Shown here: piece by piece, positions 1 to 64,000 of the stretch
How the letters are laid out: each line of letters begins with the position of its first letter
Numbering within the stretch: position 1 is the stretch's first letter
Source of the DNA: Gibbula magus
Taxonomy: Eukaryota; Mollusca; Gastropoda; Trochida; Trochidae
Assembly: GCA_936450465.1 (NCBI GenBank)
Contig: OW388300.1
Location: 46,328,358-46,392,357, forward strand
Reading direction: 5' to 3'
DNA length: 64,000 nucleotides
Notes under the pieces: generated by a model
Told to the model about the DNA's origin: nothing
The model's input: only the letters and a program-made list of their open reading frames with translations
Database searches by the model: none
Program-made: the position numbers and the translations under genes

Positions 1-144
1 TCTTTTCTGCAAGAAGAGGTGATAACCCGACTCCCCCAGCCCCCTTGAAATTTTGGTTCTAGATTGGACACTGCCTTATTTCCCTGTTAAGAAGATGTTT
101 ACGAAAGGGAAAATATTAAATAGCTAACCGCCTATAGTCACGAT

Positions 145-1389
145 TACCGTATATTACCGGGTATAAGTCGACCCCGCGTATAAGTCGACCCCCTTTCTCA
201 ACTACCCAAATACTGGTCAAAACCCTATATCTCATGTATAAGTCGACCCCCCCTTTTACCACGTGCTGACTGACACCGAGTGACAAGTCGACATGCCCAA
301 AAGTCAACACAGCAGCGATTGGTAAGCAGTGATGTAGATCGACTTATCAATTGTTTTGCCCTTAATATTATTAAATGATACTTTATTGTTCAGACGTTGT
401 AAACAACCAATAAAAAATACAACTTGTGACTTACGGTGTCTGTTATTATTTGTTTCAATCAAATTACATTTTCCTCTCATCAAGCCGAATAATACTACGA
501 CCAACATGTTGACAAAACTTTATTAGATAACCGGTGAATAGTTAAATTGTTACCTAGTAGAAAAAGACGTAAAAAGACATTGCTTTTACTTTTGAGATGA
601 GAAGTGACAGGCTTTAATTACTGTTAATTACTATCAATTAATGTTAATTAAACATCAAAGCTTAGATAATTACCGGATGCGCTAATGAATCATTACCCTG
701 ACTGGCAATTAACAAATCTATTCACAACCTTAATCACACGTCTGTCTATTAACAAGTATTGAATATACACTATTATACAAAGTGAATGGTGAATATCTCA
801 GTAACAATACAATGACAATCGGCAATTTACATTTCTCTAAATATTTTTGAATATATGCTATTACGTTAGAACATCTCAGAAATTATACGTCTACTCGTAC
901 CAGTAATTTGCACTTCTCACTGCGTTAAACACTTGATTATTTTTTCATGAGGATCTATCTCGCATGTCACCGGCTTCTATGTAGAATCTCATTGGTCCAC
1001 ATGACCTTATCGGGTCACTCGACTTACATCAAGGCTAGATATCGATCGATGTTTGTCAGGTAATAGCGAAGATTATAATATAAACTTTAATGAACTTTCG
1101 TGATTGAAATGTAATTTTTTATTCATATATCACGCTATATTTGTATTTTAAAAAGACAACAATAAAGCATATGTTTTTAATTCAATGATTTTAATATTGA
1201 CTGGACATCGATGTTTGTGAATTGTTTCCGGTGTAAACATCGTCCGTTCGACTTGCTGGGCTGGCAGATACTTACCTGGCCTCTAGATTTTTGGGGCTGA
1301 AACATAGACCCGTTTATAAGTCGACCCCCCTCCTTGACCCCCTAATTTTTGGTATCAAATTCTCGACTTATACCCGGTAATATACAGTA
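145..1389. mobile_element. Non-autonomous TIR element, TA-flanked (Tc1/mariner-like)
   Basis: The left end (145-170) and right end (1364-1389) are inverted copies with 25 of 26 positions matching, beginning CCGTATATTACCGGGTATAA after a TA. The ends carry several copies of TATAAGTCGACCC (near 161, 179 and 238, and near 1317). Nothing inside looks like a transposase. The TA at both borders points to the Tc1/mariner/pogo group; this assignment is inference. It lies in the NDUFS1 intron upstream of the first visible exon. Confidence 0.72.
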
Positions 1390-1465
1390 GGTTCTGTCAT
1401 GTCATAGCCCTTGGAGGCCATTTAGTATGATGTGGAATCACCTTACAGATACGCTTTCCTTAATT

Positions 1466-1612
1466 AGGAATCTCAGAGTGAGACTGACAAAGTTGTGTTT
1501 TTCTGACATCTGAACAAATTCCAAGATAAAGTAAGGATCTCTGGGAACTCGGTGGAGAAATGGCCGAATTCTTCGTTCTCCCTCAAACATGGTCAGCTTG
1601 TCTCGAAGCGAA
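1466..1612 (+). repeat. Dispersed intronic repeat, copy 1
   Basis: About 145 bp starting AGGAATCTCAGAGTGAGACT. It is close to 90% identical to 5845-5991 in the same orientation. No ORF or tRNA-like box was seen, so the class is unknown. The copies lie in two NDUFS1 introns. Confidence 0.7.
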
Positions 1613-1934
1613 ATTCAATTGTTTCTGTACAGAGTAAATATTTATGTAAGAATAGATTTGGTAAGATTTGCCTTCCAGGTATCAAATCAAATTGAGTGTC
1701 AACATTTCTTGTCAGAACAAATGGTCCAATTTATATTATCAGGATGAGGTTAACAACACCCAAAAAAAAAAAATATATTTCCAATTGAAAAAATTTTAAA
1801 ACCTAGAAATCATCAATGTATGCGTCAAACATTAATTCTTTTAACTTATTTCTGATGTAAAACCAAAGCATAGGACTTCAAGGATTTGTATGACTATTTG
1901 ACCAAATAATATTTAAAACCACTTGACATTGTAG

Positions 1935-4900
1935 AACTGACCTGCGATCGAACTACCTCCTGAACACTCGTATCTCTGGTGTGGAGGAGGCCGACGTCAT
2001 CCTGCTTGTTGGAACCAACCCCAGATACGAGGCACCCATCTTCAATGCAAGGATCAGGAAAGGGTGAGACTTTATCTTAAATGGGGGATAGAGTGGTTTT
2101 ACATGGGTGGATCCAGGAATTTTGAAAGGTCGAAGGAGGGGAGGATGTGGTGTTCATCCACGGGGTCCATCAAATTTACATGCACAATTTTTAAAATGGG
2201 GGAGGGGTCGAATCAGCTGAACTCCCCCTCCCACCCATTTCAACCGCCGCAAGAAGCTGTTGGTTTCTATCTAAAGGATAGATTCGGGCCGTGTCACTCA
2301 GCCACCTTTTTGCTTGTAGACAGCTGTATTTCATGCAGGTTGGACTAAAAACCACATTGAAATTCATTGCTGTACCACCATTAACCAAGAGCTAGTAGTT
2401 CCATTTGACGCTTGCTCGCTTCATTCCAAAGCATTAGGACAGTGGTATTTTTCAGCCTGTGATAGCTGTCATGATGCAAATGAAATAATTATTTGTAATA
2501 CTCTAAACATCTCCTCTTTGAAAATGATGTTTATATTTCCTGATTTCACTATTCCAGTTATATCCACAATGATCTGCGTGTTGCCATGGTCGGAACCCCA
2601 GTTGATCTCACATATGAGTATGATGTAAGTACTAACCTTCGAGATGAGTATTATAAATCAGACTGAGAAGGTACTACTTCTTCTTCGGTATTTCTATTTA
2701 AGAATAATTTGTAGGGGTCATTTTAATCATTATTCAACATAAGGGACCCCTTGTAATTGTTAAGTCAAATCTGACAAGTCTGAAGGGTGAAAGTAATATA
2801 ACAAAGGATAAGCAAATGGCTTCTGGGCTAGACAACAGTTAGAATGTATATAAGACATGGTAATTGTGTAAGTTTTGAAAGCAATGGTGTGCGTTTGTGT
2901 GACTTTGAGTAAAGGTGTGAGTCTGCCCTAAAAAGACATATATTAGAATGTGATCCTTCATCCTGCTGGTGGTACAACTTCCAAACTCTTGCCAGTCTCC
3001 ACCTATAGCTGATTTTAGTCTTGCAGTATTTCCTTAAGGTTTCCGTGCTAAGATAGTGTATCACTGCATCTGATAATACATAGTGAGCTCTGATTACCTA
3101 GCATGGAAGCCTTAAGGAATTACTGCAAGGCTTTAAAAAAGCCAGGGATGGAGACTGGCAAGAGTTACCTCTTGCGTTGGGAGAAGTTGCTGGTGGTATT
3201 GAATTAGTATCTGTCAAGGTCTGTTTGTCCAGGTTTAGATAATAAATTACCTTAGATTATTAATCTTGCAACTAATGAGCTACAGAGCCAATGGCTCTTT
3301 TTCTTATGGAAACAGGTGGTTAAGAAATGAGCGTTCAAGAGTGATTAAGAATAAGCATACTGATTTATATGTTATGTTTCTAGGTCTGTTCTCGCCGCTA
3401 ATGGCTGCGATACTGCCGAAGCGGCGTTAAGCAATAATTCACTCACTCACTCTAGGTCTGTTAAGAATTGTTAGTGCTCTTCACCTTGTGTAAAATATGA
3501 TGCATGAGTTACCTCCCTTTCTCTGCAGCAACTTGGAGACTCTGCATCTGTGCTGAGTGAACTAGCCAGTGGATCTCACCCCTTCAGTCAGGTGAGTGCC
3601 CAATTGGAGTTGTTAATTCATTACTTACTTGATCAATTTAGTCAGACCAAATCATGTCTGTGTTTCTGACTCTCTGGAATTGTAACTTAAATAAAGAATA
3701 TACATATTGATGCAGCAAAGGGTAGAGTTTTTCAGGGCTTTATTTTTCACAGATAGTCTTGAATATTCTTGACTGTATAAAAATAAAGAAATCTCACATT
3801 TCTGTCTAATATCTATCTCTCCATTTATTTAATTCTTAAAATTGTTGCAAAAATGAGACCTTTGTCTCATTTAAAATCTTTCCTGTAACCTTACTTCGAA
3901 TTGTTGATAACCTTTAAAACAATCCTCATTCAAAGACATAGCAGCAAACCTAAATATATGTATTTTATGATAAAATGATTTTTGATTCACAATGCACATA
4001 ATTAATTTAGTCAACAAAAGGGGGCTTGTGTAAAAGATAACAAATATCATGTTTTGTTCAACAATAGGGGACTCGGGTAAAAGATAACAAATATCACGTT
4101 TTGGTCAACAATAGGGGACTCTGTGCTGCTTTGGATACTCTTTTACCCTAACATGATCAAGTTATCATAATTTGAAATTGCACAAAGTCAATGTGTCATT
4201 GTAAAATAGAATTATTTTTGATGCAGGTGCTGAACTCTGCTAAGAACCCAATGATTGTGGTGGGTAGTGGAGTGCTGCAGCGAGAGGACGGTGCAGCTAT
4301 ACACGCCGCGGTGTCCACCCTCGCTCAGTCTGTCCGCGTCAAGAGTGGGTGTGGCGATGACTGGAGAGTCCTCAATGTTCTGCAGAGGGTCAGTGGTCAT
4401 TTCAAATGATACTTAGTAGATCTGTATTGCGCATGATTAATATGCTATAAATACATGCATTTAAAAAGTGCACAGGGGTGAAATGGTATACATGAGCTTA
4501 TATTGAGATTGTATTGTGTGACAGAACCCATGGTTGGGTACATGTTCAGTTCAGTTCAGAACCAAAAATGCAACTGAAGTCACAACTAATTAAATTTTTC
4601 TTGAAAATAAAGTTTAATGAACATCAAAAGTTAAAAACTGAATAAAAGAATATAATTTCATTAAGTTAATATTATAACATAACAAATTGTATACCGTACA
4701 ATCCAAAAATACACTATAATGCACGGTGCACCAAACTGAAAGCAAAGTACAGCTGTTCAACTAAAGTAGTTGTGAACCGTCTCGGCCCTTATATTATAGC
4801 ACATGACATGACCAACGGAAAAGGGGAGCCCAAATTTTGTGTCCCCATACCCAGCCAAGAACATGTCTGGACACAACCCCCTCCCCTTGATCCGCCACTG

Positions 4901-7900
4901 AAGAGCTGTATCCTAAAATCTGTCCAATTAAAGGCGCTGTAGCACGTTTTTTCGCTCAAATACGTCGATGAAATGTATTTGAAAAATAATGTCACCAATA
5001 GTAAAACACCCTTCTCTCTTCGGGAAGTCAAGTTACAAATGAGTGTACATGGTTCCGTAAAGCCACGGCTATCGTTTTTGTCATTCGAAATAATAAAATG
5101 TGTTCACAATAAAATGGCCGCCATGCAATTTTTGCTTTATACGCAACACCGTTATTACCACTACGGATAATTGGTTTGTGTAATAAGATGTTTTACCCTC
5201 TAAAGTAAATATAAATGACATAAACTATTATTATAAATAGGAAATTTGAAAAAATAAGATTTGCAAAAAACGTGCTACAGCGCCTTTAAAAGGGCAATAA
5301 GAATTTGTTAAGGTAATATTGCACTTGCTGTCACACAGGCATTATTTCATTACTGTAATATGATAACAGGGTTCGAAATTAGCACTAGTCTGCTAGCCCA
5401 TGGCTTGTGAAAAAGAACCTGGGCTAGTAGAGTGTAAAAAACTGGTAGTCCACAGGACTAGTTAAAATTTGAGGTGAAATCATCATGGAGATGTATTTGG
5501 CTAGCTGGAATAAGTCAGGACTAGTACTTTTAGAAATAGTCCAAATGGTTACTGCATTGAAAAGGTTAATCTCGACCCCTGGATAAGCCTTTCAAAATGA
5601 CTTAAAAAAACAATTTTAAGTATGTTTACAATCCTGGGTCCTGTTCCACATCAATCATTCAATTGCAATCAATTGTAGGCCATCCTTTTTACAGCTTACG
5701 ATTGATAGTAGCACCATCATAAATTGTAAGTGTTTTCAGAACAAAAACCCAGAACCAATTGGACACTTGAGATCATTTGTAAGATGAGTAAAGGAACTGT
5801 CAAGGCTATTCAGGATGTTTGGCAAAGACAACTTCATATTGTAAAGGAATCTCAGAGTGAGACTGACTAAGTTGTGTTTTTCTGACATCTGAACAAATTC
5901 CGAGATAAAGTGAGGATCTCTGGGAACTCGGTGGAGAAATGGTCGATTTCTTCGTTCTCCCTCAAACATGGTTAGATTGCCTCAAAGCGAAACATTGGTT
6001 TACCTACAGACTAAAACAGATGTAAGATTTGCCTGCCATATACAGTTGATGCACACTATATATTTTCCTTTCAATATGTGATCCTATCATTCTTCTTTAT
6101 CTATTCTCTAAGGTTGCCAGTCAGGTTGCAGCACTTGATCTTGGCTACAAGGCTGGAGTTAATCACATCCGAGAGAACCCCCCTAAAGTTCTCTTCCTTC
6201 TCGGTGCGGACGAAGGAGCCATCACACGAGAGGATCTCCCCCAGGACTGCTTTGTTGTGTATCAAGGTGAGTGAGTTGCTAGTTAATCTGTAATTGATTT
6301 TATGCTCAGAGTTCAAAGGTTGTATTGTTTTACACCTGTCACTATTTCAGACATCATTGTGTAGGCTTTGAGATATAAGCCACTAATGTAGTCGATAATG
6401 AATCCAACATGGCATCTGTCCCTCCTTTAAACTATTGGTATAGAGGAGTTGGAATACTTTTATATACATTGCTTACAGTAAGATATTGGGTATTCTCAAT
6501 TTGCTGTGGCTTATCTCGCTTGACTCGTTATCTCTCGGTCATTCGGGTATAATAACGAACACCATCATTGCTGAATAATAACTAATGCAGTCAACGCCTA
6601 AAGTGTAAAAGATACATCTATCTAATTATTTGCAGATTACCTAAAGGATCAGTATCAAACAGAGCCTTGACAATTTGATAGATCTTCATACGAATCTCTC
6701 TCTCTCTAGGTCACCATGGAGACCGCGGGGCTCAGATGGCCGACGTTGTTCTACCCGGAGCAGCATATACAGAGAAAGATGTGACATACGTCAACACGGA
6801 GGGACGTGCCCAACTCACTCGCACTGCCGTCACAGCGCCGGGAATGGCTCGGGTTGACTGGAAGATCATCAGGGCCTTGTCAGAGGTACGTAGATGCAGA
6901 AAGCAGGGCTCAGAGAAACTGGTGAACTGGTTAGCTTTTGTGAAAGAATTTGAAATATTTTAAATGATCTTTGCTTGACTACTATATTCACTCATAAGAT
7001 GAACAGAAATGCTGTTACTTATATCATTCTCAAGTTTCCTTGTATGAAATTGACTTAAAACATTTCAGTTGATTTTATTGAGTAATAAGAAAGAGAAAGG
7101 TTAATTGTCACATAAAAGCAAAAATGTGCAGTTATGGACAACGAGCGTTCTCCCATGCAGCTGCCTATCAATGGAACAATCTCCCAAAAGAAATTCGTAC
7201 CTGCCCAACCTATGCTTCTTTCAGATCCTGTCTCAAGACTCATTTATTTTGAGCATGTTATTTATCCTGGAAAGGCGCTATATAAGTGGACTATTATTAT
7301 TATTAATTGTCTCACAGCCACTTAAATGTTTTTATTCATATCTGTGTTTGATGAAAATGTTACAGATGCCATTCTTAACCGCTTATTGAACACTTACAAA
7401 CTCGGGTACCATAGCAGTACAAAGACAAGCAACTACTCAGTAGACAATTTTACCAAGGGGAAGGGCAAATCAACAATAATATTTATCTAAGGTGGCTATT
7501 TCCATTGTTTGACTAAGAAAAACTTGCAAATGGTGGCCACAATGAGATAAGGTTTATCAATGGACAGAAAACTTTCATCTGCTCATGTTGTTTCACAAAA
7601 TGAACACAATTATTCAGTGGAATGGAAAGCTTGTTAGATATCCTATAGATATAATCTTTTCTCCACAGAAATGTTGAGTAACACCTCAATGACGTTCTTG
7701 CTATGTATCCTCACTATGCTAATTGTTGACTTTGCTTCATGATATTTGACTACTGCAGATCTGCGGAGTGACGCTACCCTATGACAAGGTACAGGAGGTG
7801 CGGCGACGTCTGGGCGAGGTGTCCCCCAATTTGGCTCGTGTCGGTGATGTGGAAGACGCGAACTACTTCAAACAGGCACAACAACTTGCTGAGGTGAGGC

Positions 7901-8658
7901 ATTTATCCTCTGCTTACATACTTGTCCCGAAAAAGTACAAGAATGTTTTTCTTGTCCCACTTTTGAAAATTTGTGCATGCTAATTTGATGGACCCCAAGG
8001 TGAACCCCTACGCCCTGCAATGAGTGAAAACCCTTTCAAAAACTTCCATCGACGATCCCAAATTGCCTTGGGAGTCAATTTACATCTATCAGGGGAACTG
8101 AGTGTAAACATAGCTTAATTACTGGGTTGTTGGACCTTGTTTTTGTTATTGTTGAATTTGTACTACTGCAGCTAGTTTGATCCTAAATATAATAGTGTTA
8201 TGCTTATAATAATATATGTTGAATATTTTCCTATTACCTCCTGAAATTACTTCTTAAACATTCAGTAAGACTGAAGTACTGTTTATCAAAGGGAATATTC
8301 TATTTGTCAATACAAGGGTGATGGGTATAGTTTAATTTCAATATAAACATGCTTATGATAGTTGATGAAAATAATTCTATCAGTAGGTTGACATTGTCCT
8401 TTAGCTTCTTTACTTAAATTTTTCTCTTTCTTTTCGCAATTTTCCTTTAATATGTAAATTTTTAGTTGCATCAAACTCAAGCTGTCATTTTATATTGATG
8501 TCTCTTGGTTTCAGCTGGTGAAGAAACCACTTGGCTCCTCCCCTCTTACCCCGTCTCAAACCAGCCTGAAAGATTTTTACATGACGGATTCCATCAGTCG
8601 CGCCTCGCAGACCATGGCTAAATGTGTACAAGCTGTCGGTGAACCCAGCAAATACTAA
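1935..8658 (+). CDS. NDUFS1: NADH-ubiquinone oxidoreductase 75 kDa subunit, C-terminal eight exons
   Basis: Core subunit of the N-module of mitochondrial complex I, in the matrix arm. Exons: 1935-2063, 2558-2624, 3529-3591, 4227-4388, 6113-6266, 6710-6885, 7759-7893, 8515-8658 (TAA 8656-8658). All have AG/GT borders and the reading phases join without a break. The 342 encoded residues match the C-terminal half of animal NDUFS1, which is about 730 aa. Recognisable blocks are [55 protein letters not shown] and [19 protein letters not shown]. This half is the molybdopterin-oxidoreductase-like domain plus the NADH_dhqG_C tail. The Fe-S cluster ligands belong to the N-terminal half, which must lie before position 1. 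The first exon starts one base into a codon. The protein ends shortly after [13 protein letters not shown]. No frameshift or missing block is seen, so the gene looks functional. Confidence 0.96.
2940..3230. repeat. Imperfect inverted repeat in NDUFS1 intron
   Basis: The arm near 2985-3060 and the arm near 3100-3175 are inverted copies, sharing CTTGCCAGTCTCC / GGAGACTGGCAAG and CCTTAAGG blocks, with the centre near 3070. Probably a decayed foldback element. Confidence 0.5.
3379..3462 (+). mobile_element. Truncated SINE with 12-bp target duplication
   Basis: The sequence 3391-3450 ends in CACTCACTCAC and is flanked by identical 12-mers TCTAGGTCTGTT at 3379-3390 and 3451-3462. The body (CGCCGCTAATGGCTGCGATA...) has no A/B boxes, so this is a 5'-truncated copy. 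The clean duplication marks retrotransposition. Confidence 0.78.
4928..5289. mobile_element. TTAA-flanked MITE, copy 1
   Basis: Inverted ends AGGCGCTGTAGCACG / CGTGCTACAGCGCCT sit between TTAA at 4928-4931 and TTAA at 5286-5289. The internal sequence is shared with 38274-38615 and 54588-54948, including AAAATGGCCGCCATGCA. There is no transposase. TTAA suggests a piggyBac-type helper, by inference. Confidence 0.78.
5845..5991 (+). repeat. Dispersed intronic repeat, copy 2
   Basis: Second copy of the repeat at 1466-1612. The shared part stops at the AAGCGAAA stretch, and the flanks differ. This suggests a mobile or ancient dispersed repeat rather than a segmental duplication. Confidence 0.7.
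7136..7306 (+). mobile_element. 3' end of a non-LTR retrotransposon
   Basis: The frame 7136-7252 reads [20 protein letters not shown], then [11 protein letters not shown] and a stop. This is the conserved C-terminal tail of CR1/L2-like reverse transcriptase ORFs. It is followed by GGCGCTATATAAG and an ATT microsatellite, the usual 3' end. Only the extreme 3' part is present, as expected for a 5'-truncated insertion in the NDUFS1 intron. Confidence 0.72.
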
Positions 8659-8972
8659 ACATCAGTGCTAAACTCTAGACATAATTTATGCCTGTGAATT
8701 TATGTGGGAAAAACTGGACATGAACAGAATCCATATCGGCATCTGTTTTGCAGTATTTGGTCCACCTACAATCTTAGTATTGCAGAAAGTGCATGGACCT
8801 GTGAATGAAAGCTTAAGTAAAGCTGACTTGTATTTGTTAATGTTATTGTGAATAGCCTTTCCAGATTGTACATATTTTCAAAGTAACTATGGCTGGGCTT
8901 AATTTTAGAAACATGAACGTTTGAGTGACTTGTTTATGAACGACTGTAAAATAAAACTTACAAAACTGTTTT
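8659..8972 (+). other. NDUFS1: NDUFS1 3' UTR with poly(A) signal
   Basis: About 300 bases follow the stop codon without another ORF. An AATAAA hexamer lies at 8950-8955, so cleavage is expected about 15-20 bases further on. The exact end is inferred. Confidence 0.7.
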
Positions 8973-9010
8973 TCAATTTTGATTATTTTTTCACCAGGGC
9001 AATTTAACAT

Positions 9011-9360
9011 GTACTCAATAAATTAAATAACTGGTTTATTACCCATATGGTTGAAAATAACCGAGGTAATATTATTTTTTTTGCCTAGCAACCATTGTTT
9101 CACCACGACATCTCGTCTGTTACATCATAAAACGATTGTTCGTGACGTCGCAACAGAAGTGGGTGGTTTCCTGACTAATTTTACGCAAATGGAATAAAAT
9201 GGGTAATAAAGAAATTATTACACTCGAAAGTGTGTCATATGACTTTTACGAAACTCCTGCAAATTTATGTAAGACCCTCGCTCTCGCTCAGGCAATAAAA
9301 AAAATTCACACTCATTTCGTAAAAGTCATATGACACACTTCCTCGGGTAATAATCTCTAT
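9011..9360 (+). repeat. Dispersed repeat with internal hairpin, copy 1
   Basis: Contains the inverted pair GTGTGTCATATGACTTTTACG (near 9230) and CGTAAAAGTCATATGACACAC (near 9320), plus TTGCCTAGCAACCATTGTTTC. An opposite-orientation copy lies at 34080-34440. Probably a foldback mobile element; no ORF. Confidence 0.65.
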
Positions 9361-9774
9361 GTATGATGTAAGATTGAAAACTAATTTGCATGTTACCTGG
9401 TTATATGTTGTCTGCCAGGACTTCTTTTCTAACACTGTCAATCAATGCAAATCCAGCATTTGGATCATTTAAATGTCAGTGTTGAGTGTTGTCTATGAAA
9501 CCAACCTCTGGTCTGATTCAAGTGCATACAGTGTTCATTGTAACCAACAGCAAACAGATGTATTCACAATATTTGTTTTCAGTATCTCAGAATAATAACT
9601 GTCATTAACAGTATACAGGGAAACAGCAAGTTTTACATCAGAGAATTATTTCTGCTGAACCTACTAACGTTGAGATAAGTTGACAGAAGAGTAACCAGGA
9701 TAGATAAACTGAGTCACTGAATTGCATACTTCATTGTGTCAGAAAAATATGTAGATTTCCTTTTATGCCATAAT

Positions 9775-10225
9775 TAGGTCCATTAAAAGGTCTAGAAAGC
9801 TGAAATGTGGTGTACAGACTCCTTGGCCAATGCGGATTCTTAATTGTAGGTTTGGTGACGATGTGACCCCAAATAGGGTCACAGGGGTCACAACCTTAAA
9901 AACCTTTTATCATCTTCTCCAGTTCTAAAAGGTCTAAAAGGACGATTTGTTGTGTACGGATTCCTTGGCAAATGGGGATTCTAAAATTGTAGATTTGGTG
10001 GTCATGTGACCCCAAGTATTGATCACAGGGTTCACCATCTAAAACAAACTATTTCATCTTCTTCTCCAGTGCCAAAATAAAAGGTCTAAAAAGCTGAAAT
10101 ATTGTGAACAGCCTCCTTATCCAATGGGTACCGGTATTTTAAGTTGTAGATTTGCAATTGTTGATCCTGTTCCCAAAATATGGGTCACGACCTAAAACAC
10201 CTATTTCCATCTGCTTTTCAAGTAC
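9775..10225 (+). repeat. Three ~150-bp tandem units
   Basis: The block AAAAGGTCTA...GCTGAAAT...ACAG..TCCTTGGC..ATG..GATTCT...GTGACCCCAA...CATCTTCTCC recurs three times, with divergence rising to the right. No coding frame is kept. Confidence 0.65.
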
Positions 10226-10778
10226 TTGAGTGTTTGAAATTTGTTATACCTGTAATAAATTCTTCTGAAAAATTTAAATTTTGAAATTTATTTAGTTTAT
10301 TGTTTAAGCCTGATGAGCCACAGAGCCAACAGCTCTGTTTTCTTCCTTTTTTCTGAAAGGATTTTTCTGTTTGTTACATTACTGTGACTGGTCTATGTTA
10401 TATTGTGATAATGTTCACTTTCCAAGGCACAGATAGAGGCTGCACAGTTGCGAAGCAGTAAAGCAAACATTTTTGTTAAGACTGTTTCTTGGAGTCGTGC
10501 TTCGTCCATGAATATGCAGTATAGTCTACTCCCATTAACTTGGACAACCAGTAATTAAATAAATTGACAGTTCAGATGAATTTTTGCTCAGAGTATGAAC
10601 ATTTAGAAAATGAAGGAATTCTGATTTCTTTTTAATTCACTGCAAACTGAGTATGCATTATGCATTATGTTTGACATGTTATCATTACAGGAAAGTAAGA
10701 AGTAGAGGATATCTGTTTTTTTTCTTGACTAATACCATCAAGTGTCAGAGTTTTAAAGAACGAGATCGCAGATCCTGG

Positions 10779-11292
10779 AGTCAATATTGCCCATGTGCCC
10801 TCAAACAATCACTTACTCACTGAAGCCCGGGTCGTCCCAAACGGCTTCAATATTGCCCAAGTGCCGTCAAACAATCACTTACTCACTGAAGCCCGGATCT
10901 CAGCTTACGGCTTCAATATTGCCCAATTGGCGTTAGACGTCACTTACTCACTAAAACCCAGATCTCAGCTTACGCCTTCAATATTGCCCAATTGGCGTTA
11001 GACAGACAGTTACTCACTAAAGCCCGGATCTCAGCTTACGACTTCAATATTGCCCAATTGGCGTTAGACAGTCACTTACTCACTGAAGCCCGGATCTCAG
11101 CTTACGCCTTCAATATTGCCCAATTGGCGTTAGACAGTCACTTACTCACTAAAGCCCGGATCTCAGCTTACGGCTTCAATATTGCCCAATTGGCGTTACA
11201 CAGTCACTTACTCACTGAAACCCGGATCTCAGCTTACGGCTTCAATATTGTCCAATTGGTGTTAGACAGTCACTTACTCACTGAAGCCCGAG
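10779..11292 (+). repeat. 66-bp tandem array with open 22-codon frame
   Basis: About 7.8 units of 66 bp containing CTTCAATATTGCCCAATTGG and CACTTACTCACT. As 66 is a multiple of three, one frame stays open (unit LALDSHLLTEARISAYGFNI plus AQ), but it is split between two registers around 10992-11001 and has no convincing start. I treat it as a minisatellite; a coding role is possible but unsupported. Confidence 0.8.
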
Positions 11293-11796
11293 GTGAGCAG
11301 AATAAAGTTGATGACTCATTAAAGAACAATACAACTGAACAATGCTTTTCTGACAAACTTTATTGAAACGAATTCATTGATGTGTTTTGAGGGTTGTTTC
11401 TGGATGTGTTGTATTTGCTTCTGTATCACCGACCTCCTCCTCACGCCGTCTGGGGCCAGCAGGGGTAGTAGTCGAACTGGGAGGGAAAGAGAACAGTGTC
11501 AACATTACTAACTTACTCTTCAGACTGTTCCTCAAATGTGGAACCCTAATATCAGACGCCTCATTGGTTAGACACTAAAGCAAATCCTCATCACATGGTT
11601 GAATGAACAAATAACACAAGGCTCTTATTTATTACGAAAATGTCCAACAGTCCAACTCTTACCCCACTTGTTAGACTTTGTCTGACCTAGAAGCGAAGTA
11701 TTGCTAGTTTTATAACGAGTTAAGGAATGTTATATTCATAATCATTGTTTATGTTAACCTTAGTTGCAAGACTCGTGTATTATACGATTTCTGATT

Positions 11797-11999
11797 AAAA
11801 AGGGGCGGGAAAGCGCAGTGGTTAGCGCGTTCGGCTCAAGAAGTCCGGGGGTTCGAATACCGCCAGGGGCACGGCAACTTGGTTTGCAGTAGAGAACTGT
11901 TTCACACGCAGCGAGGTTTGAATTTCAGCGTGTCATACTAGCAGCCGTTCATAATACTCTTGAAAGCGGTGTTAAACCCCTACTCAACTCACCTCACCT
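11797..11999 (+). mobile_element. tRNA-derived SINE, copy 1
   Basis: A-box-like TGGTTAGCGCGTTCGGC is followed by B-box-like GGGTTCGAATACCGCC, then CAGGGGCACGGC..TTTGCAGTAGAGAACTG, and an ACTCACCTCACC tail. The same body occurs at 44205-44475. It is a Pol III-type retroposon, not a functional tRNA, because the acceptor stem does not pair. Confidence 0.8.
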
Positions 12000-12487
12000 G
12001 ATTATAACCATTATACTGATCACCACGTTTAATAGTGTTGAAGGGAAATCATGATATACTGCGTGTAAAATAAGAAGTCTTGGTTTGGTTGTACTATAAG
12101 TCCGTAAATTTACCACTACATGGACGAATCCAGGATGTTCGTTTGGAGGGACCGTACCTTAACTTTCATATCTGACAACCAAACGATATGTGTGTTATTG
12201 ATTTACTGTGTACAGGAGAAAGGACCTAGTTAAGACAAGTAGATAGAGTCCATAATTTTCAACCGCCGAGTAGGAAAGTGTGACATAAATGGGAAAAAAA
12301 GACATCTACACAAGATGATTGCCACACATAGCAAGTGTTATTGTGCTCGATCTAACCACTTTTGAGTTCTTGCCAGGAAACAACATATTGTGTTATGTTT
12401 ACATGGACACGGCTAAAAATAAGATTCCAAAGAAACTGTAAACGCAGCAGGCACATCTACACATGATGATCGTTTTCAATATATGTA
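12000..12487. other. Stretch without recognised features
   Basis: Between the SINE and the 54-bp array I see no conserved coding frame, RNA gene or repeat. It would contain the 3' UTR of the acidic repeat gene if that gene is real; I did not find a clear minus-strand AATAAA. Confidence 0.5.
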
Positions 12488-14145
12488 TCCTCTGGTTCCG
12501 CCACTGCAGGATCACTGTCGGTGAAACAATGAGGTCAGTTTTTCTCAGGATCCGCCACTGCAGGATCACTGTCGGTGAAACAATGAGGTCAGTTTTTCTC
12601 TGGATCCGCCACTGCAGGATCACTGTCGGTGAAGCAATGAGGTCAGTTTTTCTCTGGATCCGCCACTGCAGGATCACTGTCGGTGAAGCAATGAGGTCAG
12701 TTTTTCTCTGGATCCGCCACTGCAGGATCACTGTCGGTGAAGCAATGAGGTCAGTTTTTCTCTGGATCCGCCACTGCAGGATCACTGTCGGTGAAGCAAT
12801 GAGGTCAGTTTTTCTCTGGATCCGCCACTGCAGGATCACTGTCGGTGAAGCAATGAGGTCAGTTTTTCTCTGGATCCGCCACTGCAGGATCACTGTCGAT
12901 GAAGCAATGAGGTCAGTTTTTCTCTGGATCCGCCACTGCAGTATCACTGTCGGTGAAGCAATGAGGCAATGTATCCACTGGATCCACCACTGCAGGATCA
13001 CTGTCGCTAAAGCAATGAGGCAATGTATCCTCAGGATCCGCCACTGCAGTATCACTGTCGGTGAAGCAATGAGGCAATGCATCCTCAGGATCCGCCACTG
13101 CAGGATCACTGTCGATGAAGCAATGAGAACACGTATTCTCTGGATCCGCCACTGCAATATCACTGTCGGTGACGCAATGTGGCAATGTATCCACTGGATC
13201 CGCCACTGCAGGATAACTGTCGCTAAATAAATGAGGCAATGTATCCTCAGGATCCGCCACTGCAGTATCACTGTCGCTAAAGCAATGAGGCAATGTATCC
13301 TCTGGATCCGCCACTGCATTATCACTGTCGGTGACGCAATGAGGCAATGCATCCTCAGGATCCGCCACTGCAGTATCACTGTCGCTAAAGCAATGAGGCA
13401 ATGTATCCTCAGGATCCGCCACTTCAGGATCACTGTCGATGAAGCAATGAGAACACGTATTCTCTGGATCCGCCACTGCAGTATCACTGTCGGTAAAGCA
13501 ATGGGGCAATATATCCACCGGATCCGCCACTGCAGGATCACTGTCGGCGAAGCAATGAGGCAATGTATCCACTGGAACCGCCACTGCAGGATCACTGTCG
13601 GTGATGCAATGAGAACAAGTATTGTCTGGATCCGCCTCTGCAAGATCACTGTCGGCGAAGCAATGAGGCAATGTATCCACTGGATCCGCCACTGCAGGGT
13701 CACTGTCGGCGAAGCAATGAGGCAATGTATCCACTGGATCCGCCACTGCAGGATCACTGTCGGTGATGCAATGAGGCAATGTATCCTCAGGATCCGCCAC
13801 TGCAGGATCACTGTCGGTAAAGCAATGAGGCAATGCTCAGGATCCGCCACTGCAGGATCACTGTCGATGAAGCAATGAGAACAAGTATTGTCTGGATCCG
13901 CCACTGCAAGATCACTGTCGGCGAAGCAATGAGGCAATGTATCCACTGGATCCGCCACTGCAGGGTCACTGCCGGTGATGCAATGAGAACACGTATTCTC
14001 TGGATCCGCCACTGCAGGATCACTGTCGGTGATGCAATGAGGCAATGTATCCTCAGGATCCGCAACTGCAGAATCACTGTCGGTAAAACAATGAGAGCAC
14101 GTATCCTCTGGATCCGCCACTGCAGGATCACTGTCAGGTGCAGAT
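12488..14145. repeat. 54-bp tandem array (~30 units)
   Basis: Units of 54 bp contain GATCCGCCACTGCAGGATCA and CTGTCGGTGAAGCAATGAGG. Units at 12488-12960 are nearly identical and carry GGTCAGTTTTTCTCT. Units at 12960-14145 are more diverse and carry GCAATGTATCC or GAACACGTATTC. One unit near 13835 lacks 4 nt. The period is 18 codons, so several frames stay open on both strands. Confidence 0.93.
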
Positions 14146-14192
14146 GCAGCCAGTGGAATTATTGCAATGAACGGAAAATAACTGTGTGACAT
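12913..14192 (-). CDS. Putative secreted acidic 18-residue-repeat protein (frame broken once)
   Basis: Unrecognised family. On the minus strand an ATG at 14190-14192, with A at -3, opens MSHSYFPFIAIIPLAASA, a good signal peptide with an AxA cleavage site. Units of the type DPAVADPEDTLPHCFTDS follow; each carries five acidic residues, one Cys and one His. This frame stays open for about 22 units and stops at 12913-12915 (…DPEKN, TGA). Near 13835 one unit is missing TATC on the + strand. The frame therefore shifts there, and the signal-peptide ORF runs on in a basic register to 12399, while the acidic register resumes from 13833. This may be a sequencing or assembly error, a real null allele, or a sign the ORF is not coding. 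Signal peptide plus Asp-rich repeats next to a Pif-like gene suggests an extracellular mineral- or metal-binding matrix protein; this is inference. Confidence 0.5.
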
Positions 14193-14577
14193 TGTTATAT
14201 TTTTTATCACACTATCTGTAACAGAACAAATTCTTGTATTTTTTGGGGACGAGTCCATTACGAGATTCGAACCCACACCATCAGAGTAGGGCACCAGTCG
14301 CCAACTTTCATTATACAGCTAACCTATTCAGTCAGCATAACTCACTTGAGAAGACATTTGTTTATAAGGTTCTTAATTCATTTACTATGACTATCATCAC
14401 TACCTACCCAATCAATATCTCCAATAAAGCCGTCGTTATGCCCAGGACAGCAACCGAGTCGGAGGTAATCCGTGCTTATAATTACTTGTCCTGAAAACAG
14501 TCAATGCATTATTTCACTATATTTCATTTATCATTATTATCATTAAACCATGATGTTTTCAATTTCACCATTAATAT

Positions 14578-14680
<103 letters not shown>

Positions 14681-14709
14681 TACAGAAGCTATATACGTAT
14701 ATACATCAT

Positions 14710-14932
14710 ATTAGAAAATATGTACCTTTTATTTTGAAAACGCTGAATAAGCTTTTAACCATTAGTGAAATTTGATGATGGGTTTAAGATCGGTTATTGG
14801 AACAACCGGAAGATGCTCGCTGCTAATGGCATATGATCTATAGAAACTACCATTTGGTCGGTCTCGAATAATGAAACCGTCTTTCAAGATCCATTGTTAT
14901 TGAGATTTAATCACCGGACAATGACAATTTCT
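14710..14932 (-). other. 3' UTR of the minus-strand secreted-protein gene
   Basis: From the stop at 14933-14935 downwards there is non-coding sequence with an AATAAA on the minus strand at 14728-14733. The cleavage site is estimated at about 14710. Confidence 0.55.
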
Positions 14933-15094
14933 TTAGATTGTATGTCGAGAGTACGGAGGTAGATCATTTAGACAGTATGAGTGCCCACCATCGAGAGGGT
15001 TGCTGCTGAAGGTCTCGTTCCTGTCTTGGTGGATGACACGGAGAGCCAGGTTTTTCATGGTCTTCAGAATTACCAGGATGTTCGTCTGTCCTGA
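14933..15094 (-). CDS. Exon 5: terminal exon abutting the satellite
   Basis: Open from the acceptor to TAA at 14933-14935. It encodes TNILVILKTMKNLALRVIHQ, then DRNETFSSNPLDGGHSYC and a short tail. Two in-frame acceptors exist: CCACAG with the first exon base at 15094, and GGACAG with the first base at 15085, differing by three codons. The first lies inside the terminal unit of the 37-bp satellite. Phase 0 fits exon 4. Confidence 0.7.
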   Translation of the reverse strand, partial: SGQTNILVILKTMKNLALRVIHQDRNETFSSNPLDGGHSYCLNDLPPYSRHTI

Positions 15095-18000
15095 CTGTGG
15101 TACAGAAAATGGTAAATATTTATTGCCCTGACTGTGGTACAGAAAATGGTAACTCTTTATTGCCCTGACTGTGGTACAGAAAATGGTAACTCTTTATTGT
15201 CCTGACTGTGGTATAGAAAATGGTAACTCTTTATTGTCCTGACTGTAGTACAGAAAATGGTAACTCTTTATTGCCCTGACTGTGGTAGAGTAATTGGTAA
15301 ATATTTATTGTCCTGACTGTGGTAGAGAAAATGGTAAATCTTTATTATCCTGACTATGGTACAGAAAATGGTAACTCTTTATTCTCCTGACTGTGGTACA
15401 GAAAATGGTAACTCTTTATTGTCCTGACTGTGGTACAGAAAATGGTAACTCTTTATTGTCCTGACTGTGGTACAGAAAATGGTAAATATTTATTGTCCTG
15501 ACTGTAGTACAGAAAATTGTAACTCTTTATTGTCCTGACTGCGGTACAGAAAATGGTAACTCTTTATTGTCCTGACTGCGGTACAGAAAATGGTAAATAT
15601 TTATTGTCCTGACTGTGGTACAGAAAATGGTAACTCTTTATTGTCCTGACTGTAGTACAGAAATTGGTAACTCTTTATTGTCCTGACTGCGGTACAGAAA
15701 TTGGTAAATATTTATTGTCCTGACTGTAGTACAGAAAATGGTAAATATTTATTGTCCTGACTGTGGTACAGAAAATGGTAACTCTTTATTGTCCTGACTG
15801 TAGTACAGAAAATGTTAACTCTTTATTGCCCTGACTGAGGTACAGAAAATGGTAAATCTTTATTGTCCTGACTGTAGTACAGAAAATGGTAAATCTTTAT
15901 TGTCCTGACTGTAGTACAGAAAATGGTAAATCTTTATTGTCCTGACTGTGGGAGTGAAAATGGTAACTCTTTATTGTCCTGACTGTAGTACAGAAAATGG
16001 TAACTCTTTATTGTCCTGACTGTAGTACAGAAATTGGTAACTCTTTATTGTCCTGAGTGTAGTACAGAAAATGGTAAATCTTTATTGTCCTGACTGTAGT
16101 ACAGAAAATGGTAACTCTTTATTGTCCTGACTGCGGTACAGAAAATGGTAAATATTTATTGTCCTGACTGTGGTACAGAAAATGGTAAATCTTTTATTGT
16201 CCTGACTGTGGTACAGAAAATGGTAACTCTTTATTGTCCTGACTGTAGTACAGAAAATGGTAAATCTTTATTGCCCTGACTGTTGTAGAGAAAATGGTAA
16301 ATCTTTATTGCCCTGAGTGTGGTACAGAAAATGGTAAATCTTAATTGCCCTGACTGTGGTACAGAAAATGGTAAATATTTATTGTCCTGACTGTGGTACA
16401 GAAAATGGTAAATCTTTATTGTCCTGACTGTAGTACAGAAAATGGTAACTCTTTATTGTCCTGGGTGTAGTACAGAAAATGGTAACTCTTTATTGTCCTG
16501 ACTGTAGTACAGAAAATGGTAACTCTTTATTGCCCTGACTGTTGTAGAGAAAATGGTAAATCTTTATTGCCCTGACTGTGGTACAGAAAATGGTAAATCT
16601 GTATTGCCCTGACTGTAGTACAGAAAATGGTAAATCTTTATTGCCCTGAGTGTGGTACAGAAAATGGTAAATCTTAATTGCCCTGACTGTGGTACAGAAA
16701 ATGGTAAATCTTTATTGTCCTGACTGTAGTACAGAAAATGGTAAATCTTTATTGTCCTGACTGTGGTACAGAAAATGGAAAATCTCTATTGTCCTGACTG
16801 TAGTACAGAAAATGGTAAATCTTTTATTGTCCTGACTGTGGTACAGAAAATGGTAACTCTTTATTGTCCTGACTGTAGTACAGAAAATGGTAAATCTTTA
16901 TTGCCCTGACTGTTGTAGAGAAAATGGTAAATCTTTATTGCCCTGAGTGTGGTACAGAAAATGGTAAATCTTAATTGCCCTGACTGTGGTACAGAAAATG
17001 GTAAATATTTATTGTCCTGACTGTGGTACAGAAAATGGTAAATCTTTATTGTCCTGACTGTAGTACAGAAAATGGTAACTCTTTATTGTCCTGGGTGTAG
17101 TACAGAAAATGGTAACTCTTTATTGTCCTGACTGTAGTACAGAAAATGGTAACTCTTTATTGCCCTGACTGTTGTAGAGAAAATGGTAAATCTTTATTGC
17201 CCTGACTGTGGTACAGAAAATGGTAAATCTTTATTGCCCTGACTGTAGTACAGAAAATGGTAAATCTTTATTGTCCTGACTGTGGTACAGAAAATGGAAA
17301 ATCTCTATTGTCCTGACTGTAGTACAGAAAATGGTAACTCTTTATTGCCCTGACTGTTGTAGAGAAAATGGTAAATCTTTATTGCCCTGACTGTAGTACA
17401 GAAAATGGTAAATCTTTATTGCCCTGAGTGTGGTACAGAAATTGGTAAATATTTATTGTCCTGACTGTAGTACAGAAAATGGTAACTCTTTATTGTCCTG
17501 ACTGCGGTACAGAAATTGGTAACTCTTTATTATCCTGACTGTGGTACAGAAAATGGTAACTCTTTATTGTCCTGACTGTGGTACAGACATTGGTAAATAT
17601 TTATTGTCCTGACTGTGGTACAGAAAATGGTAACTCTTTATTGTCCTGACTGTAGTACAGAAAATGGTAACTCTTTATTGCCCTGACTGTTGTAGAGAAA
17701 ATGATAAATCTTTATTGCCCTGACTGTGGTACAGAAAATGGTAAATCTTTATTGTCCTGACTGTGGTACAGAAAATGGAAAATCTCTATTGTCCTGACTG
17801 TAGTACAGAAAATGGTAACTCTTTATTGCCCTGACTGTTGTAGAGAAAATGGTAAATCTTTATTGCCCTGACTGTAGTACAGAAAATGGTAAATCTTTAT
17901 TGCCCTGAGTGTGGTACAGAAATTGGTAAATATTTATTGTCCTGACTGTAGTACAGAAAATGGTAACTCTTTATTGTCCTGACTGCGGTACAGAAATTGG

Positions 18001-21000
18001 TAACTCTTTATTATCCTGACTGTAGTACAGAAAATGGTAACTCTTTATTGTCCTGACTGCGGTACAGACATTGGTAAATATTTATTGTCCTGACTGCGGT
18101 ACAGAAAATGGTAAATATTTATTGTCCTGACTGTGGTACAGAAAATGGTAAATCTTTATTGTCCTGACTGTGGTACAGAAAATGGTAACTCTTTATTGTC
18201 CTGACTGTAGTACAGAAAATGGTAACTCTTTATTGCCCTGACTGTAGTACAGAAAATGGTAAATCTTTATTGTCCTGACTGTGGTACAGAAAATGGTAAA
18301 TCTTTATTGTCCTGACTGTAGTACAGAAAATGGTAAATCTTTATTGCCCTGACTGTGGTACAGAAAATGGTAAATCTTTATTGCCCTGACTGTGGTACAG
18401 AAAATGGTACATCTTTATTGCCCTGACTGTTGTAGAGAAAATGATAAATCTTTATTGCCCTGACTGTGGTACAGAAAATGGTAAATCTTTATTGCCCTGA
18501 CTGTAGTACAGAAAATGGTAAATCTTTATTGCCCTGACTGTGGTACAGAAAATGGTAAATCTTTATTGCCCTGACTGTGGTACAGAAAATGGTACATCTT
18601 TATTGTCCTGACTGTAGTACAGAAAATGGTAAATCTTTATTGAACTGACTGTGGTACAGAAAATGGTAAATCTCTATTGTCCTGACTGTAGTACAGAAAT
18701 TGGTTACTCTTTATTGTCCTGACTGTAGTACAGAAAATGGTAACTCTTTATTGTCCTGACTGCGGTACAGAAATTGGTAACTCTTTATTATCCTGACTGT
18801 AGTACAGAAAATGGTAACTCTTTATTGTCCTGACTGCGGTACAGACATTGGTAAATATTTATTGTCCTGACTGTAGTACAGAAAATGGTAAATCTTTATT
18901 GTCCTGACTGAGGTACAGAAAATGGTAAATCTTTATTGTCCTGACTGTAGTACAGAAAATGGTAACTCTTTATTGCCCTGACTGTGGTAGAGAAAATGGT
19001 TAATCTTTATTGCCCTGACTGTGGTACAGTAAATGGTAAATCTTTATTGCCCAGACTGTAGTACAGAAAATGGTAAATCTTTATTGCCCTGACGGTGGTA
19101 CAGAAAATGGTAAATCTTTATTGCCCTGACTGTGGTACAGAAAATGGTAAATCTTTATTGCCCTGACTGTGGTACAGAAAATGGTAAATCTTTATTGTCC
19201 TGACTGTGGTACAGAAAATGGTAACTCTTTATTGTCCTGACTGTAGTACAGAAAATGGTAACTCTTTATTGTCCTGACTGTAGTACAGAAATTGGTAACT
19301 CTTTATTGTCCTGAGTGTAGTACAGAAAATGGTAAATCTTTATTGTCCTGACTGTAGTACAGAAAATGGTAACTCTTTATTGTCCTGACTGCGGTACAGA
19401 AAATGGTAAATATTTATTGTCCTGACTGTGGTACAGAAAATGGTAAATCTTTATTGTCCTGACTGTGGTACAGAAAATGGTAACTCTTTATTGTCCTGAC
19501 TGTAGTACAGAAAATGGTAACTCTTTATTGCCCTGACTGTTGTAGAGAAAATGGTAAATCTTTATTGCCCTGACTGTGGTACAGAAAATGGTAAATCTTT
19601 ATTGCCCTGACTGTAGTACAGAAAATAGTAAATCTTTATTGCCCTGAGTGTGGTACAGAAAATGGTAAATCTTAATTGCCCTGACTGTGGTACAGAAAAT
19701 GGTAAATATTTATTGTCCTGACTGTGGTACAGAAAATGGTAAATCTTTATTGCCCTGACTGTGGTACAGAAAATGGTAAATCTTTATTGCCCTGACTGTG
19801 GTACAGAAAATGGTAAATCTTTATTGTCCTGACTGTAGTACAGAAAATGGTAAATCTTTATTGTCCTGACTGTGGTACAGAAAATGGTAAATCTCTATTG
19901 TCCTGACTGTAGTACAGAAAATGGTAACTCTTTATTGCCCTGACTGTTGTAGAGAAAATGGTAAATCTTTATTGCCCTGACTGTGGTACAGAAAATGGTA
20001 AATCTTTATTGCCCTGACTGTAGTACAGAAAATGGTAAATCTTTATTGTCCTGAGTGTAGTACAGAAAATGGTAACTCTTTATTGTCCTGACTGTAGTAC
20101 AGAAAATGGTAACTCTTTATTGTCCTGACTGTAGTACAGAAATTGGTAACTCTTTATTGTCCTGAGTGTAGTACAGAAAATGGTAAATCTTTATTGTCCT
20201 GACTGTAGTACAGAAAATGGTAACTCTTTATTGTCCTGACTGCGGTACAGAAAATGGTAAATCTCTATTGTCCTGACTGTAGTACAGAAAATGGTAACTC
20301 TTTATTGCCCTGACTGTTGTAGAGAAAATGGTAAATCTTTATTGCCCTGACTGTGGTACAGAAAATGGTAAATCTTTATTGCCCTGACTGTAGTACAGAA
20401 AATGGTAAATCTTTATTGCCCTGAGTGTGGTACAGAAAATGGTAAATCTTTATTGCCCTGACTGTGGTACAGAAAATGGTAAATATTTATTGTCCTGACT
20501 GTGGTACAGAAAATGCTAAATCTTTATTGCCCTGACTGTGGTACAGAAAATGGTAAATCATTATTGCCCTGACTGTGGTATAGAAAATGGTAAATCTTTA
20601 TTGTCCTGACTGTAGTACAGAAAATGGTAAATCTTTATTGTCCTGACTGTGGTACAGAAAATGGTAAATCTCTATTGTCCTGATTGTAGTACAGAAATTG
20701 GTTACTCTTTATTGTCCTGACTGTAGTACAGAAAATGGTAAATCTTTATTGCCCTGACTGTGGTACAGAAAATGGTAAATCTTTATTGTCCTGACTGTGG
20801 TACAGAAAATGGTAACTCTTTATTGTCCTGACTGTAGTACAGAAAATGGTAACTCTTTATTGTCCTGACTGTAGTACAGAAATTGGTAACTCTTTATTGT
20901 CCTGAGTGTAGTACAGAAAATGGTAAATCTTTATTGTCCTGACTGTAGTACAGAAAATGGTAACTCTTTATTGTCCTGACTGCGGTACAGAAAATGGTAA

Positions 21001-24000
21001 ATATTTATTGTCCTGACTGTGGTACAGAAAAAGGTAAATCTTTATTGTCCTGACTGTGGTACAGAAAATGGTAACTCTTTATTGTCCTGACTGTAGTACA
21101 GAAAATGGTAACTCTTTATTGCCCTGACTGTTGTAGAGAAAATGGTAAATCTTTATTGCCCTGACTGTGGTACAGAAAATGGTAAATCTTTATTGCCCTG
21201 ACTGTAGTACAGAAAATGGTAAATCTTTATTGCCCTGAGTGTGGTACAGAAAATGGTAAATCTTAATTGCCCTGACTGTGGTACAGAAAATGGTAAATAT
21301 TTATTGTCCTGACTGTGGTACAGAAAATGGTAAATCTTTATTGCCCTGACTGTAGTACAGAAATTGGTAACTCTTTATTGTCCTGACTGTAGTACAGTAA
21401 ATGGTAAATCTTAATTGCCCTGACTGTGGTACAGAAAATGGTAAATATTTATTGTCCTGACTGTGGTACAGAAAATGGTAAATCTTTATTGCCCTGACTG
21501 TAGTACAGAAAATGGTAAATATTTATTGCCCTGAGTGTGGTACAGAAAATGGTAAATCTTTATTGCCCTGACTGTGGTACAGAAAATGGTAAATCTTTAT
21601 TGTCCTGACTGTAGTACATAAAATGGTAAATCTTTATTGTCCTGACTGTGGTACAGAAAATGGTAAATCACTATTGTCCTGACTGTAGTACAGAAAATGG
21701 TAACTCTTTATTGCCCTGACTGTTGTAGAGAAAATGGTAAATCTTTATTGCCCTGACTGTGGTACAGAAAATGGTTAATCTTTATTGCCCTGACTGTAGT
21801 ACAGAAAATGGTAAATCTTTATTGCCCTGAGTGTGGTACAGAAAATGGTAAATCTTTATTGCCCTGACTGTGGTACAGAAAATGGTAAATATTTATTGTC
21901 CTGACTGTGGTACAGAAAATGGTAAATCTTTATTCACCTGACTGTGGTACAGAAAATGGTAAATCTTTATTGCCCTGACTGTGGTACAGAAAATGGTAAA
22001 TCTTTATTGTCCTGACTGTAGTACAGAAAATGGTAAATCTTTATTGTCCTGACTGTGGTACAGAAAATGGTAAATCTCTATTGTCCTGATTGTAGTACAG
22101 AAATTGGTTACTCTTTATTGTCCTGACTGTAGTACAGAAAATGGTAAATCTTTATTGTCCTGACTGCGGTACAGAAATTGGTAAATATTTATTGTCCTGA
22201 CTGTGGTACAGAAAATGGTAAATCTTTATTGTCCTGACTGTGGTACAGAAAATGGTAACTCTTTATTGTCCTGACTGTAGTACAGAAAATGGTAACTCTT
22301 TATTGCCCTGACTGTTGTAGAGAAAATGGTAAATCTTTATTGCCCTGACTGTGGTACAGAAAATGGTAAATCTTTATTGCCCTGACTGTAGTACAGAAAA
22401 TGGTAAATCTTTATTGCCCTGAGTGTGGTACAGAAAATGGTAAATCTTAATTGCCCTGACTGTGGTACAGAAAATGGTAAATATTTATTGTCCTGACTGT
22501 GGTACAGAAAATGGTAAATCTTTATTGCCCTGACTGTGGTACAGAAAATGGTAAATCTTTATTGTCCTGACTGTAGTACAGAAAATGGTAAATCTTTATT
22601 GTCCTGACTGTAGTACATAAAATGGTAAATCTTTATTGTCCTGACTGTGGTACATAAAATGGTAAATCTCTATTGTCCTGACTGTAGTACAGAAAATGGT
22701 AACTCTTTATTGCCCTGACTGTTGTAGAGAAATTGGTAAATCTTTATTGCCCTGACTGTAGTACAGAAAATGGTAACTCTTTATTGTCCTGACTGTAGTA
22801 CAGAAAATGGTAAATCTTTATTGCCCTGACTGTTGTAGAGAAAATGGTAAATCTTTATTGCCCTGACTGTGGTACAGAAAATGGTAAATCTTTATTGCCC
22901 TGACTGTAGTACAGAAAATGGTAAATCTTTATTGTCCTGACTGTGGTACAGAAAATGGTAAATATTTATTGTCCTGACTGTGGTACAGAAAATGGTAAAT
23001 CTTTATTGTCCTGACTGTAGTACAGAAAATGGTAAATCTTTATTGTCCTGACTGTGGTACAGAAAATGGTAAATCTCTATTGTCCTGATTGTAGTACAGA
23101 AATTGGTTACTCTTTATTGTCCTGACTGTAGTACAGAAAATGGTAAATCTTTATTGTCCTGACTGCGGTACAGAAATTGGTAAATATTTATTGTCCTGAC
23201 TGCGGTACAGAAATTGGTAACTCTTTATTATCCTGACTGTAGTACAGAAAATGGTAACTCTTTATTGTCCTGACTGTGGTACAGTAAATGGTAAATCTTT
23301 ATTGCCCAGACTGTAGTACAGAAAATGGTAAATCTTTATTGCCCTGACTGTGGTACAGAAAATGGTAAATCTTTATTGTCCTGACTGTAGTACAGAAAAT
23401 GGTAACTCGTTATTGTCCTGACTGTGGTACAGAAAATGGTAAATCTTTATTGTCCTGACTGTGGTACAGAAATTGGTAAATATTTATTGTCCTGACTGTA
23501 GTACCGAAAATGGTAAATATTTCTTGCCCTGACTGTGGAACAGAAAATGGTAAATATTTATTGTCCTGACTGTGGTACAGAAAATGGTAAATATTTATTG
23601 TCCTGACTGTGGTACAGAAAATGGTAAATCTTTATTATCCTGATTGTGGTACAGAAAATGGTAACTCTTTATTGTCCTGACTGTAGTACAGAAATTGGTA
23701 ACTCTTTATTGTCCTAACTGCGGTACAGAAAATGGTCACTCTTTATTGTCCTGACTGTAGTACAGAAAATGGTAAATATTTATCGTCCTGACTGTAGTAC
23801 AGAAAATGGTAAATCTTTATAGTCCTGACTGTGGTACAGACAATGGTAAATCTTTATTGTCCTGACTGTGGTACAGAAAATGGTAAATCTTAATTGCCCT
23901 GACTGTGGTACAGAAAATGGTAACTCTTTATTGTCCTGACTGTAGTACAGAAAATGGTAACTCTTTATTGTCCTGACTGCGGTACAGAAATTGGTAAATC

Positions 24001-27000
24001 TTTATTGTCCTGACTGTAGTACAGAAAATGGTGAATCTTTTTTGTCCTGACTGTGGTACCGAAAATGGTAAATATTTCTTGCCCTGACTGCGGTACAGAA
24101 AATGGTAAATATTTATTGTCCTGACTGTGGTACAGAAAATGGTAACTCTTTATTGTCCTGACTGCGGTACAGAAATTGGTAACTCGTTATTGTCCTGACT
24201 GTGGTACAGAAAATGATAACTCTTTATTGTCCTGACTGTGGTACGGAAAATGGTAAATATTTATTGTCCTGACTGTGGTACAGAAATGGTAGCTTCTTAT
24301 TATCTTGTCTTTGATACATATAATGGTAACTCTTTATTTTCCCGTCTTTGGTAGCTTGACATTAAATTAGCCAGTGATTGAGAGTAACAATGGGCATTTA
24401 CTCTATCCTCACAAGCCCGTGACCTAAATCGTAATATGATAGAATCAATTTTGATCAGGTCTAGATATAACCTACATTCAAAGAAGCACATTTTCAATGA
24501 TCCCCGCCCCACTCCCAATCCTATTGGTCTTGACACTTACGATATAAGGTGCAGCCACTTCAACTCCTTGTGGTTGTTTGTCAGTTCTCATAAGAACGCG
24601 TACAAGATCCTGTGCCTTAGCGTTTGCCCTGCTTTTGTCCAGGTATATCAGCAGGCTGGGAGAATGAGGCATATCCTGCGCTTTGCAGTTTGACATCATC
24701 ACCTGTTGAGTAAAGACCGCTTAACTAAACAAAACCTGACAGGTAAACAATTTTCTTTTGACCCGTGAATATATGCAATTGTAAGGTTACCAATACTTCG
24801 GTTATCCTTGACTTTCGCTCACATTTATCTTTTGTAGACTTTAATATCTAAGGGACGTTCAGCCTGCATGACCGTTTATAGCAATTGATAATCAGATTGG
24901 GCGTTTGTCTTTCGGAAATTCCAAAACAGCAATCAGCCAAATAAATCTACTGGTTTGCTTCCATCCATGGCTTTCCTTTGTGAGAACACCAAACTGCACA
25001 CGTCTAAGTTTGTAAATCATTGTTTAAAGTGATAAATATAATGTTAAGTGTGTTGGATAACACTACAGATAATATTAATATGATTATGTTTTATTCATGC
25101 AAATCCTTTTAATTGAAACCAATCTATTCCAAAAACTAGTTTCTCTATAGATGAATGCTTCGGAAATTCAATTGGCACTTCCGGTTGCATTCTCTTTCCG
25201 ATCCTAACATCTGTTCTACATCGCCTGAATCCGAGAGCAGAAATGGAGTGTCCTGATTGGTTGCAATTGAATCTAGTTGACCATCAGCGACACCGTTGAA
25301 AAAGTGGCATTTGCCAATGCCACGTCATAATGATAAAACAAACGTAAGATAAAGGTTATCTCGTTAACTGTGTATTCCTTGAAATATGCTCTGAAGAGAG
25401 TAACCTCTGTGGGAAGAGAACGATCCGGGTCACGACAATAAACAGTTTGCACAATAGTAACAATACCTGATTCCTCGTGACAGCGGGGTCGTCTTTGAAC
25501 TCAAACTGGATCTGGAACTCTGGTACAAAAGGCCTATAGCTGAATGTCCAGAACGTGATTGAAGTCTTACTGTTGAACTTGCCATGATCATTAAGAACCT
25601 GAAGGCTCTCCTGGCCTCCAACATTGTACTTGGCCACCTTATTCTCGACTCCTCTCCTGAAGTCCAGTGAGTAGTCCGGGGAACACGCTGAAATGTGATA
25701 TATTCTTATCCAATTGTTGACATTCTCTATTCATAACCAGGTAAGTGCATTTCTTATCAAATAACAGATATTGAGGTTTTTCTGTGACTTGAGGTTTTAC
25801 TGTGACTTGAGATGTTACTGAGATTTGAGGTTTTACTGTAACTTTAGGTTTAACCAACGTTTGAAATTTAACCAAAGAGAGCACAATATTTCAACATTTG
25901 TCTGTAATATACACGAGGGTATATACGTTAGAAAAACACTCAGCTGTGGTTTGGGTAGACATTAAAACACACACATGCATGTTTCGTGACGTCATACACG
26001 GCTTACTTTCGCAATGATAAGATCTAAAATGTGTTTACAGATGTTCCAGTGATATCACGGAAATACCATCAGTTGTGTCCCTTAATGCCTCTACTTAAGT
26101 CGCAGACAGTTTGGTGGTGTAGTTAGAGACCAAGGTGGATGCTTCTACATTAGAGAGAGGCAGGCCTTGGTTGAATATGTTTGATGTAACGTTTGAAACA
26201 ACGAGTTCATAATCCATTGGATAAAACAGATACATGATTGACACAAATGGATTGGATAAAACAGATACATGATTGACACAAATGGACGGAGACCAATTTA
26301 AGGTGTTCACATATTCAAGTTGTCTGACTTATACCTAAACAATGGAATGGTTTGCCATTTTGCGGTCTGAATTCTCCAAATCGCATGAAACCTATAAAGA
26401 CCTACAAACCTACCTCTCACACTGAAGGATTAAGGATAACAATTGTCTATGGAAACGGCTTATCGGGTCGTGTTATGAGATGTTCCACCCTCTAACCTAA
26501 CAATATGTTGTATAAACTTTAACTATAAATGGAAAATTAAAACAAAAATACAAAATGAAAAAACGTGCTACTGTGGCTTTAAGAACTCAGATCAAGAACA
26601 CGGCGCTAGCTTGGTTCGAGTTGTGCGTTCGATCTGATTTTAATGAGATTGTGTTTGAGGTTACCTTCTGTTGCCGGTATTTAACAGAGACGCGTTTCAT
26701 TGAATGGTTTGTAGGACCTTATTTGCTAACTATGGCCATATTTGTTAACTCTATGACCATATTTGTTAACTGTATGACCATATTTGTCAACTATATGACC
26801 ATATTTGTCAACTCTATGACCATATTTGTCATTCTATGACCATATTTGTCAACTCTATGACCATATTTGTTAACTCTATGTTAACCCATGGTCATGACGT
26901 CACTCTATTGTGTTTTCAGTTGATTATTATTTAGGAATCAACTGTTCATTGACTGTCCCAGTCAGGAGGGGTGTTAGGTTTAGACATTTTCAATAATAGC

Positions 27001-30000
27001 TAATCGAGTACATTTTTCGAGACTGATGTATTTTGTCTTAGTGTACATGAATAGGATCTTAAAATAGCTCTCAACTAGACAAGTTAATTTTTGTAATGCA
27101 TGAACCTGGATTCGAACATGCAACCCTTCGCTTGGTAGTCAGCGGTTCTAACCATTAGGCCACAAGACGCTGTTAGAAACCTTAGGATTGTTTGTCAGTA
27201 AGAATCCAACGTTCTATTCAAGGCACGGAAGGCATGCAAAGGCAGAGTTTCAGCTGTCAATCACTTCGCTTCGCGTGGAAGTTTTGCGCTGCACGTGCGT
27301 GGAAGAATCCATTTCATGAGGGCCGCAGCTACTTGTACCATATTCGATGAATGAGCACCGAAATTTGCAAAATAATTTATTTTGGTATTCCATAATTGAA
27401 ATTTATTGTTTCAAATCTAAAATAATTACATATGAATGTTTCGTGAAGTCATACATGGATTAAGATGGAGAATGCATTCGGAGCAGTGGATTGGTTAAAA
27501 ATAATCAACTCGCCCCTTCGGGGCTCGTTGATTATTTTTAACGATTCCACAGCTCCTCATGCATTCCCCATTACATCATATTTGTCAACTCTCCATAGTA
27601 CTCTTATCTATACTTCCCGTAAAGAACTTTAAAGAGGCCTTACGTCACCAGGGGGTTGTATCCCCTAGAAATAGAGTCAAAAACCTATACCCTATTACAC
27701 TATATATTGTTTTTCGGACTGTCCTGGCATATAACTTTGGAAATAATTATCCTATTTTGGCCGATTATATTTCGTCTTGTTGGAAAATCACTTATGCCCC
27801 TATTTCACTACGACCCGAATTGCCACGAATCACCACGAATAGGCGGCTGCTTAAATTCGTGAATATTCGTGAGCATAAAGCAAAATTCGTGAACAGCATT
27901 TACACTTGTACGAAATGTTTACGAACATTCGTAGCTTTTCATGCTAAAAACCTACAAAACATGTACGAATTCTTTACGAATTGTCTACGAATTGTAAGAA
28001 ATGATTAAGACACAGTCACGAATGTACTACGAATTTCCACGAATAAGATACGATATCACGAATCAAGTACGAATAGTTTACGATAGTTCGTGACTATTCG
28101 GCGATTGCAAGTCAACAAACCATTATTGAGGCGCAATGGAGAGCACGTGTTGCTCTGGCACTCGAATTTGAACTTCAATATCAATATCAAATTGAATTAG
28201 CTCTTCGTAGACAATTCGTAAATGCTTCGGGGTTAATTCGGGATGAGAACATCAACATTATCAACCACGAATTTCCAAGAATTGTTTACGAAGTTGTTAC
28301 GAACGTCCCGAATTAAATACGAACAGTTTACGAAGCAACTACGAATCTGAAATTCGTAGATGATTCGTGAAAATCTTTTGACAAACAAAATTTTTTCCAC
28401 GAATGCCACGAATTACAAGAATGTTGCCGAATCAACTAGGAATCATTTACGAATATCACGAATCAATTACGAATTATCTACGAATGTTCACGAAAGTGCA
28501 AATTTTCCAATTCGTGGCAATTCGGGTCGTAGTGAAATAGGGGCATTAGCTTTCGATTCGTAGGCATCGCCTGGACCATAAACGTTATATTGGTAGTGAA
28601 GGCTGACTTTGATTGAGAATTGGGTTTTACCGCTTTCCTTTTATATACTTAGTAATATAGGGTAACCTTCTGAGCGATACACGCCACTGTGGTACACCAT
28701 TGTGTGTATTATTACGTACTTCTCCTTGGGTCCATCAGGCACTTGCATTCCGATTGGTTGAATATGTGTTTTGGTCCGCAGTGCTCAGCTAGCATTGTGT
28801 TTTTATTTATGTAGAACGTCTCGTTGCCTGGGATTGCAACAAAGTTGCAAACTGAAATTTGAAAAATATCGTATTACTTTAGTGAAAATAAAACATAAAC
28901 ATTTAAAGTTATTGACGAACTGTTATTACCTTGGAATAAACAGGGGAACATAATCAGATATATGACAGTGTCATTCGATCATTCTCTTAGTTTGACATGT
29001 AAATAAAACCTACGGGCAAAAGAAACTATAGCACTCACTTGTTTTCGATTAATTCAATATTTTAAAGAAATGAGATGCATTTGATTATGGAACGATATAA
29101 TAGCACCTCTCGGCAATAGTTTGAATGACTTAATTGATGACTAGTTTATTTTTTAACTAAAATATCATTATTTAAAGTAGACAGGGGTAAGCAATGAAAT
29201 TTACAACAACCATGTTCAAAATGTTGTAAATTTGTGCAGGACGAAGCACATTTATTGAATTTCACACAGAGTATGTGTTATATGTCGATAAACAGTTGTG
29301 TTTTATCAAAATTAATTTGGGGGAATTTCCTAATTTAAAATTTAAATTTTAGTTTGAAAATATTCAAACCGCGTAGAGGTATTCTTTGACTGATTTAATG
29401 TTTTGGACTAATTTCCAAAACTAGCTCGTTTTTTTAATACGACGTCGACAACTTGAGATATTTGACTTTGAAAATTATACATATGATAAATATAACTGAG
29501 CCATATACTTTATTTTGCCCGTAGGTTTAGTTCATTTTCAATTCTATATGAACCGAAACATGAGATTGCTGAACGAGTTAACCACACGACTATGTGAGCT
29601 TGAAGTTGTAAACCCATCTTAAGATAAAATAAGATAAGATAAGATAGATAGGGAATAATTTTCACATCTAAGTGAGCATAAACACACAATTATACATATT
29701 CATCATATTCATATGTATAATAAATGCATGGCAACAAGATGATATAAACAAATGTACAAATAGTGTGGTGATGATACCATTAATTTAAAGGTACATCCAT
29801 TGTGTTTCATAAAATTTTATTTGGCTAATACGTTCCAACCCATCACATGTGCTGTCTACAATGAAAATAAATTCATTCAGCTTGCATATTTATCCCCAAT
29901 CGCAAAATATTTTCATAATTACTAGTTTCCAATAAAAATTTAGTAACATCATTATGCATGTGCAGAAACCGAAAGTGCACGTCCCATTGACATGCACAGT

Positions 30001-32862
30001 AGTTATATGAGCTATCAAACATTATCAACTCAAATCTGTCTTTTTGTCTGTTATAAATAAGATTCCAAAATTACGTTTGACTCATTGACGCGCGTCACAC
30101 GCTGTGCATTGTCCGGTTTTCGATCAGAAATCACTACTTTTATCTTCATATCGTCAATATGCTAAGTCTACTATCATCAAAATGGTAGTTTTCGGTAACA
30201 GTCGGTACTTCTTGATAAAGTAACACCAATGGATGTACCTTTAAAGATTAGGCCTGTTCAATAAAGCAATTGAAAATGGCACAAATGACAGTTTGTATCG
30301 TTTCGTTTTGTACGTCTTCAAATTATACGACAGCTGGAGGGTAACAGTTCAAAACAGTCAAGTCATGCATGATTATTTTGCACTGGTAATTTTTTAAGCT
30401 AAATTTTGAGCCTGCCCTTCATGAAGTTCATCTAATGTTTTAAGGAAACGATTAGAACATTTCCATCTTGTTTAATTATCTTATTTAATGTGTTTCTGTT
30501 TGTTATAGGGAGCCGAACAAACTCATTGCTGTAGAAATCAAGACAGTTACGTGTTATAAATACTATCCATAGCCAATTGATAAACTCAGAGGCAGATCAA
30601 AGCCCAAATGTCTCACCTCTGGTTGGTGATCCGTGCACACACGTGCATACATTTTGACTGAAAATAGTTCCCGGAGCGCACTCCATTTCGTCTCCTGAAG
30701 CTTCGTTTAAGTAGTATTCCTCGTAACCCAGTACCGGCTTGTAGAAACAGTCTGCAGAGGAAGAGAGTCGTTTTAACCAATATACTGCCAACAGTGTTCA
30801 AGTCATTCTGCTGAAATCACTTGGTAAATAGAGAATCTCACCCAAGTGTCTTCTTATCAAATATATCAAAACGAGTTGATAAAAGTTACAAATATCCGAG
30901 GCTTGATCTTATGCAAGCGATTTATCCTGTGGAACCCAGTTTGGATGATAAAATGGTAAGACCAGGGCCGTGTTCAAGAGAGGTTTCAAAGTAATCGCTC
31001 AATTAGCGATTTCTTTTAAACCTCTCTTGAACGCGATTGCTCAATGTAGCGCTACGTAGCAAAGCGAGCGAACTTTGAGGTTTCACACCGTGTCGCTCAG
31101 GAGAGAATAAGCGCTACATGAGCGCTAATTGAGCGCTACATTGAGCAATAAATGAACGATTATAAGCTCTCGCTGTTATAGACACAGCCCCGGTGTTCAC
31201 GAAACGGTTAACATGTCCTTGGTTGAGATACAATCTCGTTGTATGGATACTCAACTTCTTTATTATATAAATGCGACGTGTCGGTGTAGAGATAAATACC
31301 GTTATCCAATACCGTATCTAAACCAAACTGTCGCTTTCACTACATCAATACCATCCTATCCATCAAAACTATGTGTTATTCACCTATACAATTTCTACAG
31401 CTGAATCCCGGAAGTAGGTTCACCTAGTGTAAAGAGTATTGTGGAAATATAATGTAAATTTACGTTCATTGTAACGTCAATAAAATTACATCATATACAA
31501 TGACAATGAATTATCATATCCATGAGTAAACTAATTATTAGCAGACGTATCCTGTGATCGTGGTGCATGTTTATGAAATTTGGCAAAGTGAAATAGATAG
31601 AAGGGATGAAATTTTGAAAATTCAAATCTCATTAATTTAAAAGTTTTCATATCGACTCACTGAGAACAATTTCATCACAAATACATTGAATGAGTATAAG
31701 AGGAAATATATGATGTATGTTGACCCAGTTAAACACCTACTATGTTAACGGTGACTGTTTCCTAAGAGGCATCGTAATGTTATGGAACACTCACCTGTCA
31801 TCTTATAATGCACAATACAAAGTGTTCACTGATGTGCCAAATGTAGATGAACAATTTTCCGGTATGCAGCTGTAAACTACATCAAAGAGATACCTTGACT
31901 TACCGGTAGTTCATGTCATTAACACAACCTACTTACCTGTATACGTAGTTCATGTCATTAACAAAACTTTAAAGGTAAATACAGTTGAGACTGCAAAAGT
32001 AAAGTAAGCTAAAAGTTTTCTCTCTGATAACTTGAAATTGCAGAAACTGAATATACATGTTTATGTCAGAGAAAAAAAAGAAAAATAATCAATATGTGAG
32101 AGATCGCTCATGATATAGAACTGAATCCGGTCGTATAAACATTGTTGAGCTGATGACAAGATATAGACAGCCACTAATATGTTTGGCTGTCGTGTCGCAC
32201 ACAGTGGACTAAAAGTCAACCTTATGTGACGGTTAGTCATTTGAATAAGCAAATATTAGCAGTACAGGTCCTTGTCTGTGTCTTCAGTTTCATTAACACT
32301 AGAAGAGATTTGAGTGAGAATGTTTGACAATTATTTAATTTTCTTTGTATATTAAAACAAATGACAAGGACATGGTAGTCTATACTCTGTGGTAGCATAG
32401 CATAGCATAGCATAGCATAGCATAGCATAGCATAGCATAGCATAGCATAGCATAGCATAGCATAGCAAAGGACAAACTGAGATGTGAAACTATCAACACT
32501 GAATACAAGCCGAACACAAAGCCGGTCCAGTGGCAAGCTCATTTTATACTCTGCCAAATTTTGATGACTTTTCTGGGTTCGGGTTGAGGACCACTATGCG
32601 TTTATTTATTTAAATCAATAAAAGTACCTTTTCTCTACTTTCGCTCAGTTGAACTTTCGATGTTTTCGTTTCATACACTTTTAGAGATCATACGATTAAT
32701 AATTCTAAAATTCAAAAGCATTCTAGTCAACCATTATATAAGAAAGAAAGTTAACCTTATTGTCAGTCAGGTAACGCTTTGGTTACGGAGTTGTTTGCGC
32801 GCTATTGTTTTATCATAGATGTGGATTTCGTCACAAGATGTTCATGGATATTTTTAGAATAA

Positions 32863-32900
<38 letters not shown>

Positions 32901-33103
32901 AATAAGATCAGTTTATACTATATAATGACACAGAAAAAGAGTCATACTTCTGCAAGGAAGAATATAGCAGCTAGTGAAAACGTAAAAGCAAAAAATGCTG
33001 AATTCTTACAGGGTACTTTCCCCTGGGTGGAGGTAAAGGTGAAGGCCAATGTTACAGTCAAAACGAGGCAAATGGAGCTCCACTTCCACTCTGAAGCCGT
33101 CAT
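14933..33103 (-). CDS. Secreted protein with Pif/peritrophin-like and laminin-G-like regions, five exons
   Basis: Minus-strand gene assembled from five exons: 33010-33103, 30617-30751, 25467-25687, 24541-24702 and 14933-15094. Each has AG/GT borders, and the phases match at every junction (1, 1, 0, 0). Total 774 nt, 257 residues plus stop. Residues 1-27 form a signal peptide. Next is a Cys-rich segment with ECAPGTIFSQNVCTCVHGS, resembling the chitin-binding peritrophin-like parts of molluscan Pif/BMSP shell-matrix proteins. Then comes a laminin-G-like stretch with ITFWTFSYRPF and PSLLIYLDKS. Expected location: extracellular matrix, perhaps shell or mantle. The family call is from memory of motif style, not a search. 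The introns are 2.3, 4.9, 0.8 and 9.4 kb; the last is filled by a 37-bp satellite. A 5' UTR intron is possible, since TTCCAG directly precedes GATG at the start. Confidence 0.72.
15091..24355. repeat. 37-bp intronic satellite, ~250 units
   Basis: The + strand unit is CTGACTGTGGTACAGAAAAT followed by GGTAAATCTTTATTGTC. The array fills nearly all of the last intron of the minus-strand secreted-protein gene. Variants are mainly GTGGT/GTAGT/GCGGT/GTTGTAGAG, AAATC/AACTC/AAATATT and TGTCC/TGCCC. Read on the minus strand each unit is a pyrimidine-rich run ending in CAG followed by TCAGGAC. It is not coding, since every unit contains stops and 37 is not a multiple of three. The last units near 24290-24355 are degenerate. 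Confidence 0.97.
24541..24702 (-). CDS. Exon 4: laminin-G-like region
   Basis: Exactly 54 codons between CAACAG and ATC|GTAAGTG, a consensus donor. It reads VMMSNCKAQDMPHSPSLLIY, then LDKSRANAKAQDLVRVLMRT. The SNC...PSL..YLD pattern follows FxFKD in Pif-like laminin-G regions, which supports the junction with exon 3. Phase 0 at both ends. Confidence 0.78.
25467..25687 (-). CDS. Exon 3: start of laminin-G-like region
   Basis: 221 nt between TTTCAG and CAG|GTATTG. It encodes 73 full codons beginning CSPDYSLDFRRGVENKVAKY and ending DDPAVTRNQ. The ITFWTFSYRPF / FQIQFEFKD alternation fits beta strands of a laminin-G fold. It ends at a codon boundary. Confidence 0.8.
25765..25860. repeat. Short degenerate repeat in intron 2
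   Basis: GAGGTTTTACTGTGACTT-like units of about 18-21 bp, read on the minus strand as KPQVTV-type hexapeptides. It lies in intron 2, just upstream of exon 3 on the minus strand. No splice sites place it in the mRNA. Confidence 0.5.
26217..26285 (+). repeat. Tandem duplication of ~34 bp
   Basis: TTGGATAAAACAGATACATG plus ATTGACACAAATGGA occurs twice back to back in intron 2 of the secreted-protein gene. Confidence 0.85.
26465..26582. mobile_element. TTAA-flanked MITE, partial copy
   Basis: Only the right end of the family at 4928-5289 is present, ending AAAAAACGTGCTACTGTGGCTTTAA. Confidence 0.6.
26729..26882 (+). repeat. 21-bp tandem array
   Basis: About seven units of CTATGACCATATTTGTTAAC. 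Intronic. Confidence 0.9.
27100..27172 (-). repeat. tRNA-like sequence (SINE head)
   Basis: The minus strand reads GGCCTAATGGTTAGAACCGC (A-box-like) and TGTTCGAATCCAGG (B box). Stem pairing is incomplete, so a tRNA-derived retroposon is likelier than a tRNA gene. Confidence 0.5.
27471..27570. repeat. Hairpin, ~45-bp arms
   Basis: GTTAAAAATAATCAAC pairs with GTTGATTATTTTTAAC around a CCCCTTCGGGG centre; outer blocks GGAGCAGTGGA / TCCACAGCTCC continue the arms. Confidence 0.8.
27792..28548. mobile_element. PIF/Harbinger-like MITE with 36-bp perfect TIRs
   Basis: 27795-27830 and the reverse complement of 28510-28545 are identical over 36 bp, beginning TGCCCCTATTTCACTACGAC. The element is bounded by TTA at 27792-27794 and 28546-28548, the 3-bp duplication type of PIF/Harbinger. 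The interior has dozens of ACGAAT or ATTCGT motifs and no transposase. It sits in intron 2 of the secreted-protein gene. Confidence 0.85.
29004..29528 (+). mobile_element. CTACGGGCAAAAG TIR element, copy 1
   Basis: Starts AAACCTACGGGCAAAAGAAA and ends with the inverted TTTTGCCCGTAGGTTTA. The interior aligns to the reverse complement of 39953-40478 over most of its length. Non-coding. Confidence 0.72.
30617..30751 (-). CDS. Exon 2: Cys-rich Pif/peritrophin-like segment
   Basis: The acceptor is CTGCAG and the donor GAG|GTGAGA. It encodes CFYKPVLGYEEYYLNEASG, then DEMECAPGTIFSQNVCTCV. Four cysteines lie in 45 residues, and the CAPGTxF...CxC pattern recalls chitin-binding segments of Pif-type proteins. 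It starts with 2 nt of a codon and ends with 1 nt, matching exons 1 and 3. Confidence 0.78.
30966..31200 (+). repeat. Dispersed GAGCGCTA-rich repeat, copy 1
   Basis: Contains a hairpin (TTCAAGAGAGGTTT / AAACCTCTCTTGAA) and clusters of TAGCGCTAC, GAGCGCTA and TTGAGCAAT. An inverted copy lies at 60405-60625. Confidence 0.75.
31201..33009. other. Intron 1 remainder, no recognised gene
   Basis: No conserved frame. It holds a 42-bp tandem duplication near 31905-31970 (TAGTTCATGTCATTAACA twice), a CATAG array and a GAT run at the right edge. Confidence 0.5.
32392..32466. repeat. (CATAG)n pentanucleotide array
   Basis: About 15 perfect units. Confidence 0.95.
33010..33103 (-). CDS. Exon 1: signal peptide
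   Basis: ATG at 33101-33103 with A at -3. The translation begins MTASEWKWSSICLVLTVTLA and continues FTFTSTQG before KVP, a typical cleavable signal peptide. The donor reads CCCT|GTAAGAATT and leaves phase 1, which exon 2 completes to Tyr. On the + strand the same bases form an unrelated ORF with a GAT run; I consider that a shadow. Confidence 0.7.
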
Positions 33104-33599
33104 CCTGGAATGAATAATGTGCTTTAATTAAGGACATTCCACAAACGGCCATTGTCCAAGTACATACTGAAGAACAAAAGAAACATCACCCTATTTTCAA
33201 CAGAGAAAACAACGAAACATTGATGTCGGTCATTAATTTTATAAGTTTTGTAAAAACGTACTCAAACTTTCAATGTTTGGTATTTCATTAATTTTTTAAA
33301 AATATGAACACATTTAATTGATAAGAGATGTTAACATCAATAACCTTCTTGGATTTAAATTTATTGACGCAGCGTTACTGTAGGACGCCATAAAACAAGC
33401 CAAAATCGCTTTTTGGCGGATCTATTTCGAAATTTAGATTTAAAGTTTATTTGACCTTGAAGACATGTTGTGACTCTGTTTCAGTCGTATTTATCACTCA
33501 TGACTTGAAATATCTTGTATTTTATATTTTGACTTTTTTTTGTTTGTAAACGTTAAGATACAAGAATTGCACGCGCCCCACTCGAACCTCGCCGAGATC

Positions 33600-33720
33600 A
33601 CAGCGGCGTGTATCGCTCAGAAACAATAGACCCTACTCTATTATTATGCAGTAATAGGGTAGGGTCTATATAGGTATATGTCTTTCAAACGCTGTTTCTA
33701 AACGATACACGCCCCTGTGG
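33600..33720. mobile_element. Palindromic hAT-like hairpin element, copy 1
   Basis: The left arm GGCGTGTATCGCTCAGAAAC is shortened by an internal deletion; the right arm ends AAACGATACACGCCCCTGTG. Same family as 44570-44710 and 46962-47100. Confidence 0.8.
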
Positions 33721-34079
33721 CCAAGATAAGATCTGATCATTGCGCATCATATCGAATCGTTACGACAATGATTTTATCCCTCCTCTTTGATTGAATGTTG
33801 GTCCTCCTAGACTGATCAGATCGTTACATCGCGAAGTACGTATGCATGGTATGTGAGGTTTTTTTTTTATAGAACATCGTTTTTGATAATTGATAGAAAT
33901 ACCTTTGAGAAACCGACTTGACTACCATTACCTTAACTGAAGACGCTCTGAAAAATGATTTTACATCTATTGTAACGGGAGAAAATATCTAATATAAAAC
34001 AGAATATCGAAACATGTACATTAACATAATCCTTTACCGCGAGTGACTCAAAGTTAATCTACATACATGTACATAGAGA

Positions 34080-34440
34080 TTATTACCCACAATTTTACGA
34101 CACGAGTGTGAATTTTTGTATTGCCCGAGCGAGAGCGAGGGTTATACATAAATTTGCACGAGTTTCGTAAAAGTAATATGACACACTTTCGAGTGTAATA
34201 ATTTCTTTATTACCCATTTTATTCCATTTGTTTAGCGTAAAAATAGTCACGAAGCGACCCACTTCTCTTGCGACGGGAAGCTACAGTGACGTCACAAACC
34301 ATCGTTTTATGACGTCACAGACGACGAAACAAGGGACGTCGCGGTGAAACAATGGTTGCTAGGCAAACGTGATATGTGCACATGTGCTCATATCAATAAT
34401 ATTAACTCGGTTATTTATAACCATATGGGTAATAAATGTC
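34080..34440 (-). repeat. Dispersed repeat with internal hairpin, copy 2
   Basis: Inverted copy of 9011-9360 (shared GAAACAATGGTTGCTAGGCA, CGAGCGAGAGCGAGGG and ATTACCCATTTTATTCCATTTG). Confidence 0.68.
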
Positions 34441-36740
34441 TTTATTTCACGTCTTTTAGGTTGCATTTGAGCTCATTTTGCACAATTTCTTTCATCAGAG
34501 TATGGGTATTGTTATGCCAGTTCAAACACAACGATAATAAGCCAAAATAAATTCTGATTTATACGTTTTTGTTTGATGTGATTTGATTTTGTCCTATCCG
34601 TACCATCTGGGATGAATCCAAATCTCGCGCTACATATATATATAGACATCATTTGATAGTAATGAAAGTAAATATTTTCCCATGTAAATACGGCTACCCA
34701 AGGGTATACCATCACTATAGGACGTCAGCGTTTTAGTACTTCAGACAGCGTAAGCAGATAACTAAGATTGACGCGTCAATACTTAGGTCTTCAAGACTTC
34801 TGCTTAACCTTCAGCTCCATGTTTGATCGAAGAATGTCACAAAGATTGTTCTGTCAAAACTTTCATGTCAAACATCTCATACTGTACTTAGAAAACCTCA
34901 AAATTTCTTTATAAACAAAAGTAACGCCCAAACCACGTGACCTACGAATTCGACATGATTTACTTTTTTGCTCGCATTGTCATTGCCTATCTTTTTCAAA
35001 AAGTTTCAAGACTCTATTTCGATTTTGAAAATATTCCCTATGTTAAAAGGCACAAATCCTGATCTCATTGAATTCTTCAATCTCTGAACGTTTCACCAAA
35101 ATCGATTCCTCCGTTAATTCAGGAATCTCTGAACAAAAACAGTACGGAAATAATAATAAAGATTCCGATTAAATCAATAGGTCTTCCAGACTTTGTCTTG
35201 AAGACCTAGTAAGATGGTAGATTTAATGATTGTATGTGTTATCGTATGCAGGTTCCAGTTCGTCAACATCGCGATTTGAAATAAATAGTCTGTTCTTTTT
35301 GTATTTGTAACTGATTGCCTAATGTTGTAAAAGTGGCCATTTATCGCTAAAGTAATTTAAAACATATATTTCCGAACTTTTACTATTTAAGTAACACATT
35401 TGGTGATATGTGCATTTTAAAACAAATTTTGAGAGCCACAATGTCACAAGCACTTTTAATGGAAAATAAGATCGGGTTAAGAATATAATGTGTGCGCAGT
35501 TCGGTCGTTCGTACTACCGCTTCAATTCACTATTTCAATATGTTAACCGTGTTTTATACAGACAATTCCTTGAAATATATATTGCACCAGATCCACTCAT
35601 TGTGAGCGGTGTGTGTAATGTATCACTCATGTTGACAGAGGCAGAAAAACTTGATTGAGGTGCGACAACATTGATTGATTGATGGAAAAGAAATTGTGTT
35701 CGTGATTTGGAGGGTCTCTGTCATGTTAAAGGTTTTCTGTGAAGCGAATTGCAGGAATGTTAAATGTTTGTTAAAGATCGAGAACTATTTTAAAATAAAT
35801 GTACATACTTTTTTCGTTATCCATCTCCCTCTTTTCTCACTGACATATTGTCAGGTTATAACATGGATTCATGCTATAAATATATAATGTTACACGTCCT
35901 CTGGCAGATCCAGAAATTTTGGGGAGGGGGGAGGGTGGTCACTTATTGTTGAGGGTGGGGGGTGGGAGGAAGTTCGTCTTGGGGGTCAAATTTTAAAAAA
36001 GGGGGAGGGGTGTGTGTGTGTTAGGGGGGGGGGATGTTACGTCATTGTAAGTCATTATGTTACTGAATATTTTCATTTATGATATTCATTTCACTTACTA
36101 CGAATACGATTTTATTACGTTTGTGAATATTACATATATGATTTATTTACGAAATTTCATAGAAAATTTATGCGCATACATTTGTATGTTGAATTGTTTA
36201 CAACGGTTACGAGACACATAACACATTCAAATGCTAACAAACATAAATTCCTTATGTAAATTGATACATTGCATTGTTTTTCCTCGAATATTAATTGCAT
36301 TACGCCCATAAAGTGATTGAAAGTGAAGGATTGCTGTGTATAGCGAATGTTTCTTGTCAGTAAATGGCTCCAGGCTGTCATTAACTCAACTGTTTGGTAT
36401 TACATTGTATATATTTGTTTATTTTTACATACCATTTACACGGTTTATTTCTAATTGCACCTGTTGTATATTTTATATTTTCCTTGTACATAGTTAATTA
36501 ATTTTAAGGGATTCATTCTTGCAGGAAAAACTGTGCTGACGTCAACACCAATTACATCTTGATTTACACTTCTTTACTGCACAGCGCATATCTAGTGTAT
36601 GACACGAGTTTGAAGGAAAAGCGTATACAATTGCCTCATTAAAGTTCAGCAGAAACTTCAATAACGCTCGTCCAGCGGTTATAAGAAAACAGGTTCACAA
36701 AGCATTTAAATTAGCGGGCAATATAAACTGTACCAACTTT
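34441..36740. other. Stretch without recognised genes
   Basis: Only short random ORFs. Apart from a G-rich tract (listed separately) I see no repeat family or RNA gene. Confidence 0.45.
35915..36035 (+). other. G-rich tract with possible G-quadruplexes
   Basis: Contains GGGGAGGGGGGAGGG, GGGTGGGGGGTGGGAGG and a terminal run of ten Gs after a GT repeat. Four or more G3+ runs within short distances fit quadruplex rules. Confidence 0.6.
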
Positions 36741-36991
36741 TCGACATGGTGAAAAGCAAAATACATAAAATCGAGTTCACACTTCTAGGCTTACTACTTA
36801 CTACTAATAGGCACATACTTTGCAGAACAAGTATCCACAATTTCTTACATCAGAGTATGAGTATTGTTTATGTCTGTTCAAACACAAATGCAGCTGTTGA
36901 AAGCGCCTGTTTCAAAATGGTTTTGGACAGAACGTTTGACATATATGTAACACGTTGATAAACTATGGAAATTATGCTTATAGAAAGTATC

Positions 36992-37254
36992 GTCGACACA
37001 AGACTGCTACTTGGTCGACACAAGCCTGCTACTTGGTCGACACAAGTCTTCTACTTGGTCGACACAAGACTGCTACTTGGTCGACAGAAGACTGCTACTT
37101 GGTCAACACAAGGCTGCTACTTGGTCGACACAAGTCTTCTACTTGGTCGACACAAGACTGCTACTTGGTCGACAGAAGACTGCTACTTGGTCAACACAAG
37201 GCTGCTACTTGGTCGACACAAGTCTTCTACTTGGTCGACACAAGACTGCTACTT
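36992..37254 (+). repeat. 22-bp tandem array
   Basis: About 12 units of CGACACAAGACTGCTACTTG plus GT. Some units vary (GACAG, CAACA, AGTCTTC) in a repeating order, giving a 110-bp superunit. All three + frames are open because the unit lacks stops; not evidence of coding. Confidence 0.93.
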
Positions 37255-38270
37255 GAACTTAATTCGTTGATGCAGAAATGATTGACGGCGTTACAGAACA
37301 AGAAATGAAGTACTATTTCATTCTCACCAAGATATTCCAAAAAGGCATTTTAAGGTAATATCAAGAACAGGAACAGATAATGTTTCCAATGTAGTTTAGT
37401 TGCTTTCTTAAAACAATTGTAAGTACGTTCACTCGTGGATTACTTATTTTTCGGGTGTATTGCCTTTGCCAGTCAGTTTAATGTTGGCATATTTTACTTT
37501 AAAGGGCCTTATGATGTCTGATATTAAAATAACACCAATTTGGGATGGATTCGAAGAGATAATTGCTATAGCTTTACATGTGCAGCATTAGTTTATCTTC
37601 AGAAAATGTGTTTTCTCTAACCAGATGTTGCTTATGAACCGCATACACACCGGTGGGATAAACAATTTGTAACTTTTACAAAACAGGATAATTACATATA
37701 CATGTACATTGTATTTGAAGGTCGGTTACTCATCGCTATCTCTAGTGTGTATTTATTCAGCAAAAGAAATGTTATGATTTGCAACTTTCTTGTTTTGGCG
37801 AGAGCACTTAAGTTCAGTAAGAACGACGCTCTAGAGTATTACAAATGCTTTCAAGTCCATGCAGGTCGCCAAGAATGACATATTCTGTATGGTTAGACAC
37901 ATGTACTGTTAATTGCAACGTGGCGCCTATTCAGCGATGTTATCTAGCGAAGTGAAACAGATACATGAATGTAATAGAAAATATATGGTTCATAAACATT
38001 AGTAAATTGGTGAACAATATTGTAGCATGTATCGTAATATGCTTTTCAGCGTTATTGAATACAGTCATATGATAATTTCTGGAGAAGATGTGATTTTAAT
38101 GGGATATCACGCAAACCGATTACTCATCATATTTTAAACAAATATTATTGATATATTACGTTTGATATTGATGTTGCAGCATGCAAAATCTATATTTTGC
38201 TACTTATATTCATACATCTATTACCTTTACACTAAAGTAAAATATGAAAAATAAGATGTACCTTTTATTC
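37255..38270. other. Stretch without recognised features
   Basis: AT-rich single-copy-looking sequence; no conserved frame or repeat found. Confidence 0.4.
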
Positions 38271-38273
38271 ATC

Positions 38274-38615
38274 TTAATTGGGCAGTAGCGCGTTGTTTCG
38301 TTAAAATAAATCGATGAAATGTATTTGAAAAGTAATGTCATCAATAGTAAAACACCCTTGTCTCTTCGGAAAAACAAGTTTGAAAATGAATGTACGTTGT
38401 TAGATAAAGCCATCGGAACCGTTTTTGTAATGAAAGGTGTTCACATTAAAATGGCCGCCATGCAATTTTTGCTTTATACGCAATTATTATTAACGTTACG
38501 GATAATTGGTTTGTGTAATAAGAACCTCTAAAGTTAATATAAATGACAAACTATCACTATATATGGGAAATGTGGAAAAATAAAGTTTGCAAAACACGTT
38601 CAGTAACCCCTTTAA
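38274..38615. mobile_element. TTAA-flanked MITE, copy 2
   Basis: TTAA at both ends (38274, 38612). The interior matches 4928-5289, including AAAATGGCCGCCATGCAATT. Confidence 0.75.
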
Positions 38616-39952
38616 AACAAATCATATGAATGTAACATTGCTTTAACTTACAAGAAGACGTAAAAGGCTAGAGAATTGAAATTCAGTATAAAAATACGGA
38701 AAATAACTACAATTCAGATTTAAACTCAAATTGTATAACCAATTAGACGTGTTGGGTTACTTACTCTTAACCGTGTTCCACACCTCAAAGAAGTAGAAAC
38801 GACTAATTGCTATTCTTACCTGGAGTTAAAGGGTCTATCACCTGACTTCACTGCGAAACTATGATCAGGCCATTATATAGCCTCATACATCACATTACAA
38901 ATTTGACAGGTGATGACGTAAACGACACTCGTTCTCATGGAAACAAAAGATTGATCCATTCTTTCACCTATCTTCACCTGTCCCCCTTCAGCGTTGCGGA
39001 TTGGATCTTTTGGAAAAAATATTTAATTTTCTTACCTGTAGAATTTAACTGTTTCTGAGCTGATAGGTGATTTATCAATTTAGTTGACATGGCGTGTATG
39101 ACGAAGTTTGTTAAAAAATCATCAATCATCACGTCTTGAATTAAAATGTAATGCACGTAAAACAAAACGCCTAAAAGCACAAAAGGTGTAATGAATTCAA
39201 ACCTTTCTTGAAAAATTTTATTACGTAATTACGAGAAAGAGGCGTCGGGTACCTGTATATCACATATAACTGTGTTCTACAGGGGATATCGCTTGTTTGA
39301 GGTAAGGTATTATAACCTGGAAGGGATCCTACAATAGAGTCCACACAAGTCGTTAACGTTATCAACTTTATGACAACAACATGCCTTTAATAATCACTTA
39401 GATTCTCTATTTCATGACGTCAATATAATTATGACATAACAATTCTACGACATAAATGTTATTGGAATAAACAATAAAGAAAGGTTAATTACTTGTTGAT
39501 TAGATATTCATGAAGTAATGTATATTTATCACATTTCGTTATATGTTTTCTTATTGTTCTAATTTTTCTCATTTTCATATTTCGTTTCTTTTCACAATTT
39601 TCATCTAGCTTGTATCTCTCAAGTTTGGTATACTTTCCCAGGAAAGTCATACAGAATTGTTCTAACACATTACTTAATGATCGACGGGACAGGAAGATAG
39701 TTGTTGGACACTAAAGATAAGATTTAAATTCTGAAAGAAATATTAAATTACCATATTCGTCATGATGAGTGTTAGAGATATGAACTGATATACAATGCAT
39801 GAGTGGTGTATGCATGATTATCAGATATAAGTTCACTAATCATTGTAATAAGGTATGTGCACCAGGGTACGATTTTATCAACCCTAAGCTCAATCAAATT
39901 ACTTAGCACAAGTTCATGTTGATACAAGCATAATGTAAATTAACGAAAGATA

Positions 39953-40478
39953 AACTACCGGGCAAAAGAAAGGACTCACCTCAGTTGATTTTATCATATG
40001 TATGATTTTCAATTGCAAATATCTCAAGTTTTCGATGTCATAATCAAAAACTGATAAGTACAGGTGTTTAGTTAGCAGTCAAAAAGAATACTTCTACATG
40101 TTTTTTGAATTTTTTTTTTAAAAAGGAAATTTTAAATCTAATTTTGTTTTTAAATTATTTTTGATGATACACAATTGTTCACCGACATATAAGACATATC
40201 CTATGTGAAAATAAATAAATGTGCCTGATTCTGCACACATTTACAACATTTTAAACAGGGTAGGGGTCCTGTTGGTGTAAATTTAATTCTTAACCCTGTC
40301 TTCATTACAAAAAGATATTTGAACTAAAAATTAACCACAGTCACAAACAAAGTCATCCAAACTACTGCAGATAAGTATTATTGTATCGTGCCATAGTCAA
40401 ATACATCTGATTTCTTTTAAATATTGAATTAATAGAAACAAACTTAGGTGAGTCCTTTCTTTTGCCCGGTAGTTTATA
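39953..40478 (-). mobile_element. CTACCGGGCAAAAG TIR element, copy 2
   Basis: Perfect inverted ends of about 30 bp, beginning AACTACCGGGCAAAAGAAAG, with TA immediately outside each end, as in Tc1/mariner insertions. The interior aligns to 29004-29528 in opposite orientation. No ORF. Confidence 0.82.
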
Positions 40479-42364
40479 ATCTATTTTCAAAATATACAAG
40501 AACAAATAATCAAGGGGAAACTACGCCAATCTCCTCCTACAGAGGTTACTCCACTCAGTATATCCATAGGATGGAAGAGCTGTGTGGATTAACTTCTGTG
40601 GGAAAAGAATGCCTTTGAATAATCGGAGGTTAACACTGTGATCAATCATATATAGTTTCAGTGATTTCCAGCTTGTTTTATTTGACAAACGTGTGCATAC
40701 ACATAGGACAATTAATCATGATAGTGCTGCCGATACCTATTCTTAACCAGTAAATATATATCTCTCACGATAGTGATAGATCAACTATGGTTAGAGAGTG
40801 TCTGATGATGACAAGTTAAAAACTTCAACTCCTCTGCACGTGTTGTGTTGTCACTAGTGGTAATTAATGAGATCAGTTGGGTGTATTGGTGTATTTTTTC
40901 ACTGTAATTGATTCCGATTTTTTGGCATTTCAGAAAACTACGTAAATAGTTCTATAAGCACGTTTATTTGACATATGTTCATTGTCTTTTATCAATACTG
41001 TGGATACTTCAATACATAAATCCTGATATATATTTTTTTAAATTACGTTTGAGAATTTATTTATGTGTTTCAGATGAACACAAAACGGATCAAATGATCG
41101 ATATGGATTGGAGGCAACGTATCTAATATATGTTTATATGTAACCTCAGGATTGTTTTTCCTCATAATGACATACGGACCTATTCGAAAACATCTGTAAT
41201 TTCAAAATTCAAAATAATAATTTTCATAATTTTGTTTCAGTTTATCTGAAAGATACATTACTATGACAACCTGTCCACTGCCAAAATGACGAAAACCTAT
41301 AACCTGATACAAGTGTAGACATTTTCATCAATGACGCTCATACAGTCAAACTAACGTAGAGTGCTGCATAAATGGACGCGTTCTTGAATGTTTGTTTGTA
41401 TTAACAAAAACGTTACCTATCACAACAGCATGCCCAAACTAAGATCGTTCAACTGCTATCGATTGAGAGAATATGAATTAGAAATATATTGTGTACTTAC
41501 ATTATTTCTTTACAAAAGGGTTTCACTTGGACTGCACGTTCTTGAAAACAGTGTCTTGGTATGAGGGGATATCGTATTTATTGCTTCATTCAGATAACCT
41601 GAGGGGCTTTCTTAAAATAGGCGTTGTCTGATATTGTGTGACGTCATCTTGCCGCACCAATGAATATTTTCATCGCTTCCGCCGTGTGATGTTGATACCA
41701 TTGGACCAGAGCATAAAGTTACATAAAGACTTCAGTGTTTCTCGTGCAAAGAGGTTTTGATATTTGATGAAAATAATTGACAAGGGAGAAGCATATTAAA
41801 TTTTGTCCATAAGAGATGCACCTCGGATGTGCTGCCAGTGCGTAAAACGGAAGGATACAGACACTTTTTATTCCATATAGATGATCGGGTTTAGCAATTT
41901 TATTTTAAAAGTATAATTGTTAACAGGAAAATATACTTTTTGTTTGTACCAATAACAACAGCTTCTCAACTAGTCTACTTCACACCACAATACATAACTT
42001 GCGCCAGTGTCCATCACTGACGGATTCAGCCTCATAAACGTTTCTGTGCGGGCATAAAGGAACACACTATGAAGTTCACGTGTTCCACTACACTAGCACA
42101 TGAACGTTAAGGAAATGCGGCAAAGCTAGTGATGGAGAGCCCGAGTCATGACTTAGTGTGGGATGTTGCAATACAGGTGGCCGAAAAACATTTCATTTTT
42201 TAAATTTAGCCTCATGTGCATTGTCATGTCTTATGATCTACAGATAGTTTACGATTTTATAAACCTAGGTCGGATTCTGTCTGTTGTTTTGTAGGTATCT
42301 TCTTTTCTTGGAATAACCTCTAATGAGGTCTTACTTCCGAGAATAACCCGGTATGAGGTTTTAC
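40479..42364. other. Stretch without recognised genes
   Basis: No conserved frame. On the minus strand a GTAAGTAC donor-like site at 41498 lies downstream of AATAAATAC. It could be a non-coding first exon of the secreted-protein gene, but nothing else supports this. Confidence 0.4.
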
Positions 42365-42479
42365 TTTTGAAAGTAAGACCTGAACCTATAGGCCAGTAGA
42401 AATTATGAAAAACCCGGACATTTTCGATAACAGACAAATTTTGTTTTTAAATGGTCCCTATGACAGTGCTGATGAACCA

Positions 42480-43110
42480 TGAAAAACCCAACCAAAATCA
42501 ACCATTGGCAAAATGCATTTTTGGGGCAAAAACCTTAAAAAATGAAAGAAAATAGGAATAATTTATTTAAAAATTTATCTGCTGCATAAAATACATTTCT
42601 AGTGATTAAAACAATAGATCATACACCATTGCATACTTCTTTTGGTCAATGATGGTATTAGATGATCAAAATGTCTGTTTTGAGGTCAAAAACCTTAAAA
42701 AATGAAAGAAAATTGGAATAATTTTTTTAAAAGTACATCTGTTGCATAACACACTTTTGGGGTAATTAAAATGAAAGATATTGCACCATTACATATTTCT
42801 AATGGTAAATAATGCTCTTAGCTGAACAACATGTTGTTTTTTTGGGTCAAAAACCTTGAAAAATTAAAGAAAATGGGAATAATTTATTTAAAAATATAAC
42901 TATTGCATAATACACTTTTATAGTGACTTGTATCACAGACCATGCACTATGGCATACTTTTAATTGTCACTGATATTCTTGGCTGAGCAACATGTCTGTT
43001 TTTTGGGTAAAAAACCTTGAAAAATTAAAGAAAATTGAATATTTTCTTTAAAAATATATGTGTTGCATAATACACTGTTGTGGTGATTAGAATGGAATGT
43101 TTAGGATAAC
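42480..43110 (+). repeat. Degenerate ~165-bp tandem units
   Basis: CAAAAACCTTAAAAAATGAAAG / GGAATAATTTATTTAAAA / TGTTGCATAATACAC / CATACTT blocks recur about four times, within the 3.8-kb TIR element. Confidence 0.7.
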
Positions 43111-44204
43111 AAGCCAAATTTTTGACCAAAAGACCCCAAATGTGTTACTTTTCCAACAAAATCATCGGGATTTTTTTTATTTTGGGGGTAAAATCCTTTA
43201 AAAAAGAGGACAAAATAGCAAAATATTTTGTGAAAATAATTCCATGTAGTACAACAAGACAATTTTATCACTAAATAAACCTCAATTAGATACTTTTCCA
43301 CTGATGAAAATCAATCTTAGGAAACTGGTCAGTTTTGGGTAAAATCCTCAAACATTATGAGAATATCGTAAAATATTTTGTGAACTCAAATATTTTTAGC
43401 ACATCAAGAACATTTTGGGATATATGAACCTACATGGGACACTTATTCACCATTGAAACCTTACAAAATAAACTTAAAAGTGAGAGAATTATTAAATGTT
43501 TAGTTGAAGAATTACATTTAGAACAAGTCCATTTTATGGATAAGTGAATGCCAGAAGGGGACTTATTAACAGTGGATTACCATGCCAAAACCTTGAGAAA
43601 ATTATATTTGAGTAAAAGTACACAAAAAAGATAAATAAAAACAATAGTTAAGTGTTTTAAATGAACTTATTTCTTTAACATTTATAATTTAGGACTAATT
43701 GACATTATAAACTAAGATGCTGTAGGCCTATCGCCTGTCAGAGCATCATACCTGTTCTGAAGACGCCAGATATAGGGGACAAATAAAAAATCTCTTGAAA
43801 TTGGTAGGAAAATGTTGTCTGATCTACAGTTGTATCGGCCACTCTCCTCTGTAGACATTTTATCAAAAGTGGTTCAATTTGTGGTGAAAGATAGGACGGA
43901 AGAGATTCAAATGCACATACTGCATGGAGAGTGAGTTGCTGACAAATGTGATTATTGTTTTTAAGCCATTAGCACAGTTTTCCTGTTCAGTGTTCTAGGG
44001 ATTGTCAAGAAGAAATTATTTATGGTATCTGACTGCAACTGCTTGTATTATCTTCACCAGGCTAAAAACCCTTGACGGTGGATTTGTCTAAGTGTGTTTC
44101 TTCAAGTACAGATTATTTATTATTTCAAGGTTAGTATCATTATGGTGGGGAAATCTTTTTTAAGTTTGAAATAGTGTAACTTCTTTCCCGGAATCCATCA
44201 AAAC

Positions 44205-44475
44205 CTTATAGGCCTCTGATCAAGAGGTCCCGAGTTCGAATCCCGCCAGGGGCACGGCAGCTTTGTCTGCAGTAGAGAACTGTACTACACGCAGTAAGCT
44301 TTGGGTGCAATGCTACACTGAATTTCAGCGTAGTACCACCCATGGTTCGCTAGTTCCAACTGATGCTCTTATGTTTCACCGTAAGGCATAGCCACATGGC
44401 GTTGCGGGCTTTCTCCCTGCCATAATACTAGCAGCAGTGACATAAGTGAAATACTCACCTCACCACACCTCAAAA
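44205..44475 (+). mobile_element. tRNA-derived SINE, copy 2
   Basis: Shares CGAATCCCGCCAGGGGCACG, TGCAGTAGAGAACTG and GAATTTCAGCGT with the SINE at 11797, and ends ACTCACCTCACC. The A box is lost (5' truncated). Confidence 0.78.
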
Positions 44476-44561
44476 CCTTATACAATGTTTAAGACTATGA
44501 TAATTGTTCAATAGCTCTCTAAGATCCGACAGACTCAGCACAGCACAAGGTCTCTTTGGTT

Positions 44562-44720
44562 GTTAGATTCACAGGGGCGTGTTTCGCTTAGAAACAGCGT
44601 TTGAAAGACATATACCTATATAGACCCTACCCAATAATATAGTAATAGGGTAGGGTCTATATAGTTATATGTCTTTCAAACGCTGTTTCTAAGCGATACA
44701 CGCCCCTGTGGTTAGATTCA
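44562..44720. mobile_element. Palindromic hAT-like hairpin element, copy 2
   Basis: 44570-44710 is a near-perfect palindrome. Arms of about 65 bp, starting CACAGGGGCGTGT, differ at two positions. GTTAGATT flanks both sides (44562-44569 and 44711-44718), an 8-bp duplication typical of hAT transposons. Confidence 0.87.
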
Positions 44721-46284
44721 CAAATGACACAGAGAGCTGCCTTTAGAATTGAAAAACAAATTGATTAATGATACAAATTTTCAGTTTGTTTCATTTATGA
44801 TACCTTCTGCTTAAGTATCGAATTGAGTAAACATTCCAAATATACTTTCAATCCACTACGTAATATTATTGTTGGCTTTTGTTTTCTGTTTGTTTTCTTG
44901 TATGGTTGGCAACTCATTTTTGGAGGATTATTTGAGACTCATGTTTCTATTAAGAAAGAGGAATTTGAGTAATATTGGCTCAATCAAATTTTAATAGTAT
45001 TGTGTATTTTCTATGTAAATAATATGTATTTTTTTATGATGTAAAAATTTTTTGTTTGTCTTTTAGCATGTTGAAAGTTTGAAATAAATTTGTGCATTAA
45101 AAAAAGCTTTGTGCAATTTTCTCAAGTTATGAAATTTTATGATAAGATAACCATTTTCTGACATTAATGACAAGCATGACACCGGAAAAAAATAATGCTT
45201 TTGTGTAATTGAATAAAATAAAGTGACAAATAACATTCTGTCATATGATTTTCCCACAACTAAGGACATATATAATTTAGTTTTTAATTAATATTTAGCT
45301 ATTATATAATTGAGAGATTTTATTTGGGTCTTCGTAAATTGATAATTTTTAATTTGTTCTTTAAATTTCAGAAAACAAATGACTATTTTGAATTAAATAG
45401 ATTGATACTTATAGATCAAGATCATGAAATGATGATCTTTTAATCTTTACAGACCAATGATGTATTGTGTGGTAAAGAATATCTCTTATTTTTACATTGA
45501 AAAACTTCTAATTTTAATTTTCTTGAAATATTATTTATTATTAACCTTAAATCACCCTAAAATGGATTAAATCATTTTTTACAATTTATTTACACAATGT
45601 TTCACTTGACATTTAATTTAATTCATCTCCTAAAACCTTCTACTCATCAGTTACATTACTATTATATTACAAATCATAGTTGAAAAGGCATATTTTGCGA
45701 GTTTCTGAATGACTTTGCAGTCAAAATAATAAATTTACCATGTTAAAATTTGTATTGCTCAAACACTGAAAATCTGAAAATTTTAAGGAATCTTGTGAAG
45801 TCTAATACTTTGATATGAATGTCTTCATGTATTTCACTATAGAATACTCACTGTTTTTACCTTTAATATCATATTTCAGCGCTTTCAAACTTCTGTTGTC
45901 AACAACAATGTCAGCCATTTTAGCAGTTGCTACGAAGGGAGATAACTCAGACAGTATTTGTCATACAACTGATTTTACATCAGGAAATCTCAGCACACCT
46001 TTCTGTGACATTTTCAAGTGGTCATAACTTTTTCTGCCAAGGGTTGATTTTGGTTGGGTTTTTTTCTGAGAGTAAGGGACATGCATTCTTTCATTTTTTA
46101 CAGTTATTTGTCTGTTATCGAAAATGTCCGGGTTCATTTAAATTTGGGGAAATTCCTACTGGCCTACTAAGGTTTTTTTGAAAGTAAGACCTGGAAATGC
46201 ACTTAGAATACTTTTTCAGACTTGCAACGCAATAGCCAACAAGCAGCAATTATTATCGAAAATTATACCCAGTTAAAAATTTCC

Positions 46285-46365
46285 AAGTTGAAATAGCTGG
46301 ATTCGAACCTGGCACCCTTCGCTCTCTAAACTGGCGACTTAGACCGCTCGGCTATGCAGACCGAG
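46285..46365 (-). repeat. tRNA-like sequence
   Basis: The minus strand reads AGCCGAGCGGTCTAAGTCGC (A-box region, tRNA-Leu/Ser-like) and CAGGTTCGAATCCAG (B box). The acceptor stem does not pair well, so a tRNA pseudogene or SINE head is likely. Confidence 0.5.
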
Positions 46366-46961
46366 ATGATGAGTGGAGTTGAATTACTCCATTTATAGTC
46401 ATACCGTCTTTGCCTCGATATAACGAAACCGAGGGCGACATACCCTTTATAAAAACACGATTTGGGAATCAAAAATTATAAAATGTAAATTTTTACATTT
46501 GACGTTTATAAATAGGAAGAAAAAAATCCTCCTTCGTCTTCTGCTTTTAAAATGGTCTAAGCGGAGGAATTAGGCCCTTTGAGCGTCCGAAACTATAACT
46601 CGTAAATTTTGATAGTTGACGGTTTATAAGCTAGAGAAAACACTCCTCCTCGGTCTATTGCTCTGAGAATAACTTCAAGGTCGGGATAGTCCCTCGGGCT
46701 AACGCCCTCGGGGCTTTATCCCTCCCTTCAGGTTATTCTCAGAGCAGAAGACCTCGGAGTCATGTTTTCTCCTTAACATAAAGTATTATATTGCAGAGGT
46801 TAACCAGTGTACTAAACCCCTCCTGACCGTTCCATATTTTAATAATTAATGAATTATTTTTCTCATTTGTGATAAGAATGTTTCCTTCCAGAAATTTTAT
46901 GTCCAGGTAATATGATGAAAAATTAGGAACTTGTTTGATTATAATGTTAGCTGATATGAAC

Positions 46962-47100
46962 CACAGGGACGTGTAGAAATAGCGTTAGAAAGACATGTAC
47001 CTATGGACACTACTCTATTACCTTTTATAAAGTAAGAGAGTAGGTACAGAAAGGTATATGTCTTTCTAACGCTAATTCTAAGCGATACACGCCTCTCTGG
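46962..47100. mobile_element. Palindromic hAT-like hairpin element, copy 3
   Basis: CACAGGGACGTGT...TAACGCTAATTCTAAGCGATACACGCC. The arms are more diverged than copy 2. The 440-bp repeat flanking the LINE begins inside it, at 47021. Confidence 0.78.
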
Positions 47101-47460
47101 TATGCACCATAATTATTCACCTGAGTTGATTACTGTAACAATGCACTAAAACAGTTGTCAAGTTTATGAGGATACATACGTTTATAATTGGAAGCAATTC
47201 CAGGAGATTTGGAATACATGTCACTGCATGGTTACATGCATGTACGAAAATAAGGTTGAACTGTGGATCTGTGTAATTCCCTCCTCTATCACGGTCACTT
47301 TCCAACATTTGTTCTTGACAGATCGTAGACCATGCGTCATTCATGAAAACAATTCCTCGACTAGATTGTGAAGGTCAATGCTTGAAACTTGGAGCTGGCT
47401 AAGAATTTGTGAAATTTACAAATGAACGCACAGTGTACGTACCTATCATCTATACATTTC
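47021..47460. repeat. 440-bp direct repeat, left of LINE
   Basis: Begins CCTTTTATAAAGTAAGAGAG and ends CATCTATACATTTC. It appears identical base for base to 51227-51666. The two borders coincide with the LINE's 5' truncation point and its A-rich tail. Confidence 0.95.
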
Positions 47461-50400
47461 AAATTAGAATGGGGCGCATCAGAAGCTCGTTTCAGTTCTT
47501 TTACAAGTCAATCTAGAGGGGTAGCCATCCTATTCAGAGATAATTTTGAATTTGAAATTCTCAAAGAAATAAAATATAACGACAATGGCAACTTCTTAAT
47601 ACTTAAGATGAAATCAGAGAAAGAGATACTAAGTATTACAAGTGTTTATGGTCCGAATGTAGATACACCAGAATTTTATCTTGAAATAAAAAAAAAAATA
47701 CAGAGTCTAGATACTGAAACAAATATCATATGCGGAGACTTTAACCTAGTCCAAGATCAATCAAAAGATACTTTCAACTATTTACACATCAATAACCCCA
47801 AATCAAAGGAAGCTGTATTTGATATGATAGATGAACTGAATTTATATGATCCATGGCGCGAATCCAATCTAGATGTAAAAAGGTATACATGGAGAAAACC
47901 AAAACCACTGAAACAAGCACGTCTAGACTTCTTTCTCGTTAGTAGAAATCTCGAAAAGTCCATCATTACTTCGAAAATAGAGCCAAGTTATAGATCGGAT
48001 CATTCTATAATATCTATACAAATTGAATTCACATCACTTGAAAAAGGAAAAGGTTTCTGGAAATTTAACAATAGTCTGTTGCACGATCCAGATTACGTAA
48101 GCGAAGTAAAATGTATTATTAAGGATACTGTTGTACAATACCACTGTCGAGACCAGGATGGAGATAAAGTACTACAAATAAGTGAACAACTTTTTTTCGA
48201 AACACTACTATGCAATATAAGAGGCCACACGATAAAATATTCATCTCAAAAAAAGAAAGAAAGGCTTAAACTAGCAGATACATATAACGAAAAACTTGAA
48301 AACTTAGAAAAACAATTAGATCAAGCTGATATTGAAGAGACAAAAACAAAGTTGTTACAAGAAATAAACATAACAAAAGAACAACAAATTGAATTAAACA
48401 AATATAAAACAGATGGCATAATGCTGAGATCAAAAGCAAAATGGTATGAAAAAGGTGAAAAACCGACCAAATTCTTTTTATCTCTAGAAAAGCAAAATTT
48501 CGTAAACAAAGCAATAACCAGACTAGATACCGATAAAGGACAAATAAATAAAACAAAGGATATAATCAATTATACGAAGAATTACTTCCAAAACCTATAT
48601 ACAAAAAAAAATGTAAAAGAAGTTGACCTCGAAATCCTATTCAAAGATAACGAAATCCCTAGATTATCTGTTAACGATGCACTTTCCCTTGAAGGGGAAT
48701 TACAATACGACGAAGTTCTAACAGCACTGAAAAACATGAAAAATGAGAAAAGCCCAGGCCCTTCCGGTTTCACAACTGAGTTTTATAAATTCTTTTGGAA
48801 AGATGTAAATTCATATCTAATAAATTCATTGAATGCAGCATATAGAGTCGGCGAACTCTCGGTAAGTCAAAAACAAGGCCTTATAACATGCATCCCAAAA
48901 AAGGAAAAATCAAAAGAACATCTGAAAAACTTTAGACCTATTTCATTACTAAACATCTCGTATAAACTAGCTTCAGCCGTGATATCTGCACGCATTAAGA
49001 AGATACTACCCACTATAATAAGCAAAGACCAAAAGGGTTTTATGAAAGGCAGATACATAGGAGAATGTACAAGGCTAGTTAATGACATTATGGATTTTAC
49101 AGACTTTACAAACAGACCAGGACTTTTGATATTGATTGATTTTGAAAAAGCATTTGATTCGGTAGATTGGTCTTTCATCGATAAATGTTTTGATTTCTTC
49201 CATTTCGGTCCTTCTATAAAAGGTTGGTTAAAAACATTCTACAATAACATAAATTCTAGTGTTCTTGTGAATGGGTTTCCTTCAGAATTCTTCCAAATTA
49301 CACGAGGATGTAGACAAGGCGATCCTCTTTCGCCCTATATATTCCTCATTGCAGGAGAAATCCTGGCCAACATGTTGAGACATAATAAAAAGATAAAAGG
49401 AATAACAATGAAAGGTATCGAATATCTACTAACACAGTTTGCTGATGATACCACTTTAATTCTAGATGGCACAGAAACATCGTTTAGAGAAACATTAAAG
49501 GTACTCGAATTATACGCATCATTCTCTGGACTCAAAATGAATATTGACAAAACCAAAATTATCTGGATAGGCTCAAAACAATATTCAAGTTTGCAATATT
49601 GCAGAGAATACAACCTAGACTGGACTCAAAAACCCTTTGTACTATTAGGTATTCTATTTCAACATAACAAAGCAGAAATGGTAGAAAGAAACTACAAAGA
49701 TAAACTAAAGGCAATTGAAAAAGAAATGAAGCTTTGGTCTCTGAGAGACCTTACACCTTTGGAAAGAATAACCATTCTAAAAAGTTTAATACTACCAAAG
49801 CTTAACCATCTTTTCACTTCCCTTGCGAACCCAAGACAAGAAACAATAACAAATCTGCAACGCAAATGTTACTCCTTTATTTGGAAAGGCAAACCTGACA
49901 AAATTAAACGATGCTTAATGATAAAAACGTACCAGGAAGGTGGTTTGAAAATGCCTGCTTTACTTGAAACAATAAAGTCTCAGAAAATATCATGGATCAG
50001 AAGATTATATGTACAGGATTCAAACTTAAAACATCTTATATATACATCAAATGAAACGAGTATGTTAACTCCCGTTGAAATGGGACCAATTTATCTTAGG
50101 ACGCAATATATTCCTAAACTCATTAGCCCATTCTGGAAAGATGTATTTGAAGCTTGGTCAGAGTTGCAAGAGAAAATTCAATATAATCAAGACCAACTTA
50201 GTAGACAATTTATTTGGGCAAATGATAACATAACCATTGAAACTAAACCAGTAATATATGATCACTACCTACAATTTAATATTAAGTTTATAAACGACTT
50301 TATAAAATATGACAATACATTTCTATCGTATAATGAATTCGTACAATTGTACGGAGTCAAAACAAACTTTCTAGAATACGCAGGATTAATATCTTCAATG

Positions 50401-51105
50401 AAATCTTATTCCAAACGTTATTGGCAAACAATTAGCAAACAGGAAAATTTACCCTTTATCCCTCCTAACTTGGAAATACTATATAGAACTAAAAAAGGAT
50501 GTAGCATATTTTATACCCAACTCACCAAAGAGACCGCATTTCAAAAGCAAAATTACCAAATTAAATGGGAAAAGGAATTAAAAATAGACATTTCACCAGA
50601 TATGTGGAAGACATACAATTCTATACCTTTCCAAGCATCTTATAGCATCAAGCATAGGTGGTTCCAATACCGTGTTCTCCATAGAATCCTTACGACAAAT
50701 AAAGACTTATACAAATACAAACTAATAGAAACGCCACTATGTACATATTGCAACGTTGAAATAGAATCAATTATCCATCTACTATATGAATGCAGATGTG
50801 TCAAAAGGTTGTGGCAAGATCTAACGGAATGGATTGAGAAAGAAACTGACATCTGTCTAAACCTAAACGCAGATACGGTCATTCTGGGATTCACAGAAAG
50901 GAGAAATAATGTTCTAAATTTCATCATTACGTTAACAAAAGAATACATCTACCATCGAAAATTGGCAAATATAATACCGTCTATAAGTGGTCTGAAACCA
51001 AAATTAAGATTAAATTACCAATTACATAAATCCAATGCTTATACACAGTGTAAATATGACTCATTTGTCTCATTCTGGTCATCCTGCCACAATCTATTCA
51101 TGTAG
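47461..51105 (+). CDS. LINE ORF2: endonuclease (partial), reverse transcriptase, CCHC
   Basis: Long open frame of about 1,214 codons inside the element. The in-frame ATG at 47422 lies in flanking host sequence, so the apparent N-terminus is not the element's own. From the N-terminus: APE-type endonuclease remnant with GDFN (near 47734) and RSDHS (near 47992); reverse transcriptase with FRPISLLNISYK, LIDFEKAFDSVDW, RGCRQGDPLSPY and the catalytic FADD (near 49438); and a C-terminal zinc knuckle CTYC-x8-H-x4-C (near 50740), as in L1/Tx1 elements. The missing first endonuclease residues should prevent autonomous retrotransposition of this copy. Confidence 0.92.
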   Translation, partial: KLEWGASEARFSSFTSQSRGVAILFRDNFEFEILKEIKYNDNGNFLILKMKSEKEILSITSVYGPNVDTPEFYLEIKKKIQSLDTETNIICGDFNLVQDQSKDTFNYLHINNPKSKEAVFDMIDELNLYDPWRESNLDVKRYTWRKPKPLKQARLDFFLVSRNLEKSIITSKIEPSYRSDHSIISIQIEFTSLEKGKGFWKFNNSLLHDPDYVSEVKCIIKDTVVQYHCRDQDGDKVLQISEQLFFETLLCNIRGHTIKYSSQKKKERLKLADTYNEKLENLEKQLDQADIEETKTKLLQEINITKEQQIELNKYKTDGIMLRSKAKWYEKGEKPTKFFLSLEKQNFVNKAITRLDTDKGQINKTKDIINYTKNYFQNLYTKKNVKEVDLEILFKDNEIPRLSVNDALSLEGELQYDEVLTALKNMKNEKSPGPSGFTTEFYKFFWKDVNSYLINSLNAAYRVGELSVSQKQGLITCIPKKEKSKEHLKNFRPISLLNISYKLASAVISARIKKILPTIISKDQKGFMKGRYIGECTRLVNDIMDFTDFTNRPGLLILIDFEKAFDSVDWSFIDKCFDFFHFGPSIKGWLKTFYNNINSSVLVNGFPSEFFQITRGCRQGDPLSPYIFLIAGEILANMLRHNKKIKGITMKGIEYLLTQFADDTTLILDGTETSFRETLKVLELYASFSGLKMNIDKTKIIWIGSKQYSSLQYCREYNLDWTQKPFVLLGILFQHNKAEMVERNYKDKLKAIEKEMKLWSLRDLTPLERITILKSLILPKLNHLFTSLANPRQETITNLQRKCYSFIWKGKPDKIKRCLMIKTYQEGGLKMPALLETIKSQKISWIRRLYVQDSNLKHLIYTSNETSMLTPVEMGPIYLRTQYIPKLISPFWKDVFEAWSELQEKIQYNQDQLSRQFIWANDNITIETKPVIYDHYLQFNIKFINDFIKYDNTFLSYNEFVQLYGVKTNFLEYAGLISSMKSYSKRYWQTISKQENLPFIPPNLEILYRTKKGCSIFYTQLTKETAFQKQNYQIKWEKELKIDISPDMWKTYNSIPFQASYSIKHRWFQYRVLHRILTTNKDLYKYKLIETPLCTYCNVEIESIIHLLYECRCVKRLWQDLTEWIEKETDICLNLNADTVILGFTERRNNVLNFIITLTKEYIYHRKLANIIPSISGLKPKLRLNYQLHKSNAYTQCKYDSFVSFWSSCHNLFM

Positions 51106-51226
51106 AAGAATTTTCATGTCAAATGTTTTGTACCATTTATTGTGATAATACTATGAAATGAAAATGAAAAATGCTGTACCCTGTGAAAAGAAATAAAGTG
51201 ATAAAAAAAATAAAAATAAAAAAAAA
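47461..51226 (+). mobile_element. 5'-truncated L1/Tx1-type LINE
   Basis: The element starts abruptly within the endonuclease reading frame and ends in an A-rich tail (AAATAAAGTGATAAAAAAAA...). It is enclosed by the 440-bp direct repeats. ORF1 and the first part of the endonuclease are absent. The open frame is undamaged, so the insertion is recent. Confidence 0.92.
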
Positions 51227-51666
51227 CCTTTTATAAAGTAAGAGAGTAGGTACAGAAAGGTATATGTCTTTCTAACGCTAATTCTAAGCGATACACGCCT
51301 CTCTGGTATGCACCATAATTATTCACCTGAGTTGATTACTGTAACAATGCACTAAAACAGTTGTCAAGTTTATGAGGATACATACGTTTATAATTGGAAG
51401 CAATTCCAGGAGATTTGGAATACATGTCACTGCATGGTTACATGCATGTACGAAAATAAGGTTGAACTGTGGATCTGTGTAATTCCCTCCTCTATCACGG
51501 TCACTTTCCAACATTTGTTCTTGACAGATCGTAGACCATGCGTCATTCATGAAAACAATTCCTCGACTAGATTGTGAAGGTCAATGCTTGAAACTTGGAG
51601 CTGGCTAAGAATTTGTGAAATTTACAAATGAACGCACAGTGTACGTACCTATCATCTATACATTTC
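51227..51666. repeat. 440-bp direct repeat, right of LINE
   Basis: Second copy of 47021-47460. It follows the A-rich tail directly. A 75-codon minus-strand ORF occurs identically in both copies, but I see no reason to call it a gene. Confidence 0.95.
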
Positions 51667-51874
51667 TCCGCAAAACCTGGCTGATTTCAATCATATGTCA
51701 CCCCGTAGATAACGTTATTAGCTCTTTTTATTCGAAAATCGACCACGAAAACCTCTCTCGTGATCGTTTTTCGACACCCATTCCAATGAATTATCTTTTG
51801 TACCTTCTTTTTATTTACGGTTTATTTACGATATCGAATTCCCGTGCTTTTATTGCAGTGAAGAGATCAATAGT

Positions 51875-52210
51875 TGTGGAGCACAGCGGTGTATTGGTTA
51901 TCATGCTTGCCTCTCACGCAAACGGCCCGGGTTCGAATCCCGGTGGAGACACCAAAAATTTGTGGCCTGGGCCATATACTGTGTTGTGCCTCTGGGCAAG
52001 GCGCTTCATCCACATTGCACTCAGTCCATCCAGCTGTTAAAATGGGAACCTGAACACGGGGGGTACGAACCCATATGGTCGCGTGGAGCACTTAGTAGCG
52101 ACACAGAAAGTACAATTCCTTCAGGGTAATAATGTACCGCCATTGAGCAGTGCTTGCACTGGATATTAGGCTTTGCAATATACATTATGGTATTAGTAGT
52201 ATTTATTTAA
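51875..52210 (+). mobile_element. tRNA-derived SINE with conserved central domain
   Basis: The head has TATTGGTTATCATGCTTGCC and CGGGTTCGAATCCCGGTGGA (B box, tRNA-Glu-like CTC loop). It is followed by GCCTCTGGGCAAGGCGCTTC...CAGCTGTTAAAATGGGAACC, a body I recall from invertebrate tRNA-SINEs. The 5' acceptor strand does not pair, so it is not a tRNA gene. Confidence 0.75.
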
Positions 52211-53835
52211 AAGTCCATATACATGAACTTCTAAAATGCCTCTTAAAGAAGTAGTTCTGATGGTTCTTATGGTTATCTTCCATGACAACTTTTGTTAAAC
52301 ACGCAGACCATTTAGCTACGCTTGATTAAAAGCTTGGAAGATTCAGCAAGGGGTAGAACACATAAAATCTCTGGTATTGAGTATTTGATAATGAAGAAGA
52401 TATTATAGCAACATTATATGTGAGAAAAGACCGGAATTTCGGGACTACAACTTCTTCATTGTGAACAATGTGGCATTTCGGAGTACAAACTTCACCAGAT
52501 AGAGGTGCAAGCATACAATCCGAAACGCTTTGTATTTCACTGCAGTGCAATTGTAATTGAAATAAATGTAAGAATTAACTCCAAAACGTCGTCTTGTCTC
52601 CCGTTTGCCAAGTTGTAAGCATACACTACGAAACGTCGTTTTTCATATTTGATATACTCCGAAATGTAACGATTTTATCACTACAAACGTTGATATCCCG
52701 CTGTCCTGTTTCTGCATTGCACTCCAATGTCATGTAATCTAATGTATTTTTTTAAAATTCCCCTCAAAATGTGCATTGAAGCTGTATAGTTCATTATAGA
52801 ATGATTTGAATTTGAAATTCAGTTTCTAAATATTTTGAAACATTATAAACTGAATTAATCGTAGTAAACTTTGCATGCTCACATACTGTCTGAAGATTGC
52901 GTCACTTATGAGTGACATAGAAGTATGTATACCCCTCTTAGCTGATTATTTTAAAACATAATAACATATGATCAGTTCAGATCAAATTATCAAGTTATGA
53001 CACTCTGAAGATGGCATCAATTTTAGTGACCATGGCCCCTATTTTCGAGACTACCTTAATGCTAAGAGAGCTTCGAAAATATGTGTCCTAGTAAAACGTA
53101 AAACCACTCACATTTAATTATCATAAAACGTAATAAAATACATAATGATTGTGAAAGTGCCGACCAATCATGCTAATGAGTTTCAAACAATTCCAAGATT
53201 GCATCATATAAATTCAGCTGGCATTATGTAAAACCACCGCAATATTACGAATTCGAAAAAAATCATACAATGAGAAGATCAATCAATGTTACGACCAATC
53301 CTATTAACAATGAGTAATAGATTTACCAAAATTTCACATTTTAATACAGTTACGGTGTGCCACCCCCAAACTACTAGCCTATCCTATACTGTGTATTTGC
53401 ACTGTCATTACCAAACCCTGTGACAATCTGTCTTTTTGATCATGATTGATTGTAATGGAGATGTGGGCTGGTTGATACCTGGGACGCCTAGTCCCTCCTG
53501 TACATGAATGTAGCAAGTCCGTTAGTAGACAAAGTCTACCCACACAGTCAATCTTACATACCTACTGACATAAAGTCGTCACAAACCCTATTTCCTTTTC
53601 AGATGAACTGACAGTTATTTATTACCATAAACTCAACACTATTATCGGTAATCTATTATTTTTCGTAATACTACAAATTACAAACACAAATTAATAATAT
53701 TTTCCATAAACGTCTCTGAAATTAAATGTATATCAATATCATATTGACAACATGTTTGTATAGCTTTCTATTCCAATTTCATATTCATCAACTTCCGACA
53801 GAACATTATTGCTTTTACATTGATCTATAATATAA
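52211..53835. other. Stretch without recognised features
   Basis: AT-rich; only short random ORFs, no repeat family seen. Confidence 0.4.
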
Positions 53836-53840
53836 TGTTA

Positions 53841-53952
53841 TTAATTAAGTATTTCCGTATTGGCCCAGTTACAGGTCCGTTGTATTGGCCCGAGACGAAG
53901 TACAACGGACCTCGGACCTGTAACTCGGCCATTACGGAATTACTTAATTAAT
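53841..53952. repeat. Hairpin with ~50-bp arms
   Basis: TTAATTAAGTATTTCCGTAT / ATTACGGAATTACTTAATTAA and TTACAGGTCCGTTGTA / TACAACGGACCTCGGACCTGTAA pair around 53895. Confidence 0.85.
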
Positions 53953-54104
53953 GACAATTTTATTAATTGACCTCTTTTCATTCTATTTGCACAACACTAA
54001 ACATATCATTGATATTGAAATAATAATTAAAGATATCGTGGGTCAAAGTTCTGAAGCGACAACTTCCGGCTTTCACCAAATGTGCGACTGCGCTTGCTCA
54101 GACT

Positions 54105-54168
54105 CATATTGGCCCAGTTTGTCTTGTATTGGCCCAGTTTGTCCGTATTGGCCCAGTTGTCGAATCAT
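54105..54168 (+). repeat. Three TATTGGCCCAGTTTGTC units
   Basis: Short direct repeats that share TATTGGCCCAGTT with the hairpin at 53841-53952; probably parts of one element. Confidence 0.75.
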
Positions 54169-54587
54169 ATGGTCTAGGCCGTAATTGCCGTATACGTGCC
54201 ATAATATTGATAGTTAATTAATAATATGGAATATATCATCTTCTGTATTAAACTGACATCAACTTGGTTCAATGTATATGCTCCCATTTAAACATTTGTG
54301 TAAGTAAGAGCGGCATTAACATTTGTCAAATAGTTTTGTTTGCCAACTGAATAAAATGCCTTTGAACAAATAAAATACAAATGGAGCATTTCGTCTTAAA
54401 GTTTCCACCAGAACTCGGATTTTCGAAGCATTGATTGATATATTTGTATATATACACATTATTTAAGCACTACCCCATAACGAACACTAAAATGGTTGAC
54501 ATGTGGGAGCGTAGTCAAATAGAATCTAGATTTAAAGAAGCTTCGTTTAGTTCCATTATTTACATATGAAATATACTTGATAAAGTT

Positions 54588-54948
54588 TTAAAGGTGCAGT
54601 AGCACGTTTTTTTCGCTCAAATAAGTCGATGAAATGTATTTTAAAAATAATGTCACCAATAGTAAAATACCCTTCTCTCTTCGGAAAATCAAGTTAAAAA
54701 ATTAGTGTACATGGTTCCGCAAAGCCATGGGAAACGTTTTTTGTCATTCGAAATAATAAATTGTCTTCACAATAAAATGGCCGCCATGCATATTTTGCTT
54801 CATACGCAACACTGTTATTACCACTACGGTTATTATTGGTTCGTATAATAAGATGTTTTACCCTCAAAAGTAAATCTAAATGACATAAATTATCATTATA
54901 AATGGATTTTTTTTTAAATTGATAAAAAACGTGCTACTGCCCCTTTAA
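54588..54948. mobile_element. TTAA-flanked MITE, copy 3
   Basis: TTAA at 54588 and 54945; ends AGGTGCAGTAGCACG / CGTGCTACTGCCCCT; interior as in 4928-5289. Confidence 0.8.
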
Positions 54949-55494
54949 AACAGAAATTTATAGTTTAAAAACTTTACATTTTGTGAAATATACATGAAAA
55001 CAAATGAAGCGAAATAAGATGACGTCACAAGTTTAATTTATTAAGCTTTATTTAATGGACAAATACACTTCATCTAGTTTTGCGATTGACTGTGTCAAAA
55101 ATTAAGAAAACTTAGAATTCAGTTTACAAATACACGGTTTTGTGGGTTTTGCTCCGAGTAATGCGTAATCAACCTGTGCTAAAACTATAATTAAAAACCG
55201 ATAATCTCAAATACTCAAGGTACATAAAATAATCAATTAGGACTAATTAATTAAAACTCTCGTCTTTGCAATGCAACAATTAAAAACCCATTGTTGTAAC
55301 ATTTGCAGTTATTCTTATGAAACGACTGAATTAACTAGTAAAATTAAAGGGAACGCTTAACTGATAGAGGGGTGTGTAGCTGAAGTAATCCATATTGTGT
55401 GTCTTCTTTCAATGTAGTTTATCCCCCCGGAATCTATACTTTAGATAATTTTATTGGTACTTACTTTGACAAATGTCAATAACCGACTTTATTA

Positions 55495-56290
55495 TGTGGT
55501 GAACTACGGCATTTATGAGTTAAAATAAAATCCGTATTTTCACTGAGTGAAATAACATGTTATTCCACTCAGTGAAATAATACTGTCAATCATATGACGT
55601 CATCGTATCAATAGGATGACGTCATAGGATGGCCGTGGAAAGTAAGGCGATCTCGGAGGCTCTATTCAGAAAATGAACGTCATTAACGAACTATGCATAC
55701 TTTCTTAAATCTAATAAATAGAACATTTGACATGTCTCGTCGAATACCATGCATGTATATCTCATCTCGTGAAGTAGAAATACTATATTTACGTTTGTGG
55801 CTGCGCCACTCGTGAACATATACATTTCTACTTCACTCGATGAGATATACATGGTATTCGACGAACAATGTCACATATCCTACATCTCTTAAATGTACAT
55901 ATAAAGGTATGGACGTGTCCGGGACACTGTAGTCAGACATTGTAAACCTATGTAATGCAAATTCTTCTAGTCGCTTAAGAAATGGATTTATTAGATTTTC
56001 AGTGTTGAAATACGGCATTTATCAGTTAGAATATAATCCGTATTTTCAATGGGTGAAATAACATGTTATTCTCCTAAGTGAAATAATAATTTCAATCATA
56101 TGACGTCATCGTAAGAATAGGATGACGTCACAAGATGACCATGGAAAAGCACAGCGATCTTGGATGCTCTATTCATGAAATGAACGTCATTAACGAACTA
56201 TGCCTAATGTACGATTTCTCATGAAGTAGAACTCATACGTTTACACTCGTAACATGGTATTCGACGGGGAATGTCAAATGACCTCTATGT
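55495..56290 (+). repeat. ~510-bp tandem duplication with TGACGTCA palindromes
   Basis: 55503-55700 and 56013-56215 align (TACGGCATTTAT, AATAACATGTTATTC, CATATGACGTCATCGTA, AGGATGACGTCA, GAACGTCATTAACGAACTAT). The second unit is shorter because the central hairpin is partly lost. Confidence 0.8.
55724..55872. repeat. Hairpin within the tandem duplication
   Basis: CGTCGAATACCATGCATGTA / TACATGGTATTCGACG and TATCTCATCTCGTGAAGTAG / CTACTTCACTCGATGAGATA pair about 55800. Confidence 0.82.
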
Positions 56291-56440
56291 TTTAATATTT
56301 TACGCAAATGTGGTTTAACCGGATTAATCATTTGACTATTACCCTTCCACAATATAAAGTCGTAACATAGAAATAATAATGATAATGCGTACCGATTGAA
56401 GCAGGGTCACGAGCCTACTATCACGCTTGAAATATTTTAT

Positions 56441-57110
56441 GAACGCTTGTTTCGTTTCGTTAGCACTGAAGACTGTATGTGTTGACAATCCAGAATCAAG
56501 TCCAGAATCAAGTCGGGTCAGTAGTTGTGCGAACATAAAAAGAATTACTACTGTACAACTTTGACCGGTAATGTTTCAGTGTTTTGTGAATACACTTAAC
56601 TACAAACGAGTAAATACTCGACACGACTGGTAACGTGGATAAATTTAACTCTAAACGGGTTAGTGATTGACTTTATATGACTTTTNNNNNNNNNNNNNNN
56701 NNNNNNNNNNNNNNNNNNNNNNNNNNNNNNNNNNNNNNNNNNNNNNNNNNNNNNNNNNNNNNNNNNNNNNNNNNNNNNNNNNNNNNNNNNNNNNNNNNNN
56801 NNNNNNNNNNNNNNNNNNNNNNNNNNNNNNNNNNNNNNNNNNNNNNNNNNNNNNNNNNNNNNNNNNNNNNNNNNNNNNNNNNNNNTGAACGCTTGTTTCG
56901 ATTCGTTAGCACTGAAGACTGCATGTCGGGTCGGTAGTTGTGCGAACATAACAAGAATTACTACTGTATAATTTTGACCGGTAATGTTTTAGTGTTTTGT
57001 GATTACATTTAACTACAAACGAGTTAATTCTCGACACGAATGGCCATGTATTAGGAACTTATGAATAAATTTAACTCTAAAGGAGTTAGTGATTGACTTT
57101 TTATTACTTA
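56441..57110 (+). repeat. Tandem duplication interrupted by an assembly gap
   Basis: GAACGCTTGTTTCG...GTTAGTGATTGACTTT occurs at 56441-56685 and again from 56886. The N run lies exactly between the two copies. Confidence 0.85.
56686..56885. other. Assembly gap (200 N)
   Basis: Exactly 200 N bases, probably a placeholder length. True content unknown. Confidence 1.
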
Positions 57111-57847
57111 TTCTCCTCAATACCATTGAGAGAGAGACGTACTTTAATCAGTATTGGAGGCCGCGTGGCCCGGAGTACAAATACTCTTACTTGTATATTG
57201 TAATATGAATATAAATGTACATTTTGATGTAGGAGATTAACTATATTAGCATTATTATTGTATATTTGGTATGCGTTATATTACAATTACGACTGTGATG
57301 TCTCTGTATGATAAAGGAATCAGCCAATACAGGCTTTACACAATAGAGGTGGGTTTCCTCACCTTTACAGAGAACAGAGAACACGAATCTTTTACAGAAA
57401 AATGAAGATATAGTTTTAAAAAAGTAATGTGTTGAGATAAATAAATCATGAAACAGATGATTAACAGGGTATCAGCGTTTAGCTATTGATGAAATATGTG
57501 AACAGGCACATGATTTTGATAAGTGATCTATCCTGAAGAAATATATTGCTGAAAAACACGTGATTCATTGTTTAACAAGCACCGGCAGTCAATAGACATA
57601 TTCCATACAGAGTAAGTACTTGAGCAATAAAAGATTCAGCTAAAACAATTAAAACAATTTGACTCATCACATGTTGATTATTTCCGTAATAAAACAAGAA
57701 CAAATAAACGAATAAAACTATGTACAATGCTGAAAGCAGTGCTCTTCGTAATTTCTTATGTGAATCAATGACATGCAGTTATGTTCTGTTTTCTATGTTA
57801 ACTATCAAATGAGGAACTGTTGAAAGATCCCTGTTGACAACGAATGC

Positions 57848-57928
<81 letters not shown>
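57848..57928. repeat. (TA)n microsatellite
   Basis: About 40 dinucleotide units. Confidence 0.97.
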
Positions 57929-58168
57929 CCCGAGGACGTAGATCAATACATAGAAGTAGTTAATAATACCTGCTGAAATTAAAATTTATTTTCAATTATT
58001 TGTATGTAAACCAGATATTGACATTATGAAAGATATATGTAAAAGATGTATCATGTTCCCAATAATATAGCAGCGTTATAAATGGAAATGTCAAGAATAC
58101 TTACGGAAATAGATACGATGACCTGTGACACTATTGAATTTATGTTTGTATATATAAAATAGATATAA

Positions 58169-58277
58169 ATGAACCAACTTTTCGTATTGGTCGTTTGTTC
58201 AGTGTTATGTGATGTGACCGTTACAGAAAGAACTCGTAAACAACATGGGAAAATTGCAGCATTTTCATCTTGTCAAA
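58169..58277 (+). CDS. Possible orphan first exon with signal peptide
   Basis: ATG at 58169-58171 reads MNQLFVLVVCSVLCDVTVTE, then RTRKQHGKIAAFSSCQ, to a consensus donor GTAAGG at 58278. It leaves phase 1, which does not fit the glycosyltransferase exon at 58648 (phase 0). It is either an exon of another small secreted protein or chance. Confidence 0.22.
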
Positions 58278-58647
58278 GTAAGGCACGCCATTAATTTCTG
58301 TTGTCTGTTGTTGTTTTATTTAACAATTCAAATAATTTAATGACTTAATGATGATACCAGCTGTGTTGCATGGTCTATAACATTATATTTTTTAAACACC
58401 CAACCTATTTCATAGATGAATATTACTTGTAAGGGAGGAATCTTGGTTTTCACAATGTTTATTAAACAAATTTGTTTTTATTGTTTACTGATTTTAGCTG
58501 ATTTACGGAGCTAAATTGTACTGCCTCACATGTTCATTGTTTTATGATGATTATAGATCAGTGGTTAATTCACTATTGTCTTGATACCTGTCCACATAGT
58601 ATTGGCAATGTACCTTATTGCATATTCTGCACATTGCATATTTCCAG

Positions 58648-59709
58648 AAACGTATCCGCTACAGATTGCCAATAACACGACTTGCTTATATCGGAATAAC
58701 GATGTCAGCTGTTGGACTACTGGCTGTTATGTCAATTACCTACACTCGAGAGAATATCCGTGGACGTGTAATGAACCTTGTACGAGAGGAATTAATCAAG
58801 AAAGCTACTTTGCAAAATTCTGAAATTATTACCAATACTTCAAAAAGTCCTGATCAACTTAATTTAAAATTAAAATCTATATTGACTACAATGAAGCGAC
58901 TACACAAACCCATTCTTGTGACTGTCATCAACGACGCTTATCTTCCATTTGCCCACAACTGGTTGTGTAACACAATAAACATGGACATCCACGACCAAGT
59001 CCTACTAATTGCAACGGATGAAAATTCTTGGAGCGAAGTCGTTTCCAGATGGCCCCAACTGAACGTCATAAGTCTCTCAGATGACAGTTTCAATGGTGAT
59101 CAGGTTTTCCAGCATGCTGGATATCTCCGCATTATGGTACGAAGAACTGAACTCATTCTAGACATCTTGAAAGAAGGTGTTGAAACGCTTTTATTCGATC
59201 TGGATACTTTCTGGATATCTAATCCAATGCCTGAGTGTGAGCGTCAGATCAAGGGGTACGATATTGCTGTAATACCGGTGAGCTCTAACCCTAAGATATT
59301 TTGCGGAGGTTTCATCTTCATGAAACCATCTGACCCAGTAATCCAGCTCTGGACGAAGGTAGCAGACATGATGCACGGACTAAACGACTCGATTGAAGGA
59401 CGTAACGACAGCACGCTTGTAATTACAACAGAAAATGATCAGAATTATGTGTCAAAGCTTCTTAACGAAAAGTTTGGAGGGGTACGTATAAAGAAACTAG
59501 GTCTTCAACAGTTCCCTGATGGCAGATGGTACAACATGAAGGTGTCGGACAGGGAGAAGCTTTCTCCCCTTGTTATTCATAACAACTTTATCGTTGGTAA
59601 CCAGGCTAAGGAACGTAGAATGAGAATATTTTTTCAGTGGTTTTGGGACTCTGAAACAATGACATGCAACTTAGACTTGGTGGCAAGGAAAACTAACGTG
59701 AAAGTTTAA
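58648..59709 (+). CDS. Type II membrane glycosyltransferase (nucleotide-diphospho-sugar transferase, GT77-like)
   Basis: Likely a Golgi enzyme transferring sugar from a nucleotide donor. The open frame has no in-frame ATG before 58702. An acceptor TTTCCAG ends at 58647, so this is probably the last exon, starting KRIRYRLPITRLAYIGITMS; a start at the ATG 58702 is the alternative. Basic residues followed by a hydrophobic run (about 58684-58750) form a signal anchor. The catalytic region contains ETLLFDLDTFWISNP with the DxD metal/sugar-binding motif at 59197-59205, then CGGFIFMKPSD from 59302, and a C-terminal VIHNNFIVGN. This order is typical of the Nucleotid_trans family, often annotated in molluscs as alpha-1,3-xylosyltransferase-like. 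The acceptor substrate cannot be told. Stop at 59707-59709. Confidence 0.82.
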   Translation, partial: KRIRYRLPITRLAYIGITMSAVGLLAVMSITYTRENIRGRVMNLVREELIKKATLQNSEIITNTSKSPDQLNLKLKSILTTMKRLHKPILVTVINDAYLPFAHNWLCNTINMDIHDQVLLIATDENSWSEVVSRWPQLNVISLSDDSFNGDQVFQHAGYLRIMVRRTELILDILKEGVETLLFDLDTFWISNPMPECERQIKGYDIAVIPVSSNPKIFCGGFIFMKPSDPVIQLWTKVADMMHGLNDSIEGRNDSTLVITTENDQNYVSKLLNEKFGGVRIKKLGLQQFPDGRWYNMKVSDREKLSPLVIHNNFIVGNQAKERRMRIFFQWFWDSETMTCNLDLVARKTNVKV

Positions 59710-60404
59710 ATATATCTATAGATTAATTTTCCTTTTGTGAGTTTTGCTTTTCCCATGGTAAGATCACTTGACAATTAATCTATGAAGAAGTTATTTTGTC
59801 AGATAAAGATGCTATCTTAATACGCATGTCATCCAATTGCCACTGTGGGTTAGACGTATATATCTGAATTATATGTTTGTGGTCATATCATGTCAATATC
59901 ATAAATATTCATTTATATTTTAATGTATTTGATTAGCAGAGGCTGTGTAAAGAAGTAGACATAACTTCGTAAGGGTATGGTTCTTTCAATTCACACACAC
60001 ACACACACCACACACACAAACGGAATGCTGAAATCTTTTCTCTCTTTTTTTATCCAAATTGTATTTTGGACAGAAAGTTTGGCCTTTATTTTTAAACGTG
60101 ATGTACAGCTGTTTTATGGAAATTAAGTTACTCGAAGAGCTTTAATTTAAATGTTTGGACTTTTATTCGTTGATGCATCGTTACATGGAAAGATTAAAAT
60201 ATTGAAATTGTATGTTAATTTTATTCTTGACACATGATGACATTTATAGTTATTATATTTCAAGCGTATGCAAAACTTGTGGGTTAAACTATATTGCATT
60301 AAATTTGCCACAAAGTTTAGATGAACACAGATGAAGTTACACTGGTATAACCCAAGGTGACACATTAGTCGCTAGAAGGTCACCTCCATCACATCACAAC
60401 CGTT
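59710..60404. other. Glycosyltransferase 3' region
   Basis: Probable 3' UTR and intergenic DNA with a short AC repeat at about 59993-60017. No poly(A) signal was clearly assigned. Confidence 0.4.
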
Positions 60405-60625
60405 ACCAAGGCTCCGCTCTATACCAGCGAGCGCTTTTAATTGTTCATTGATCGCTCAATATAGCGCTAAAGTAGCGCTCATTCTTTCCTGAACGACACG
60501 GTGCAATTCTTCGATGTTTGCTCACCTTGCTACGTAGCGCTACATTGAGCAATCGCGTTCAAGAGAGGTTTAAAAGTAATCGCTAATTGAGCGATTACTT
60601 TGAAACCTCTCTTTAACATGGCCCT
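60405..60625 (-). repeat. Dispersed GAGCGCTA-rich repeat, copy 2
   Basis: Inverted copy of 30966-31200 (CTACGTAGCGCTACATTGAG, CGCGTTCAAGAGAGGTTTAA). Confidence 0.75.
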
Positions 60626-60689
60626 GGTTCCAATGTGCTGCTGTGTGAAAAAAGACACCCGCATGTTTGCCAGACATATAGCTCCCTGT

Positions 60690-60800
60690 ATGTCTACCTG
60701 CCTGTCTGCCTGTATCTCTCTCTGTCTCTCCGTCTCTCCCTCCCTCTTTCTCTCCCTCTCTATCCGTCTTCTCCTACACCTCTCTCCCCCTCTCTGTCTC
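60690..60800 (+). repeat. CT-rich low-complexity tract
   Basis: TCTCTCTGTCTCTCCGTCTC-type pyrimidine run. Confidence 0.85.
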
Positions 60801-60855
60801 TCCGTTCATCTGGATTGTGCAATTAGTATGTATCAATAACATATTTGTGGTTACA

Positions 60856-63045
60856 GGAATGTCCTCTCGAATTTCCTTTCCACAAAATGTACCCTATATA
60901 ACTCGCACTTTAACAACGAGTATTGGTATGAGAAGACAGGAGGATGTGTGTTCGAGTTGCAGCGTGAAGACGCCACATGTAGTTTAGCTCTTCTAATGGT
61001 AGAAATAAACATAATTTTAAAAGATCTTGTTAATTCAATCACATTCAGTCCAAATGGGTTAATGCAATATTTGATAGGACAGAATACCACGTCATGAACC
61101 CTACCAATAGTTTAGTGTAATAAATCTCTTAAACAATTGTGTGTTGTTTATGATATCAGACACCATTAGAATGTGTTGATTAAGCATTCTCTGCGCAATA
61201 TTATAAGGCTTCTGCTAATTTGGTCACTGACAGGAATACGTTTCGGTCCAACGGGCCAGTGTAGAACCCAGTGCTATTGATATACTATAAGACAGGACAT
61301 TAGTTGGCCGAAATGACACACTGGAAGTCACACCGGAAATGTACTGGTTTACACTATTTCAGGATTTGACGTCATGAACGTGAGTCGAGTACAAAATGGT
61401 TGGGCCAATACGATCCGACTAAAACATTATATGAAAACGAATGAACATATCAAATTATTGGTCCATGCTTTCTTAATTTATATGATATTAGTTTTCAATT
61501 TGGTTGTTAAATGCTTACAATAGTTTAAAATTTAGTTGATGCTGTTATTGGATATTGAACAAAATAGGGCAGTTTCATTCATTCATAGCTCATTTATTGA
61601 TAAACATAATCATATTAAAACACGTGTACATACATTTGTATCGAATTAATTGGTACATCTCTTCTAAATGTTTACACTTTCAGTGATTGATTTTGTTTTC
61701 ACATGGCAACAACAGTATAAAGTTTAGTTGATACTGTTGTTCTGAAGTGAAAAGTGTGGCTTGTTTCCCAGACTTCCTGTATACTAGCGGCGTACAAGAT
61801 AATGTTATATACTGTCATATTGAATATCGATAAGTTTGTTATAGCTAATATACAGGATATTGATTTGGTGAGTAACGAGTTACATGTGCAGCTAATATTT
61901 ACATGTTAATCAACCAGTAGATATACATATCGTTTATACTGGAAAACTCAAAATCTGTTCAAATACATTTTAATCGGGTACTGCTACGAATAGCAAGTAT
62001 TTTGAAAGTTAATGACGATTGTGAAAAGAATGAAAATGATGTTATTCACTTTTTGAATAAAACATATTTTTATTATCCTCTTTCAAATTTTCAACAAGCT
62101 TTCAACAAACTGTACATCCTGCACTAGTAATAAATTGCCACTACTGATTAGCTATTCAGATGTCGCTCAATGGCTAAAGGTAGACCTTTTCGCTTCAAAA
62201 CAGTTATTTCAGTTGACCACTTTCGTGTGTAGTTATAAATTGAATAAATTCAACAAATCGGATAAATCTTTATAATCTTCACTTGCCAATCAGTTTTTAC
62301 ATTAGTTCCATCTTTGTTGAATTACAAGAAGGGTAACCAATACCTAAATATTGGATTTCCTACAATGACCCAGCAAGTGGCCAAAAGAAAAGCAAATTGG
62401 ACAATTAAAGATAAAAGGTAGTTTTCGTGATGCTCATTCGTACACATATACACATACAGATTTTAATCATGATATCGGACCTATTAGTAGGCCATTACAT
62501 ATTTAATGTCATTACATAAATGACATACGTGTAAAACAGGAATATCCTCTAGAATTTCGTTTCTTCAAAAACCACCCACGGTTCTAGCATGTGTTTTACT
62601 ATATTGTTGTCTTGCACAACAATGCGCTTGATTCAAGTGAGCTTTGGTAACAAGCCATTGTGTTGACATGAACATTTACAAATCCATACATGGAAGAGCC
62701 GCATGGATCAATCGCTTTGAAGCAGCACTAGAGATAAACGATATGTTCAGTGTTGAGCGAGCTAATCTCGACATGGCTACTTGACAAAACTTGCTGGCAA
62801 AGTAAATGCATATATAATGAGGAAGCACAGCCTTATGACAACAACAATAGCGGACCCTGTTTTCATTTTCATACATAATTGGTCGTTCATTCGTGGCAAG
62901 ATTGAATTACCGTAGTGGTTTACTTTCAATTAACATCAAAGAAATGAGTAAAGTGACACTGGCTGATCAATGCTATTTTGCTAAAGGGGAAGTGCTTGTT
63001 GACTTGTTGTCAAGTATTATGAACATGGACATGTTTGGTGAATAA
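60856..63045. other. Mostly uncharacterised sequence
   Basis: No firm gene. Two related AG-preceded segments begin GAATGTCCTCTCGAATTTCC (60856) and GAATATCCTCTAGAATTTCG (62540). A diverged direct repeat (GTTTAGTTGATACTGTTGTT-like) is at about 61519 and 61706. Confidence 0.35.
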
Positions 63046-63174
63046 TCAGTGTCCAGAATCCTTCGTTAGGTTGTGGTCGATGAAGTAATTTAGGCCCTGT
63101 TCGTCGCGGAAGAGTGTATGGAAGTTGCTACCAGGATTCAAGAAGAACGTGGATCTAGGAGATGTAGTCGATGC
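63046..63174 (-). CDS. Terminal coding exon of an unidentified minus-strand gene
   Basis: 43 codons from acceptor TTTAGCCAG to a TGA at 63046-63048. It reads ASTTSPRSTFFLNPGSNFHT, then LFRDEQGLNYFIDHNLTKDS. Codon-boundary start fits the donor of the exon at 63922. The family is not recognised. Confidence 0.65.
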   Translation of the reverse strand, partial: ASTTSPRSTFFLNPGSNFHTLFRDEQGLNYFIDHNLTKDSGH

Positions 63175-63283
63175 CTGGCTAAATACAAAAGAAAAACATT
63201 GTAAAACAAGGAGTATAACAGCATGTCGTCTCTATATTAGATGTAACACACATAAATTTGACAAAAATAGTTAGGGACATATA

Positions 63284-63434
63284 GAGGTTATCATGAGAGT
63301 GTGTTTTGGGATGGTCAATATCCTGCATTAGGAATAAACATTGCACTTTGCGAGCCTTGGCGAGCGCGGGCTAAATACATAGTGTTTATTCCTAATTACC
63401 ATTCCGAAACACACGAGCATGATAACTTCTTTAT
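63284..63434. repeat. Hairpin in the last intron-proximal region
   Basis: GTTATCATGAGAGTGTGTTT / AAACACACGAGCATGATAAC and TTAGGAATAAACA / TGTTTATTCCTAA pair around 63360. It lies upstream of the terminal exon on the minus strand. Confidence 0.78.
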
Positions 63435-63679
63435 CATACAATGTCATTCTTCATTCATTTTGCGCAAAACAGCTTGACAACAATAACTGCAAAGTTTTCT
63501 CTAACTACGCGTATTGATATATGCAAATGAACAGCGTGCTATTCTCACGGTAAAATGACATGAAATAAAGCCTCCTAAATTATGCTTTCAGTTAAAATAA
63601 TTGTTATTTCGGCATGATCTTAATTTTCAATGATTTAATACGTTTCAAAATGCGTTTTGCAAATGAAAAATATTCAATG

Positions 63680-63760
63680 TCAGGACGGCGAATTCGAACT
63701 CGCGTCCTAACGCTTTCGTATGCGGTCTACGAAGGGACCTGCCACAGTTGCTTCCCTTCC
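63680..63760 (-). repeat. tRNA-like sequence in intron
   Basis: The minus strand contains CGCGAGTTCGAATTCGCC (B box) preceded by ACGAAAGCGTTAGGA. A plausible tRNA-derived SINE head; full cloverleaf not supported. Confidence 0.4.
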
Positions 63761-63921
63761 GCTCGATTGCAAATGGCGACTCACATTCATATGTATCACA
63801 AGGAGAGCTAAACTGAATAGTAAGCAGCTAATTCTAATATCGCCTTCACACAAGTTACATTAGGGAAAAGTGAAGATTGACGTTCGGTTAATGAACATGT
63901 GATTCAAACTGCCTTTGTTAC

Positions 63922-64000
63922 CTGTAAGTATTTATGAAGCGTTTGCTCGGTAGATTTCAACTCGCGATGGACATGTTTTGGCACTGCTTGATCATAATAA
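63922..64000 (-). CDS. Penultimate exon of the same gene, cut by the window edge
   Basis: Open frame running off the right edge: YYDQAVPKHVHRELKSTEQT then LHKYLQ, ending in CAG|GTAACA at a codon boundary. Joined to 63046-63174 it gives one uninterrupted frame. The upstream exons lie beyond 64000. Confidence 0.6.

Follow-up and report, generated by a model that had tools for sequence, protein, structure and literature searches.

A minisatellite of about 250 copies resembling the 3' splice site of a predicted terminal exon in Gibbula magus

The closest systems described so far are the amphioxus mirages. The excerpts of two papers report them from globin, Adh, troponin C and PGBD5 genes, with Adh3 and the globins BflGb6 and BflGb9 as named cases, and state that they do not interfere with regular splicing, cryptic use being considered possible (PMC3087553, PMC3902484). 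A different kind of intronic signal is the subject of telescripting, in which, according to a partial source, U1 shields transcripts from intronic poly(A) signals. A splice-donor minisatellite in IFI6 (6-16) was reportedly described by Turri et al. in 1995. As presented in an extract on the human gene, this minisatellite supplies repeated splice donors at an exon edge (PMC4526556).

Here we analyze a 37-bp tandem array on the minus strand of a 64,000-nt stretch of Gibbula magus DNA (contig OW388300.1, positions 46,328,358 to 46,392,357), hereafter the window. TRF counted 250.4 copies with 92% matches, bearing out the intronic array of about 250 copies described in an earlier note on this DNA. 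The minus-strand consensus unit, ATAAAGATTTACCATTTTCTGTACCACAGTCAGGACA, resembles the 3' splice site predicted for the following exon, CAG followed by TCAGGACA. As the earlier note also had it, the array carries units that match this junction and adjoins that exon; it runs 8 nt into it. The note had divided the shared part into about 27 intron and about 10 exon bases. That it spans the junction stands, and it is best read as 8 nt of exon start (TCAGGACA) preceded by 29 nt from the end of the intron; the G of TCAGGACAG, at exon position nine, lies outside the repeat unit. The note also had the array start exactly at this exon, which holds insofar as the two adjoin; the exactness is partly built in, the exon start having been read from the last unit.

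Six phase-consistent coding exons on the minus strand predict a protein of 301 aa (Table 1). Their total length is divisible by 3 and the sole stop stands at the end; visual inspection of open frames and splice signals supplied the exons, which were checked afterwards. The two predicted exons flanking the array join in phase, in agreement with the exon 4-5 junction of the earlier note, and the array occupies most of the 9446-nt last intron. The gene model is a prediction from splice signals, phase and composition. The GC content of E6 is 0.48, against 0.22-0.42 in 50-nt bins downstream and 0.36 in array bins. With a coding score trained on the base-by-codon-position frequencies of E2-E5 (651 nt), E6 reached 12.7 over 151 nt in the expected phase-0 frame, compared with a maximum of 8.5 among 2000 intronic samples (142 nt each, best of three frames). 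Its acceptor has a pyrimidine content of 0.75 at -20 to -5, a value exceeded by only one of the other four acceptors checked (E2-E5: 0.81, 0.62, 0.44 and 0.56), and a TTTAC whose A lies 19 nt upstream of the exon. These features suggest that E6 is a real exon, and it appears to be terminal. The strongest donor-like sites in or just behind it, at 15073 (inside), 14914 and 14725 (past the stop), each match 5/7 consensus positions, and because the first of these lies inside E6, its terminal status is not certain.

Table 1. Predicted features of the host gene and the array (positions in the window)
Feature	Positions	Strand	Remarks
E1, predicted first coding exon	33010..33103	-	signal-peptide-like start (by eye); donor GTAAGA
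E2, predicted exon	30617..30751	-	weak CBM_14 match, below Pfam cut-off
E3, predicted exon	28720..28851	-	cysteine-containing; CBM_14-like by eye alone, no Pfam match
E4, predicted exon	25467..25687	-	
E5, predicted exon (exon 4 of the earlier note)	24541..24702	-	donor GTAAGT
First decoy CAG/TC looked up	first exon base 24272	-	268 nt from E5 donor; 1-nt deletion upstream in its unit
Array	15087..24353	-	37-bp x ~250; unit (sense) ATAAAGATTTACCATTTTCTGTACCACAG/TCAGGACA; TRF and unit alignment
Array/terminal-exon overlap	15087..15094	-	TCAGGACA, 8 nt
E6, predicted terminal coding exon (exon 5 of the earlier note)	14933..15094	-	phase 0, 53 codons + stop; stop at 14933
AATAAA, candidate true poly(A) signal	14728..14733	-	200 nt beyond E6 stop

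Two protein searches with the spliced protein (129 candidates at E up to 0.1; 313 at E up to 10) returned no homologue from collections that may both hold few animal proteins, and a comparison with the PDB gave only three weak matches (E 0.29-0.59). Against Pfam, the joined protein gave a weak CBM_14 match alone and no laminin G, under HMMER filters that drop most weak matches; the CBM_14 match to E2 scored 14.5 bits (E 0.041) against a cut-off of 22.1, with nothing for E3. A comparison with Pif/BMSP shell matrix proteins, based on an excerpt (PMC11291548), concerned the domains VWA, CBM_14 and laminin G, the last often partial. Read by eye, the minus-strand ORFs of 52 aa or more in 31000-64000 showed no recognisable VWA domain. 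A Pif/BMSP identity of the host gene, which draws on that excerpt and on resemblance, is unproven, as is the shell or mantle setting assumed in the earlier note, since neither a laminin G match nor a homologue was found.

Direct pattern counting found 224 CAG/TC sites in the array (the slash marks the junction), the last of which is the predicted true junction; this leaves 223 decoys and agrees with the hundreds of decoy acceptors upstream of the true site that had been proposed. A coordinate-based count gives 222 CAG, two units with an inserted base being shifted by one. Cyclic alignment of the array yielded 252 rows, of which 248 were analyzed; those dropped were a 1-nt remnant, one deletion-bearing unit and two far-end rows, one partial and one degenerate. 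The AG of CAG is missing in 23/248 units, all of which keep a second AG 4 nt downstream (TCAG), itself missing in 2/248. The GAGTG variant does lose the CAG, as had been observed, with CAC in 18 units and CAA in 4. On the array sense strand TTTAC occurs 160 times and GTTAC 74 times. A loose and crude acceptor filter of our own making was passed by 246/486 YAG sites in the array, compared with 18.5% of 1360 outside it. Recursive splicing through AG/GT ratchet sites was considered and rejected: all 224 CAG are followed by TC, none directly by a donor GT, and GTRAG is absent from the sense array.

The sense strand of the array carries 221 AATAAA, or 23.9 per kb. Outside the array, the same strand of the window has 1.41 per kb; the other strand of the array has none. 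GTRAG, by contrast, occurs 0 times in the 9.27 kb of array sense strand, against 1.77 per kb on the same strand elsewhere in the window. Such motif counts in an array represent one coincidence multiplied by about 250. AATAAA, a motif noticed after the fact, appeared in 0.3% of 5000 dinucleotide-shuffled units. Splicing from E5 to a decoy in phase 0 is predicted to give SGQ and a stop for 202/223 decoys; a further 9 stop after other peptides of 2-3 residues (SG 4, SGE 2, and SGL, SGR and SVQ 1 each), and 12 have a longer reading of at most 40 residues. The AATAAA overlaps the stop position in 198/223 decoys. None of the 223 CAG/TC sites reaches the real E6 tail in frame, and 1/243 alternative TCAG/G sites reads through into it. 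Most copies resemble a miniature terminal exon composed of acceptor, SGQ, UAA stop and poly(A) signal, since the unit combines a pyrimidine-rich stretch with CAG, an AATAAA that spans the copy junction and, in many units, a branch-point-like TTTAC. The AATAAA, the in-frame UAA of most decoys and the amphioxus parallel had been overlooked in the earlier note.

That note had raised the possibility of selection for keeping the decoys, to be abandoned if CAG changed as often as other positions. We observed that it does so: in a tree built from the 81 unit types, 8 changes fall in CAG against a mean of 7.5 for all circular triplets, 28/37 of these windows having as few changes or fewer, and AG shows 7 against a mean of 5.0. 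AATAAA, with 13 changes against a hexamer mean of 14.9, is near average. Raw unit counts are lower for both CAG (24 against a triplet mean of 40.2; 19/37 windows as low) and AATAAA (29 against 80.4; 5/37 as low). These counts are inflated by duplication, so the tree is preferred, itself a weak one built from 37-base sequences. CAG-specific conservation is absent, and selection for the CAG of the decoys is not supported. Low variation of TCAG (3 changes against a mean of 9.9; 2/37 windows as low) and of the 8-mer CAGTCAGG, the least variable of 37 windows, could suggest that the second AG is conserved, but both were picked post hoc and we place no weight on them.

The 248 units fall into 81 types with a mean pairwise identity of 0.917. 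Runs of 7 to 10 identical units recur at lags of 17, 32, 13, 88 and 43 units, for example a run of 10 at lag 17 and one of 8 at lag 32, as expected under unequal exchange or block duplication. In this single haplotype the block duplications are only an indirect sign of length variation among haplotypes, and array length is probably unstable. The edge near 24350 is degenerate and that on the exon side is not: the first 20 units at the far edge carry 15 rare differences against a mean of 6.7 (permutation p 0.002; p 0.24 for the first 5), and the units on the exon side do not carry significantly fewer differences than the remainder of the array. In an ungapped comparison, nothing else in the window stands out as resembling the unit (best 22-24/37 matches, compared with 23-25 in one shuffle each); the window does hold other minisatellites (TRF), unrelated to the 37-bp unit. 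A 148-nt stretch of four units showed nothing unusual in RNA structure (z -0.56), Rfam at gathering threshold found nothing inside the array, and the unit had 0 exact matches in viral contigs. Elsewhere in the window, Rfam at the same threshold placed one tRNA match at 51888-51943.

We consider it likely that the array is a mirage-type minisatellite derived from the duplicated 3' junction of the last intron, tolerated by its host, with the last acceptor mainly used. Our model suggests a tandem duplication of this junction (29 nt of intron and 8 nt of terminal exon), whose copies then grew to about 250 by unequal exchange with block duplications. The junction would thus have preceded the array. 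The reverse order, in which a minisatellite grew beside the exon and its last unit became the acceptor, the satellite contributing the first codons, SGQ, seems unlikely to us. With an acceptor in most units, any neighbour would appear spliced at the last one, and the unrelated minisatellites of the window fit such an origin; yet the CAG of the last unit is in the right phase, a match with a chance of about 1/3, and the unit has no evident relative elsewhere in the window. By our own estimate, phase agreement favours amplification of the junction over adoption of the satellite only about threefold. We give somewhat less credit to the idea that the gene model is wrong, in which case E6 would not belong to the gene and an AT-rich satellite would resemble an acceptor by chance. 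The homologue searches, which returned none, point that way, as does an acceptor-like AG, under a loose criterion, in 30% of 5000 dinucleotide-shuffled units, but E6 speaks against it by its phase, its GC peak and its coding score, as do the stop and AATAAA behind it.

A further reading shares its origin with the preferred one, so that the probabilities we assign overlap and do not sum to one. It holds that the array is an active battery of premature terminal exons, whose length determines the frequency of early transcript ends at SGQ-UAA, with a protein 50 residues shorter. The abundance of AATAAA with no GTRAG, a decoy as close as 268 nt to a GTAAGT donor, the one C-terminus common to 202/223 decoys and a competing real exon that also appears terminal would all suit such a role; against it, neither CAG nor AATAAA bears a selection signal on the tree, and amphioxus mirages are reported, in the excerpts, not to disturb splicing (PMC3087553, PMC3902484). 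We regard this reading as improbable, and it is equally doubtful that about 200 interchangeable mini terminal exons yield the same truncated secreted protein, array length acting as a rheostat for the ratio of 251-aa to 301-aa forms. Under the preferred, mirage-type reading, tolerance is the default expectation because amphioxus mirages were reported without interference in regular splicing, and transcripts would mainly take the last acceptor, as reported there. Some might still end early, in a share that we can only predict, with one shared truncated C-terminus (251 aa, ...APYISGQ, against 301 aa) and without the last 50 residues. The odds of such early ends are raised because the real E6 appears terminal and the poly(A) signals are unaccompanied by donor-like sites, whose absence may weaken U1 protection in the array. 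A stop in a terminal exon is not expected to elicit EJC-dependent decay, and so this decay is not expected for a decoy stop. All these effects on splicing are predictions from the sequence.

We conclude that, on the predicted gene structure, the array is of the same kind as the amphioxus mirages, a boundary-spanning minisatellite whose copies keep splice signals. Both are minisatellite-like tandem copies of an intron-exon boundary, here a predicted one, and both retain splice signals in many, not all, copies (here 224 CAG/TC, with 23/248 units lacking the AG); the BflGb6 mirage, as excerpted, likewise joins a 3' intron end to a 5' exon part (PMC3087553, PMC3902484). The 37-bp unit falls within the sizes given in part of the literature, 10-72 bp for Adh3 and about 150-160 bp for the globins (PMC3087553). 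The IFI6 minisatellite, in its extract, shares the repeated splice sites at an exon edge (PMC4526556), but those are donors and alternatively used, whereas ours are acceptors and predicted only; repeated sense-strand donors of the strong form scored, GTRAG, number 0 in the array. With the targets of telescripting, as partially described, the array shares sense-strand intronic poly(A) signals, here all from one repeated unit. Among the matches listed from the open-licence literature, none described an acceptor array that carries poly(A) signals. As far as these matches go, what is new is the copy number, the two BflGb6 haplotypes having 6 and 3 units of 150-160 bp where the present array has about 250 of 37 bp, and the stop with AATAAA in most copies. 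A further difference from the excerpted amphioxus cases is that the exon here appears terminal. If the gene model is right, the locus is a natural experiment on acceptor choice, with 223 near-identical 3' splice sites before one real site, most of these decoys being followed within some 10 nt by both a stop codon and a poly(A) signal. It would bear on whether the spliceosome chooses the first, the last or the best acceptor and on whether unaccompanied poly(A) signals end transcription, and it would extend mirages well beyond the arrays of 3-6 units described for amphioxus globin genes in the excerpts.

Many units of the 37-bp array, when read on the plus strand, carry the donor-like sequence ATG|GTAAAT, as judged by eye. 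Consequently, an antisense transcript across the array would contain donor-like sites in tandem. The strict donor-like form GTRAG was absent from the plus strand of the array, as it was from the sense strand.

Repeats and elements in the window, by window position
Feature	Position	Strand	Remark
Donor-like sites in 37-bp array	15087-24353	+	By eye
Minisatellite, 54-bp x 31	12402-14318	-	Inside a 639-aa minus-strand stop-to-stop frame
18-bp repeat	25771-25860	Minus-strand reading noted	~84 nt upstream of predicted E4 acceptor
Candidate short inverted-repeat element	27791-28549		Complementary arms
LINE-type element	47011-51675	+	Open frame with RVT_1, zf-RVT and endonuclease matches

An acidic repeat frame of 307 aa, resembling DPAVADPEDTLPHCFTDS and distinct from the 639-aa frame, also covers part of the 54-bp minisatellite. 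As several frames are open on both strands, coding by any of them is doubtful.

Some copies of the 18-bp repeat read TCACAG on the minus strand, a further acceptor-like motif within the host gene of the array. The intron following predicted exon E3 holds a possible short inverted-repeat element, whose arms (40 nt each, 98% complementary) are spaced 679 nt apart.

The LINE-type element has a single open frame of 1230 aa, in which RVT_1 was matched at E 2.5e-33. Direct repeats (2 x 459 bp, 97.4% identity, with 300 nt 100% identical) flank it at both ends, the first overlapping the start of the frame. Such bounding direct repeats are unusual for a LINE.
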